DNA from: Bacteroidaceae bacterium
Lineage (GTDB): Bacteria; Bacteroidota; Bacteroidia; Bacteroidales; Bacteroidaceae
Direction: 5' to 3'
NCBI GenBank assembly: GCA_017631315.1
Contig: JAGBTN010000019.1
Span: 1-45,363, forward strand
DNA length: 45,363 nt
The position numbers and the translations under genes were made by a program. Below are positions 1-45,363 of this stretch, piece after piece (the stretch's first letter is position 1; each line of letters begins with the position of its first letter). A model generated the notes under the pieces. It had not been told where the DNA came from, did not search any database, and was given only the letters and a program-made list of their open reading frames with translations.

Positions 1-222
1 ATGCGTATCATCCTTATAGTATTTGGCATGCTGCACAATATCTGCAAAACGACTATAATTAGGATTACTCTTTATGACTTCCCATAATGTCGCTGTCTCC
101 GTTGAAGCAGAGCCATCGATATTGTAATGATCATCCCATGTATCGGTACAGCCTGGCATCATAGTAAGCAATGTGCCGAATGCTATTGTACCGACATATT
201 TGTTAATTCTGTTATTAGCCAT
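1..222 (-). CDS. FAS1 (fasciclin) domain lipoprotein, N-terminal part only
   Basis: The first 74 codons of a minus-strand gene are visible; the rest lies beyond the left edge. The protein begins MANNRINKYVG and has a short hydrophobic stretch ending in a lipobox-like LTMMPGC, with Cys25 as probable lipidation site. This is followed by TDTWDDHYN, an opening I associate with Bacteroidales fasciclin-domain lipoproteins. The text after it (ETATLWEVIKSNPNYSRFADI) resembles the start of a FAS1 repeat. It is the last visible gene of the operon FAS1-SusC-SusD-FAS1, starting 41 bp after the SusD stop. FAS1 modules usually mediate adhesion or protein binding outside the cell; the ligand here is unknown. 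The family call is an inference from the N-terminus alone. Confidence 0.75.
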   Translation of the reverse strand, partial: MANNRINKYVGTIAFGTLLTMMPGCTDTWDDHYNIDGSASTETATLWEVIKSNPNYSRFADIVQHAKYYKDDTH

Positions 223-263
223 ATTTTGTATGTCTTTTATAACTCGTATTTGTTACCTTTCTC

Positions 264-2201
264 TTATTGCTCGTACTTCGATTTATTCCATACAGGGTTT
301 TGCTCGATGGCACCATTGCTGGCCTTAACCTCCATATAGTAAATCGGACAATATAAACCATAACGATTCTTGAACCTATTGGTCAAGGTAGTAGCATAAC
401 TTGAGTTCGCGCCAGAACCCAAGAACAACTCTACCATTGCTGCCATACCGGTCTGCCCGTTAGGAACTCCAGGTTCACGTGGATCCTCTGGATCGGTCTT
501 CGAATATGAGCTACGCTCTGCCAAGCGTACCAAGTCAAACCAACGCTTACCCTCACCCAGGAATTCGATTTGACGTTCATTCATAACATAGACTATGCCT
601 TCTGTCAAAGTCACGTTATTCTTTGACTTTTTGCTTGTACCATAACCATCACCACAAGAAGCACTCTGTGCCGTGGCGTCCGTATTAGGAGTCTTTGAAG
701 AGTTTCGATAGTTGCAATAAGAACGGCGATGAACTGCATTACAGATAGCCTTGACTGTCTTAAGATTAGAGTTACCTAAGCAGGCAAGTGCCTCTGCCTT
801 AATAAGCATCACATCGGTCATACGATAGACAATCCAGTTATTATACTCTGTAGATGAATATGTTACGCTCTTAATTTCACGATTGGTTGTTGAGCCATCC
901 ATCTTCAATGCACCTTCGTTTCCAAAGTGATATTTCATACAATAATAGTATGACTGTGCTTGAGCACTGGCTTCAGATCCAGTAGACAACTTGTTTTGGC
1001 AACAAATCCAGAGACGTGAATCCCATAAACCGCCATTATCTCCATCACTCGTAATACCGCCATTGTAACATGCATCTAAAGCTGTCTTATTGACAGCCAA
1101 ATGCGTTCCATTGCTGAAACCATAAAGACTGTTCACAATAGAATTCCTTAAACCATCGGAAACACTATACTGCAACTCAAATATGCTCTCACGGCTATTC
1201 TTTGTTCCGAAGATAGATCTATGCGCTTCCAGATTGGGGATAATTGCTTGAGCTGCGCCCTCGAAATTATTCTTAATCATATCGCAGTTGGGAAGCCCGT
1301 AGTTAACGGTCTCTTCCAGGGTAGAACCAAGTCCGGCACTATTTTTTTCTTCCTCATTCTGATTATGTAGATATTGAAGACTGAGATCTGCATATTCTAC
1401 TGCCTTGTTGTAATCTTCATCAACATTATGGGCTATCTCCTCGCCATTTACGATGTCTGTACCTTTCTTTCCATGGCGTCCCTCATGTAAAGAGCCACGC
1501 CACAGATACATATCAGCCAACATTGCATAAATAGCGCAATTGGTAATCATACCCTTGGAGTCGCGCTTATTACTGAAACGATTACGAGCCTTACCTTTTA
1601 CACTCTCACAATCATTAATAATTGAGTCCAGCACTACTAACTGATTTGTCAAGGGGAATGATTCAACCTCGGAGTCCTTATTGATCACCTTGGTTGTATA
1701 AGGAACATCCTTAAAGGCGCGAATAAGATAGAAGTAATTTAATGCACGAAGAGCAATCATTTCCGCACGCATTTGTGTCCATTCGCCAGTCGTGAACTGT
1801 TTGTCCTTCGCAAGAACCTCAGGACCATGCTGCAACACTTTGTTGCAATAGTTGATTGTTGTGTATACACCAGCCCAGTCAAAAACATTCATGCTGGAAT
1901 CCGGCATTCCGCTAATAATCTCCAAATACACATTGTGTGTTGAAATATCGCTCTGAATAGCACTATTCTCTTGGTAAGAGTCGGAACGCAAATCGCCCCA
2001 CAGAGCAAACTTGGAAATAGTAGATGCCATCTGACGATATGCGCCATAGCGTACACCCTCCAAGTCATTCTTGTCCTCCCAGAAATTTTCCTCTACAACA
2101 CGATTCTGAGGGTAGATAGTCAGCCAATCCGTACATGAAGATGAGCAAGCCAAAAATCCAGCAAGACAGATTATATTATATATATTCTTAAAACTTTTCA
2201 T
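264..2201 (-). CDS. SusD/RagB family nutrient-binding outer membrane lipoprotein
   Basis: A surface lipoprotein that works as the lid and ligand-binding partner of a SusC channel. I start at MKSFKNIYNII (position 2201, 645 aa); eight codons upstream in frame overlap the end of susC and look untranslated. The signal peptide ends near Cys19 or Cys23, followed by TDWLTIYPQNRVVEENFW, the typical SusD opening. The body has TPR-like helices and the C-terminal signature region NERQIEFLGEGKRWFDLVR, the most diagnostic stretch of the RagB/SusD family. It lies 13 bp after the SusC stop, so the pair is almost certainly cotranscribed. Substrate cannot be deduced: no glycoside hydrolase, lyase or peptidase is visible in the same operon. 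Confidence 0.93.
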   Translation of the reverse strand: MKSFKNIYNIICLAGFLACSSSCTDWLTIYPQNRVVEENFWEDKNDLEGVRYGAYRQMASTISKFALWGDLRSDSYQENSAIQSDISTHNVYLEIISGMPDSSMNVFDWAGVYTTINYCNKVLQHGPEVLAKDKQFTTGEWTQMRAEMIALRALNYFYLIRAFKDVPYTTKVINKDSEVESFPLTNQLVVLDSIINDCESVKGKARNRFSNKRDSKGMITNCAIYAMLADMYLWRGSLHEGRHGKKGTDIVNGEEIAHNVDEDYNKAVEYADLSLQYLHNQNEEEKNSAGLGSTLEETVNYGLPNCDMIKNNFEGAAQAIIPNLEAHRSIFGTKNSRESIFELQYSVSDGLRNSIVNSLYGFSNGTHLAVNKTALDACYNGGITSDGDNGGLWDSRLWICCQNKLSTGSEASAQAQSYYYCMKYHFGNEGALKMDGSTTNREIKSVTYSSTEYNNWIVYRMTDVMLIKAEALACLGNSNLKTVKAICNAVHRRSYCNYRNSSKTPNTDATAQSASCGDGYGTSKKSKNNVTLTEGIVYVMNERQIEFLGEGKRWFDLVRLAERSSYSKTDPEDPREPGVPNGQTGMAAMVELFLGSGANSSYATTLTNRFKNRYGLYCPIYYMEVKASNGAIEQNPVWNKSKYEQ

Positions 2202-2214
2202 TGTAGTAACAATT

Positions 2215-5200
2215 TTAGAAGCCAAGGGTTAAACTACATGTGAATGACTTTGTACGAGGAGTACGATTGTTGTCAGTTGACACAGCAAATCCTTGAGGAG
2301 AAACGTCAGGATCAACACCTGTATACTTGGTCCAACACCAAAGGTTGTCAACAGAAGCGAAAAGCTTCAATTGGTTAATTCCATATTTCTTCAATTTCTT
2401 TGCATCAAAGTCGTAACTCAATTGAACGTACTGCAGACGCAGATAGTCACCATTCTCAACATAACGATCGCTGGGAAGAGAGTTGTAACTGCTGTAACCG
2501 TTGACACTGCTCAATGCGCGAGGAATAACAGTTTCATCACCATTCTTACGCCAACGCCAGGTTGTTGCATAACTCTGGTTAGTATTGTTCAACATGCTCT
2601 CCAAATTCATGCGGGCCATATTCACAATTTGGTTGCCCACACGGAAGTTGAAACCTGCATTCAGAGAAAGTCTGCCGTAATAGAGGTTAATACCAAAACC
2701 ACCATTACACTTAGGATTGGAGTTACCAAGATAGACCATATCGTAACGGTCAATCTGACCATCATGGTTAATATCCTCATAAATAGCATCACCACCCTGG
2801 AACTTATAACGATAACTCTCATTATAGCAATAGTACATTGGCAAAGGAATACCCTTTGCATCAGTCAACATATTGCCGTCTGCATCATAAGCGATAGGAC
2901 AAGTATGAATCTCGCCACGGCGTTCTGCTGCTGCAGCTGTGTTAATGGGCTCATTATAATTAATAGAACCATCTGCATTTCCAGCATATCCACTATTACC
3001 TACTTCTGCATAACCATAATTAGCAATTGACTGATTAGTATAACCATTGTGTTCATAGTCATACTTATAAACGCCCAAATAATGAAGACCGTAAATAGAA
3101 CCTAACGCATTACCAATCTGTACGCGCTGATTGTAATGCAGATTGCCAGGTTGGAATGTCTCGGCACCATTCAAACTCTCTAGGATAAGGGGATTCATTT
3201 CCTCTACCTCATTGAAGTTCTGAGCAATATTACCGCGAAGTTTCATTGAGAACTTACCAACCTTGCATATACGAGAGGTATAGAAGTTAAGCTCCCAACC
3301 CTTATTGCGGAGTACACCTGCATTCACTTTTGCAAGATTAGAGAAACCATTGGCACTTGCGATACGAAGGTTATCCATCAAGAGGTCTGTGGTTTTATGG
3401 TCATAGACTTCACCCTCGAAAGTAATCAAGTCCTTAAAGAAACCAACATTGAAACCAAAGTTGAGCTTTCTAGTCTTTTCCCAACGTAACTGTTCCAAAG
3501 AAAGATTCTCAGGTGTAATTACCTGGTGGCCATTATAATATCCATTGGTTGAATACTTATTGTACTGATTACCGCCTGCACTACCTAGACCAGTAATACC
3601 CCAAGAACCACGCACAGCTAACATGCTAAGCCAATCCTTGCTCCAATTCATGAAGTCCTCGTCGATGATATTCCAACGTGCACCGGCAGCAGGGAAGAAT
3701 CCATATTTGTACTTACGGCCGAAGTTTGTACTACCATCCCAACGTATAGAAGCATCTACAGAATACTTACTTTTGTAAGAATAGTGTGCTGTACCAAAGA
3801 ACGATTGATTTCTCCACTCACTGGTACCAGAACTTGCATCACGAAGTAAGGCAACAACTGTAGGATCTGTTATGCCATTGGGGACGTTCCACAAACCAAG
3901 CATTTGAGAGCTACTACTACCGGTTGCCATTTCGTAACGAACCAAAGCAGAAACGCTATGATCACGGTTCGGGAATGCAGAATAATAACGCAAATCATGT
4001 CGAGTTGTGAATTCTAACGATTTATACTCGTCATTGCTAACATAGTTACGTTCATTGGGAGCGAAACTTGCTGCGTTGTCGCCACCCCAAACCCATTCCA
4101 TTGGACGGAGTTCGCTCGGACAATACTGGTCGTTACTGGTATTGTAAATGTTGAGCAATACGTCTGCAACATAGTTCAAGCGATGGTGATCATCATCCTT
4201 ACCCAGGAGTTTATATTCCACGAAGAATTGAGGAGTAAGGTTGTATTGTTTCTGTTTCCACCATGCTTTAGTGGCACGTGCTACAGGGTTGCCGTTCTTA
4301 AACATATCCCTGAGGTCATATGACGTATATCTGTTCACATCATAATTCTGCATCTCAGCAGTGCTACCAGTACTGTAAACAGCTGCCAAAGGAAGCATGT
4401 TGAAATAATTATCCGTCCGAACAGGATTGCCAAACTCATCAAGTCTGTACTCGTAGACACTCATATTAGGCATAGCATTGTATGCACGAGCAAGGATATC
4501 ATTACCGTAGTTCTTATTATTGGTTGTAAAAGCCAAGTTAATATTACTTGAGAATCTGATACGGTCGCTGACCCAGTAGTCGAGAGCTGTTGCGGTGGTA
4601 AAGCGGTCAAGTTTCTGGCCAATAATAGTACCTGCACTCTTATCATAGTTGGCACTAATACGGAATGTAGCCTTTTCACCACCACCCGTAAGTGCAACGG
4701 TGAACTTGTGTTCCTGACCAAACTGCTGCACCTTCTTCACCCAGTCTGTATTATGGCTATAGTGGCTATATACGTATGGTAACTCCGTATTATAGTCTAA
4801 TTCGGGCAAACTGGTATTTTGATGATTGGGGTTGAAGTATGCTTCTTTCAGCATCATGGTGTAACCGTCGCCATCAAGCATTTCGTATCCCTCTGGCTGC
4901 CACGTACCCTTGAACTTATAGGTAAAGTTCACACGTGTCTTACCTCTTGAACCACGACGTGTTTTAATTTCAATAACACCATTTGAACCTCTCATACCCC
5001 ATTTTGCAGTACTTGCTGCGTCCTTCAAAACAGTAATGCTTTCAATATCCTCTGGATTAACCTGCAGCAAAGTTGAGAACTGCTCCTCGTTATCCATTGT
5101 TTCAAAGTTAATGTCTTGTGCATCTTCCGGTAATTCGAAGATGTGATCATTGAGGACAATCAGAGGCTGTGCATTACCATTAATCGTCGTTGTACCACGC

Positions 5201-5736
5201 AGACGCATAGTTGTACCAGAACCGAGGTTACCTGAATTCGGCACGATATCAAGGCCAGCTATTTGACCTTGCAAAGCCTGGTCGACAGATTCGAAAGCCA
5301 AACCTTCCATATCGTCCATCTTGAAATTCTGTACGGCACCTGCATATTCACGAGCAGGAATTTCAAGACCAGTAGTGGGAGCCATTTTCTTCTTGGTAAT
5401 GGTCACCTCCTGCATAGTTTTTGTGTTATCCTGCAAAGTAATTTTGAAAACACTTTTACCGCTACCTATCTTTTGGCTGAATTTTCTATAACCTATGTAG
5501 GTTACTTCCAAAGTGTTATTCGGATCCTTGATATTCATGGTAAAGTTACCATTCATATCCGTAATAGCTTGACTAACAATACGGTTATTCTTGTCAATTT
5601 CCTTGACATTAGCACCAATAACAACATCGATATCGTCGGATACGGTACCAGAAATACGCCGCTGTTGTGCGCTTGCGGGTATCGCCATCATTGCAACCAC
5701 CCAAAGCAGTAAAAACTTAGATAATATATTCTTCAT
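2215..5736 (-). CDS. SusC/RagA family TonB-linked outer membrane protein
   Basis: A TonB-dependent importer of 1173 aa forming the channel of a SusCD complex. Order: signal peptide 1-23 (cut before QQRRISG), a carboxypeptidase-D-like regulatory domain at about 27-112 (ISGTVSD...VTYIGY), then LQEVTIT-like text (MQEVTITKKKM), a TonB plug at about 130-260 (ALQGQIAGLDIVPNSG, MRLRG, VNPEDIESITVLKDAAS, GSNGVIEIKTRRG) and a long beta-barrel ending in an aromatic residue (SLTLGF). The plug stretch normally reading PLYVIDG is PLIVLNDHIFEL here, a mild divergence. It starts 12 bp after the upstream FAS1 protein and ends 13 bp before SusD, so all belong to one transcript. Energised by TonB-ExbBD, which is not in the window. 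Confidence 0.95.
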   Translation of the reverse strand: MKNILSKFLLLWVVAMMAIPASAQQRRISGTVSDDIDVVIGANVKEIDKNNRIVSQAITDMNGNFTMNIKDPNNTLEVTYIGYRKFSQKIGSGKSVFKITLQDNTKTMQEVTITKKKMAPTTGLEIPAREYAGAVQNFKMDDMEGLAFESVDQALQGQIAGLDIVPNSGNLGSGTTMRLRGTTTINGNAQPLIVLNDHIFELPEDAQDINFETMDNEEQFSTLLQVNPEDIESITVLKDAASTAKWGMRGSNGVIEIKTRRGSRGKTRVNFTYKFKGTWQPEGYEMLDGDGYTMMLKEAYFNPNHQNTSLPELDYNTELPYVYSHYSHNTDWVKKVQQFGQEHKFTVALTGGGEKATFRISANYDKSAGTIIGQKLDRFTTATALDYWVSDRIRFSSNINLAFTTNNKNYGNDILARAYNAMPNMSVYEYRLDEFGNPVRTDNYFNMLPLAAVYSTGSTAEMQNYDVNRYTSYDLRDMFKNGNPVARATKAWWKQKQYNLTPQFFVEYKLLGKDDDHHRLNYVADVLLNIYNTSNDQYCPSELRPMEWVWGGDNAASFAPNERNYVSNDEYKSLEFTTRHDLRYYSAFPNRDHSVSALVRYEMATGSSSSQMLGLWNVPNGITDPTVVALLRDASSGTSEWRNQSFFGTAHYSYKSKYSVDASIRWDGSTNFGRKYKYGFFPAAGARWNIIDEDFMNWSKDWLSMLAVRGSWGITGLGSAGGNQYNKYSTNGYYNGHQVITPENLSLEQLRWEKTRKLNFGFNVGFFKDLITFEGEVYDHKTTDLLMDNLRIASANGFSNLAKVNAGVLRNKGWELNFYTSRICKVGKFSMKLRGNIAQNFNEVEEMNPLILESLNGAETFQPGNLHYNQRVQIGNALGSIYGLHYLGVYKYDYEHNGYTNQSIANYGYAEVGNSGYAGNADGSINYNEPINTAAAAERRGEIHTCPIAYDADGNMLTDAKGIPLPMYYCYNESYRYKFQGGDAIYEDINHDGQIDRYDMVYLGNSNPKCNGGFGINLYYGRLSLNAGFNFRVGNQIVNMARMNLESMLNNTNQSYATTWRWRKNGDETVIPRALSSVNGYSSYNSLPSDRYVENGDYLRLQYVQLSYDFDAKKLKKYGINQLKLFASVDNLWCWTKYTGVDPDVSPQGFAVSTDNNRTPRTKSFTCSLTLGF

Positions 5737-5748
5737 AGTCGGATGATT

Positions 5749-8700
5749 TTATCGGATAGCATATCTCTGCAAATACGCCTTTGCCTTAATGGTATTCTCC
5801 CATGTCTTAGTATGGTCACCATCAATAACTTCCGTATGGTTCAAATAGCCAGGTATAGAATGTATCACAGCTGCACTAGAGGCGTTGATGGTAATACCCT
5901 TCATCTGTACACCTATAGGAGATTTGTTACATGAAATGTCACGAGCAAGAACATTCTTCTCACCTACAGTAACAAAAGGATCAGCACCCATGTTATTGCC
6001 ATTCTTCTTCCAAGTCACATCGTCACATACGCGAAGTTCTGTTCCCTCTCCATTTCTAATGCGATCTACATGCAACTTGCAGAACAATTCAAGATCCTTG
6101 TCGTAACTTGATGTTACCATTTCATTAGGTTTCAATTCTGTCTTGTCGGCAAATACTGAATTATCCGCAAAATGATAACGTACAAAATTCGTCAAGTATG
6201 TTATCTTGGCTGCGATACGGATACTATCTGCTGTTGTTTCGAGTGAGTCTGTATATACAATCTCACCATCGGGATCAAGCTTCACAACCCATTCTGTAGT
6301 ACCATCTTCATTCTCTACTTCCTCCATTTCTGGCTTGCAGTGGCTACGGAAATCTTCGCGGATCTCTTCCCATGTAGGCAAGCCCGCTGCAATTGCCTCG
6401 CGTACAGCATCGTTTGTAGGAACAAAAATAGTATAACGATAGTTATTAAAGAACTGGATATTGTAATCCAAGCCATTATCACCGATAAAGACCTTGAACT
6501 TCTTGAGAGCTGATTCACGCTGGGTCTTTGTGAGATTTCCATCTACAAGACCACAACCGATAATTTCTGTTTCATAGCCGTCAGCCGTACAAAGTTCATA
6601 GAACTCGCTGTAAGGTGTTTCGCCGGCATTCTCCTTATTCAAATCATAGTCGTTGGTAAAAATACTGTAGACACTACGATAAGTAGGAACCATTGGGGCA
6701 TTCAGAACATAGGTATGACCATTGTCCACATTACGTGTCTTGGTAAGCTTACAAGTAAGCACACCAGGATTTTCACTAACTACACCTTGGCGTTCGTTCT
6801 CCAACTGGAAACCACCCTTAATCGCAATAACACTATCATTTTCATCACGAACTACCTTAATTGCATTACCATTCTTTGACAAATAGTATTCATCAAGGGG
6901 TGTCGAAGGATCAATTCCATAGTATTTCTGGTCGGCACGGGTCATCGGGTTTGTTCCGTCATGCACAATAGTATGACTCTCGAGAATATCCTTCAAACGG
7001 TTGCTAACTTCTCCATTTTCATAGGTATTTGCACCAGGAATAACACTACCAATACTTCCCACCTCATTTGCTCCCTTATTGTAAGGGCAATAGTAATTTC
7101 TAAATCTCAATTTTACAGGGAAGTTACCACCTACGTGATAAAACTCAACAGCACGCGGTGTACGGCTCTTCATACTTGCAGGGTCGTAGTAATAGAACAA
7201 CGCGCTATCGCTTGGCAGCAAGAGAGTGAACTTACTTTGCATGGCCTTAAGGTATGCATAGTAGTTCAGACCATTCATAAACTCTGGTCTTCCCTTGTAG
7301 CCAGCATAAATAGCGTCCTGCATAACCTTGTTTGTCTCGCTGATAAATGCGGGCGCTGTAACGGCACGATAGTCCGCAGGGACGCAGGTTCTATCCATCA
7401 CATAGATAACACCATTGTTTGCAACCAAACATGTATCAAGTTGACCTAAAGCCTCTTCTACATTCTCAAACAACGGATCTTGCGCATCATCGGTAATCTT
7501 AGACCACTTGCTGGGAACAGAACCGATAAAGCTAATCTTCATCATATTATCTACAAGCGCAGCAATTGTACTAATAGGAATGCAGTCAATCTGCATATAA
7601 AGTTCCTCTAAAGTAGTTGCGCGTGTGTATGGAATTTCATTCTCTGTTCCTTCGTGTGCATAATACGTGCGAATGAGGTCTTCACCTGCATTATGGAAGT
7701 AATGCCACATTTGGTCGTCGCTAGGCACAAACATTGCCGCCATATCCTTGCGTACATCTACCTCATCATAATAGCCATTCCATCCGGGATCGAACTTAAG
7801 ACCTGCCGGAGTATATGACGTAGTCGGATCCAAATATGGATTGTAGGTTTGATAAGTGCCCCTCGGACCCGGCTCGAACAAAGGAACTGCTCCATTATTA
7901 TCTGCCTTAACATATCCTCCCTTTACGGAAAAGTTGTTAACGGAGAAATATCTCTTTGTGAAAATTGAGTCATTAAAATCGGGATGAAGAACCTTATAAG
8001 CCTCCGTAATACGCTCGCAATAGAAAGGAGCGCTGAAACGGTCAAGAATATGACTGAAGATATTTGTCTTGCCATTAGTACGAAGAACCTCTGCCATATT
8101 GGTCATAGGACAAAGAGGTTTCTCGGTTACATTGACATAACCATTTTCACATACACCATCCTTCTCTTTCAAAATAGCATCATATATGTGCACGTCACTT
8201 GTGTTTCTGGGACGGCCCATGATATATTTGAAATCCTCGTCGGTGACAATGTTTCTTGTAAGATGCTCTGATGTAAAGTGAAGCATCATAGGCAACGTAG
8301 AGTCAATGGCCAAATAAATGCCCTTGCCGCCGTTTTCCTCACGGAAACGTGCCCAATAATCCTTTTCAATTGGAGATTCGCTGAATGGCAAATCCTCAGA
8401 TGCAATATATGTGATTGAGTCTGTTGCCTCTACGTCGGTATAACGACGCATGTATTCTCCTGGAGTCGGAACAGAGCCGCCACTTGACTGGCTGCTGGAC
8501 AAGTTCTCCATCACAATAGCATTATTAAGCATACTAGTGTGAATCAACAACTTCTTCTGTGCTTGGCTTAGTTTCTCGTAACTTGTAGCATAATGCCACG
8601 GATTGCCTTCCGGCAACAAGGCATTAGCTGCAAAAAAAGCATCCCAGGCAGAGTCATTTGCCACGAAGACTGTCTTTGAGCCAGTACGATTCAGCACGTC

Positions 8701-8937
8701 TGTCAGTGGACGTAAGCCTTCGGGATTCACATCCTTATCAGCCAACAACCTCAAGTACGTTCTGAAATTACCTTTCTGCTCCAGACTTTCATAAATGCTT
8801 GAGTTGAGCCAACTAGGCTTTTCGTCATCCAAGATGAACTCATCCTTACAAGCATGCATCAGTCCGACAGCCGCCAGCAGACACATCACCCGTGAGGAAT
8901 GCCTGCTCCATTTGCTTAAACGGTTTGTCATACGCAT
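5749..8937 (-). CDS. Large multi-FAS1 (fasciclin) domain lipoprotein
   Basis: A 1062-aa exported lipoprotein that leads the SusCD operon. After a basic N-terminus comes LLAAVGLMHAC with probable lipidated Cys30, then KDEFILDDEKPSWLNSSIYE. FAS1 features recur: LRPLTDVLNRTGSKTVFVANDSAWDAFF (near 76-105), a middle repeat (LNYYAYLKAMQSKFTLLLPSDSALFYY) and a C-terminal repeat (YNIQFFNNYRYTIFVPTNDAVREAI), each with the TVF-P/A-ND/SDA core of fasciclin domains, so at least three modules. A second ATG two codons in is an equally possible start. The family is linked to adhesion and protein or glycan binding; here it may act as a surface-exposed binding partner of the SusCD pair, which is inference from position. 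Confidence 0.85.
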   Translation of the reverse strand: MRMTNRLSKWSRHSSRVMCLLAAVGLMHACKDEFILDDEKPSWLNSSIYESLEQKGNFRTYLRLLADKDVNPEGLRPLTDVLNRTGSKTVFVANDSAWDAFFAANALLPEGNPWHYATSYEKLSQAQKKLLIHTSMLNNAIVMENLSSSQSSGGSVPTPGEYMRRYTDVEATDSITYIASEDLPFSESPIEKDYWARFREENGGKGIYLAIDSTLPMMLHFTSEHLTRNIVTDEDFKYIMGRPRNTSDVHIYDAILKEKDGVCENGYVNVTEKPLCPMTNMAEVLRTNGKTNIFSHILDRFSAPFYCERITEAYKVLHPDFNDSIFTKRYFSVNNFSVKGGYVKADNNGAVPLFEPGPRGTYQTYNPYLDPTTSYTPAGLKFDPGWNGYYDEVDVRKDMAAMFVPSDDQMWHYFHNAGEDLIRTYYAHEGTENEIPYTRATTLEELYMQIDCIPISTIAALVDNMMKISFIGSVPSKWSKITDDAQDPLFENVEEALGQLDTCLVANNGVIYVMDRTCVPADYRAVTAPAFISETNKVMQDAIYAGYKGRPEFMNGLNYYAYLKAMQSKFTLLLPSDSALFYYYDPASMKSRTPRAVEFYHVGGNFPVKLRFRNYYCPYNKGANEVGSIGSVIPGANTYENGEVSNRLKDILESHTIVHDGTNPMTRADQKYYGIDPSTPLDEYYLSKNGNAIKVVRDENDSVIAIKGGFQLENERQGVVSENPGVLTCKLTKTRNVDNGHTYVLNAPMVPTYRSVYSIFTNDYDLNKENAGETPYSEFYELCTADGYETEIIGCGLVDGNLTKTQRESALKKFKVFIGDNGLDYNIQFFNNYRYTIFVPTNDAVREAIAAGLPTWEEIREDFRSHCKPEMEEVENEDGTTEWVVKLDPDGEIVYTDSLETTADSIRIAAKITYLTNFVRYHFADNSVFADKTELKPNEMVTSSYDKDLELFCKLHVDRIRNGEGTELRVCDDVTWKKNGNNMGADPFVTVGEKNVLARDISCNKSPIGVQMKGITINASSAAVIHSIPGYLNHTEVIDGDHTKTWENTIKAKAYLQRYAIR

Positions 8938-9010
8938 TGATTTATTTCATTTTTTGTTATATTTTTCACTTTTTGAGCCTATTTTTTGCTTTTATATGCA
9001 CTCAACAGAG

Positions 9011-9018
9011 CAAATTTA
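9011..9018 (-). promoter_or_regulatory. Possible -7 element for the FAS1-SusCD operon
   Basis: Read on the minus strand this is TAAATTTG, a full match to the Bacteroidales -7 consensus TAnnTTTG, about 75 bp upstream of the first gene of the operon. There is no good TTTG at the expected -33 spacing, so confidence is low. Confidence 0.35.
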
Positions 9019-9349
9019 CATTTTTTAGAACGATTAGGCATGTTATATAGTGGCAAAGAGGGTTGTTTTAAGGTTATTTAACATTTAACCATTGGTTTTA
9101 GGCAACTTTATTTATTGTTTCGGTGGGATATATAATGATTTTACTGCGAAAATTATCAGGATAAAACATAAGCCCGAAATTGCCTATTCCTGAAGGTAAA
9201 TTTACACCTACAACGAAGAGGAAGGCGAAGTTTTTTCATGGAGTTTTGTGTGAATCTCACCCATAGACTTAAAGAATCGCAAGGACATGTTTCATCGGTA
9301 AACAGATATGTTATGTAATCAACATATATAATATAATGTATAAAACAGA

Positions 9350-9385
9350 AGCGAGGCATAGTGGTTTAAACCACTATGCCTCGCT
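9350..9385. terminator. Perfect 36-bp palindrome, probable terminator hairpin after the M6 protease gene
   Basis: Two 18-base arms (AGCGAGGCATAGTGGTTT and its exact complement) meet with no spacer, centred at 9367/9368. The element lies 27 bp after the protease stop. On the minus strand it is followed by TCTGTTTTATA, a poor but present T tract. It could be a terminator or mRNA-stabilising hairpin; the lack of any mismatch is unusual for a plain terminator. Confidence 0.6.
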
Positions 9386-9412
9386 ATGATCTTAGTAACT
9401 ATATGACGCTTT

Positions 9413-11668
9413 TTAGCGATTCATGTATACCTTACCACTACGGATGAACAAGCCCTTCTGTGGTACATGATTCAATCGACGGCCCGAAAGATCGTAGGCG
9501 TCTGCGTTCTCTGTTCCAGAAGTCTTATCGCCTGCGATGGCATCGATTGGAGAAGCAATGTCCACACTCATCCAGTCGGACCACTCGGAAGTTCCTTCGG
9601 CGCACGCCGCTTGTACGCGATAATAGTACATATTTGCACAAGAATGTTCTACAAGATAACTGGTGGTTGTCAAGCCCTCGTATTTTGTACTCCACTTGTT
9701 CATGATCTTCACATTGTAGATGTATGCTCTTTTCTGTCCTTTGGCCTTAAAGTTTACCTTACAACCGGAAGGCAATCCTTCGAATGTACAAGTGTATGTA
9801 GCCCGGTCTGCCTTCATCTGAACGCTTTCTGAGGCGATGGTTACGTCGTCTTTAAGCACAGAAACAGTAACGTTTCCGGCTTCCGTTGCATAGTAAGATG
9901 CATCAAATTCAACTATCAATGTCCCTTCCGATGCTGTAAGCGAGGGAGTGGTAATAGAACCGGCCTTCATTGGTGTTGCAAGACGAACGTAGGGTTTTCC
10001 TGTACCAAAGGCGGACGATGCTGCCCATCCCTGTGTTTGCGTATAAGAGTCCATGTCCGTTATCTGGGTGCCGTTGCCGACACTTTCGAAGTTGGCAAAG
10101 TCTTCTGTCAGAATCGTCTTGACATCCTCTTCCTCAACCTGGAGGTTATAACTTATGGCTCCCGGCACTGGCAGCCAGTTGGCGCGGAAGGTGCTTTCTG
10201 TAATCTCTGTTGGGTTATTCGCCTCCGGTGCAGCTAGTGGCACATAGTTTCCGTAGGTGAAACTTATCTTGCCATCTGCGCTTTCGGTGATGCTATGAAT
10301 GCGGTTTTTGTGTGTTCTGTCGCCTCCTCTTTCAGAAATGTACCATGTGAGTTGCTGAACAGAATCAACCTTCGTCCTGCCGGGATAGGGGTCTCCGGAC
10401 TCATCGGAAGAGGAGACATAATACTGGTAATAGCCACCGCTACCTTGAAGGACGCCTACTTGACCATCGGCGGGCAGGAAGGTGATGCGCTGATGGTTCT
10501 TATTGGTGTTGACTGTATTGTTGGCCCATGCTGTTTTGTTGTAGTCGATGTGCCAAACCATAAGTCCATGCCCGATGTTGTACGTGCCAAATGTTTTCTG
10601 CTGACGGTTCTCGAGGATGTAGTATTCATTGATGCTACCTGTGTTCTTAATGATGTAGGCCACACCTTCCTCGTTGAGGGCTGGCATATCGGTTACTCTG
10701 CAGGGTTCGGTCAGGGGGATAAGATCCATCCAACCGCCTGCCCATCGCTCGTAGGCAGTGTAGGGGCTGGGCACTTCGCCTATCAGACGCGGGCCATTAT
10801 AGGAGCCGGTGTCGAGCACGTCCCAATACTGACCAGCAGTTCCTCCCGAATAACTTGTGTCGTAAACATCGGGGTAACCAAGGCAATGGCTGAACTCATG
10901 GCAAGCGGTACCTATGCCCATGGGGGTGGAGGCGTCTGCCAGTTCTTGGGAAACAGCATAGGCATCGATGTAAACGCCATCGAGACACTGGCGACCGGCA
11001 CCGCAGCCAAAGTATTTGGCAGAAGAGAGATACCACTGGTGTGGCCATATGTAGCCTGGCGTATCGGAATAGGTTCGGCCGGCAAAGATGACATATATTT
11101 GCTCTACTTCGCCATTGCCGTCCCAGTCGTAGTCTGCATAGTTGAGTTCGGAGTCTGCGAGTTTCAGTGCCTCGATAATCATTTCGGGAGCTCGGTCGTC
11201 GAGGTTACTATTGGGAGAAGAGCCATAGTATTCGCGAGTTTGTGGCATGGTGATTGGGCCAACGACGTCGAAGTCGATGGTGAGCATGCCATAACTTTGC
11301 TCGATGAAGTAGTCGCGTACGGAACCTACGTGGTTGAATTGCGAGAAGCCCTGCTGATTGAAGCGGTTGTACCATTGTGTGGAGGCATCGTCTTTCATTT
11401 TGCCTGCTGCATCGGAAAACTGGACGAGTAGAACGAGTCCCTTCTTTGTATCGGTTTTTTCGTTGGCGCGGAATGGGCCTCTCCGCTGGCGGAGCGCAAT
11501 GTTTTCCTGGCGCATTTTTTCCAAACGCTCCATGCGGCGTTCGTTGACGCCCGGCAGACGCTGGGTGTGATGGTTGCCACGAACGATTAGCTTTCCATCG
11601 AAGGGCTGTGCCGTTGCTGCGAGAACGCAGACAAAGGCAATCAGTAAAGAGGTGAGTTTTCTATTCAT
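9413..11668 (-). CDS. Secreted M6 family metalloprotease with FN3 and C-terminal sorting-like tail
   Basis: A 751-aa exported zinc protease. Signal peptide 1-20 (LLIAFVCVLAATAQ). The M6 catalytic domain spans about 70-400 and holds ACHEFSHCLGYPDVYD: His257 and His261 as zinc ligands, Glu258 as catalytic base, and the HExxHxxGxxD pattern of immune-inhibitor-A-like proteases. A fibronectin type III-like stretch follows (EITESTFRANWLPVPGAISYNLQV), then a beta-rich domain, then a C-terminus YDLSGRR...GLFIRSGKVYMNR that resembles type IX secretion sorting tails in Prevotella. It is monocistronic as far as visible: a divergent gene starts 129 bp upstream and a palindrome follows. Substrates are probably host or dietary proteins, which is inference. 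Confidence 0.92.
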   Translation of the reverse strand: MNRKLTSLLIAFVCVLAATAQPFDGKLIVRGNHHTQRLPGVNERRMERLEKMRQENIALRQRRGPFRANEKTDTKKGLVLLVQFSDAAGKMKDDASTQWYNRFNQQGFSQFNHVGSVRDYFIEQSYGMLTIDFDVVGPITMPQTREYYGSSPNSNLDDRAPEMIIEALKLADSELNYADYDWDGNGEVEQIYVIFAGRTYSDTPGYIWPHQWYLSSAKYFGCGAGRQCLDGVYIDAYAVSQELADASTPMGIGTACHEFSHCLGYPDVYDTSYSGGTAGQYWDVLDTGSYNGPRLIGEVPSPYTAYERWAGGWMDLIPLTEPCRVTDMPALNEEGVAYIIKNTGSINEYYILENRQQKTFGTYNIGHGLMVWHIDYNKTAWANNTVNTNKNHQRITFLPADGQVGVLQGSGGYYQYYVSSSDESGDPYPGRTKVDSVQQLTWYISERGGDRTHKNRIHSITESADGKISFTYGNYVPLAAPEANNPTEITESTFRANWLPVPGAISYNLQVEEEDVKTILTEDFANFESVGNGTQITDMDSYTQTQGWAASSAFGTGKPYVRLATPMKAGSITTPSLTASEGTLIVEFDASYYATEAGNVTVSVLKDDVTIASESVQMKADRATYTCTFEGLPSGCKVNFKAKGQKRAYIYNVKIMNKWSTKYEGLTTTSYLVEHSCANMYYYRVQAACAEGTSEWSDWMSVDIASPIDAIAGDKTSGTENADAYDLSGRRLNHVPQKGLFIRSGKVYMNR

Positions 11669-11738
11669 ATCCTGATATTATATAGTAATTTTTATGTTCG
11701 AAAGTCCTGAAACACAAAGTATTTTAGTGTTGCGCGTG

Positions 11739-11746
11739 CAAATATA
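11739..11746 (-). promoter_or_regulatory. Possible -7 element for the M6 protease gene
   Basis: Minus-strand TATATTTG matches TAnnTTTG about 70 bp upstream of the protease start. No clear -33 TTTG is present. It nearly abuts the opposing thiD promoter, so the two could interfere. Confidence 0.4.
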
Positions 11747-11756
11747 TCACTTATTT

Positions 11757-11788
11757 TTTGATTTATCGGCATAAAGGCTGTAACTTTG
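11757..11788 (+). promoter_or_regulatory. Promoter of the thiD-like gene
   Basis: TTTG at 11757-11760, a 20-bp spacer, then TAACTTTG at 11781-11788: a full match to the Bacteroidales -33/-7 promoter. The start codon at 11797 lies only 8 bp after the -7 box, so the mRNA leader would be just a few nucleotides. Confidence 0.8.
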
Positions 11789-11796
11789 CGCCTTGT

Positions 11797-12564
11797 ATGG
11801 AAAAAAAGATAAATACAGGCAAAGTTTTCCTCATTGCCGGCAGCGAACCGCTGGGAAGTGCCGGTGTCCAGGCTGACATAAAGGCCATTACCCGCTGCGG
11901 CGGCTGGGCGGCTGCTGCGCTGACGTGCATCGTGGACGAGGACGTGAACCGCATCAAGGGCATCCACAACCTGCCCACCGACCTGATTGTCTCGCAGGCG
12001 GAGTCGTTTTTGAGCACCGTTGGTGCCGATTGCATCAAGACGGGGCTCATGCCCACCGACGAGATTATCCATGCCGCAGCCGACGTTTTACAGCGATACA
12101 ACAAGCAACCCATCCTCATCGACCCTGTCCTTGTGAACTTCGAGGGCAAGAAACTGGTGAGCGATGGTGTTATCGAAGCCTACAAGAAGCTGCTCTTTCC
12201 GCTTGCCACGCTTATAACACCCAACGTACACGAAGCGGCCTTCCTGTTGGGACATGCCATCACCGACCCGAAAAGCGACTTGAAGAAACTGTCGGAATGG
12301 GGGTGCAGCGTGCTGGTGAAGAGCGTGGAGGAAGGCGACTACCTGGTGGACTACCTCTACGACCGCACCACAGACACTCTCACACCACACCCGAAGAAGA
12401 AACTCGTGCTGGACGACCGCAACGGAACGGGCGACACCTTGTCGAGCGCCATTGCCACATATCTGGCCAAAGGCGACAACCTCTCCACCGCCGTAGAACG
12501 TGCGGAAGCCTATATGAGCTACTTCCTGGCCGGGCCTCGCTACTACATCAGCGTAGGACTCTGA
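11797..12564 (+). CDS. thiD: ThiD/PdxK-like hydroxymethylpyrimidine or pyridoxine kinase
   Basis: A 255-aa ribokinase-fold kinase that phosphorylates hydroxymethylpyrimidine (thiamine pathway) or a vitamin B6 vitamer. Motifs in order: IAGSEPLGSAGVQADIKA (family form GSDxSGGAGIQADLK), ADCIKTGLM, ILIDPVLVNFEGKKL, LITPNVHEAAFL, and DDRNGTGDTLSSAIATYLA as the anion-hole and catalytic motif. Typical ThiD has GTGC there; the Asp of GTGD is the form of PdxK and other PfkB-type kinases, so the substrate is uncertain. I start at ATG 11797 (MEKKINTGK) because the promoter's -7 box lies immediately upstream; longer reading frames would run into the promoter. No TPP riboswitch or thiamine neighbour is visible. 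Confidence 0.85.
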   Translation: MEKKINTGKVFLIAGSEPLGSAGVQADIKAITRCGGWAAAALTCIVDEDVNRIKGIHNLPTDLIVSQAESFLSTVGADCIKTGLMPTDEIIHAAADVLQRYNKQPILIDPVLVNFEGKKLVSDGVIEAYKKLLFPLATLITPNVHEAAFLLGHAITDPKSDLKKLSEWGCSVLVKSVEEGDYLVDYLYDRTTDTLTPHPKKKLVLDDRNGTGDTLSSAIATYLAKGDNLSTAVERAEAYMSYFLAGPRYYISVGL

Positions 12565-12593
12565 GAGCGTGCCATCACCAACGAACAAAGGTA

Positions 12594-12618
12594 CTAAAAA
12601 AGACAGGCGAACCTGTCT
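12594..12618 (-). terminator. Rho-independent terminator for the wzc transcript
   Basis: Stem AGACAGG, loop CGAA, CCTGTCT at 12601-12618. On the minus strand it is followed by a run of six T (12602-12597). It lies about 125 bp past the wzc stop, beyond the 22-bp repeat array; its second half also fits as a first, diverged unit of that array. Confidence 0.75.
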
Positions 12619-12715
12619 CGAAATAAAGGTTAAGCATTACGGCAATAATGGTTAACCTAATTAAAGAAAATGGTTAACCATTCCGGGCAGAACGGTTAAC
12701 CATTATTTTTCCCTA
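12606..12715. repeat. Tandem array, five 22-bp units based on GGTTAACC (array A)
   Basis: Units begin at 12606, 12628, 12650, 12672 and 12694, exactly 22 bp apart. Each opens with GGTTAACC or a variant (GGCGAACC, GGTTAAGC), usually followed by ATT and a variable part with CGGCA and AAT. It sits between the convergent thiD and wzc genes, 28 bp from the wzc stop. It is too short, too degenerate and has no spacers, so it is not CRISPR. Confidence 0.85.
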
Positions 12716-12743
12716 TCACCAGGGGCTCACGGAAAGCCAAAGG

Positions 12744-15197
12744 CTACTTCTCCGTATGACCCTTTCCTTCGTGAGAACCATATCGGCCATAGATGCCGTA
12801 ATACCCATGGCGACCATAGCCATAGCCGTAACCCTTCTTGCCATACTTGCCATAGCCATAATAGTATCCGTACTTCTTCTTGCGCATGTCAATACCATTG
12901 AGCACAAGATTCATCTTAGGCAACTTCTCGTCCGCCTTCAATGCATTCAGCATCTTGAAGTTGGCACGTGGACTATAATCTGCACGGCAAACACAAATAC
13001 TGATGTCTGCCACACGGGCAATAGACAGCGTATCGCTCACAAGAGCAACCGGCGGAGTGTCAATCAAAACATAGTCATAATGCTCCTTGAGCAGGCTGAT
13101 GGCATAGTCCAGGCGGTCGCGAGAAATGAGTTCGCCCGGGTTAGGCGGAATGATACCTGCAGGCAAGACATCGAAATTCTGATTGACCACACCATGAGCA
13201 ATCTGCGCATCGAGCGCCTCATACGACTGGTCTGTGCTGGAAAGGAACGCCGTAATGCCCTTCTTGTCGGCAGGAATGCCAAACAACTTCACAAGACGAG
13301 GACGACGAATGTCCAGTCCGACAATAATAACCTTCTTGCCCATCAGAGCCAGCGACATAGCCAGGTTCGTAGAAACAAACGTCTTACCCTCGCCCGGAAT
13401 ACAACTTGTGCAGAGAATAACCTTTTCCCCCTCCTCTAAAATGAAGCGCAGATTCGTACGCAAACCACGGAAAGACTCCTCCATGGAATCGTTCGTATTC
13501 TCACGAACCACAAGCGCCTTTTCGCCATCGACCGTCTTTCCTGCCAAAGGAATATCGGCAAGAATACTAATCTTCGTAAGGTTCTCAACATCCTCACGCC
13601 CCTCAATACGGTAACGAAGCAGGCGCATAAGATAGATAATGCCAATGGGGAAAACAATGCCCAACAGCAAAGCAACGAGCCAAACCATCATAGGTTGGGG
13701 CGCAATCTGACCCAAGAACTGAGGCGTATCTACAATTCTTGCCTTGGCAGCAGTGCTGACAAGAGAAATATAGTTCTCCTCACGCTTCTGCAAAAGCATC
13801 AGATAAAGGTTCGCCTTAATCTCCTGCTGGCGACTCATATTCGTCAAGGCACGCTCCTGCGTTGGCGTACTGCTGATGCGACTGCTGAACATACGGTACT
13901 GCCTGTCAACACTTGTCTTCTGCGTCATCACATTTGCACGGATGGCCTCAAGGCTCATCTTGATGGAAGGCCACATCTCCTCCAGCATCGTCGTATAGCG
14001 CTGCACCGAAGGATTATCCTCGCTCGAAGATCTCAACAAACGATTACGCTGCAACACCGCATCGTTATACTTGGCTATCGTAGCGTTCACATTAGCATCG
14101 GCAAGACCAAGGTTGGCAGGAATAACCTGCATGGCATTGGCAGGATTGTTCACATAATTCACCAAAGCATTGATAAGATTGAGCTGCGTCTCCAGCTCTA
14201 CCTGTGTCTTCTGGTACTCCGTCGTACTGCTAAGCGCAGAGGTAGCATCGTTGGCCAAGTTAATGAGCTCATTACTCTTCTTATAACGCTCCAACTCACC
14301 CTCCGTCACATCCAGTTCTCCACGAATGACATCAATACGCTCCTTGATGAATTCCTCCGTCTTGGTTGCCACCTCGTTCTTATCCTCATTAGCATCCTCG
14401 TTATAACACTTAAGCAGTTCGTTCAGATAATCCATCGAACGCTTAATCTGCGTATCGGTGAAAGTCACACGAGCCATCGTCGTATTCTTGGCCGTAGCCG
14501 CCGCCGAAAGCTTGCTTCTATAAGTGCGCGCCACTCTCTCCACCGGATTGATTGTCGCAAAAAGCTTCTCTTCACCCCACTTAGCACCGGGATTCTGCTG
14601 AAAAATGATAACACCCATAGGCGTATTGACGCTGCCGGGAAGCTTCTTCACATCATGTTCAAAAGTAACAGGCTCCTTACTTCCGGAAACTCTAACCCTG
14701 CCCACAACGTGCAAACCCTCGCCCAACTTCGTCATCTCCATCTCAATCGGAGTCTGCAACTCCGTAAGCTGATGCTGAGGCATGTCAACGATGATAGGAT
14801 TGCACTGATACTGTTCAATCTTCTGAACACGACCCTCGATGGCATAGTTAACATAAAGTTTCAACGATTTCACCACCCTACTGTTCACACGAGTACTCGT
14901 CAGGATTTCAAGTTCATTGGCAAAACCATTACTATTGGAGATAAGACCCATGTCGTCCAAACTCATCTGGCCACCCATCGAACGCTTATTACTGTCGTCC
15001 TTAATCAGCACTTTCATGGATGTGGAATACACTGGCTGCGAATAACGCAAATATCCATACGCCAAACACAATGCCACAACTGCAGATAACAATATCCATT
15101 GCCAATTCAAGACAATAATGGTCCATATCACAGACAAGGAGAATCCACCAGACTCTTCTTCCTTCTGTAATTCCTCATTACTAATGTAATCTGACAT
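12744..15197 (-). CDS. Wzc-type polysaccharide co-polymerase / tyrosine autokinase
   Basis: An 817-aa inner-membrane BY-kinase controlling chain length or export of a capsule or exopolysaccharide. An N-terminal Wzz domain has a first TM segment near 24-46 and the usual YSTSMKVLIKDD after it. A long periplasmic coiled-coil region follows, then a second TM segment (MMVWLVALLLGIVFPIGIIYLM). The cytoplasmic kinase domain shows Walker A CIPGEGKTFVSTNLA (near 600), Walker A' IIVGLDIRRP and Walker B DYVLIDTPPVALVSD. The last 45 residues hold about 13 tyrosines in Gly/Lys-rich text (KYGYYYGYGKYG...), the expected autophosphorylation cluster. It is divergent from the sugar-transferase-like gene. No Wza, flippase, polymerase or phosphatase gene is visible nearby. 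Confidence 0.93.
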   Translation of the reverse strand: MSDYISNEELQKEEESGGFSLSVIWTIIVLNWQWILLSAVVALCLAYGYLRYSQPVYSTSMKVLIKDDSNKRSMGGQMSLDDMGLISNSNGFANELEILTSTRVNSRVVKSLKLYVNYAIEGRVQKIEQYQCNPIIVDMPQHQLTELQTPIEMEMTKLGEGLHVVGRVRVSGSKEPVTFEHDVKKLPGSVNTPMGVIIFQQNPGAKWGEEKLFATINPVERVARTYRSKLSAAATAKNTTMARVTFTDTQIKRSMDYLNELLKCYNEDANEDKNEVATKTEEFIKERIDVIRGELDVTEGELERYKKSNELINLANDATSALSSTTEYQKTQVELETQLNLINALVNYVNNPANAMQVIPANLGLADANVNATIAKYNDAVLQRNRLLRSSSEDNPSVQRYTTMLEEMWPSIKMSLEAIRANVMTQKTSVDRQYRMFSSRISSTPTQERALTNMSRQQEIKANLYLMLLQKREENYISLVSTAAKARIVDTPQFLGQIAPQPMMVWLVALLLGIVFPIGIIYLMRLLRYRIEGREDVENLTKISILADIPLAGKTVDGEKALVVRENTNDSMEESFRGLRTNLRFILEEGEKVILCTSCIPGEGKTFVSTNLAMSLALMGKKVIIVGLDIRRPRLVKLFGIPADKKGITAFLSSTDQSYEALDAQIAHGVVNQNFDVLPAGIIPPNPGELISRDRLDYAISLLKEHYDYVLIDTPPVALVSDTLSIARVADISICVCRADYSPRANFKMLNALKADEKLPKMNLVLNGIDMRKKKYGYYYGYGKYGKKGYGYGYGRHGYYGIYGRYGSHEGKGHTEK

Positions 15198-15248
15198 ATC
15201 CGTTCTTTATTTTATAGATTGATTTCAATATATGTATAATACAGGCTA

Positions 15249-15279
15249 CAAAATTATAACTATATTTGATAATGTTAAA
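15249..15279 (-). promoter_or_regulatory. Possible promoter of wzc
   Basis: Minus-strand TTTA, 19-bp spacer, TAATTTTG: full -7 match (15249-15256) and three of four bases at -33 (15276-15279). It would give a leader of about 45 nt. Confidence 0.45.
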
Positions 15280-15350
15280 GAAAAACATCTAAAAATTATC
15301 TTTACACAACATTTCCCAGCTTTAATGGGCATATTTCACATAAATTGTTG

Positions 15351-15358
15351 TAACTTTG
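15351..15358 (+). promoter_or_regulatory. -7 element of the sugar-transferase-like gene, followed by an 8-codon upstream ORF
   Basis: TAACTTTG matches TAnnTTTG exactly; the -33 box is poor. An ATG at 15365 opens an 8-codon frame (MYAHMPHS, stop at 15389-15391) that would be translated first on this transcript, ahead of the chosen start at 15402. Confidence 0.6.
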
Positions 15359-15401
15359 CCTACGATGTATGCACACATGCCACACTCCTAATTTCAACAA
15401 A

Positions 15402-16700
15402 ATGCAAGGAAACAAACATAACACTATACCGCAATGGCTCCGCAACGTACTGACATGTGCGTCCGAAGCCATTGTGTGGGCATTCTGTTTTCATGCAACA
15501 AACTGGACACAAGATCCGGAAGACGAAAGATGGTTTACCCATATAGGGATAGGAACCGCTTTACTCCTCATTGTTACGTGTTTTATACCCAACAATGCTT
15601 ACAGTCGGACAGCGCGACGCGATGAAGTTGTGGCAAATGCCATGAAAACCGGCCTTGCATTCGGCATTCTTGCTTTTGCAATTTACTTAAACATCTTTCT
15701 ACCCCTTGCTTGCTTTTGGTTCTGCATTGCCTTGGCAATCGAACGCCTTATCCTTAACAGTTGGTTTGTTCACTATGCTTTGCACCACAAAGAACATAGC
15801 ATCATCATCTGCACAGAAGATGGCCTTTGGCAACAAGGAGTCTTATTGCAGAGCACATACGGATTGGCACTAACCCGCATCGAACAACCATCGGCGCAAA
15901 TTCTAAAAGAATATCTTACTACGCACCCCGAAACAAATAGCATATACATTGAACCTTCGATATTGTCGGTTACAGAACTTGAAGAAGTAGCTCACATCTG
16001 TTATGAACATGGTCTGACGCTTCATCTTCTGCCACAGGCTGTTCCTGCATTGAGCCAAGCCATGCAAAGTGAATACCGTGGCACCGTCAATGTGCTTTCG
16101 CCTACTAATCCTCCACTGCAAACCCCTTTTAATATAGCCATTAAACGGCTAACAGATATCCTTTTCAGCCTCACCATTCTCCTAACCATCTTCCCCATTA
16201 TTGCTTTTATTGCTTACATCTGTATAAAGAAACAAAGCAGAGGGCCAATTTTCAAAATACAAAAAATGTATGGAATGAATGGCAAAGGCTTCCAATGCAT
16301 CACTTTTCGTACACAACATTACAATGACGAATCTTCTTTCAGAGATACAAACAGCCCAACACACTTTCCTTTTGGCAAATTTCTTCATGCCTCGCGACTG
16401 GAATCATTGCCTCAGTTCATCAATGTTCTTATAGGAAGTATGTCTATTGTAGGGTCACAAGTAATGAACGAAGAGTATCACAGAAGTTATAGCAATGAAT
16501 TGAAACAGCTTTTTGCGTCTGAATACCAACTTAGGGCCGGTATTACAAGCTATAGGTTTGCATCACAAACGAAAGGCAACAGCAAAGCCGATGTATGGTA
16601 CTACCGGAACTGGGGTTTCTGGCTCGACATTCGTATTATGCTCCACCACATAATCTCTTTATTAAAGAAATCTAACAACACAAGAATAAATTACATATAA
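15402..16700 (+). CDS. Membrane sugar transferase-like protein (WcaJ/polyprenyl glycosylphosphotransferase fold) with altered active site
   Basis: 432 aa from ATG 15402 (MQGNKHN); an in-frame ATG at 15369 lies only about 8 nt after the likely transcript start. About four N-terminal TM segments, a soluble middle domain, then a phosphoglycosyltransferase-type C-terminus: IKRLTDILFSLTILL helix, ITFRT, FGKFLHASRLESLPQFINVL, GSMSIVGSQV and YYRNWGFWLDIRIM. Active members carry S-L-D-E-L-P-Q with a catalytic Asp-Glu pair, and G-P-R-P. Here the pair is Glu334-Ser335 and the latter is GSQV. It may be inactive, regulatory or specialised. Divergent from wzc, so probably part of the same surface-polysaccharide function. 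Family call by eye is firm; activity is doubtful. Confidence 0.8.
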   Translation: MQGNKHNTIPQWLRNVLTCASEAIVWAFCFHATNWTQDPEDERWFTHIGIGTALLLIVTCFIPNNAYSRTARRDEVVANAMKTGLAFGILAFAIYLNIFLPLACFWFCIALAIERLILNSWFVHYALHHKEHSIIICTEDGLWQQGVLLQSTYGLALTRIEQPSAQILKEYLTTHPETNSIYIEPSILSVTELEEVAHICYEHGLTLHLLPQAVPALSQAMQSEYRGTVNVLSPTNPPLQTPFNIAIKRLTDILFSLTILLTIFPIIAFIAYICIKKQSRGPIFKIQKMYGMNGKGFQCITFRTQHYNDESSFRDTNSPTHFPFGKFLHASRLESLPQFINVLIGSMSIVGSQVMNEEYHRSYSNELKQLFASEYQLRAGITSYRFASQTKGNSKADVWYYRNWGFWLDIRIMLHHIISLLKKSNNTRINYI

Positions 16701-16721
16701 AACATTAACGCTAAACCACAC

Positions 16722-17345
16722 ATGTCTATATTCAGCAAATTATTCCGACGGAACAGTAACGATGAACAAATCAAGGTTGGCGGCATGGAAGATTTCATGC
16801 TGCTCATCCGCGTCTATTATCAAGCAGCTATTGCTGCTCAAACTGGGCTTAACAATTTAGGTGCATTACCTGACCTGCGCATCTTCAAGCAGACATATCA
16901 TGTTCCAACTCTTAACAACAAACTTGGTCTAGGCGAGAAGAAACATTGTCGCAAACTGATGCAAACGATATATGGCATCAGCGATGCGTTCTTTACCGAA
17001 ATAGATGGCAGTATCCGAAAGCATTGCCATAAGATTCAAGATGCCCAAAGCTACCTCATCTCTTTCCAAGGTTTTAGCCAAGACCTAATGATGCTTATGG
17101 GCAACCTCATGCAATGGAAGATGCGATTGCCTGGATTCTTCCGAAATGCTCTTCGAGAAATGGTAGCAAAGCAGGTCCACCAGATCCTTACGGACAACAA
17201 TTGGAAGGACGAAGGTGTGCGGCGCGCCTGTGTCTCCATTCGTAAATACCAAAACAAGCTTGGTTATAGCGAGCAATGGATGACAGAATATGTGCATACT
17301 ATTGTAATGCTTGCAAAAAAGGAGCCAAAGAAAAATAGTGAGTAA
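16722..17345 (+). CDS. Conserved-looking protein of unknown function
   Basis: 207 aa, soluble, basic and helical (FSKLFRRNSNDEQIKVGG... KEPKKNSE). I do not recognise a family. It starts 21 bp after the sugar-transferase-like gene and is followed, after a 58-bp gap with its own promoter, by the coiled-coil/zapA/rny genes. No signal peptide, TM segment or catalytic motif is seen. Several Cys and His residues are scattered (KKHCRK, RKHCHK) but not in a metal-binding arrangement I can name. Position next to cell-division and RNA-decay genes is the only functional hint. Confidence 0.7.
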   Translation: MSIFSKLFRRNSNDEQIKVGGMEDFMLLIRVYYQAAIAAQTGLNNLGALPDLRIFKQTYHVPTLNNKLGLGEKKHCRKLMQTIYGISDAFFTEIDGSIRKHCHKIQDAQSYLISFQGFSQDLMMLMGNLMQWKMRLPGFFRNALREMVAKQVHQILTDNNWKDEGVRRACVSIRKYQNKLGYSEQWMTEYVHTIVMLAKKEPKKNSE

Positions 17346-17349
17346 TAAA

Positions 17350-17381
17350 CTTGCATATAGATAAAAAAAGTATTATCTTTG
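17350..17381 (+). promoter_or_regulatory. Promoter of the coiled-coil / zapA / rny operon
   Basis: CTTG at 17350-17353, 20-bp spacer, TATCTTTG at 17374-17381: full -7 match and three of four at -33. The first start codon is 23 bp downstream. Confidence 0.65.
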
Positions 17382-17403
17382 CCGAAAATTGAGTGTTATT
17401 CTT

Positions 17404-17703
17404 ATGAATAAAGAACTGAAAGAACTCATAGTCCGACTGGAGACACGCACCAGACAGCTCATCTTGCAGCAAGAGAAATTGCAAGAAGAGCATAAAGAAC
17501 TGCGCCTGCAACTTCAGCAGAAGGACGAAGAGATTCTCAATCTCCAAATTCAGAACGAAGAACTCAAACAGCAATATAGCCATCTCAAGATGGCAAAATA
17601 CATCGACATGGCCGACAATGATGTCAAAGACATGCGAGGCCGAATCAGGACGATGGTGCGCGATATTGACCGGTGCATCTCTATGCTCAAAGTAACACAA
17701 TAA
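17404..17703 (+). CDS. Small coiled-coil protein preceding ZapA
   Basis: 99 aa, starting at ATG 17404 (MNKELKELIVRLE); a frame opening earlier uses a TTG inside the leader and is unlikely. Residues about 5-65 are an almost uninterrupted heptad coiled coil rich in Leu, Gln, Glu and Lys (LQQKDEEILNLQIQNEELKQ), with a short helical C-terminus ending RDIDRCISMLKVTQ. Gene order, 6 bp before zapA, suggests a partner in divisome assembly much as ZapB works with ZapA, but this is inference from position and shape; I see no sequence identity to ZapB. Confidence 0.75.
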   Translation: MNKELKELIVRLETRTRQLILQQEKLQEEHKELRLQLQQKDEEILNLQIQNEELKQQYSHLKMAKYIDMADNDVKDMRGRIRTMVRDIDRCISMLKVTQ

Positions 17704-17709
17704 TGTCTT

Positions 17710-18000
17710 ATGGATGACACCTTATCAATAACTCTCCACTTTGGTTCATGGACTTTACCCATGACCATTAAGCGTGACGAAGAATATGTCTATCGTCAGG
17801 CTGAGAAACTTATTAAGGAGAGATTCAACTTCTATACAAACAGCTACCCTGGACAGAACACAGAGATGTATCTGGTGATGACCATTCTCGACATTGCCGT
17901 GCAAAGCAAACGGCAGGAAGCAGAGGGTGATGCAGAGCCGATACTGCAAATGATACGTCCGTTGCTGTCGGAAGTCGAGGCCGCACTCGTCAAAAATTAA
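17710..18000 (+). CDS. zapA: Cell division protein ZapA
   Basis: 96 aa, the usual length. ZapA binds and bundles FtsZ filaments at the division ring. The N-terminal part (ITLHFGSWTLPMTIKRDEEYVYRQAEKLIKERF) matches the ZapA globular domain, with a beta-strand start and an E-x-x-x-R-x-A-E helix. The C-terminal part is a helix (MTILDIAVQSKRQEAEGD) ending in a coiled coil. It lies 6 bp after the small coiled-coil gene and 47 bp before rny, an arrangement I recall from other Bacteroidales. No 6S RNA fits in the gap that follows. Confidence 0.85.
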   Translation: MDDTLSITLHFGSWTLPMTIKRDEEYVYRQAEKLIKERFNFYTNSYPGQNTEMYLVMTILDIAVQSKRQEAEGDAEPILQMIRPLLSEVEAALVKN

Positions 18001-18047
18001 GAGTAAGTGACCCCGAGTATTAATATTTTATCCAATTTTTATCATTC

Positions 18048-19619
18048 ATGTTCACAGCGACGACAATTATTATAGCCATACTTGTCACCTTCCTATTGAC
18101 GGTTATCCTGTTCACTGCAATATGGTACTTCATCGTATTGCCCGCCAAAAGGAAAGCAATGGCAAAGGAGGCTAAAGAGAATGCCGAAAAAGAGGCAGAA
18201 GTAATCAAGCAGAAAAAACTGCTCGAAGTAAAAGAGAAGTTCCTGAGTAAGCGTGCAGAACTGGAAAAGGAAGTGCGAAAACACAACCAACAAATACAAC
18301 AGTCTGAGAATCGCATTAAGCAGCGTGAGATGCAACTCAATCAAAAACAGGATGAGTTGACACGTCGCAAGCAGGAGGCTGATGCTCAACGTCAGCGTAT
18401 GGAAACACAGCAAGCTCTCCTTGAGAAAAAAGAAGAAGAAGTTAATGCACGTTTTTCCGACCTTATCAATCAGGAGCGTACAAAACTTGAGGAAATCTCC
18501 GGGCTGAGTGCTGAAGAGGCTCGCGAACGCCTTGTAGAGTCTCTTAAAGATGAGGCAAAGACAAATGCAGCAGCCTACATCAACGAAATTATGGACGATG
18601 CACGCATGACAGCCAACAAAGAGGCAAAGCGCATCATCATACAGACCATTCAGCGCGTTGCCACAGAAACGGCTGTTGAGAATTCAGTTACAGTGTTCCA
18701 TATTGACAATGACGAGGTAAAAGGCCGCATCATTGGTCGCGAAGGTCGAAACATTCGTGCACTTGAAGCAGCCACCGGTGTTGAAATTGTTGTTGACGAT
18801 ACGCCTGAAGCTATTGTAATCAGTGCCTTCGACCCTGTTCGCAGAGAGATTTGCCGCTTGGCATTACACCAGTTGGTTTCCGATGGCCGCATACATCCTG
18901 CACGTATCGAAGAGGTTGTAGCCAAAGTCAAGAAGCAGATTGAAGAAGAAATACTCGAGACAGGTAAACGCACAACGATTGACCTTGGTATACATGGTTT
19001 GCACCCCGAGTTGATACGCATCGTGGGTAAGATGAAATATCGTAGCAGTTACGGTCAGAACCTGTTGCAACATGCTCGCGAGACCGCAAACCTTTGTGCT
19101 GTTATGGCAAGCGAACTTGGCCTCAACCCCAAGAAAGCCAAGCGTGCAGGCTTGTTGCATGACATAGGCAAAGTACCCGACGAGGAGCCCGAACTGCCAC
19201 ATGCACTCTATGGCGCAAAACTTGCCGAGAAATACAAAGAGCAGGCTGAAATCTGCAATGCTATCGGAGCACACCACGACGAGATGGAAATGACTACATT
19301 GCTTGCGCCTATCGTACAGGTTTGCGATGCCATCAGCGGTGCTCGCCCTGGTGCTCGTCGTGAGATTGTAGAGGCATACATCAAACGCCTTAAGGATTTG
19401 GAAGACATTGCCATGAGCCATCCTGGTGTAGTAAAGACCTATGCCATCCAGGCAGGTAGAGAGTTGCGTGTCATTGTCGGTGCCGATAAGATTGACGACA
19501 AGCAGACCGAACAACTCAGCACTGACATTGCAACAAAGATTCAGAACGAGATGACGTATCCTGGACAGGTTAAGATAACCGTGATTCGAGAAACACGCTC
19601 TATCGCTTACGCCAAGTAA
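18048..19619 (+). CDS. rny: Ribonuclease Y
   Basis: A 523-aa membrane-anchored endoribonuclease that starts decay of mRNAs. Domains in order: TM anchor 5-27, a long charged coiled coil at about 35-200 ([19 protein letters not shown]...), a KH RNA-binding domain with [15 protein letters not shown] at 226-240, an HD hydrolase domain with LLHDIGKV (His371-Asp372) and HHDEME, and a conserved C-terminal domain ending [11 protein letters not shown]. Length and all motifs agree with the family. It is the last gene of the zapA operon and is followed by a strong hairpin terminator. Confidence 0.97.
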
Positions 19620-19646
19620 CAATATAATTGTTATATACACACAACA

Positions 19647-19670
19647 AAAGCCCGAGTTCCCTCGGGCTTT
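19647..19670. terminator. Bidirectional rho-independent terminator between rny and the receptor gene
   Basis: Stem AAAGCCCGAG / CTCGGGCTTT with loop TTCC, followed by TATTTTTC on the plus strand and by TTGTTG on the minus strand. It ends rny and probably also the convergent receptor transcript (stop at 19729). Confidence 0.9.
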
Positions 19671-19728
19671 TATTTTTCTTCTTACACTCTTAACAGACGA
19701 CGATACCTCTTCGAAAATTTGCTTCCTA

Positions 19729-22700
19729 TTATTGTTTCTGCCTTGGTCTCTTCTGGAATTTATAGATAACGTGCAGAAGGCCGTATCGCGGTAGGACATT
19801 GGTGTATGTTTCTGTACGACCTTGTGCATTGATGGTACGTGTAACGTTGCTCAGTTGCCCAAGGATGTCAAAACCATCAAGCATTACAACCCACTTGCCC
19901 TTGAAGAGTGCACGAGCCAAGCGTGCGTTCCAGACGACGTCGGCTGTGTTGAGGCTCGCGTCGGCATAACCCGTTCGGCCATAAAGCGTGAGGTCGGTGG
20001 TGAGGTCGAACTTCCATGGCAGATGGACGATAGCATTCGTTCCTATACGATACTGCCAGGCGTTAATGTTCTGGAACGTTGTGCGGTCGCTCGTGTAACG
20101 GTTCCAGGCAATATCCGACGAGAATCCGAGGGTATGTTTGCCCAGCGAAAGATTCAATTTAGGTGAGAAGGAAAGGGCGGCGGAACGTACAACAGACTTG
20201 TTTATGGGCAATTGACCGTTGTCTGTTGTCTGTTGTCCATTGTCACCCATTAGGTCAACACTATTCCTATAACTGAACTGCGTGACCATGCTGGTACTGT
20301 GTTTCTTGCCATCACCAAAACTGTAGTTGATGGTGTGCTTGGCTGTGGCGTCCCAATTACCGTTGACATTCGACGGGATGAACGTGCGACGGCCGGTGGT
20401 ACGGTCGTATATCTGACCTATACCTATGGCGTTGTGGGTGAAACCATAAGTGAGGTCGATACGGTTATGCATACGTTTGTTCATCGAATACAGGTTGCCG
20501 TCGAGAACAGCATCCGTGCGGATGGCGTATCGAAGGTCAGGGTTGCCAATGCGGATATTCATGGGATCGGTGTCATCTACGATGCCTGCCTCATTCAGGA
20601 GGTCTGGGGCTTCGCTCCTCACCCGTACTTCGAGTCCTGCATGATGACCATCTTTGGTCCTCAGCCACGGCTTTGTCTTGAACTCGAACGTCGGGCTGAA
20701 ACGGTGGAGAAGGGTGTCGATGGCACCTCGCTCATAGTCGTGTCGTTGCGCATTCAGCGTGGCATCAATCCTGAAATCAAGGTAGAACTGCCCCCAAGCC
20801 TTTTGTCCCAAACCGTATTTAAAGTCGGCCCAAATGTTGCTTGTATTGTCGATGTAATGCGCCAAATGGCTGTTCGTGCGGTCAAACACCTGTCGATATT
20901 CGTTCACACTGGGAAGTATATCGATGGGGTTAGAGAAACTGGAGTCGGCATTCGCCAAGCGATCGAGACGATAGATGCTCTCCTGCTCGCGTCGGTTGTT
21001 GTGGGAGAAATTCGTTCCTATATTGAATTGCCGGTAATGTTCGCCCAGGGAAAAGGTGTACGACACGAAGGGGGTAATCCCGAACTTGCTGCGAGGCGGC
21101 GTATCGACAAACTGGTGGCGGAAGAGGAGCCCCCCTCTGTCTCCCCCCGAGGGGGAGGATGGGAGGGGACTGACGTTTTGTCGGATGAACTCCTGCCTTT
21201 CGCTCTCCTCATAAAAGCCGTTTATGCCGAAGTTCATATAGTCGCCCGAGCCTTTTATCTTCAGTGTCTCAAACAAATAGGCAGTCGCCTCGATGTCGTG
21301 CCCCGTGCCTTTGCTCTCGCGCAGCTGGCGGTTGATGAGCGTATCGCGCAGGTTCGGGCGAGGCGATGTCGGAGAGAAGAGGTCGTCGAGTAATTGACGG
21401 CTGACCTCGGCAGGCGCGGAGAAGAGGCCCGATGTGCTGCCGGAGGCATTGCGGAAATAGCGGTAGGTGGCATCTGCCGATGCATTCGTCCGCAGTTGTT
21501 TGCCGTTATGGATGAATCGGTTCCACAGCGAGACGTCCCACTCTTCGTTCTTCATGCCCGCGAAACCATAGTCGTAGGTGTCGCCGTCGGGCAGGAAGGT
21601 CTGCGTCGTGGTGCGTGTGTCTTGCCATTCCTTCGCGTGGCGCGCCTCTACATAGACAAAGTAATCCCGTTTCCTGTCGTCGGACATCAGGTTGACATCC
21701 ACACGAGCCATCTCGTTGCGACTCAACTTGCCCGACCTGTCGGGCTGCCATCCGTCACCCCAAAGCATGTCGCCCGAGCCTTCGTCGTTCAGGTTGTTGG
21801 CCTTAGCATAGAAGCGTATGTTCGAACGCTCGTCGCTTCGCATGGCGAAGAGGCGTGCCAGGTAGGGCGTCTCGTCCTGCCGAAGGCCTGCTCCTGCCTC
21901 AATGTTTGCTATCCAGCCGACATTATATTCCCGTTTCAGACGCACATCGATAACGTGGTGCTGACTGCTCTCGTCGGTCCGTCCGAGCCATTCGTTCTCC
22001 TCGGTTTGCTTGTCATAGACAGCTACATCCTTCACTGTATAGGCCGGCAGGTTCTCGAGCATCAGTTTGCGATTGCCTTGAAAGAGGTCCTTTCCGTTGA
22101 GCAAGAGATCGTCCACGAACTTGCCGTTGTGGTAGATTCGTCCGTCGCTCTTGAGTTCGACGCCCGGCAACTGGCGAATCAAGGCGTCGAGCATAGAGCC
22201 TTCCGCCAATTGGAACAGACTGGCATCATACACGATGGTGTCGCCCTTATGATAGAAACGGACGCGCGACGCCTTGACGGTCACCTCCTGCAGGGTCTTC
22301 GAAACCTTATGAAGATAGAAGGGCGACATGTTGCGCGACGTTTCCCGTCGGCCGACACGCTCCAGCACATAATCGTAGCAGACGGTCCGATAGTCGTCCA
22401 TCGAAATGCGGAAGATATAGTGGCGAGACAGGGCCGGCACCTCTATGTTGTAGCGTGGCGCATCGTAGTCCACCTGTCGGCCACTACCGTCGTAGTAGAA
22501 GGCTGATTGTCTGGCACGGACAGAGTCGATGAGGGTGCTGTCTTCACTGAGGAGTTCCACCTTTGCATCCATCAGGTACTCGCGCGTCCGAGCATCGCAG
22601 ACAACGCCGGAAAGTTTGATGGTACGCGGTTTGTATCTCTTGTCATACTGAATGAAGATTTCCTTCCCTCTTATCTTTGCCTTGACAGGAAGCCCCGAAC

Positions 22701-22923
22701 AGATTAACTTCACTGCTTTCGGCACTGAGAGTCCTGCAAGGTCGGCATGTACGGGTAAGGTCTCGAGGTCGTTGGCAATGAAGTTGATATTGTACTCCGT
22801 CTGCATGTCGCGCAGAGTGGCGAGTGCATAGGCAAGCGATTCGCCGCGAAAACTCAGGTCACGAGCCGAGAGACTGAGGCCGAAACACGTATATATAATA
22901 ATGTGTATGACGAGTCGTTTCAT
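19729..22923 (-). CDS. Outer membrane receptor with N-terminal STN signalling domain and TonB-receptor-like barrel
   Basis: 1064 aa. Signal peptide 1-20; an STN-type domain at about 21-95 (LSFRGESLAYALATLRDMQTEYNINF...); a peptidase-regulatory-like domain (IKLSGVVCDARTREYLMDA); a plug-like region (LQEVTVKASRVRFYHKGDTIVYDAS, LIRQLPGVELKSDG, VDDLLLNGKDLF); and a barrel of about 750 residues. The STN domain is the part that, in FecA-type receptors, contacts the periplasmic domain of the anti-sigma factor. It overlaps the anti-sigma gene by 4 bp (ATGA). Unusual inserts: a heptamer-repeat segment near 20213-20243 (coding DNGQQTTDNGQ) and a G/C-rich palindrome-like segment near 21130-21166 (coding PLPSSPSGGDRGG). 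The ligand is unknown. Confidence 0.88.
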   Translation of the reverse strand: MKRLVIHIIIYTCFGLSLSARDLSFRGESLAYALATLRDMQTEYNINFIANDLETLPVHADLAGLSVPKAVKLICSGLPVKAKIRGKEIFIQYDKRYKPRTIKLSGVVCDARTREYLMDAKVELLSEDSTLIDSVRARQSAFYYDGSGRQVDYDAPRYNIEVPALSRHYIFRISMDDYRTVCYDYVLERVGRRETSRNMSPFYLHKVSKTLQEVTVKASRVRFYHKGDTIVYDASLFQLAEGSMLDALIRQLPGVELKSDGRIYHNGKFVDDLLLNGKDLFQGNRKLMLENLPAYTVKDVAVYDKQTEENEWLGRTDESSQHHVIDVRLKREYNVGWIANIEAGAGLRQDETPYLARLFAMRSDERSNIRFYAKANNLNDEGSGDMLWGDGWQPDRSGKLSRNEMARVDVNLMSDDRKRDYFVYVEARHAKEWQDTRTTTQTFLPDGDTYDYGFAGMKNEEWDVSLWNRFIHNGKQLRTNASADATYRYFRNASGSTSGLFSAPAEVSRQLLDDLFSPTSPRPNLRDTLINRQLRESKGTGHDIEATAYLFETLKIKGSGDYMNFGINGFYEESERQEFIRQNVSPLPSSPSGGDRGGLLFRHQFVDTPPRSKFGITPFVSYTFSLGEHYRQFNIGTNFSHNNRREQESIYRLDRLANADSSFSNPIDILPSVNEYRQVFDRTNSHLAHYIDNTSNIWADFKYGLGQKAWGQFYLDFRIDATLNAQRHDYERGAIDTLLHRFSPTFEFKTKPWLRTKDGHHAGLEVRVRSEAPDLLNEAGIVDDTDPMNIRIGNPDLRYAIRTDAVLDGNLYSMNKRMHNRIDLTYGFTHNAIGIGQIYDRTTGRRTFIPSNVNGNWDATAKHTINYSFGDGKKHSTSMVTQFSYRNSVDLMGDNGQQTTDNGQLPINKSVVRSAALSFSPKLNLSLGKHTLGFSSDIAWNRYTSDRTTFQNINAWQYRIGTNAIVHLPWKFDLTTDLTLYGRTGYADASLNTADVVWNARLARALFKGKWVVMLDGFDILGQLSNVTRTINAQGRTETYTNVLPRYGLLHVIYKFQKRPRQKQ
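20213..20243. repeat. In-frame heptamer repeats within the receptor gene
   Basis: Plus-strand units of seven bases: CGTTGTC, TGTTGTC, TGTTGTC, CATTGTC. They code for a hydrophilic loop DNGQQTTDNGQ. The same heptamer family occurs in the anti-sigma gene, with 20 identical bases shared. Confidence 0.85.
21130..21166. repeat. G/C-rich palindrome-like insert within the receptor gene
   Basis: A run of C-rich then G-rich sequence (CCCCCTCTGTC ... GAGGGGGAGGATGGGAGGGG) that can fold on itself and codes for PLPSSPSGGDRGG. It looks like one of the dispersed Pro/Gly-coding repeats I recall from Bacteroidetes genes; that link is from memory. Confidence 0.55.
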
Positions 22924-23534
22924 TGCTTACCCTCCTTCTTCTCGTCCGATTCAACATACAACATATAGAACTCCTGTGTAACATTGATTCCATCGAACAT
23001 GTTCAGGGTCTCTACAAACTCCTCGAGTGTTTGTGTCGTATGACAGGTCAGATAGAGACGCAGATGTGCCGGGGCCTTGTCCTTGAAAACGACTCGACGC
23101 TCATAGTGCCTGCTCACGACAGCCAGAATACTGTCCAGACGGATGTTTTCGAAACGGAAGATGGTGTCGCCATCCTGCACATCGACATAGAAACGCTCAG
23201 TCTTGACCGCCGTTGTATCTGTTGTCCGTTGTCTGTTGTCTGTTGACGTCTTATAGAAGAAGGAATGATAGCCGGCCAGTGAAATGATGCCAAGGAAGGC
23301 GAAAGCTGTAATTATCGCCACCACACGGCGAAGCGAAGACCAACCCCAGCCCTCCTTTAAGGGGATGGAGTTCTCCTCTTTTACGGGGGAGTTAGAGAGG
23401 ACCTTCTGCCATGCAGTTTCTGCATCCGGCTCTTTGTCGAGTTCTGCCATCATCGCCTCAAGTTGCTCGTCGGAGTATCGCTCCGGGTGTTCCTGCATGT
23501 CGAAGAACAACTGCTTATCGTCTAAAGGCTTCAT
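22920..23534 (-). CDS. Short FecR-like anti-sigma factor with DUF4974-type domain
   Basis: 204 aa. An N-terminal cytoplasmic part (1-66) with a YSDEQLEAMMAELDKEPDAETAWQKV helix pair would hold the sigma factor; a single TM segment at about 71-89 (VVAIITAFAFLGIISLAGY); then directly a DUF4974-like periplasmic domain at 115-195 (FENIRLDSILAVVSRHY ... LTCHTTQTLEEFVETLNMF). The FecR sensor domain that usually lies between TM and DUF4974, about 100 residues, is missing. Two parts look repeat-derived: residues 47-66 (SNSPVKEENSIPLKEGWGW) and 98-108 (TDNRQRTTDTT). It overlaps both neighbours by 4 bp, so it is translationally coupled to sigma and receptor. Confidence 0.85.
   Translation of the reverse strand: MKPLDDKQLFFDMQEHPERYSDEQLEAMMAELDKEPDAETAWQKVLSNSPVKEENSIPLKEGWGWSSLRRVVAIITAFAFLGIISLAGYHSFFYKTSTDNRQRTTDTTAVKTERFYVDVQDGDTIFRFENIRLDSILAVVSRHYERRVVFKDKAPAHLRLYLTCHTTQTLEEFVETLNMFDGINVTQEFYMLYVESDEKKEGKQ
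23212..23246. repeat. In-frame heptamer repeats within the anti-sigma gene
   Basis: Plus-strand units TGTTGTC, CGTTGTC, TGTTGTC, TGTTGAC, placed just after the TM-coding part and coding for TSTDNRQRTTDTT. Shares CCGTTGTCTGTTGTCTGTTG exactly with the receptor-gene copy. Confidence 0.85.
23340..23402. repeat. Palindrome-like insert within the anti-sigma gene
   Basis: Sequence rich in CCCC/GGGG tracts around CTCCTTTAAGGGG and ACGGGGGAGTTAGAG. It codes for NSPVKEENSIPLKEGWGW between the sigma-binding part and the TM segment, and looks like a dispersed coding repeat rather than conserved protein sequence. Confidence 0.55.
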
Positions 23535-24073
23535 ACGTTTTTCGTATTAAAGTGTTTTTTTACTTCTGTGATGGCATGTGAGAGGTGTTTCCACACTGCA
23601 ACCTTGCTGATGCCTTCTGCCACAGCAATCTCTTCGTAACTGTAACCTTCCGAGAAACGCAGGTTGAAGATTCGCTGATCGCGTTCCGAAAGATGACTGA
23701 CAACAAATTCCTCGATGTCCGACAGCCTGTCGTCCGACGAACATTGAACATTGAACATTGAACATTGACCATTGTGTATTGGATCTTCGCCATTATTGGC
23801 TGTACCATTTGCCGCTGCGAAATGGTCAATGGTCAATGGTGAATGTTCAATGGCTACGTGGCGAAGCCGCTTGAGGCAACGGTTTCTGACACTCGTCATC
23901 AGGTAGCGTTCCTCCGTTCCGGGCTCGAGAAGCATATCGGCACGAAGCAGGCTCTCGAAGACGTCGCTACAGACATCTTCGCTCTCCTTTTCGTCGTAGA
24001 GCAGGGTGCGCGCCACCCTCTGCATCTTGACGTAGTGCTGCATGAACAGCCTCTTGACAGCCTCTTGTTCCAT
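23531..24073 (-). CDS. ECF RNA polymerase sigma factor
   Basis: 180 aa from ATG 24073 (MEQEAVKRLF); a GTG one codon upstream is less likely. Sigma region 2 at about 4-72 (MQHYVKMQRVARTLLYDEKESEDVCSDVFE ... SVRNRCLKRLR) and region 4 at about 122-175 (LSERDQRIFNLRFSEGYSYEEIAVAEGISKVAVWKHL, a clear helix-turn-helix). The linker (73-116) is longer than usual and is coded by two inverted sets of 7-bp repeats. It overlaps the anti-sigma gene by 4 bp. The promoter upstream matches that of the thioredoxin-like gene at 26327, which points to autoregulation. Typical of Bacteroidetes sigma/anti-sigma/receptor surface-signalling operons. Confidence 0.93.
   Translation of the reverse strand: MEQEAVKRLFMQHYVKMQRVARTLLYDEKESEDVCSDVFESLLRADMLLEPGTEERYLMTSVRNRCLKRLRHVAIEHSPLTIDHFAAANGTANNGEDPIHNGQCSMFNVQCSSDDRLSDIEEFVVSHLSERDQRIFNLRFSEGYSYEEIAVAEGISKVAVWKHLSHAITEVKKHFNTKNV
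23739..23773. repeat. Heptamer tandem repeat in the sigma gene, set 1
   Basis: Plus-strand GAACATT four times then GACCATT, without interruption. The unit is not a multiple of three, so gain or loss of one copy would shift the reading frame of the sigma gene upstream of region 4. Confidence 0.92.
23821..23855. repeat. Heptamer tandem repeat in the sigma gene, set 2 (inverted)
   Basis: Units AATGGTC, AATGGTC, AATGGTG, AATGTTC, AATGGCT. These are the reverse complements of set 1 units, so the two sets can form a hairpin with a loop of about 47 bases. Confidence 0.88.
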
Positions 24074-24084
24074 CACGCTTTACT

Positions 24085-24117
24085 TATAATACCCTTCAAA
24101 GGCAGAAAAAACTAACC
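24085..24117 (-). promoter_or_regulatory. ECF-type promoter of the sigma operon
   Basis: Minus strand: GGTTAGT, 13 bp, GAAGGGTATTATA. The same elements at the same spacing precede the thioredoxin-like gene (26359-26391). The start codon lies about 11 bp after the TATA end, so the leader would be very short. Most likely recognised by the sigma factor it drives; this is inference. Confidence 0.7.
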
Positions 24118-24263
24118 CCGACAGTAAAAATTTGTACAAAAATAGGATTTTTTGACAAATCGACAAACTTCCTAGCCCTATCTATGCTGGTTGACAACGA
24201 AAAATAACATCGGAAATTGCCCAATTCAGGCAGGCTGAGAACCCAACACAACGAGCCGAATTG

Positions 24264-24329
24264 TTTGCACGTACATGTATATTCATTTGCACATACATGT
24301 ATATTCAATCGCACGTACGTGTATGTGCA
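24264..24329. repeat. Tandem array, three 22-bp units based on GCACGTACATGTATATTCA (array D)
   Basis: Units begin at 24264, 24286 and 24308. The first two differ by one base (TTTGCAC(G/A)TACATGTATATTCA); the third diverges. Each contains the self-complementary core TACATGTA or CGTACG. It lies about 150 bp upstream of the ECF sigma promoter and just past the terminator of the thioredoxin-like gene. Confidence 0.88.
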
Positions 24330-24367
24330 GCAAACTCTACATCCAAAGTCGGACTAACAGGCAACAC

Positions 24368-24405
24368 AAAAAGAGCGGCACACCGATATAAACGATGTAC
24401 CGCTC
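24368..24405. terminator. Terminator of the thioredoxin-like gene
   Basis: Imperfect stem GAGCGG(CACACCG) / (CGATGTA)CCGCTC. On the minus strand it is followed by five T. Outer flanks GGCAACA-CAAAA and TTTTGTTGCC extend the pairing, so it may work in both directions. Confidence 0.75.
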
Positions 24406-24437
24406 CGCATTTTGTTGCCTGCAATGTTTGGGCAAGG

Positions 24438-26327
24438 CTATGGTTCTAATGCTTTATAGAGTTGCTTCTTGATGTCTTCGAGGACTGCATCGCCGAAGCC
24501 TGTCTGCTCCCAAACCTTACGTCCCTGGCGGTCGAAAAGGTAGTATTGGGGTATGCCACCGGAGATAGGCATCTGCTTCCACTTGCTGCTCGGAAGGCGA
24601 TAATGCAGTCCGGGCGTCTTGACGACGTATTCTCTCCACTCGTTAAGGGAGCTGCTCTCGTCGGTAAGATATACGAAGACAACGTCCTTGCCCTGCAATT
24701 CCTCCTTGAGTGGCTCCATTGCCTCGATGCCTTGCCTGCAGGGACCACACCACGTTGCCCAAAGGTCGAAGAAGACCACCTTGCCGGGATGTTCCTTTAG
24801 AATCGCCTCGAGGAGTTGGTCGCCAGGCACTTCCGGCGTGGGCATCATGCGTTCTTTTGCCTCTCGCTGCAAGCGTTCGAGTTGAACACGTGTGGTGTCG
24901 TTGAACTCTCTCACTATACCTTGGAAATGTGGATGTATCTTCTTTATCGAGTCCTCAGGCATCACCTTGCCTTGTTCTATGATGTCGTGCATCTTCTTTG
25001 CTTCTGCCATCGCCTTCGTCATCTTGTAAGGCTCTGTTTCGGCCATACCGTTTGCTTCGAAATAAGGCAGGAGTTCGGGCATGAGAGGCTGCCAGAAAGT
25101 GCGTCCGTCGCGGAAGAATTGGAGTTCACGAGCATGAGGGTCGGCGAGTGTAAAGGTGCTCTTCAGGTGTGCCAGCGTGCTGTCGGGGTTCGCAATACGT
25201 TTTTGGAAAGCAAGCATATCGGCACCTCCTACGCAGTAACGTACATAGAGTCTGTCGGCAAGAAGCGTCAGGAAGTCCTTCTGCCTGCGGGTATAGTTCC
25301 TGCGCTTCAGCACACCTTGCTTCAAGGTATCAAGGTTCTGCCACAACTTGTTGCGCCACTCGGGAAAGTCCTTCACATCTTCATGGCTCGGCAACGGTGC
25401 CATACCGGGATAATATATGTTCAGGTTTTCGAGCAGCACCTCGTTGAGGTCTGCAGTAGAACCGCCAAAGCGATAGCCTTTATGCTTGGGCTTGCCCGCA
25501 GCAAAGTCTTGAAGCCATGCCTCGCAAGCATCGGGGTCGGCGTCCAAAGTCAGTGTCTCGCCCGGAATCAAAAGCAAGGGGAACTGCCTGTTGGGCGTGT
25601 TCTTCTCTATCTTGTAAAAGGTAAAGATGGGAAAGGTTGCTGTATAGACAGGATTGGAAAAATGTTTTGATGTACCTTCTTTGTAGTCCTTTGCGCGATA
25701 AAACCCGGTGATGGGGTCGCAGAAAGGCGCATCAAACCAACCCAACTGGCAGATACTGTCGCCATAGACAGTAACAGAAACAGACGCCTCGCCATGTGTC
25801 AAAGCCAAAGGTTCCAGTGGCTTACCGTCATCCTCCCTTTCCTGGTAAGCAGGAAGCAGTTCGGGGTAGAGTTTCTTGTCCAGTCTGATGCCATAGACAG
25901 TCCATGCATTCGGGGCGTCTCCACCAATGTAATCGAACGTCTTTGTGCCTTTCGGAAGCGGCTCGAAATAGAGGATAAGGGAGTCTTGCTGCGCGTTCCT
26001 CTCGTAGTCCTTGCCCAGTTCGAGAACATCATCTGCAAGGACTTTAGAGCCATCGTGCGTCAGGATGCGTCCTTTCTGATAGGCAAACTGCCGGCCATCG
26101 ACTTCAAGCCATCCACCATCCGTGCTCCAACTGCTCCGTGCAGCACGGGCGACATGGAAATGCACAACAGTTGCATGCTTAGTCAGTTCAACCTTGACAG
26201 GCCAAATGTCTGCCCTGTAGTTAAAGTTCTTCATAAGAGAACGGAATGCCGGACGTTCCACAACGACATTCTTAGCCAGCCCTGTCATTGCAACAAGAGC
26301 AAGCAGAAAGAAAATACTACGTTTCAT
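24438..26327 (-). CDS. Exported TlpA/thioredoxin-like protein with large N-terminal domain
   Basis: 629 aa with a signal peptide 1-18 (FFLLALVAMTGLA). The C-terminal 150 residues are a TlpA-type thioredoxin domain: GKVVFFDLWATWCGPCRQG (active site WCGPC near 522-526), the AMEPLKEELQGKDVVFVYL strand and the cis-Pro loop ISGGIPQYYLFDRQG. The N-terminal 480 residues have no fold I can name; a stretch resembling the beta-rich DUF4369-type region of Bacteroidetes thiol reductases may be present. It probably reduces or isomerises disulfides in the periplasm. It is a single gene with its own terminator and an ECF-type promoter like that of the sigma operon next to it, so it is likely under that sigma factor. 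Confidence 0.88.
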   Translation of the reverse strand: MKRSIFFLLALVAMTGLAKNVVVERPAFRSLMKNFNYRADIWPVKVELTKHATVVHFHVARAARSSWSTDGGWLEVDGRQFAYQKGRILTHDGSKVLADDVLELGKDYERNAQQDSLILYFEPLPKGTKTFDYIGGDAPNAWTVYGIRLDKKLYPELLPAYQEREDDGKPLEPLALTHGEASVSVTVYGDSICQLGWFDAPFCDPITGFYRAKDYKEGTSKHFSNPVYTATFPIFTFYKIEKNTPNRQFPLLLIPGETLTLDADPDACEAWLQDFAAGKPKHKGYRFGGSTADLNEVLLENLNIYYPGMAPLPSHEDVKDFPEWRNKLWQNLDTLKQGVLKRRNYTRRQKDFLTLLADRLYVRYCVGGADMLAFQKRIANPDSTLAHLKSTFTLADPHARELQFFRDGRTFWQPLMPELLPYFEANGMAETEPYKMTKAMAEAKKMHDIIEQGKVMPEDSIKKIHPHFQGIVREFNDTTRVQLERLQREAKERMMPTPEVPGDQLLEAILKEHPGKVVFFDLWATWCGPCRQGIEAMEPLKEELQGKDVVFVYLTDESSSLNEWREYVVKTPGLHYRLPSSKWKQMPISGGIPQYYLFDRQGRKVWEQTGFGDAVLEDIKKQLYKALEP

Positions 26328-26358
26328 GTTTTTGTATCTTTAAAGAGTTACTTCTACA

Positions 26359-26391
26359 TATAATACCCTTCAGACAGCCAAAAGACTAACC
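26359..26391 (-). promoter_or_regulatory. ECF-type promoter of the thioredoxin-like gene
   Basis: Minus strand: GGTTAGT, 13 bp, GAAGGGTATTATA, identical in both blocks and spacing to the sigma operon promoter at 24085-24117; the T-rich start of the spacer is also shared. The leader to ATG 26327 is about 25 nt. Confidence 0.7.
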
Positions 26392-26396
26392 AGCAT

Positions 26397-26436
26397 AAAA
26401 AAAAGTTGTGCATGTCTGATTAAGTCACACACAACT
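26397..26436 (-). terminator. Rho-independent terminator of recA
   Basis: Stem AGTTGTG / CACAACT with extra partial pairing inward, followed on the minus strand by eight T. It lies 25 bp past the recA stop and just upstream of the thioredoxin-like gene's promoter. Confidence 0.88.
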
Positions 26437-26461
26437 CCCATATTCTATTTATCGTTTGCCG

Positions 26462-27493
26462 TTAATCCTTCTTGGCATTCATGGCTTCATAGATTTTTGA
26501 AGTTATCTCGTCACAAAGTTCCGGATTGTCGCGGACAACTCGTTTTGTTGCCTCCTTGCCCTGGCCAAGTTTTGAACCGTTGTAACTGTACCAAGAGCCA
26601 CTCTTCTCGAGAATACCGAAGTCAACACCCAAATCAACTACCTCGCCTACACGACAAATACCTTCGCCATACATGATTTCGAACTCCGCACGACGGAAAG
26701 GAGGAGCAACCTTGTTCTTCACAACCTTCACCTTCACCTCGTTGCCGATAACGTTATCGCCGTCCTTGATGCTCGAAGACTTGCGAATGTCAAGGCGAAC
26801 CGAAGCATAGAACTTCAAGGCATTACCGCCGGTAGTTGTCTCGGGGTTGCCAAACATAACACCTATCTTCTCGCGCAACTGGTTGATGAAGATGCAGGTG
26901 GTGTTCGTCTTGCTGATGGTGGCAGTCAACTTACGCAATGCCTGGCTCATCAGACGTGCCTGCAAACCTACCTTGTTGTCGCCCATGTCGCCTTCAAGTT
27001 CTGCCTTTGGTGTCAATGCGGCAACAGAGTCGATGACGATAATATCCACAGCAGCACTGCGAATAAGTTGGTCGGCAATGTCCAAAGCCTGCTCGCCATT
27101 GTCGGGTTGAGAGATGAGAAGTTCATCAACATTCACGCCCAAGTTAGCAGCATAGAAACGGTCGAAAGCATGTTCTGCATCGATAAAAGCAGCAATGCCA
27201 CCTTGCTTCTGAGCCTCGGCAATGGCATGAATGGCCAGCGTCGTCTTACCGGAAGACTCCGGACCATAAATCTCCACAATACGTCCTTTGGGATAACCGC
27301 CCACACCAAGTGCATAGTCCAGCGCAATGGAACCCGAAGGAATTACCTCAATGTTGTCTATCTTCTCCTCGCCAAGCTTCATGATTGAGCCCTTGCCAAA
27401 GTCTTTCTCAATCTTTGCCATGGCTGCCTGAAGTGCTTTCAACTTCTCGCTCTGCTGGCTGGGCGATATATCTGCTGTTTCTTTCTTTACCAT
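26462..27493 (-). CDS. recA: Recombinase RecA
   Basis: 343 aa, the usual length. Binds single-stranded DNA, drives strand exchange and stimulates LexA-type self-cleavage. Walker [10 protein letters not shown], Walker [13 protein letters not shown], the L1/L2 region with [25 protein letters not shown] (shown here only as family hallmark) and the C-terminal [10 protein letters not shown] region are all present. It starts 26 bp after the carboxyspermidine dehydrogenase-type gene with no promoter recognised in the gap, so it appears to be cotranscribed with it. A strong terminator follows. I see no obvious SOS-box-like repeat upstream. Confidence 0.98.
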
Positions 27494-27519
27494 ATTCGTT
27501 TCGTCTTATAAGTTAATTC

Positions 27520-28752
27520 TTACAACTCCAAATCTCCGTCATGAATCTCGTGCCAAGGAAGACCCTGGCTGTTGAGTTGTTCCATGAAGGGATCGGGGTC
27601 AAACTCCTCTACGTTGTGCACACCGGGCTTGCTCCATATGCCTTTGAGGAACATCATCGCGCCAATCATGGCAGGCACACCCGTAGTGTAACTTACGCCC
27701 TGCATACCTGTCTCCTCGTATGCTGCCTGATGCGAACAGTTGTTATATACATAATATGTATGCTCCTCGCCGCCTCTGAGGCCTCGGATACGACAACCGA
27801 TGCTTGTTTCGCCATCGTAGTTCTCGCCAAGATCTTGTGGATTGGGCAACACGGCTTTGAGGAATTGTAAAGGTACAATCTTAACGACCTCCTCGCCGCT
27901 GCCATCGGCCTTGGGAGCCTTGTACTCCACTTCGTCGATACGGCTCATGCCGATGTTCTGGATTACATCAAGGTAAGTGAGGTACTGCTGACCGAATGTC
28001 ATCCAGAAACGCGCGCGCTTGATGGTCGGATAATTGATGACGAGGGACTCTATCTCCTCGTGGTGAAGCAGATAACTCTCTTTGGGACCGATGCCAGGAT
28101 AGGTCAGAGGCTTGTGAATCTCCATCGGCTCTGTCTCGATGTACTTGCCATTCTCCCAGTAAAGGCCCTTCTGTGTAATCTCGCGGATGTTGATTTCGGG
28201 ATTGAAGTTTGTGGCGAATGCTTTGTGGTGATTGCCCGCATTACAGTCCACGATGTCGAGGTACTGAATCTCGTCGAAGTGATGCTTGGCGGCATAGGCT
28301 GTGAAGATGCTTGTCACGCCCGGGTCGAAACCGCAGCCAAGAATGGCACAAAGGCCAGCCTTCTCAAAGCGTTCACGATATGCCCACTGCCAAGAATACT
28401 CGAAGTGTGCCTCATCCTTCGGTTCATAGTTAGCTGTGTCGAGATAGTTGCACCCTGTCTGCAAGCAAGCCTCCATGATGGTAAGGTCTTGATAGGGCAA
28501 CGCAAGGTTCATGACCAGGTCCGGCTTATAACTGCCAAACAACTCCACAAGTTGTTCTACGCTGTCGGCATCCACTTGTGCTGTCTTGACGTCGGTGCCG
28601 TATTTCTTTTTGAGGACTTCAGCCAAAGCGATGCACTTCTTCTCTGTTCGGCTGGCAATCATTACCTCGGTGAAGGTGTCAGGGTTTTGACACACTTTGT
28701 GAGCCGCTACGGTTGCAACACCGCCAGCTCCTATAATCAGTACTCTTCCCAT
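27520..28752 (-). CDS. Saccharopine dehydrogenase family protein, probably carboxy(nor)spermidine synthase
   Basis: 410 aa from ATG 28752 (MGRVLIIGAGGVA); a longer frame would run through the promoter. N-terminal Rossmann motif GAGGVATVAAH, then NLALPYQDLTIMEACLQTGCNYLDTANYE and CAILGCGFDPGVTSIFTAYA, a signature of the saccharopine-dehydrogenase-like family that makes carboxyspermidine or carboxynorspermidine from aspartate semialdehyde and a diamine. In Bacteroidales this enzyme belongs to the alternative spermidine pathway. The partner decarboxylase (NspC) is not in the window. True lysine-pathway activity cannot be excluded by eye. It is the promoter-proximal gene of a two-gene unit with recA. 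Confidence 0.85.
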   Translation of the reverse strand: MGRVLIIGAGGVATVAAHKVCQNPDTFTEVMIASRTEKKCIALAEVLKKKYGTDVKTAQVDADSVEQLVELFGSYKPDLVMNLALPYQDLTIMEACLQTGCNYLDTANYEPKDEAHFEYSWQWAYRERFEKAGLCAILGCGFDPGVTSIFTAYAAKHHFDEIQYLDIVDCNAGNHHKAFATNFNPEINIREITQKGLYWENGKYIETEPMEIHKPLTYPGIGPKESYLLHHEEIESLVINYPTIKRARFWMTFGQQYLTYLDVIQNIGMSRIDEVEYKAPKADGSGEEVVKIVPLQFLKAVLPNPQDLGENYDGETSIGCRIRGLRGGEEHTYYVYNNCSHQAAYEETGMQGVSYTTGVPAMIGAMMFLKGIWSKPGVHNVEEFDPDPFMEQLNSQGLPWHEIHDGDLEL

Positions 28753-28778
28753 TGTTTTATTTAAGTTTGTTTTACTTG

Positions 28779-28810
28779 CAAAACTACAAAAAAAAGTCCA
28801 AAGCGGCAAA
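28779..28810 (-). promoter_or_regulatory. Promoter of the carboxyspermidine dehydrogenase-recA unit
   Basis: Minus strand: TTTG (28807-28810), 20-bp spacer, TAGTTTTG (28779-28786), a full match. The -33 box lies in the loop of the upstream gene's terminator hairpin. Confidence 0.8.
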
Positions 28811-28824
28811 ACTTTGGACCTTTT
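28791..28824. terminator. Rho-independent terminator of the Spy-like gene
   Basis: Stem GTCCAAAG (28796-28803), 8-base loop, CTTTGGAC (28812-28819). A T run follows on the minus strand (complement of 28788-28795) and another (TTTTT) on the plus strand. It lies about 30 bp past the Spy-like stop. Confidence 0.9.
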
Positions 28825-28851
28825 TCTTTATCTTTCCTTCGTTAAAACTTC

Positions 28852-29421
28852 TTAGAAGCCACCGCCAGGACCGCCGAAGCCGCCACGAGGGCCACCAAAG
28901 CCTCCGCGTGGACCACCTTCGAAGCCGCCACGACGTTCGCCATTTCCTTGACCTCGCATACCTTGTCCACGACCGTTCTGACTACGCTGGGGAGTTAACA
29001 GTTTGAGAACCTGCTGAGGAGTTAGCACCTTAGAAAACTCTTCTGCATACTTCTTTTGTACTTCCATACGCTTTTGCATGGTGGCTATCTGCTGCTCCTG
29101 ACGTGTGAATGTCTCTTGAATCTTCGCTGTTGCGTCTTCTGCGCTGAGGTCTTCGGGCTTTGTTGCACCCTCGCCTTGTTCCGGACGCTGTGTGCGGGGC
29201 TGGTTTGTGGCAAACATTTCCTTCTGATATGCCACGAAAGTTGCCACGAAAGTATTCTTGGCCTCGTCTTTTAGGCTAAAGTCTTTTGCCATTCGTTCTG
29301 CAGCTTTCTCAATACGTTCTGCCATTACCTTCTGAAGTTCTTCTTCGCTCATACGTTCTTGAGCGCAGAGCACAGTGCTCCCAATGAGAGCCAAAACTGC
29401 CATGATAATTGTCTTTCTCAT
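28852..29421 (-). CDS. Exported Spy/CpxP-like helical protein with Gly/Arg-rich tail
   Basis: 189 aa. Signal peptide 1-20 (IIMAVLALIGSTVLCAQ), then a charged helical region (EELQKVMAERIEKAAERMAKDFSLKDEAKNTF ... QQIATMQKRMEVQKKYAEEFSKVLTPQQVLKLL) with the LTPQQ motif seen in LTXXQ/CpxP-Spy periplasmic stress chaperones and in Bacteroidales relatives. The tail from about 150 is repetitive (RGGFEGGPRGGFGGPRGGFGG). Likely an envelope-stress protein; the tail is low-complexity and its role unknown. Upstream is an E. coli sigma-E-like promoter, and the gene has its own terminator. Confidence 0.75.
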   Translation of the reverse strand: MRKTIIMAVLALIGSTVLCAQERMSEEELQKVMAERIEKAAERMAKDFSLKDEAKNTFVATFVAYQKEMFATNQPRTQRPEQGEGATKPEDLSAEDATAKIQETFTRQEQQIATMQKRMEVQKKYAEEFSKVLTPQQVLKLLTPQRSQNGRGQGMRGQGNGERRGGFEGGPRGGFGGPRGGFGGPGGGF

Positions 29422-29470
29422 TTTTCTTTTTCTTTTTATTCAACGAATGAGGTTTCTCTCTCTTCTTTTC

Positions 29471-29504
29471 TACTTTGACAATTGGAGCAGGCAAAAAGTT
29501 TAAC
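29471..29504 (-). promoter_or_regulatory. Possible sigma-E-like promoter of the Spy-like gene
   Basis: Minus strand GTTAAACTTTTT ... GTCAAAGTA; AAACTT to GTCAAA spacing is 16 bp, resembling the enterobacterial ECF pattern GGAACTT-N16-GTCTAA. It lies about 50 bp upstream of the start and differs from the ECF promoter at 24085. Confidence 0.45.
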
Positions 29505-29533
29505 AGCTGAAGGCTTTCCTTGCAGTTTTTATA

Positions 29534-30367
29534 TTATCTGACTGTTATATGGAAACAAGCCTGCTTGACTTCGTACTTAATATAGCAGAGTTCCTTTTCG
29601 CGAATGTCTCGCAGGACTTCGCTCAACACCCATTTGAGTGTGTCGTTCCGCACGGTTCGTCGTTGAGGACCATCTGGCGGGGAAACTGTTGAGAAGCGGT
29701 TGTAGCAGATGTCGAACGTCGTGCCGAAACGATGGCAACTTTGTTCGGTGGCATTGGGGTTGCGTCGGCGAAGGCGGGCAACATCGGCTTCTGTTCTTAG
29801 TACACTCGACACGATGATACGATGCAAGGGGATTCCCTTCACATACAGGCTGTCGAGATAGTTGCGTCCTATTGTGGAAAGCAAATGGCTGGCTCGGGGA
29901 ACGAGGTAAGGTATGCTGTACCTCATGTTATTATCGATGCAGAAGAAGGGACTTGCGCCCACATAAACGAGTTCGTTCCTGCGCTTTTCTGCCTCCTCTC
30001 TGTCGCGGACAGGAGAAACGCCCCATTGTTTTGCAGCCACAATCTGCACATCCTGCAAGTCGGGGAAACAGGCAGCATACGAGTGAACACTACGGACGGG
30101 ATGCCATTTTGCAGGAGGATTCGGACAGACCGACTGGGTTGCCGAATCCGCCACCTCTGATTGCTCTTCAAACTTAACGTGTTTAGTTGGCAAACTATCC
30201 ACGTTAAGTTTGGCAACTTCACGTGTTAAGTCGGCCGACTTAACTGTAGTAGTTTCGTCACTCCCTATAGGCTCCGCCACATCGGGGAAGGCAAGCCTTA
30301 CCGCTCCAAGCAATAAGACCGTTCCTCCGAAAATGCCTAAAAATATCTTTTTCTTTAGTCTTCTCAT
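29534..30367 (-). CDS. DUF5715 family protein
   Basis: 277 aa from ATG 30367 (MRRLKKKIFLG); the longer frame begins inside the promoter. A single N-terminal TM segment or signal anchor (IFLGIFGGTVLLLGAVRLAF), a low-complexity stretch, then a conserved domain with SVHSYAACFPDLQDVQ, SSVLRTEADVARLRRRNPNATEQSCHRFGTTFDICYNRF and a C-terminus IKYEVKQACFHITVR. The H-x-F-G-T-T-F-D-I motif and the late FHIT resemble metal-ligand positions of D-Ala-D-Ala carboxypeptidase-like (M15-type) folds, so a role on peptidoglycan is possible; this is inference. Divergent from phoH. Confidence 0.78.
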   Translation of the reverse strand: MRRLKKKIFLGIFGGTVLLLGAVRLAFPDVAEPIGSDETTTVKSADLTREVAKLNVDSLPTKHVKFEEQSEVADSATQSVCPNPPAKWHPVRSVHSYAACFPDLQDVQIVAAKQWGVSPVRDREEAEKRRNELVYVGASPFFCIDNNMRYSIPYLVPRASHLLSTIGRNYLDSLYVKGIPLHRIIVSSVLRTEADVARLRRRNPNATEQSCHRFGTTFDICYNRFSTVSPPDGPQRRTVRNDTLKWVLSEVLRDIREKELCYIKYEVKQACFHITVR

Positions 30368-30379
30368 ACTTTTAACGTA

Positions 30380-30410
30380 CAAAAGTACACAAATTCGTGG
30401 TAATCTCAAA
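30380..30410 (-). promoter_or_regulatory. Promoter of the DUF5715 gene
   Basis: Minus strand: TTTG (30407-30410), 19-bp spacer, TACTTTTG (30380-30387). Start codon 12 bp after the -7 box. Confidence 0.7.
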
Positions 30411-30419
30411 ATTGTTTAT

Positions 30420-30427
30420 TACTTTTG
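30420..30427 (+). promoter_or_regulatory. -7 element of the phoH operon
   Basis: TACTTTTG matches TAnnTTTG; 17 bp before the phoH start. The -33 region is weak and lies within the divergent DUF5715 promoter. Confidence 0.55.
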
Positions 30428-30444
30428 CATTAAAATAACGACGA

Positions 30445-31416
30445 ATGATAGAAAAGCACATCCTTATCGAGGACATCGACCCATTGCTTCTGTACGGCGT
30501 AAATAATGCCAACATGCAAATGCTGAAAGCACTCTATCCAAAGCTCCGCATTGTTGCACGCGGCAACGTCATCCACGTCATGGGCGACGAACTGGAGATG
30601 TGTGCTTTCGAGGAAATCATAGAGAAACTGCAAAAACACATCCTCAAGTATAACAGTCTGACCGAGGAAGAACTCCTGCACATCACCCGAGGCGAACGCT
30701 CGGAGCGCGAAGGTGTGGAAGGCGTCATTGTGTATAGCGTCACAGGACGCCCCATCTGTGCCCGCACAACCAACCAGCAATTGCTCGTCAAAGCCTTTCA
30801 GGAGAACGACCTCGTCTTTGCCGTCGGCCCCGCAGGCTCTGGCAAAACATACACCAGCATCGCCCTCGCCGTTCGAGCCCTAAAGAACAAAGAGATACGC
30901 AGGATAATCCTTTCGCGTCCCGCAGTAGAGGCCGGAGAGAAACTTGGCTTCCTTCCTGGCGACATGAAAGAAAAGATAGACCCCTATCTCCAACCACTAT
31001 ATGATGCACTGGAGGACATGATTCCCACCCAGAAACTGCGCGAAATGATGGAGCAAAACATCATTCAGATTGCACCCCTTGCCTTTATGCGAGGCCGCAC
31101 GCTGAGCGATGCCGTCGTCATCCTCGACGAGGCACAGAACACGACCTCTGCTCAGTTGAAGATGTTCCTGACTCGAATGGGCATGAACACCAAGATGATT
31201 GTGACGGGAGACACCACCCAAGTCGACCTTCCGCATAGCGTTCGCTCCGGCCTTATCGAGGCCCTCCATATCCTAAAAGGCGTAAAAGGCGTGGGATTCA
31301 CAGAACTCACAAAAAAAGACATCGTGCGACACAAACTCGTGACGCGCATCGTAGAAGCATACGAATCACAACAAAAAATAGAACAGAAAAAAGATGAAAG
31401 CATTGACAAGAACTAA
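30445..31416 (+). CDS. phoH: PhoH family ATPase
   Basis: 323 aa. A cytoplasmic P-loop ATPase of the PhoH/PhoL type, often linked to RNA metabolism or ribosome maturation next to YbeY. An N-terminal KH-like part ([29 protein letters not shown]) leads to Walker [54 protein letters not shown] (the core PhoH signature, given as hallmark), and Walker [25 protein letters not shown] followed by [11 protein letters not shown]. The last 23 bp overlap the start of purC, so translation of the two is probably coupled. Confidence 0.95.
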
Positions 31417-32341
31417 CTTCAACCTGCCAGGACAGGTGAGCGTGTATCACGGCAAAGTGCGTGACGTATATAATATCAATGACGACCTGATGGTAATGGT
31501 CGCTACAGACCGCATCTCCGCCTTCGACGTCATCCTTCCCAAAGGTATCCCCTTCAAAGGACAAGTGCTCAACCAGATTGCCGCATCATTCCTCGATGCC
31601 ACTGCCGACATCGTTCCCAACTGGAAACTCGCCACACCCGACCCCATGGTAACAGTTGGTCTGAAAGCAGAAGGCTTCCGCGTGGAAATGATTATCCGCG
31701 GCTATCTTACCGGCTCTGCCTGGCGCGATTACAAAGCAGGTTGCCGTGAACTTTGTGGTGTAAAGCTTCCCGACGGAATGCGCGAAAACGAAAAGTTCCC
31801 CGAACCCATCATCACACCAACCACAAAGGCAGACGAAGGACACGACGAAAATATCTCTGCTGAAGAAATCATCAAACAAGGTTTGGTAAGCAAGGAAGAC
31901 TGGGAAACAATGGTCAAGTATACCCGTGCCCTCTTCCAGCGTGGCACAGAGATTGCCGCAAAGAAGGACCTCATACTGGTTGACACAAAGTATGAGTTTG
32001 GCAAACGCGACGGAAAAGTCATCCTCATCGACGAAATCCACACCCCCGACAGCAGTCGTTACTTCTACGCCGAAGGCTACGAAGAAAAGTTCCTTGCAGG
32101 TGAACCCCAAAAGCAGTTGAGTAAGGAGTTCGTTCGTCAGTGGCTCATCGAACACAACTTCATGAATCAGCCCGGACAAGTAATGCCCGAAATTACAGAC
32201 GAATACGCTCAAAGCGTTGCCGACCGTTACATCGAACTCTACGAAAACATCGTAGGCGAGAAATTTGTACCCGCCGACAGCGAAGGCGACATCGCAGCCC
32301 GTATCGAAAAGAACGTGGCTGAATGGCTGAACAAACAGTAA
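31394..32341 (+). CDS. purC: Phosphoribosylaminoimidazole-succinocarboxamide synthase (SAICAR synthase)
   Basis: 315 aa, the longer eukaryote-like form common in Bacteroidales. Joins CAIR and aspartate with ATP in purine synthesis. Motifs: [76 protein letters not shown] and [13 protein letters not shown]. It overlaps the end of phoH by 23 bp and precedes ubiE by one base, so it lies inside a tight four-gene operon. No purine riboswitch is visible upstream. Confidence 0.97.
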
Positions 32342-32342
32342 A

Positions 32343-33074
32343 ATGTATAAGCAAGAATCTGTCACTCCCTACGGAGAAGGCAGTAAACAGGAGCAGATAC
32401 GGCGCATGTTCGACAAAATTGCGCCGTCCTACGACAGGCTGAACCATGCCTTGTCGCTTGGCATAGACCGTCGTTGGCGGCGCACTGCCGTTGATGCTCT
32501 TGGCATACATCAGCCGCAGCAAATCCTCGACATTGCAACAGGAACTGGCGATTTTGCATTGCTGCTTGCCAAACGCATCAAACCACAACACATCGTCGGA
32601 GCAGACATCAGCGAAGGCATGATGGCTGTTGGACGAGAGAAAGTCAAAGAAGATGGACTGCAAAATGTAATCTCCTTTCAGTACGAAGACTGCATGCAGC
32701 TTTCATTTCCCGATGGTTCGTTTGATGCTGTGACGTCGTCATATGGCGTTCGCAACTTCCAAAACCTTGACAAAGGATTGCAGGAAATGCAACGAGTATT
32801 GCGTCCCGGAGGACACCTTCTCATCGTAGAGCTTACGCCTCCACCCAGTTTCCCGATGAAGCAACTGTTTTGGCTTTACGCTCACGTCGTGATGCCCTTG
32901 CTCGGACGCCTCATTAGCCACGACGATAGTGCATATACTTATCTGCCAGCATCCATGGAAGCCTTCCCACAACCCGAGCAAATGGAAGGCATTCTCCGCA
33001 AGGCTGGTTTCACTGAAGTGCAATGGCGTCGCTTTACCTTTGGTATTAGCACAATGTATCTTGCAACGAAATGA
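32343..33074 (+). CDS. menG: Demethylmenaquinone methyltransferase (UbiE/MenG)
   Basis: 243 aa. SAM-dependent C-methyltransferase of the last step of menaquinone synthesis. N-terminal [32 protein letters not shown] motif [16 protein letters not shown], acidic motif VGADISEGM, and the family signature [26 protein letters not shown]. The C-terminal [40 protein letters not shown] is typical of UbiE. Fits menaquinone use in Bacteroidales. Overlaps aroE by 4 bp (ATGA). Confidence 0.95.
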
Positions 33075-33799
33075 CGAAATACGGCATCATTGGTTATCCC
33101 TTGGGGCACAGCTTCAGCAGAGGTTTCTTTACTGAAAAATTTGCTCGCGAAAGTATTGATGCGCAATATCTCAACTTCGAGATTCCTGATGTTGCAATGC
33201 TTTCTGATGTTCTTCGCGACAATCCCGAACTCCGAGGGCTGAACGTTACCTTGCCACACAAACAGGCTGTCATTCCACTTCTCGACGAAATGAGTGAGGA
33301 AGCCATGGAAATTGGCGCGGTGAATGTTATTCGTGTTCGCAACGGCAAACTGAAAGGTTTCAACAGCGACATCATCGGTTTCACAAACAGCATCAAACCT
33401 CTTCTGCAACCACACCACAGAAAAGCCCTTGTCTTGGGTACCGGTGGTGCAAGCAAAGCCATTCGTGTCGGGCTAAACCGTTTGGGCATAGAATGGACCT
33501 ACGTCAGCCGTTCGCCTCGCGATGGCATGGTAACCTACGAAGATATCACAGCAGAGACCCTGCAAGAATATACCGTCATCGTCAACTGCTCACCCGTCGG
33601 CATGTTCCCCAAAGTAGATGCTGCTCCTGCCATTCCCTACGAACTTCTCTCTCCGCAGCACCTGCTCTTCGACTGCGTCTATAATCCAGAGGAGACCTTG
33701 TTTATGAAGAAAGGCAGGAAGCAAGGAGCAACGGTCAAGAATGGTTTGGAGATGCTTCACCTCCAAGCCGCCGCAAGCTGGAAATTCTGGAACGAATAA
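33071..33799 (+). CDS. aroE: Shikimate dehydrogenase
   Basis: 242 aa, somewhat short for the family (about 270). Reduces 3-dehydroshikimate with NADPH in the chorismate pathway, which also feeds menaquinone. Motifs: GYPLGHSFS (shikimate binding), GLNVTLPHK with the catalytic Lys, [16 protein letters not shown] (Asp partner), nucleotide loop [11 protein letters not shown], and CSPVGMFP. Translationally coupled to menG by ATGA overlap. The stop codon is only 5 bp from the convergent tamL stop. Confidence 0.95.
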
Positions 33800-33804
33800 C
33801 GGAA

Positions 33805-36285
33805 TCAGAAAGGATATCCGATGGCAAGGTGATAGCCCAAAGACTTGCCGAAGCTGGGCATATTGTAGTAGCCTCGCTTGCCAGTGTCGTAGGGGGCATG
33901 TATGCCAATGCCGAGGTCGAAACGGAGAACCAGGAAATCAAGGTCGTAGCGTATGCCGACACCTGTACCGAGGGCAATCTGTTTGCCGAAATCCTTGAAA
34001 GAGAATTTACCGCCTTGTTGACTTTCGCTTTCACGCAAAAGCCACACATTGCCTGCATCTATAAATGTGGCTCCCTGTAACTTTCCGATGATGGGGAAGC
34101 GATACTCTATGTTGGCCTCAAGCTTGAGGTCGCCCATCTGGTCGATGTACGAGTACTGCGACCTCTTCGGATGATAAGAACCGGGGCCTATTGTTCGCAT
34201 TCCGAAAGCGCGAATACTGTTGGCACCACCTACAGAGAAGAGTTCGCTGTATGGTGCAACCTTTGCATTGCCGTAGCTGTATACAATACCGCCAAAGGCA
34301 CGCATGGCCAACAGGCTGCGCCTGGTGAGCGGCACCTGACGAGTGTATTGCACGGTTCCCTTGACAAACTGTGCAAAAGGTACCCCCAACAGTTTCTTTC
34401 CCTCTTGGCTATATGGTTCTCCACAAATGGCATATATGCTTGACACCACTGCTGATGCCTCCTTCAATGAGAGGACGAGAGAGGATGGATGCTTGGGGCT
34501 TCCTGCCCACGAGAACGTATATGACATGCTGGGCACGAACTGGTCGCGCATGGAAACATAGAGGGCTGGGTTCGCAGCCACGATGGAATCGAAACGTGCT
34601 GTGCTGTGCAGCAACTGGTCGTAAGTGATGGTCAGGGGTGAGAACTCATGTTTTATGTTCCGTTTGTGCTGTAGGGTGTAGTTGACTCCGCCGCTCCACG
34701 ACACTCTTCCGAAGAAGCCTGCCCGGTTTTGCCAGCGCGCCTGCAAGTCGATTGCTGTGGAAGAAACATAGCGGCGGCTAAGTTTTCTGCCTAATCCAAG
34801 ACCGAAGAAGCGGAATCGGGGATAGGAAAGCGAGCCGCTCAAACCGTATTCGTAGGAGTTCAATAGTGAGCTTCTTCCTTCTGTGTTTGCGCCTGTTTGC
34901 CATTCGTAAGAGCCCCACGCCTTGAATGTCAGTGTTTCGGCATCGCGGAAGGCATTGTGTTTGGAGAATGAGAAACTGGCTCCCGGGCCTACCTGCCCGC
35001 TTATTTTACCCGTTATGTTTCCTTGGAACTCGGCATCATAGGGTTTGTCGAGGGTTGCATTGACCACGATGTCTAATGTGTCGTCTGCTCCTTCTTTGTT
35101 CTGGCGCGGCACGTAATTGATGCGAACTGACGAGAAGATGTTCATGGAGGCTAAGCCGTCTTGCATCAGATCGTTCAGCGATTGGCGATAGAGGTCGCCA
35201 CGGTGGAACATCATGGAACGCCAGATGGTGCGAGGCTTCAGCAGGGGTTTGTCGGCTGGCTGGCTGTATCCGAACGAGAAGCCGCCTCGCATGGTGAGAC
35301 TATCAACTATCCGGCGGTCGCCGTGCTTGTATATATTCACGCGCGTGTTACCTATATAGTAAGGTTTCATTGCTTCCTTCGGTACTGTTGGGGATGGTTG
35401 CACCTGGAGTTTCACCTTCATTGGTGTCTGGATTGTATCGGCTCGGAATGAGATGTGTTCGTTCCGCTGATAGTAGTAGCCTTGTTCGCGGAGGGCTTTT
35501 ACTATGCGTGAGCGTTCGTTCTCCAGTGTGACGACGCTGAACGGGTCGCCTCGTCGCAGCAATGGGCGTCCGCCGCTGCGGCGCATGACGCTGTCTATTG
35601 CGTGGGGGAAGTTCACGTAGGAGACGCTGTCGAGATGATAAAGCGGACCGGGATGGACGGCGTAGCGCACGCGTTCCTTCAGTGTGTCGCGTGCATCGGG
35701 CAGTACTTCGTAGGATGTTTGGGCTCGGAAATAGCCTCGGCTGCGCAGTGTGTTTTTAGCCACGACGGTACGCATTCGTGGGTTTACGTTGCTGATAAGT
35801 ACGGGTTTGGCTGCGAATGTGTTGAACATCCATTTGCCGAATCGGCGTTTGCTGCCGGCGTATTTGTTATAGATGAGGAGTTTTATGGGGAAGGGATGTG
35901 TGATGAAACTGCTGCCCATGAGGGCGCCGTTGGGTGCATAGGACAAGACGGCCTCCACTTCTTCTTTTGCTGCATCGTAGGCTTCCTGTTCCTTTCGGGA
36001 AGCACGGCGAAGGCTGTCGCGCAGGGCTTCCTCGTCCATCTGCTCCGACTTCATGGCGGAGGCGTCGCCGCTGAGCAGGCCTTCGACGGTTGTGTAGGCA
36101 TCTGCAAGGGCTGTGATGACGCCTTCTTCTTGCTTTTTGGCCTGTTCGCGAGGCTCTCCGTCGTAGTCGATGCTCTTTATGCCCCGATAGAGTTTCTCGC
36201 CTTCGGGCAGGTTCTCTGTGATGGAGCAGGCCGAGAGGAGCAGGCAAAACAACAGGTGTGTTATTATTTTCAGTTTGGTGTTCAT
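33805..36285 (-). CDS. tamL: TamL: lipidated TamA/BamA-family outer membrane protein
   Basis: 826 aa. N-terminal signal with lipobox LLFCLLLSAC (Cys20), then SITENLPEGEKLYRG. POTRA-like repeats fill about 130-450 (VVAKNTLRSRGYFRAQTSYEV; RIVKALREQGYYYQRN) and a D15/Omp85 barrel makes up the C-terminal half, with GGANSIRAFGMRTIGPGSY (the conserved lid-lock loop region) and a final YHLAIGYPF. The lipidated N-terminus marks the Bacteroidetes TamL form, which works with TamB in outer-membrane protein or lipid transport. It lies 156 bp downstream of tamB, with array B in the gap. A small hairpin (36301-36315, CCCTGA-TTT-TCAGGG) lies 16 bp before the start. Confidence 0.9.
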   Translation of the reverse strand: MNTKLKIITHLLFCLLLSACSITENLPEGEKLYRGIKSIDYDGEPREQAKKQEEGVITALADAYTTVEGLLSGDASAMKSEQMDEEALRDSLRRASRKEQEAYDAAKEEVEAVLSYAPNGALMGSSFITHPFPIKLLIYNKYAGSKRRFGKWMFNTFAAKPVLISNVNPRMRTVVAKNTLRSRGYFRAQTSYEVLPDARDTLKERVRYAVHPGPLYHLDSVSYVNFPHAIDSVMRRSGGRPLLRRGDPFSVVTLENERSRIVKALREQGYYYQRNEHISFRADTIQTPMKVKLQVQPSPTVPKEAMKPYYIGNTRVNIYKHGDRRIVDSLTMRGGFSFGYSQPADKPLLKPRTIWRSMMFHRGDLYRQSLNDLMQDGLASMNIFSSVRINYVPRQNKEGADDTLDIVVNATLDKPYDAEFQGNITGKISGQVGPGASFSFSKHNAFRDAETLTFKAWGSYEWQTGANTEGRSSLLNSYEYGLSGSLSYPRFRFFGLGLGRKLSRRYVSSTAIDLQARWQNRAGFFGRVSWSGGVNYTLQHKRNIKHEFSPLTITYDQLLHSTARFDSIVAANPALYVSMRDQFVPSMSYTFSWAGSPKHPSSLVLSLKEASAVVSSIYAICGEPYSQEGKKLLGVPFAQFVKGTVQYTRQVPLTRRSLLAMRAFGGIVYSYGNAKVAPYSELFSVGGANSIRAFGMRTIGPGSYHPKRSQYSYIDQMGDLKLEANIEYRFPIIGKLQGATFIDAGNVWLLRESESQQGGKFSFKDFGKQIALGTGVGIRYDLDFLVLRFDLGIGIHAPYDTGKRGYYNMPSFGKSLGYHLAIGYPF

Positions 36286-36315
36286 TTTCTATTCTCTAAG
36301 CCCTGATTTTCAGGG

Positions 36316-36447
36316 GGTGTTTTGTGCTGCCGAACAAGGTATGGCTTGTTGGCCATAATGGTTAACCTTTCCGGCAATAATGGTGTGCCTTGTTGGGCAA
36401 TTCGACGTGGCTTGTCGACAGAGGTGGCGCGGCTTGTTTTTTTATTC
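36316..36447. repeat. Tandem array, six 22-bp units, mostly a GGYGYGSCTTGT variant (array B)
   Basis: Units begin at 36316, 36338, 36360, 36382, 36404 and 36426, all 22 bp apart. Only the third opens with GGTTAACC; others start GGTGTTTT, GGTATGGC, GGTGTGCC, GACGTGGC, GGCGCGGC and most go on with CTTG or TTTG. The second and third end in (C/G)(C/G)CA(A/T)AAT as in the other arrays. The last unit overlaps the tamB stop codon (36442-36444). Confidence 0.75.
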
Positions 36448-39400
36448 CTCCTTCCTGACCTTCTCTTTCTCCTTTCGGAAGATGAAAAGTTCGCTCAGTT
36501 TGTCGGCCTTCTTCCTCAGCACAATGCCGCCTCCCATCTTTGTCACCTGCCCCTCGAGCAGCGACTCGTATTCGTTGTCGTAGAAGAGGTTGACATAGCG
36601 CGAAGCAGACTTGTCGAGACGATACTCTATGGCTATATTGTCGATGATGGTCTGTCCGTTGTTGACAGCATCGGAGCCTGCGCTGACCTTACCGCCGACG
36701 ATGACGCTGATGCGGTTGCCCCAGAAACGCTTGGCAAAGCTGAAGGTGTAGTCGGTCGTCGTGGTGCCGACCTCCGACGTGCCGCTTGCAATGCCAAAGT
36801 TGACGTCGACCGTGCTGAGAGCCTTGCCGGCAATCTCGTTGATGGCACTCTGCAAGTAGGCATTGAGCGTGTTGGCATAATTGTAACCGCCATTTGCCTC
36901 CGTGTCATCCGTGACGTACATTCCCGTGACAAGCATCGTAACCGCCACACGTCCGCGTTCCTCCGGAGTCATGGCCGTCAACTGATTCTGCACAGTCAAA
37001 TCTTCGGGAGCCTGCAAGGTGAACTCCAGTCCCATATCCTCGAGCGTGCGACTCAGAGCAAGGCCCACATCGAACGCCACATTGCGAGGCACACTGTTCT
37101 CCGTGACCGTTGACCTGACACGCTCGCTGGCATTGATGCTCAAACGGGGATTCATCATGTTGCCCTGAAACTCCACATAACTGCCCTGGGCAATCTGGAA
37201 GTCGTTCAACGGAATGGCCATCAAAGAATAACGCATCGTACCCTTGTTGATGGTATAACGTCCCCAAAGCTGAAGATCGTTCTGGAGGTCGTAAGTCAAT
37301 GTCACATCACCCCCACCCTGCAAGACAATAAAGTCGTTGCCATTGTCGCTCAAGTAGCAATGCACCTGAGCAGCCTCCGCAATGCTGACATCCATCTGGA
37401 TATCCATGCTCTGGCGGACAGCCTCTGGCGTCTCCACAGCAATCGTATCGCCAAAATCATGGAAGGTGACAATGTCCGAAAGCTGGTCGTCGACCGTAAT
37501 AGGCGTGTCCGAAAGGTAGCAACTCACATCAGTGCTGCCAAGCACATCGAGGCGGCCACGCATCTTGAGGTCCGTCGGCGTACCCCAAAGACGACCGCCA
37601 AGATTGACAAACATCTTGCCATAAGCCAATGCCCCCTGCTTCTTCGGCGCATTGATAAGCGGATAATCCTTCGCCCGCACATTCATGTCCAACAAAACAT
37701 TATCCAGGCGACTGAAGTCGATATTGCCATCGAGAACAAGCGGAGTATCGCCCGCAGCATACGCCTCAATGCGGTTGAGAGCCAGACGACTGTCGTCAAC
37801 CGTAACGGTATGGTCGGGAATCCTGAGATTCACACTGTAACTATCCGCCTTGATGTTAAGCGAATCCGTACACAACTGACCATTCAATATCGGATTGTCA
37901 ATACCGCCGCTCAACATAAAATCACCGGAAGCATAACCCGACATTGCAAGCGGACCATCGGGCATAAAAGCATTGAGAAAAGCAAAAGGAACTCGCTGGA
38001 ATGTACTTTCACCTTCCAACATACCCCGTCCGCCCACATCATAATATCTGCCATTAAGCAAAACAATCTCGTTCCCGTCATGAGTACAGATAGCATCCAC
38101 ATAATGCGAGCCGTCAGCATTCGGGAAGTAAATGCCATTGAGCCCAAGGTCTCCCAGACGAACCCCGTTATACGTCATTCCGTTCACCAGCATCTCAGCC
38201 GAAACAGTTGTCAGGCTGTCTGCCTGCATATAGTGGAAGTCGCCATGAAGGAAACCACTGATGTCGGGCATAAAAGGAATCACCTTCGTCAATTCGCCTA
38301 CATTGAAATGATTCACACTCAACGAAATATCCTGCTGCGCCTCTTCGTTGGGCGTCGTATAGACCTTAATGCCCGTACCATCATCGGCAAGAAGATCAAC
38401 CAATGCCGCAAGATGTCCCTTGTTCGACAAACGGATGAAATTATCCTCGTTAAGCGTAAAGTTTCGATAAGCAATAACCGGATTGAGCGGAGTAAAGTGC
38501 ACCTGAACACCATCGGCAAGAAGATTGAATGCCAAACCAAAGTCAACACTCTTCTTCCCCTTGGCATCAATAAAAACAAGGTTAGCATTTGCACCCGTAT
38601 CAGTCAACGATGCCCGCAACTCCGACTGAAAAGTAACCATACGATTCCTCGGCCCATTAGCAACACGAGCATCAAGCGAAACACCACTCTCCTTCTGGTA
38701 AATGCGCCACTCCATGCTGTCAAGCAGAATGGCACCCGTGTTAAGAGCATGCATATGCCCATTACCTTTCAATCCCTCCATTGGCGACGAAAGTACCTGG
38801 AACGACATGTCTCGGAAACTATAACCTATCGTATGACGCAGAATATTACTCAACGGATTCTTCGCCCCACAAGCAAAATCTACCCGCAAGTGTGGCAGAA
38901 GATCCTTAAGAACGTTCTGCTGTAAACGAAGACTATCTATCTCCCTCTCCAACTCCTTCCCGACATTGTCGAAACAACACAGCAATGAATCCAAACCCTG
39001 ACTGGAAGAAACCGACAAAGAAAGGTCGCCAGCCAAAGTTTCCAGTTGAATAAAATCCGGTGTCAAATTAGCATTGACAGCAAGATCATAAGGATGGAGG
39101 ATACTATCTGCCGTCACCAGCTCCATAGCCTCAACACGAGCATTCAAAGTATGCGTCTGCCGAAAATCAGAAGAGCCATCCATGTGCATCACCATACTCG
39201 CAGAAAACGGCTTCTCCGCCATACGAAGCGCATAAAGATCAATATGGCCTAAATCCATATTGAATGACGTCTCTTGCAACTTTCGCTCGTCAATAGTGGC
39301 ATCTATACAGCCATAAAACTGAAGCAACTCGTTCCGGCTGTTCATTTCTGCCATAGCCTTTCCGTCCTTCAGACGACAATCGGCATGAATACTATCCAGC

Positions 39401-41016
39401 GTCCAAGAAGCATAACCCAAATGGTCAATATCCAGTTGTGCTTGCAATCGTGTTTTTCGGCTCAAGAAGTCAGTACCACAACCAGACAGTTTTGCATGAG
39501 CAGAAAGAAGATAAAGTGAATCGTGAGGCAAGAAATCATGAAGCTGCAAATCGGTAATGCGAGCCCTCGCCTGGTAAACCATAGATTCTAAATCAATACT
39601 TCCTGCAAGATGCGCTCTGCCTTTGCCCTCAAGAAGCAACGCATCCATCGAAATCTGCGAAGCCTGTCGCAATCGCGTATCTGCATGAAGAACCATCTTT
39701 GGGAAATGAACATCAGTCAGACCAAGATAGCGATTGATGCAAGAAAGATTCATTGTGGTGATATCAGTCCTTAGGTCTGCCCCCAACGCTACACTGTCAA
39801 TTAAATTATGTATAGCACCCGTCATGCGGACATCTATAATCGAGGGCATTGTTATATCGCAAACCTGCAGAGAAAGGCTATCCACATTGCCTGACACATC
39901 TATATTAAGGTTCAATGGTTGAGCAGGATAACATTTCGCCAAATCTTTTGGCAAATATGCCGCAGCCAGACAAAGGATGTCTTTACTTCCTAAAGAAGCC
40001 TGCAATTCGGCCTCCAGATTTCCTCGCTTGCCTTTAGAAAGAGCATCTAAATCAAGATTGATATTGCCCGTTGCGGAGCTATATTGTGTTTGAAAGTCAA
40101 GTCCCGTTGCCGCGAAACAAGTTGAATCGAGAGAAAGATTAACAGACAAGTTATCCAAACGGAAACCACTCTTTTCCTCGAACGCAAGCCGACGTAATTG
40201 CGCATAAAGTGCTGAAGAACCTTGATTAAAGTACAACTTGTCAAGTTTCAGTTCGACATTTTTGAAAGAAAGGTGATTAACATCCAAGCCCACAACAGAG
40301 TCTGCAGATGGAATATCATATGAAAGACTATCCGCAATGATGCTGATATTTCCTATTCCATACGCAGCATTACCTAGATTAATGTCTGCAGCATCAAGAG
40401 TTGCTTCACGGAGAGAGGCGCTGACACACATTGTGTCGTTTGGCAAATGCAAAACTATCTTGCTTCGACAAACATGCACCTTTTCTACATCTATTTGCCA
40501 ATCTAGAGGAGAACTTGCCGAGGTATCTTCTGGTGTTTCACGAAGTTTGATGTCGAGCACACAGCTATCCAGCATTGCAACTGGCACACTTACACACTTC
40601 TTTCGCAAGTCTATATCGTCGGCAATCAGTGTGATGTTGTTGATATTGGCATCTAATGCTACTGACTCGATTAACTCTGTTATGTGGATATTGCCTTTGG
40701 AAAGTTCGATGGCCTCCACGCCGACATGCAACATCAAAAGGCGGGAAAGATCCAAATCAACTATGGCACTCTCCACATCTACCACATCGGTAGGTGCTTT
40801 TTCTATGTGCACACTCTCGAGACGAAGGTCGAGAAGAGGCGTCAGATGTATACTGCCTACTGTCAACTCGAACTCTGTTTCCTTATCTACCCAGGCAGAA
40901 AGTCTATCTACTGCCCACTTTTGTATGGGCGGAAGATAGAGGCTGGCTATTAGCATCGCAATGAGCAATACCAGTACCGAAAGTGTTTTGAATATGTATT
41001 TTAGCGCGCGTTTCAT
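36442..41016 (-). CDS. tamB: TamB: translocation and assembly module, AsmA-like bridge protein
   Basis: 1524 aa. One N-terminal TM anchor (TLSVLVLLIAMLIASLYLPPIQKWAVDRLSAW) then a very long periplasmic beta-rich region of repeated AsmA-like strands. The C-terminal TamB/DUF490 domain shows SINASERVRSTVTENSVPRNVAFDVGLALSRT and FSFAKRFWGNRISVIVGGKV. This shape forms a hydrophobic groove across the periplasm that carries lipids or supports outer-membrane protein assembly together with TamL, the next gene downstream. Length is in the upper range of the family. No frameshift seen. A -7 element is present just upstream of the start. Confidence 0.93.
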   Translation of the reverse strand: MKRALKYIFKTLSVLVLLIAMLIASLYLPPIQKWAVDRLSAWVDKETEFELTVGSIHLTPLLDLRLESVHIEKAPTDVVDVESAIVDLDLSRLLMLHVGVEAIELSKGNIHITELIESVALDANINNITLIADDIDLRKKCVSVPVAMLDSCVLDIKLRETPEDTSASSPLDWQIDVEKVHVCRSKIVLHLPNDTMCVSASLREATLDAADINLGNAAYGIGNISIIADSLSYDIPSADSVVGLDVNHLSFKNVELKLDKLYFNQGSSALYAQLRRLAFEEKSGFRLDNLSVNLSLDSTCFAATGLDFQTQYSSATGNINLDLDALSKGKRGNLEAELQASLGSKDILCLAAAYLPKDLAKCYPAQPLNLNIDVSGNVDSLSLQVCDITMPSIIDVRMTGAIHNLIDSVALGADLRTDITTMNLSCINRYLGLTDVHFPKMVLHADTRLRQASQISMDALLLEGKGRAHLAGSIDLESMVYQARARITDLQLHDFLPHDSLYLLSAHAKLSGCGTDFLSRKTRLQAQLDIDHLGYASWTLDSIHADCRLKDGKAMAEMNSRNELLQFYGCIDATIDERKLQETSFNMDLGHIDLYALRMAEKPFSASMVMHMDGSSDFRQTHTLNARVEAMELVTADSILHPYDLAVNANLTPDFIQLETLAGDLSLSVSSSQGLDSLLCCFDNVGKELEREIDSLRLQQNVLKDLLPHLRVDFACGAKNPLSNILRHTIGYSFRDMSFQVLSSPMEGLKGNGHMHALNTGAILLDSMEWRIYQKESGVSLDARVANGPRNRMVTFQSELRASLTDTGANANLVFIDAKGKKSVDFGLAFNLLADGVQVHFTPLNPVIAYRNFTLNEDNFIRLSNKGHLAALVDLLADDGTGIKVYTTPNEEAQQDISLSVNHFNVGELTKVIPFMPDISGFLHGDFHYMQADSLTTVSAEMLVNGMTYNGVRLGDLGLNGIYFPNADGSHYVDAICTHDGNEIVLLNGRYYDVGGRGMLEGESTFQRVPFAFLNAFMPDGPLAMSGYASGDFMLSGGIDNPILNGQLCTDSLNIKADSYSVNLRIPDHTVTVDDSRLALNRIEAYAAGDTPLVLDGNIDFSRLDNVLLDMNVRAKDYPLINAPKKQGALAYGKMFVNLGGRLWGTPTDLKMRGRLDVLGSTDVSCYLSDTPITVDDQLSDIVTFHDFGDTIAVETPEAVRQSMDIQMDVSIAEAAQVHCYLSDNGNDFIVLQGGGDVTLTYDLQNDLQLWGRYTINKGTMRYSLMAIPLNDFQIAQGSYVEFQGNMMNPRLSINASERVRSTVTENSVPRNVAFDVGLALSRTLEDMGLEFTLQAPEDLTVQNQLTAMTPEERGRVAVTMLVTGMYVTDDTEANGGYNYANTLNAYLQSAINEIAGKALSTVDVNFGIASGTSEVGTTTTDYTFSFAKRFWGNRISVIVGGKVSAGSDAVNNGQTIIDNIAIEYRLDKSASRYVNLFYDNEYESLLEGQVTKMGGGIVLRKKADKLSELFIFRKEKEKVRKEE

Positions 41017-41038
41017 TTACATTGCACTATTCCATGTG

Positions 41039-41046
41039 CAAAGATA
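41039..41046 (-). promoter_or_regulatory. -7 element of the tamB-tamL unit
   Basis: Minus strand TATCTTTG, full TAnnTTTG match, 22 bp before the tamB start. The -33 box is poor. Confidence 0.6.
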
Positions 41047-41107
41047 CGAAATCTAATTCAGAGCTAAGGCTAAAATAGGGATTTTTTATGTATTAGTTGA
41101 CACTTTA

Positions 41108-41788
41108 TTACTTGTGTGTCGGAACTATTTCCTGCCATAGCCGTTCCTCTGGCAGAGGTGACTCTATGACAATGTTCTGATGCGATACGGGGTGTTCCAG
41201 TTCGAGTCGCCAGGCATGAAGGCTGATGCCTCCGTCGGGATTGCTTCGAGGTGCTCCGTATTTCAAGTCGCCACGGATGGGACATCCCATCTTAGAAAGT
41301 TGGCATCGTATCTGATGATGTCGTCCTGTATGCAGTTCTATTTCAAGCAAGAAGTAGCGTTCTGACTGGGCCAGGAGGCGATAGTCGAGTACGGCTTTCT
41401 TGCTGCCGGGGACTTCTCTGTCGTAAGCTCGGGCTGTGTTCTGCTTCTCGTTGCGTGTCAACCAATGAGTGAGTGTGCCTTGTGGCTGTGAAGGTTTGTT
41501 TGCGACGATGGCTAAGTATGTTTTCTTTACGCCTTTGTGTTCGGCAAACATCTTATTGAGTCGGGGCAGAGCCTTGCTTGTTTTTGCAAAGAGGACGATT
41601 CCGCTCACTGGACGATCCAGCCTATGAACGACGCCGAGATATACATTGCCAGGCTTTTGATACTTGTCCTTCAGGAAGTTTTTTACCATATCGGACAAGG
41701 GGACATCGCCAGTCTTGTCTCCTTGCACGATGTCCCCTACCCGTTTTCTTACGGCTATAAGATGATTATCCTCGTAGAGGATTTTCAT
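41108..41788 (-). CDS. RluA-family RNA pseudouridine synthase
   Basis: 226 aa. Isomerises uridine to pseudouridine in rRNA or tRNA. The catalytic motif is GVVHRLDRPVSGIVLFAKTSKAL, with Asp of HRLD as the nucleophile; Bacteroidales relatives often have RPVSG where E. coli RluA-type enzymes have TSG. Other family text: NVYLGVVHR, KTYLAIV, LLEIELHTGRHHQIRCQLSKMGCPIRGDLKYG. No S4 domain, so it is the short RluA/TruC-like form; the target site is unknown. It lies 20 bp after fabG in the tetR-fabG-rlu unit. Confidence 0.92.
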   Translation of the reverse strand: MKILYEDNHLIAVRKRVGDIVQGDKTGDVPLSDMVKNFLKDKYQKPGNVYLGVVHRLDRPVSGIVLFAKTSKALPRLNKMFAEHKGVKKTYLAIVANKPSQPQGTLTHWLTRNEKQNTARAYDREVPGSKKAVLDYRLLAQSERYFLLEIELHTGRHHQIRCQLSKMGCPIRGDLKYGAPRSNPDGGISLHAWRLELEHPVSHQNIVIESPLPEERLWQEIVPTHK

Positions 41789-41808
41789 GATTGTCGTTGT
41801 TCTTTTCT

Positions 41809-42567
41809 TTACATGTTCATGCCGCCATCCACTTGGATGACCTGGCCACTAACATAACTGCTCATGTCGCTGGCAAGGAAGGTTGCCACGTTGGCGATAT
41901 CTTCCACTTGTCCTCCGCGACGAAGGGGTATTTTCTTCTTCCACTCTTCGCGTATCTCTTCGCTGAGTTGTGCAGTCATTGCTGTCTCCACAAAACCTGG
42001 TGCGATGGCATTGGCGCGTATTCCTTTTGGGCCCATCTCCTGTGCAACGCTCTTGGCGAGGGCTATCATGCCTGCTTTTGAGGCCGCATAGTTTGCCTGA
42101 CCTGCATTGCCGTGAACGCCGACCACACTGGCCATATTGATGATGCTGCCACCACGCTGACGCATCATGACGGGGATACATGCGTGGATAAAGTTGAAGG
42201 CGCTCTTCAGGTTGACATTGATAACGGCATCCCACTGCTGTTCGGTCATGCGGAGCATGAGTCCGTCTTTTGTGATACCGGCATTGTTAACGAGGATGTC
42301 AATGGCGCCGAAATCTTCTTTTATCTTCTTTACTACTTCTTCAGTTTCTGCGAAATCGGCTGCATTGCCTGCATATGCACGGCATGTTACGCCCACTTCT
42401 TCTATTTCCTTGCGAGTTGCTTCCAGTCCGGCAGCCATTTCGTCGTTGAGGACGAGGTCTGTGAATGCTATGTTTGCGCCTTCTGAGGCAAACTTGAGGG
42501 CTATCGCTTTGCCGATGCCGCGTGCTGCGCCTGTGACGAGTGCAGTCTTTCCTTCCAATAGTTTCAT
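41809..42567 (-). CDS. fabG: 3-oxoacyl-[acyl-carrier-protein] reductase
   Basis: 252 aa short-chain dehydrogenase. Reduces 3-oxoacyl-ACP with NADPH in fatty acid synthesis. Cofactor loop TGAARGIGKAIA, NNAG structural motif, catalytic Ser-Tyr-Lys in ASVVGVHGNAGQANYAASKAGM, and the C-terminal VIQVDGGMNM. It has a slightly longer N-terminal half than E. coli FabG (an extra loop near DLVLNDEMAAG), as in other Bacteroidales. It follows the TetR-type regulator by 58 bp, so it may be under its control together with lipid synthesis. Confidence 0.94.
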   Translation of the reverse strand: MKLLEGKTALVTGAARGIGKAIALKFASEGANIAFTDLVLNDEMAAGLEATRKEIEEVGVTCRAYAGNAADFAETEEVVKKIKEDFGAIDILVNNAGITKDGLMLRMTEQQWDAVINVNLKSAFNFIHACIPVMMRQRGGSIINMASVVGVHGNAGQANYAASKAGMIALAKSVAQEMGPKGIRANAIAPGFVETAMTAQLSEEIREEWKKKIPLRRGGQVEDIANVATFLASDMSSYVSGQVIQVDGGMNM

Positions 42568-42625
42568 ATCGTATTATTTAATTTAAGCCCCTGCCAAACT
42601 TTATTTCTGGTGAGTTTGTGAGAGG

Positions 42626-43234
42626 CTATAGATATTGGTCTATTTTTTTCTCTTGTCGGTAGAGTGCTTTATGGATGAGTTTCTGGACGATGCCACGGCT
42701 TATGCCTTGTGGCATTCCGTCGGCCAGTCGGCCATAGATGTATGGTATTTCCAGACCTTTGATGCAATAGTGCAGGATGTCCGAGCAGAGTGGAATGCTT
42801 TCTATTTCGAAGCGTCCTTGTTGCACGCCTTCTGCCATGATGGCGGCAAAGAGCCGTTGTTCGTTGCGGTCGAAGTTCTTGCGCACTTTTTGTACCATGA
42901 CGATATTGCGGAAGAACTCTGCTCGGAGATTGCCGTTACGCTGCACGGCTTCTTTTATCATGTTGAGGTGAGTGTAGATGACCTCAACGAGTTTGTCTTC
43001 GGGTTCCATTTGTTGCATGGACACCTCGTTCATTCGTTCGTTGATGCGCTCTAATTCTCCCTCAATGACAGCCCAGTATATTTCCTCTTTGTTCTTGAAA
43101 TAGGTATATAGTGTACGCCGACCTTTGCCCGAAGCCTGGGCAATGTCGTTCATCGTGGTATTCTCCAGTCCGTTCTTGGCGAACAACTGGCGTGCCACGT
43201 CCACTAACTTTGTTCTTGTCTTTACTACTGCCAT
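42626..43234 (-). CDS. TetR/AcrR family transcriptional regulator
   Basis: 202 aa. N-terminal helix-turn-helix at about 9-55: VARQLFAKNGLENTTMNDIAQASGKGRRTLYTYFKNKEEIY (quoted as hallmark), the standard TetR DNA-binding unit. The C-terminal 140 residues are helical and form the ligand and dimer part; the ligand is unknown. First gene of the tetR-fabG-rlu unit. Its upstream region holds repeated GCACA/TGTGC elements, one overlapping the promoter, so it probably controls itself. A role in fatty acid supply is suggested by position only. Confidence 0.92.
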   Translation of the reverse strand: MAVVKTRTKLVDVARQLFAKNGLENTTMNDIAQASGKGRRTLYTYFKNKEEIYWAVIEGELERINERMNEVSMQQMEPEDKLVEVIYTHLNMIKEAVQRNGNLRAEFFRNIVMVQKVRKNFDRNEQRLFAAIMAEGVQQGRFEIESIPLCSDILHYCIKGLEIPYIYGRLADGMPQGISRGIVQKLIHKALYRQEKKIDQYL

Positions 43235-43243
43235 TCCGATTGC

Positions 43244-43275
43244 AAAGATAGCACATTTCTATTGATTTGTGCAAT
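43244..43275 (-). promoter_or_regulatory. Promoter of the tetR-fabG unit
   Basis: Minus strand: ATTG (43272-43275, three of four), 20-bp spacer, TATCTTTG (43244-43251). The start codon is 9 bp after the -7 box, giving a very short leader. Confidence 0.65.
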
Positions 43276-43300
43276 TTCCTTGTGTTAAAAATGCACAAAT
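43251..43300. promoter_or_regulatory. Candidate operator of the TetR-type regulator
   Basis: A perfect inverted repeat ATTTGTGCA (43265-43273) / TGCACAAAT (43292-43300) with an 18-bp spacer, plus a third related half-site AGCACATTT at 43251-43259. The left arm overlaps the -33 box of the tetR promoter, as expected for an autorepressor. Prediction only. Confidence 0.5.
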
Positions 43301-43363
43301 TCACGCTTTTTGTGTCGATATTTTCTTTTTTACAGATTGCTGTGTGCCTTTTTCGTGAAATTA

Positions 43364-43395
43364 TTTGGCAGATTCAAAAAATTGCCTTACCTTTG
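43364..43395 (+). promoter_or_regulatory. Promoter of the initiator tRNA gene
   Basis: TTTG (43364-43367), 20-bp spacer, TACCTTTG (43388-43395): a full consensus match 19 bp before the tRNA. Confidence 0.8.
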
Positions 43396-43414
43396 CACTC
43401 ACAAATGATAACAT

Positions 43415-43487
43415 CGCGGGGTGGAGCAGTTGGTAGCTCGCCAGGCTCATAACCTGGAGGTCGTCCGTTCGAGTCGGGCCCCCGCAA
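43415..43487 (+). tRNA. Initiator tRNA-Met (anticodon CAT)
   Basis: 73 bases fold as a full cloverleaf: acceptor CGCGGGG / CCCCGCA, D stem GAGC / GCTC, anticodon stem CCAGG / CCTGG with loop CTCATAA, T stem GTCCG / CGGGC with loop TTCGAGT. Two initiator hallmarks are present: the unpaired C1-A72 at the acceptor end and A11-U24 in the D stem. The anticodon stem has A29-U41 in place of the G29-C41 of the usual three G-C pairs. CCA is not encoded (ACGA follows). A strong promoter precedes it and a hairpin terminator follows. Confidence 0.95.
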
Positions 43488-43499
43488 CGAAGGGTGGTA

Positions 43500-43558
43500 G
43501 CAATCCGGTAGCATTTCTAAAGCTTTTTTCTTTAGTCCCTGCTCCGGGTTGCTTTTTT
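43500..43558 (+). terminator. Rho-independent terminator of the initiator tRNA gene
   Basis: Stem GCAATCCGG(T)AGCA / TGCTCCGGGTTGC with one bulged T and one G-T pair, followed by six T. It starts 12 bp after the tRNA. Confidence 0.85.
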
Positions 43559-43595
43559 ATTTCTACACCCGCCGACATTCCGACACAAAAATAAT

Positions 43596-43683
43596 GGTTA
43601 ACCATTCTGGCAAGATAGGTTAACCATTTTGTGTGTAAAGGCTAACCATTATCGACAGAATGGTTAACCTATTTTTTGCATAT
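43596..43683. repeat. Tandem array, four 22-bp units based on GGTTAACC (array C)
   Basis: Units begin at 43596, 43618, 43640 and 43662, exactly 22 bp apart. Starts are GGTTAACC, GGTTAACC, GGCTAACC, GGTTAACC, followed by ATT (three times) or TAT, then variable sequence. The array ends exactly at the base before the stop codon of the GH3 gene (43684) on the opposite strand. Confidence 0.92.
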
Positions 43684-45363
43684 CTACTGGTCTCTTTTGA
43701 TGCGAAGTTTATGCTTGCCCACCTGGACGATGTATTGCCCTGGCAAGATGCGCATGGCGTTCGAGGCGGGGTCCCACCATTCGAATGCCGAATCGGGCAA
43801 GGGGATGCTCACCTCTCTGCTGTCGCCGGCTGCCACCTCCACGCGCTGGAAAGCGCGCAAGGTGCGGACTGGTCCGTCCGTATCACCTACCTTATTTATA
43901 TATACCAACACCGTTTCTTCGCCGTCGCGCTTGCTCTTGTTGGCAACAGAAAGTGTCAGTTTGCCGTCGGCAAAGCGAGGTTTGCCATAGACAAAACGGC
44001 TGTAACTGAGTCCATGACCAAAGGGATAGAGCGGTTCGCCACGGAAGAAGCGGTAGGTATGTCCTTCCATGTTGTAATCCTCGAAGTCGGGCAACTGATC
44101 CACGCTACGGTAGAATGTCACAGGCAGGCGACCGCTCGGGTTGACCTTTCCGAAGAGCACTTCCGCCAAAGCCTGACCGCCGGCCTGACCGCCATACCAT
44201 GCCTGCAGAATGGCATCGGTTGTCTGCTGTTCGGGCACAAGGCCAATGGCGCTGCCGGAACAGAGAACCAGGACAACACGCTTGCCAGCCTTGTGCAAAG
44301 CAGCAAGGACATCGCGCTGGCTCTGCGGCAACTCTATCATCGTACGGTCGCCACCCTTGAATCCGGGCTCGTCAACCTTCATCTCCTCGCCCTCGAGTCT
44401 TGGCGAGATACCACCGCAAAAGACAATCGTCTCGGCATTGGATGCAGCCGCCACCTGCTTCTCCACATCGCGCTCCCAAGGCACCAGCGTAGCCGAAGGG
44501 CAGAGATTCAGAATACCCTCTGCCAGCGTAACCGTATGAAGAGGAAAACCATTGTAGTTGCCCCACATCATCGTGCTGTCTGCCGCATTAGGCCCCATAA
44601 CGAAAAGACCACTGCCGTCCTTCTCCGAAAGAGGCAACAATTCCTTCTCGTTCTTCAGCAACACAATGCTCTTTCGGGCAGCCTCGAGTGCCAACTGGCT
44701 ATGCTCCTTACAACAAAGACGCTCGTCGGGAATCCTGTTCCATGGGTTGAGATGGGGAGCATCGAAGTCGCCCAGACGGAAACGAGCCTCAAGCAAACGG
44801 CAAAGACTCCTGTCGATAGTCTTCTCCTCGATGAGCCCCTTTTGCACACCATCCACAAGACTTCCGTAACTGCCGCCGCACTCCACATCCGTACCGGCAA
44901 TGACAGCCTCGCTCACAGCCTCAGTCTTACCCTTGCTGTAATGGTGGCCATAGTCCTTCCAGAAGTCGTCGATGGCACCACAATCACTTGTCACCAAACC
45001 CTCGAAACCCCATTCGTCTCGCAATATCTGCTGCAACAAACGGTCGCTGCCACAACAAGGCTTGCCCTCGAAACGGTTGTAAGCACACATCACCTCTGCC
45101 ACCTTCGCCTCCTTCACCAGGGCACGGAAAGCATACAGATACGTCTCGTGGAGGTCGCGCAACTTGATGTTCTCCGCATTATAACGGTGGCGGCTCCATT
45201 CCGGACCGCTATGAACAGCATAATGCTTAGCACAAGCCAACAACTTCTGATAGCGAGCATCCTGCGGACCCTGCAGGCCACGCACCACACTCTTGCCCAT
45301 CACGGCCGTCAGATAAGGGTCTTCACCATAAGTCTCCTGCCCACGTCCCCAACGAGGGTCGCG
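43684..45363 (-). CDS. Glycoside hydrolase family 3 beta-glucosidase-like enzyme, 5' end missing
   Basis: 560 codons are visible; the frame stays open to the right edge, where RDPRWGRGQETYGEDPYLTAVMG continues upstream of the first ATG, so the N-terminus lies outside. The GH3 N-terminal barrel shows KHYAVHSGPEWSRHRY, MCAYNRFEGKPCCGSD and GFEGLVTSDCGAIDDFW, whose Asp in SDCGAI is the catalytic nucleophile. The C-terminal sandwich domain (SIVLLKNEKELLPL, VLVLCSGSAIGLV) and a FN3-like end domain (EPLYPFGHGLSYSRF ... VNKVGD-type text, VEVAAGDSREVSIPL) follow. Likely cleaves beta-glucosides or beta-xylosides. Monocistronic at its 3' end, directly followed by array C. Confidence 0.95.
   Translation of the reverse strand, partial: RDPRWGRGQETYGEDPYLTAVMGKSVVRGLQGPQDARYQKLLACAKHYAVHSGPEWSRHRYNAENIKLRDLHETYLYAFRALVKEAKVAEVMCAYNRFEGKPCCGSDRLLQQILRDEWGFEGLVTSDCGAIDDFWKDYGHHYSKGKTEAVSEAVIAGTDVECGGSYGSLVDGVQKGLIEEKTIDRSLCRLLEARFRLGDFDAPHLNPWNRIPDERLCCKEHSQLALEAARKSIVLLKNEKELLPLSEKDGSGLFVMGPNAADSTMMWGNYNGFPLHTVTLAEGILNLCPSATLVPWERDVEKQVAAASNAETIVFCGGISPRLEGEEMKVDEPGFKGGDRTMIELPQSQRDVLAALHKAGKRVVLVLCSGSAIGLVPEQQTTDAILQAWYGGQAGGQALAEVLFGKVNPSGRLPVTFYRSVDQLPDFEDYNMEGHTYRFFRGEPLYPFGHGLSYSRFVYGKPRFADGKLTLSVANKSKRDGEETVLVYINKVGDTDGPVRTLRAFQRVEVAAGDSREVSIPLPDSAFEWWDPASNAMRILPGQYIVQVGKHKLRIKRDQ

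Follow-up and report, generated by a model that had tools for sequence, protein, structure and literature searches.

The intergenic DNA of this Bacteroidaceae bacterium carries a large number of tandem arrays in which a short palindrome recurs at an exact 22-bp period, preferentially beside the 3' ends of genes. It is the geometry that is conserved, a palindrome every two helical turns next to gene ends, and this fits cooperative dimers bound to one face of the DNA. The arrays suggest a DNA-binding system, not described so far, whose reading step is two helical turns. The reading we lean to, to which we give a little less than an even chance, is that they are putative docking arrays for cooperative dimeric DNA-binding proteins at the ends of transcription units, where such proteins would organise the nucleoid or insulate neighbouring units.

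The window, i.e., the whole stretch of 45,363 nt that was analyzed, contains three arrays reported by a first-pass annotation, all listed without a strand. Array A (12606..12715) consists of five 22-bp units with the boxes GGCGAACC, GGTTAAGC and three times GGTTAACC, and its end is ATTATTTTT; the boxes start at 12606, 12628, 12650, 12672 and 12694, in steps of exactly 22 bp, with 2, 1, 0, 0 and 0 mismatches to GGTTAACC. It lies between two convergent 3' ends, those of a ThiD-like gene on the plus strand (ending at 12564) and a Wzc-like gene on the minus strand (ending at 12744). Array C (43589..43683) has four 22-bp units (GGTTAACC three times, GGCTAACC once) with an A-tract on its left and a T-tract on its right; its boxes start at 43596, 43618, 43640 and 43662 (0, 0, 1 and 0 mismatches to GGTTAACC) and 14 bp separate the end of the last one from the stop (43684) of a minus-strand GH3 gene. 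Array B (36316..36447) is made of six 22-bp units with a single exact GGTTAACC (36360), the others being GGTGTGCC-, GACGTGGC- or GGCGCGGC-like; five of the six boxes differ from GGTTAACC at 3–6 of 8 positions, and the 22-bp period is real. Two minus-strand genes border it, a TamB-like gene with its stop (36442), which the span as given overlaps, and an Omp85-family gene with its start. The Omp85-family and TamB-family genes are adjacent on the minus strand within 33805-41016, with array B in between. The exact 22-bp period claimed for the three loci therefore held, as did their position at the 3' ends of minus-strand genes, while the claim that they share one opening box applies to A and C and only partly to B (one of six boxes). 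Identity at lag 22 was 0.51, 0.52 and 0.59 for A, B and C, values matched by none of 20,000 Markov shuffles per segment. Two further unstranded arrays were found: one of period 22 at 24264..24324 (TTTGCACGTACATGTATATTCA word, 2.8 copies, ACATGT/ACGTGT core), absent from the annotation's finding, and one of period about 22 at 30169..30231 (ACGTGTTAAGTT word, 2.8 copies, one indel class in TRF), which lies inside a weakly scored predicted ORF (29534-30313, minus strand). None of the arrays matched Rfam above the gathering score, the sole match in the window being a tRNA.

The genome that holds the window (2.68 Mb in 21 contigs, 86.6% complete) contains 350 places that match GGTTAACC-N14-GGTTAACC with at most two mismatches, against 2 for the reversed pattern. 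The first-pass annotation had expected both a genome-wide excess over control and a preference for gene 3' ends, and both were found. For finer analyses, we used the window together with 40 further stretches (794 kb), 839 kb in all or 31% of the genome, and called genes with our own simple ORF caller. Pairs of exact boxes up to 140 bp apart in this sample occurred only at spacings of 22 (n = 35), 44 (n = 24), 66 (n = 18) and 88 bp (n = 2). Seed-and-extend delimited 48 GGTTAACC arrays, none of them in a called gene (48/48 extragenic), with four units in 31, three in 7, five in 6 and two in 4, and in profiles, apparent weaker outer boxes may prolong arrays in register. The period also stands out when no word is specified: among 331 intergenic segments scanned at lags 10–79, lag 22 was recovered in 62, lag 44 in 34, lag 66 in 7 and any other lag in at most one, with none at lag 23. 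A slightly looser cut applied to the whole sample gave 86 arrays at lag 22 as compared to 0–11 at the other lags within 19–25, and a still looser one, which had no lag control, added 43 arrays.

The GGTTAACC box is one of several words, since other palindromes share the period both in this genome and elsewhere. By our own word list, the 81 extragenic lag-22 arrays comprise 45 GGTTAACC-like, 20 ACGTGT-like, 8 CTGCAG-like, 4 CATG-type and 4 GGCANNCC-type arrays. The consensus unit of the GGTTAACC class is AAWGGTTAASCWTT followed by a variable centre with GGC or GCC, and units of other classes typically read AACTTAACGTGTTAAGTT-GGCC or AACTTCTGCAGAGAAGTT-GGGC. The units are more palindromic than their shuffles: when the consensus unit is treated as circular, 7.4 of 11 pairs are complementary in the 79 arrays scored, against 5.8 after shuffling, and the 36 arrays without a GGTTAA word reach 7.2 of 11 against the same 5.8. 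A palindromic 22-mer in tandem places a dyad every 11 bp. Some arrays carry inverted-repeat-like ends, GAAAACATCTACTGCC ... GGCAGTAGATGTTTTTC, in the same 22-bp register (L054 near 3418; L063 near 13354; L061 near 10158 and 12676), and these look like a terminal inverted repeat or the stem of a bidirectional terminator.

Exact GGTTAACC matches are confined to few relatives. A contig scan for the exact triple box returned 30 stretches, from the Bacteroidaceae MAGs RGIG4268 and RGIG6660 and from single other contigs labelled Chitinophagaceae, Tannerella and Prevotellaceae; viral contigs gave 0 matches to the triple word, and carriage of that exact word by phages is thus unlikely. The exact pair occurs in 5 of 139 genus genomes, 105 times in the genome studied here, 112 times in G288, 17 times in G298 and once in each of two others, and in wider draws it was found only in the genome studied here (1/151 in the family, 1/118 in the phylum). 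Judging by the array sequences that they have in common, G288 and G298 are probably RGIG4268 and RGIG6660. The period reaches further than the word. Stretches of genus-mates hold 11 lag-22 arrays in 315 kb (lag 14 is close with 9, the median of the other lags being 1). Other genera of the family likewise have 11, in 353 kb with one N run dropped, and the next lag has 5. Counts drop to 1 in 310 kb for other families of the class (two N runs dropped) and to 0 in 323 kb for other members of the phylum (three N runs dropped). In genus-mate and class stretches (L086-L101, L106-L123), lags 14, 21, 28 and 35 are also raised, by heptad-type repeats separate from the 22-bp arrays. Palindromy is again above shuffled in genus-mates (6.3 against 5.5 pairs, 12 arrays) and in the family (6.6 against 5.4, 11 arrays), while tandem repeats at other lags in these relatives stay within about 0.7 pairs of their own shuffles. 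The words found elsewhere are ACTCGAGT, AACTAACGTTAGTT, GACCTAGGTC and GGACGCGTCC; for instance, in G005, a genome of another genus with a first contig of 3.29 Mb, GACCTAGGTC-N12-GACCTAGGTC is present at 17 places and its control at 0. In RGIG6660, a GGTTAACC array adjoins period-22 units of AAGGACTTAYRGNACAAGGTGC and CGTACGCTTT (L044, 5087-5300), so words can change along one locus. Outside the Bacteroidaceae, on a single contig of a Chitinophagaceae MAG (L024, region 485-8000), GGGTTAACCC-type units keep the 22-bp register exactly and number more than eight, in arrays near 6485 and 6583.

Arrays are most frequent per kb of gap between convergent genes (1.31, n = 20), followed by co-directional (0.70, n = 42) and divergent gaps (0.51, n = 13). 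These counts disregard 5 arrays within called ORFs and 6 at the edges of stretches. Of the 42 arrays in co-directional gaps, 36 lie closer to the 3' end of the upstream gene (p 3e-6); the median distance is 33 bp to the stop of that gene and 165 bp to the start of the following one. This bears out the preference for gene 3' ends proposed earlier. Array polarity shows no association with the direction of transcription (15 to 9, p 0.31), and A/T-tracts are alike on both sides (A-run of 4.3 before, T-run of 4.5 after, p 0.60).

The arrays are stable and their boxes constrained when compared with a sister species. Loci of RGIG4268 align to the genome studied here with 89–97% identity, and 2206 of 15344 third codon positions are changed in the aligned loci. 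Changed sites amount to 12/298 (4.0%) in boxes, 58/392 (14.8%) in spacers and 147/707 (20.8%) in flanks, which indicates purifying selection on the boxes and agrees with the earlier observation of a fixed period with drifting bases between boxes. All 11 arrays in the aligned stretches are present in RGIG4268, 10 of them without alignment gaps, and no empty site was seen, although for one array per locus presence is biased because the loci were fetched for holding a triple box. Unselected tandem duplication by slippage, merely tolerated between genes, would account for units of the same array being alike and commonly sharing polarity, but it should produce many periods where only 22 and its multiples were seen, and it predicts neither the conservation of boxes relative to spacers nor the narrow range of unit numbers nor the recurrence of the period in further genera with words of their own; we regard it as very improbable.

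The first-pass annotation offered two readings of the spacing, boxes that face one side of the DNA or boxes that pair in the 3' end of the mRNA. Adjacent units of the GGTTAACC class are less complementary than shuffled ones at spacer positions 8 and 11 (z -3.4 and -3.6), and most positions of adjacent boxes are at the shuffled expectation. An excess is seen at the central positions 3 and 4 (z 6.4 and 7.3), due to two arrays in which complementary GGTGTACC and GGTACACC boxes are neighbours, an arrangement that RNA or cruciform pairing would also explain. Neighbouring boxes with matched GC/GC halves were seen 3 times, where frequencies predict 2.7. Among 103 box changes, 84 are G/C transversions at outer positions and 2 are outer-position G>A or C>T changes of the kind a G-U pair could tolerate. 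The changes also tend to spare one half of the box: in SSTTAASS boxes located 22 bp from another (n = 171), the left half is altered in 30, the right in 41 and both in 1, with about 7 expected, and a wider count gave 4/176 against 8.2 expected (P 0.044). Over all 183 boxes, both halves are altered in 5 against 9.7 expected, and the rule is weak; all 5 are of the GGTACACC type, and it is these boxes that break it. When at most one change per half is allowed, the 5 doubly altered boxes compare with 6.5 expected (P 0.31). On balance, the box changes fit the recognition of one good half-site per unit, and since the variants are mostly uncompensated G/C transversions, recognition of DNA half-sites is favoured over RNA pairing. 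For the ACGTGT class, where the count mixes two registers, covariation is positive at part of the outer positions (z 2.7–5.5) and negative at others. Boxes on one DNA face are consequently the better fit of the two readings, and hairpins between adjacent boxes in RNA are unlikely as the main constraint in the GGTTAACC class, save in the two compensated arrays; mRNA pairing is mostly not supported for the GGTTAACC word, with the central covariation standing against that.

A broader RNA function, in which the arrays act as tandem hairpins at transcript 3' ends for bidirectional termination or mRNA protection, draws on their position after stop codons and on the covariation just described, and it is retained as a rival because a hairpin with a T-tract lies in or at the end of the array at 36 of 71 array-bearing gene ends. 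Terminator-like arrays are more numerous in the sense than in the antisense orientation (19/42 vs. 10/42), but the difference is not significant (Wilcoxon p 0.19), while array-free gaps give 19 against 3 of 61. A canonical terminator separate from any array is present in similar proportions with arrays (22/71) and without (77/186, p 0.15), and such terminators are no rarer where the array is terminator-like (12/36) than elsewhere (10/35, p 0.80); in 17 of 71 cases, one already stands ahead of the array. With no significant polarity and with canonical terminators not replaced, unidirectional terminators were judged unlikely. The spacer positions that pair below shuffled, the swapped halves that find no match and the prevalence of transversions also speak against an RNA role in general, which we consider fairly unlikely.

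A limited search of the open-access literature found no earlier description of 22-bp palindromic arrays in this group, and the known systems that come closest each differ in some respect. Iterons and operator arrays are tandem protein sites spaced at whole helical turns that support cooperative binding at one or a few loci per replicon or regulon; the arrays described here share the whole-turn spacing and, unlike them, occur chromosome-wide and with several words. The sites of matS/MatP, SlmA and Noc are scattered, regionally enriched palindromic words, used as single sites with one word per protein. Our arrays are likewise scattered, region-enriched palindromes, yet they are phased at 22 bp, employ several words and lie after gene ends.

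Extragenic repeats offer a different comparison. According to PMC3733652, REP/BIME elements (GTAG- and CGTC-tagged families) are extragenic palindromes with many loci in a genome, of which most are located 3' of genes and between ORFs that converge or point the same way; they are stem-loops of 20–40 bp with a tagged end and units without a fixed register, their sequences differ by species, and CGTC repeats are reported for Bacteroidetes among five phyla. The arrays resemble them in being extragenic (48/48), 3'-biased (36/42), palindromic and present in many copies, and differ in their exact 22-bp register and in the several words per genome. Their box changes seem mostly uncompensated in the GGTTAACC class, two central positions excepted, and give a mixed picture in the ACGTGT class. 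BrickBuilt, as portrayed in PMC4596501, is a minisatellite MITE of Porphyromonas gingivalis with a 23-nt unit, leader and tail segments and terminal inverted repeats, known from 19 loci in one species. In comparison with that description, our arrays are also short intergenic tandem repeats of a Bacteroidales genome, but their unit is 22 bp, they have three to five units, they occur about once per 10 kb of sample, and they use several words in several genera. As to terminal inverted repeats and mobility, some arrays have inverted-repeat-like ends, and 11 arrays showed 0 gains or losses relative to one sister species.

Selfish or semi-mobile repeats of the REP or MITE kind could accumulate 3' of genes, being tolerated neither in promoters nor in coding DNA, and could spread locally so that words cluster by region. 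Such an origin would suit extragenic, palindromic, 3'-biased repeats with hundreds of copies per genome and lineage-specific words, as well as the GAAAACATCTACTGCC ... GGCAGTAGATGTTTTTC ends and the neighbouring spacers within an array, which share polarity in 58 cases against 18, as after tandem duplication. It sits poorly with boxes that are far more conserved than their flanks and with arrays kept in place at 11 of 11 sites in the sister species (the choice of triple-box loci biasing that count), and one exact period with differing words across genera would be unexpected for unrelated elements. In addition, no match to the Y1 (RAYT) transposase PF01797 was found in the 86.6%-complete genome, compared with matches in 5 of 14 control genomes, and a REP system with its Y1 transposase is therefore unlikely here. 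Overall, we hold a selfish or semi-mobile origin to be unlikely.

Words do cluster by region. Pairs of arrays 8–60 kb apart belong to the same class in 184 of 350 cases (null 132 +/- 10, p 3e-4). The 43 ACGTGT-class arrays of the whole genome (0-1 mismatch, hand-merged) and the 25 strict GGTTAACC triples separate by contig to a degree that none of 20,000 permutations reached: no ACGTGT-class array is on C1, C15 or C18 and no GGTTAACC triple on C10, C16 or C19. The separation is not absolute, as C1 gains one ACGTGT-like array under looser scoring, and C10 and C19 gain three and one GGTTAACC arrays, respectively. Two organisms in one bin are an unlikely cause, since both main classes occur on C3, C10 and C12; in tetranucleotide profile, the six contigs with at least 80 kb sampled correlate at 0.96–0.98, with shorter contigs lower. 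Strong local copying is unlikely as well, given that the spacers of arrays less than 6 kb apart are only slightly more alike (0.719 vs. 0.683, p 0.07), a trend in the direction that local spread of mobile repeats would give. No tie between word regions and the origin or terminus was seen, dnaA, rplB and parB being on contigs of differing word content; one ParB_N protein was found, and the contig that encodes it is rich in GGTTAACC. The 12 arrays of G005 are interrupted by a gap of 1.34 Mb (p 0.04).

Under the docking-array reading, each 22-bp unit would be a palindrome in double-stranded DNA read by a dimer of a sequence-specific protein, and the spacing of two turns would align dimers, typically four (the number of boxes in 31 of 48 arrays), on one face of the DNA, where they could bind cooperatively. 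Placed after transcription units and away from promoters, such arrays would most likely organise the nucleoid or insulate neighbouring units. The several words per genome require either several proteins or one flexible protein; different words in one genome may be read by different, probably paralogous, proteins, and the words would change as lineages diverge. An extension of this reading to a family-wide system of chromosome marking, in which a conserved rule of palindromic 22-bp units with dyads every 11 bp, located after genes, persists while the word evolves from species to species and varies among chromosome regions, so that fast-evolving cooperative proteins write regional addresses, is possible if rather doubtful.

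Mobile debris and RNA hairpins are the customary interpretations of short extragenic repeats; here it is the geometry, and not the sequence, that is conserved. Its recurrence in several genera with unrelated words predicts a set of proteins that recognise dyads phased at two turns. The lag-22 excess in intergenic DNA provides a simple scan with which the system could be mapped across genomes. To our knowledge, few architectural proteins have been described for this dominant group of gut bacteria, and if the arrays mark regions or the ends of transcription units, they would offer a handle on chromosome organisation in these organisms.
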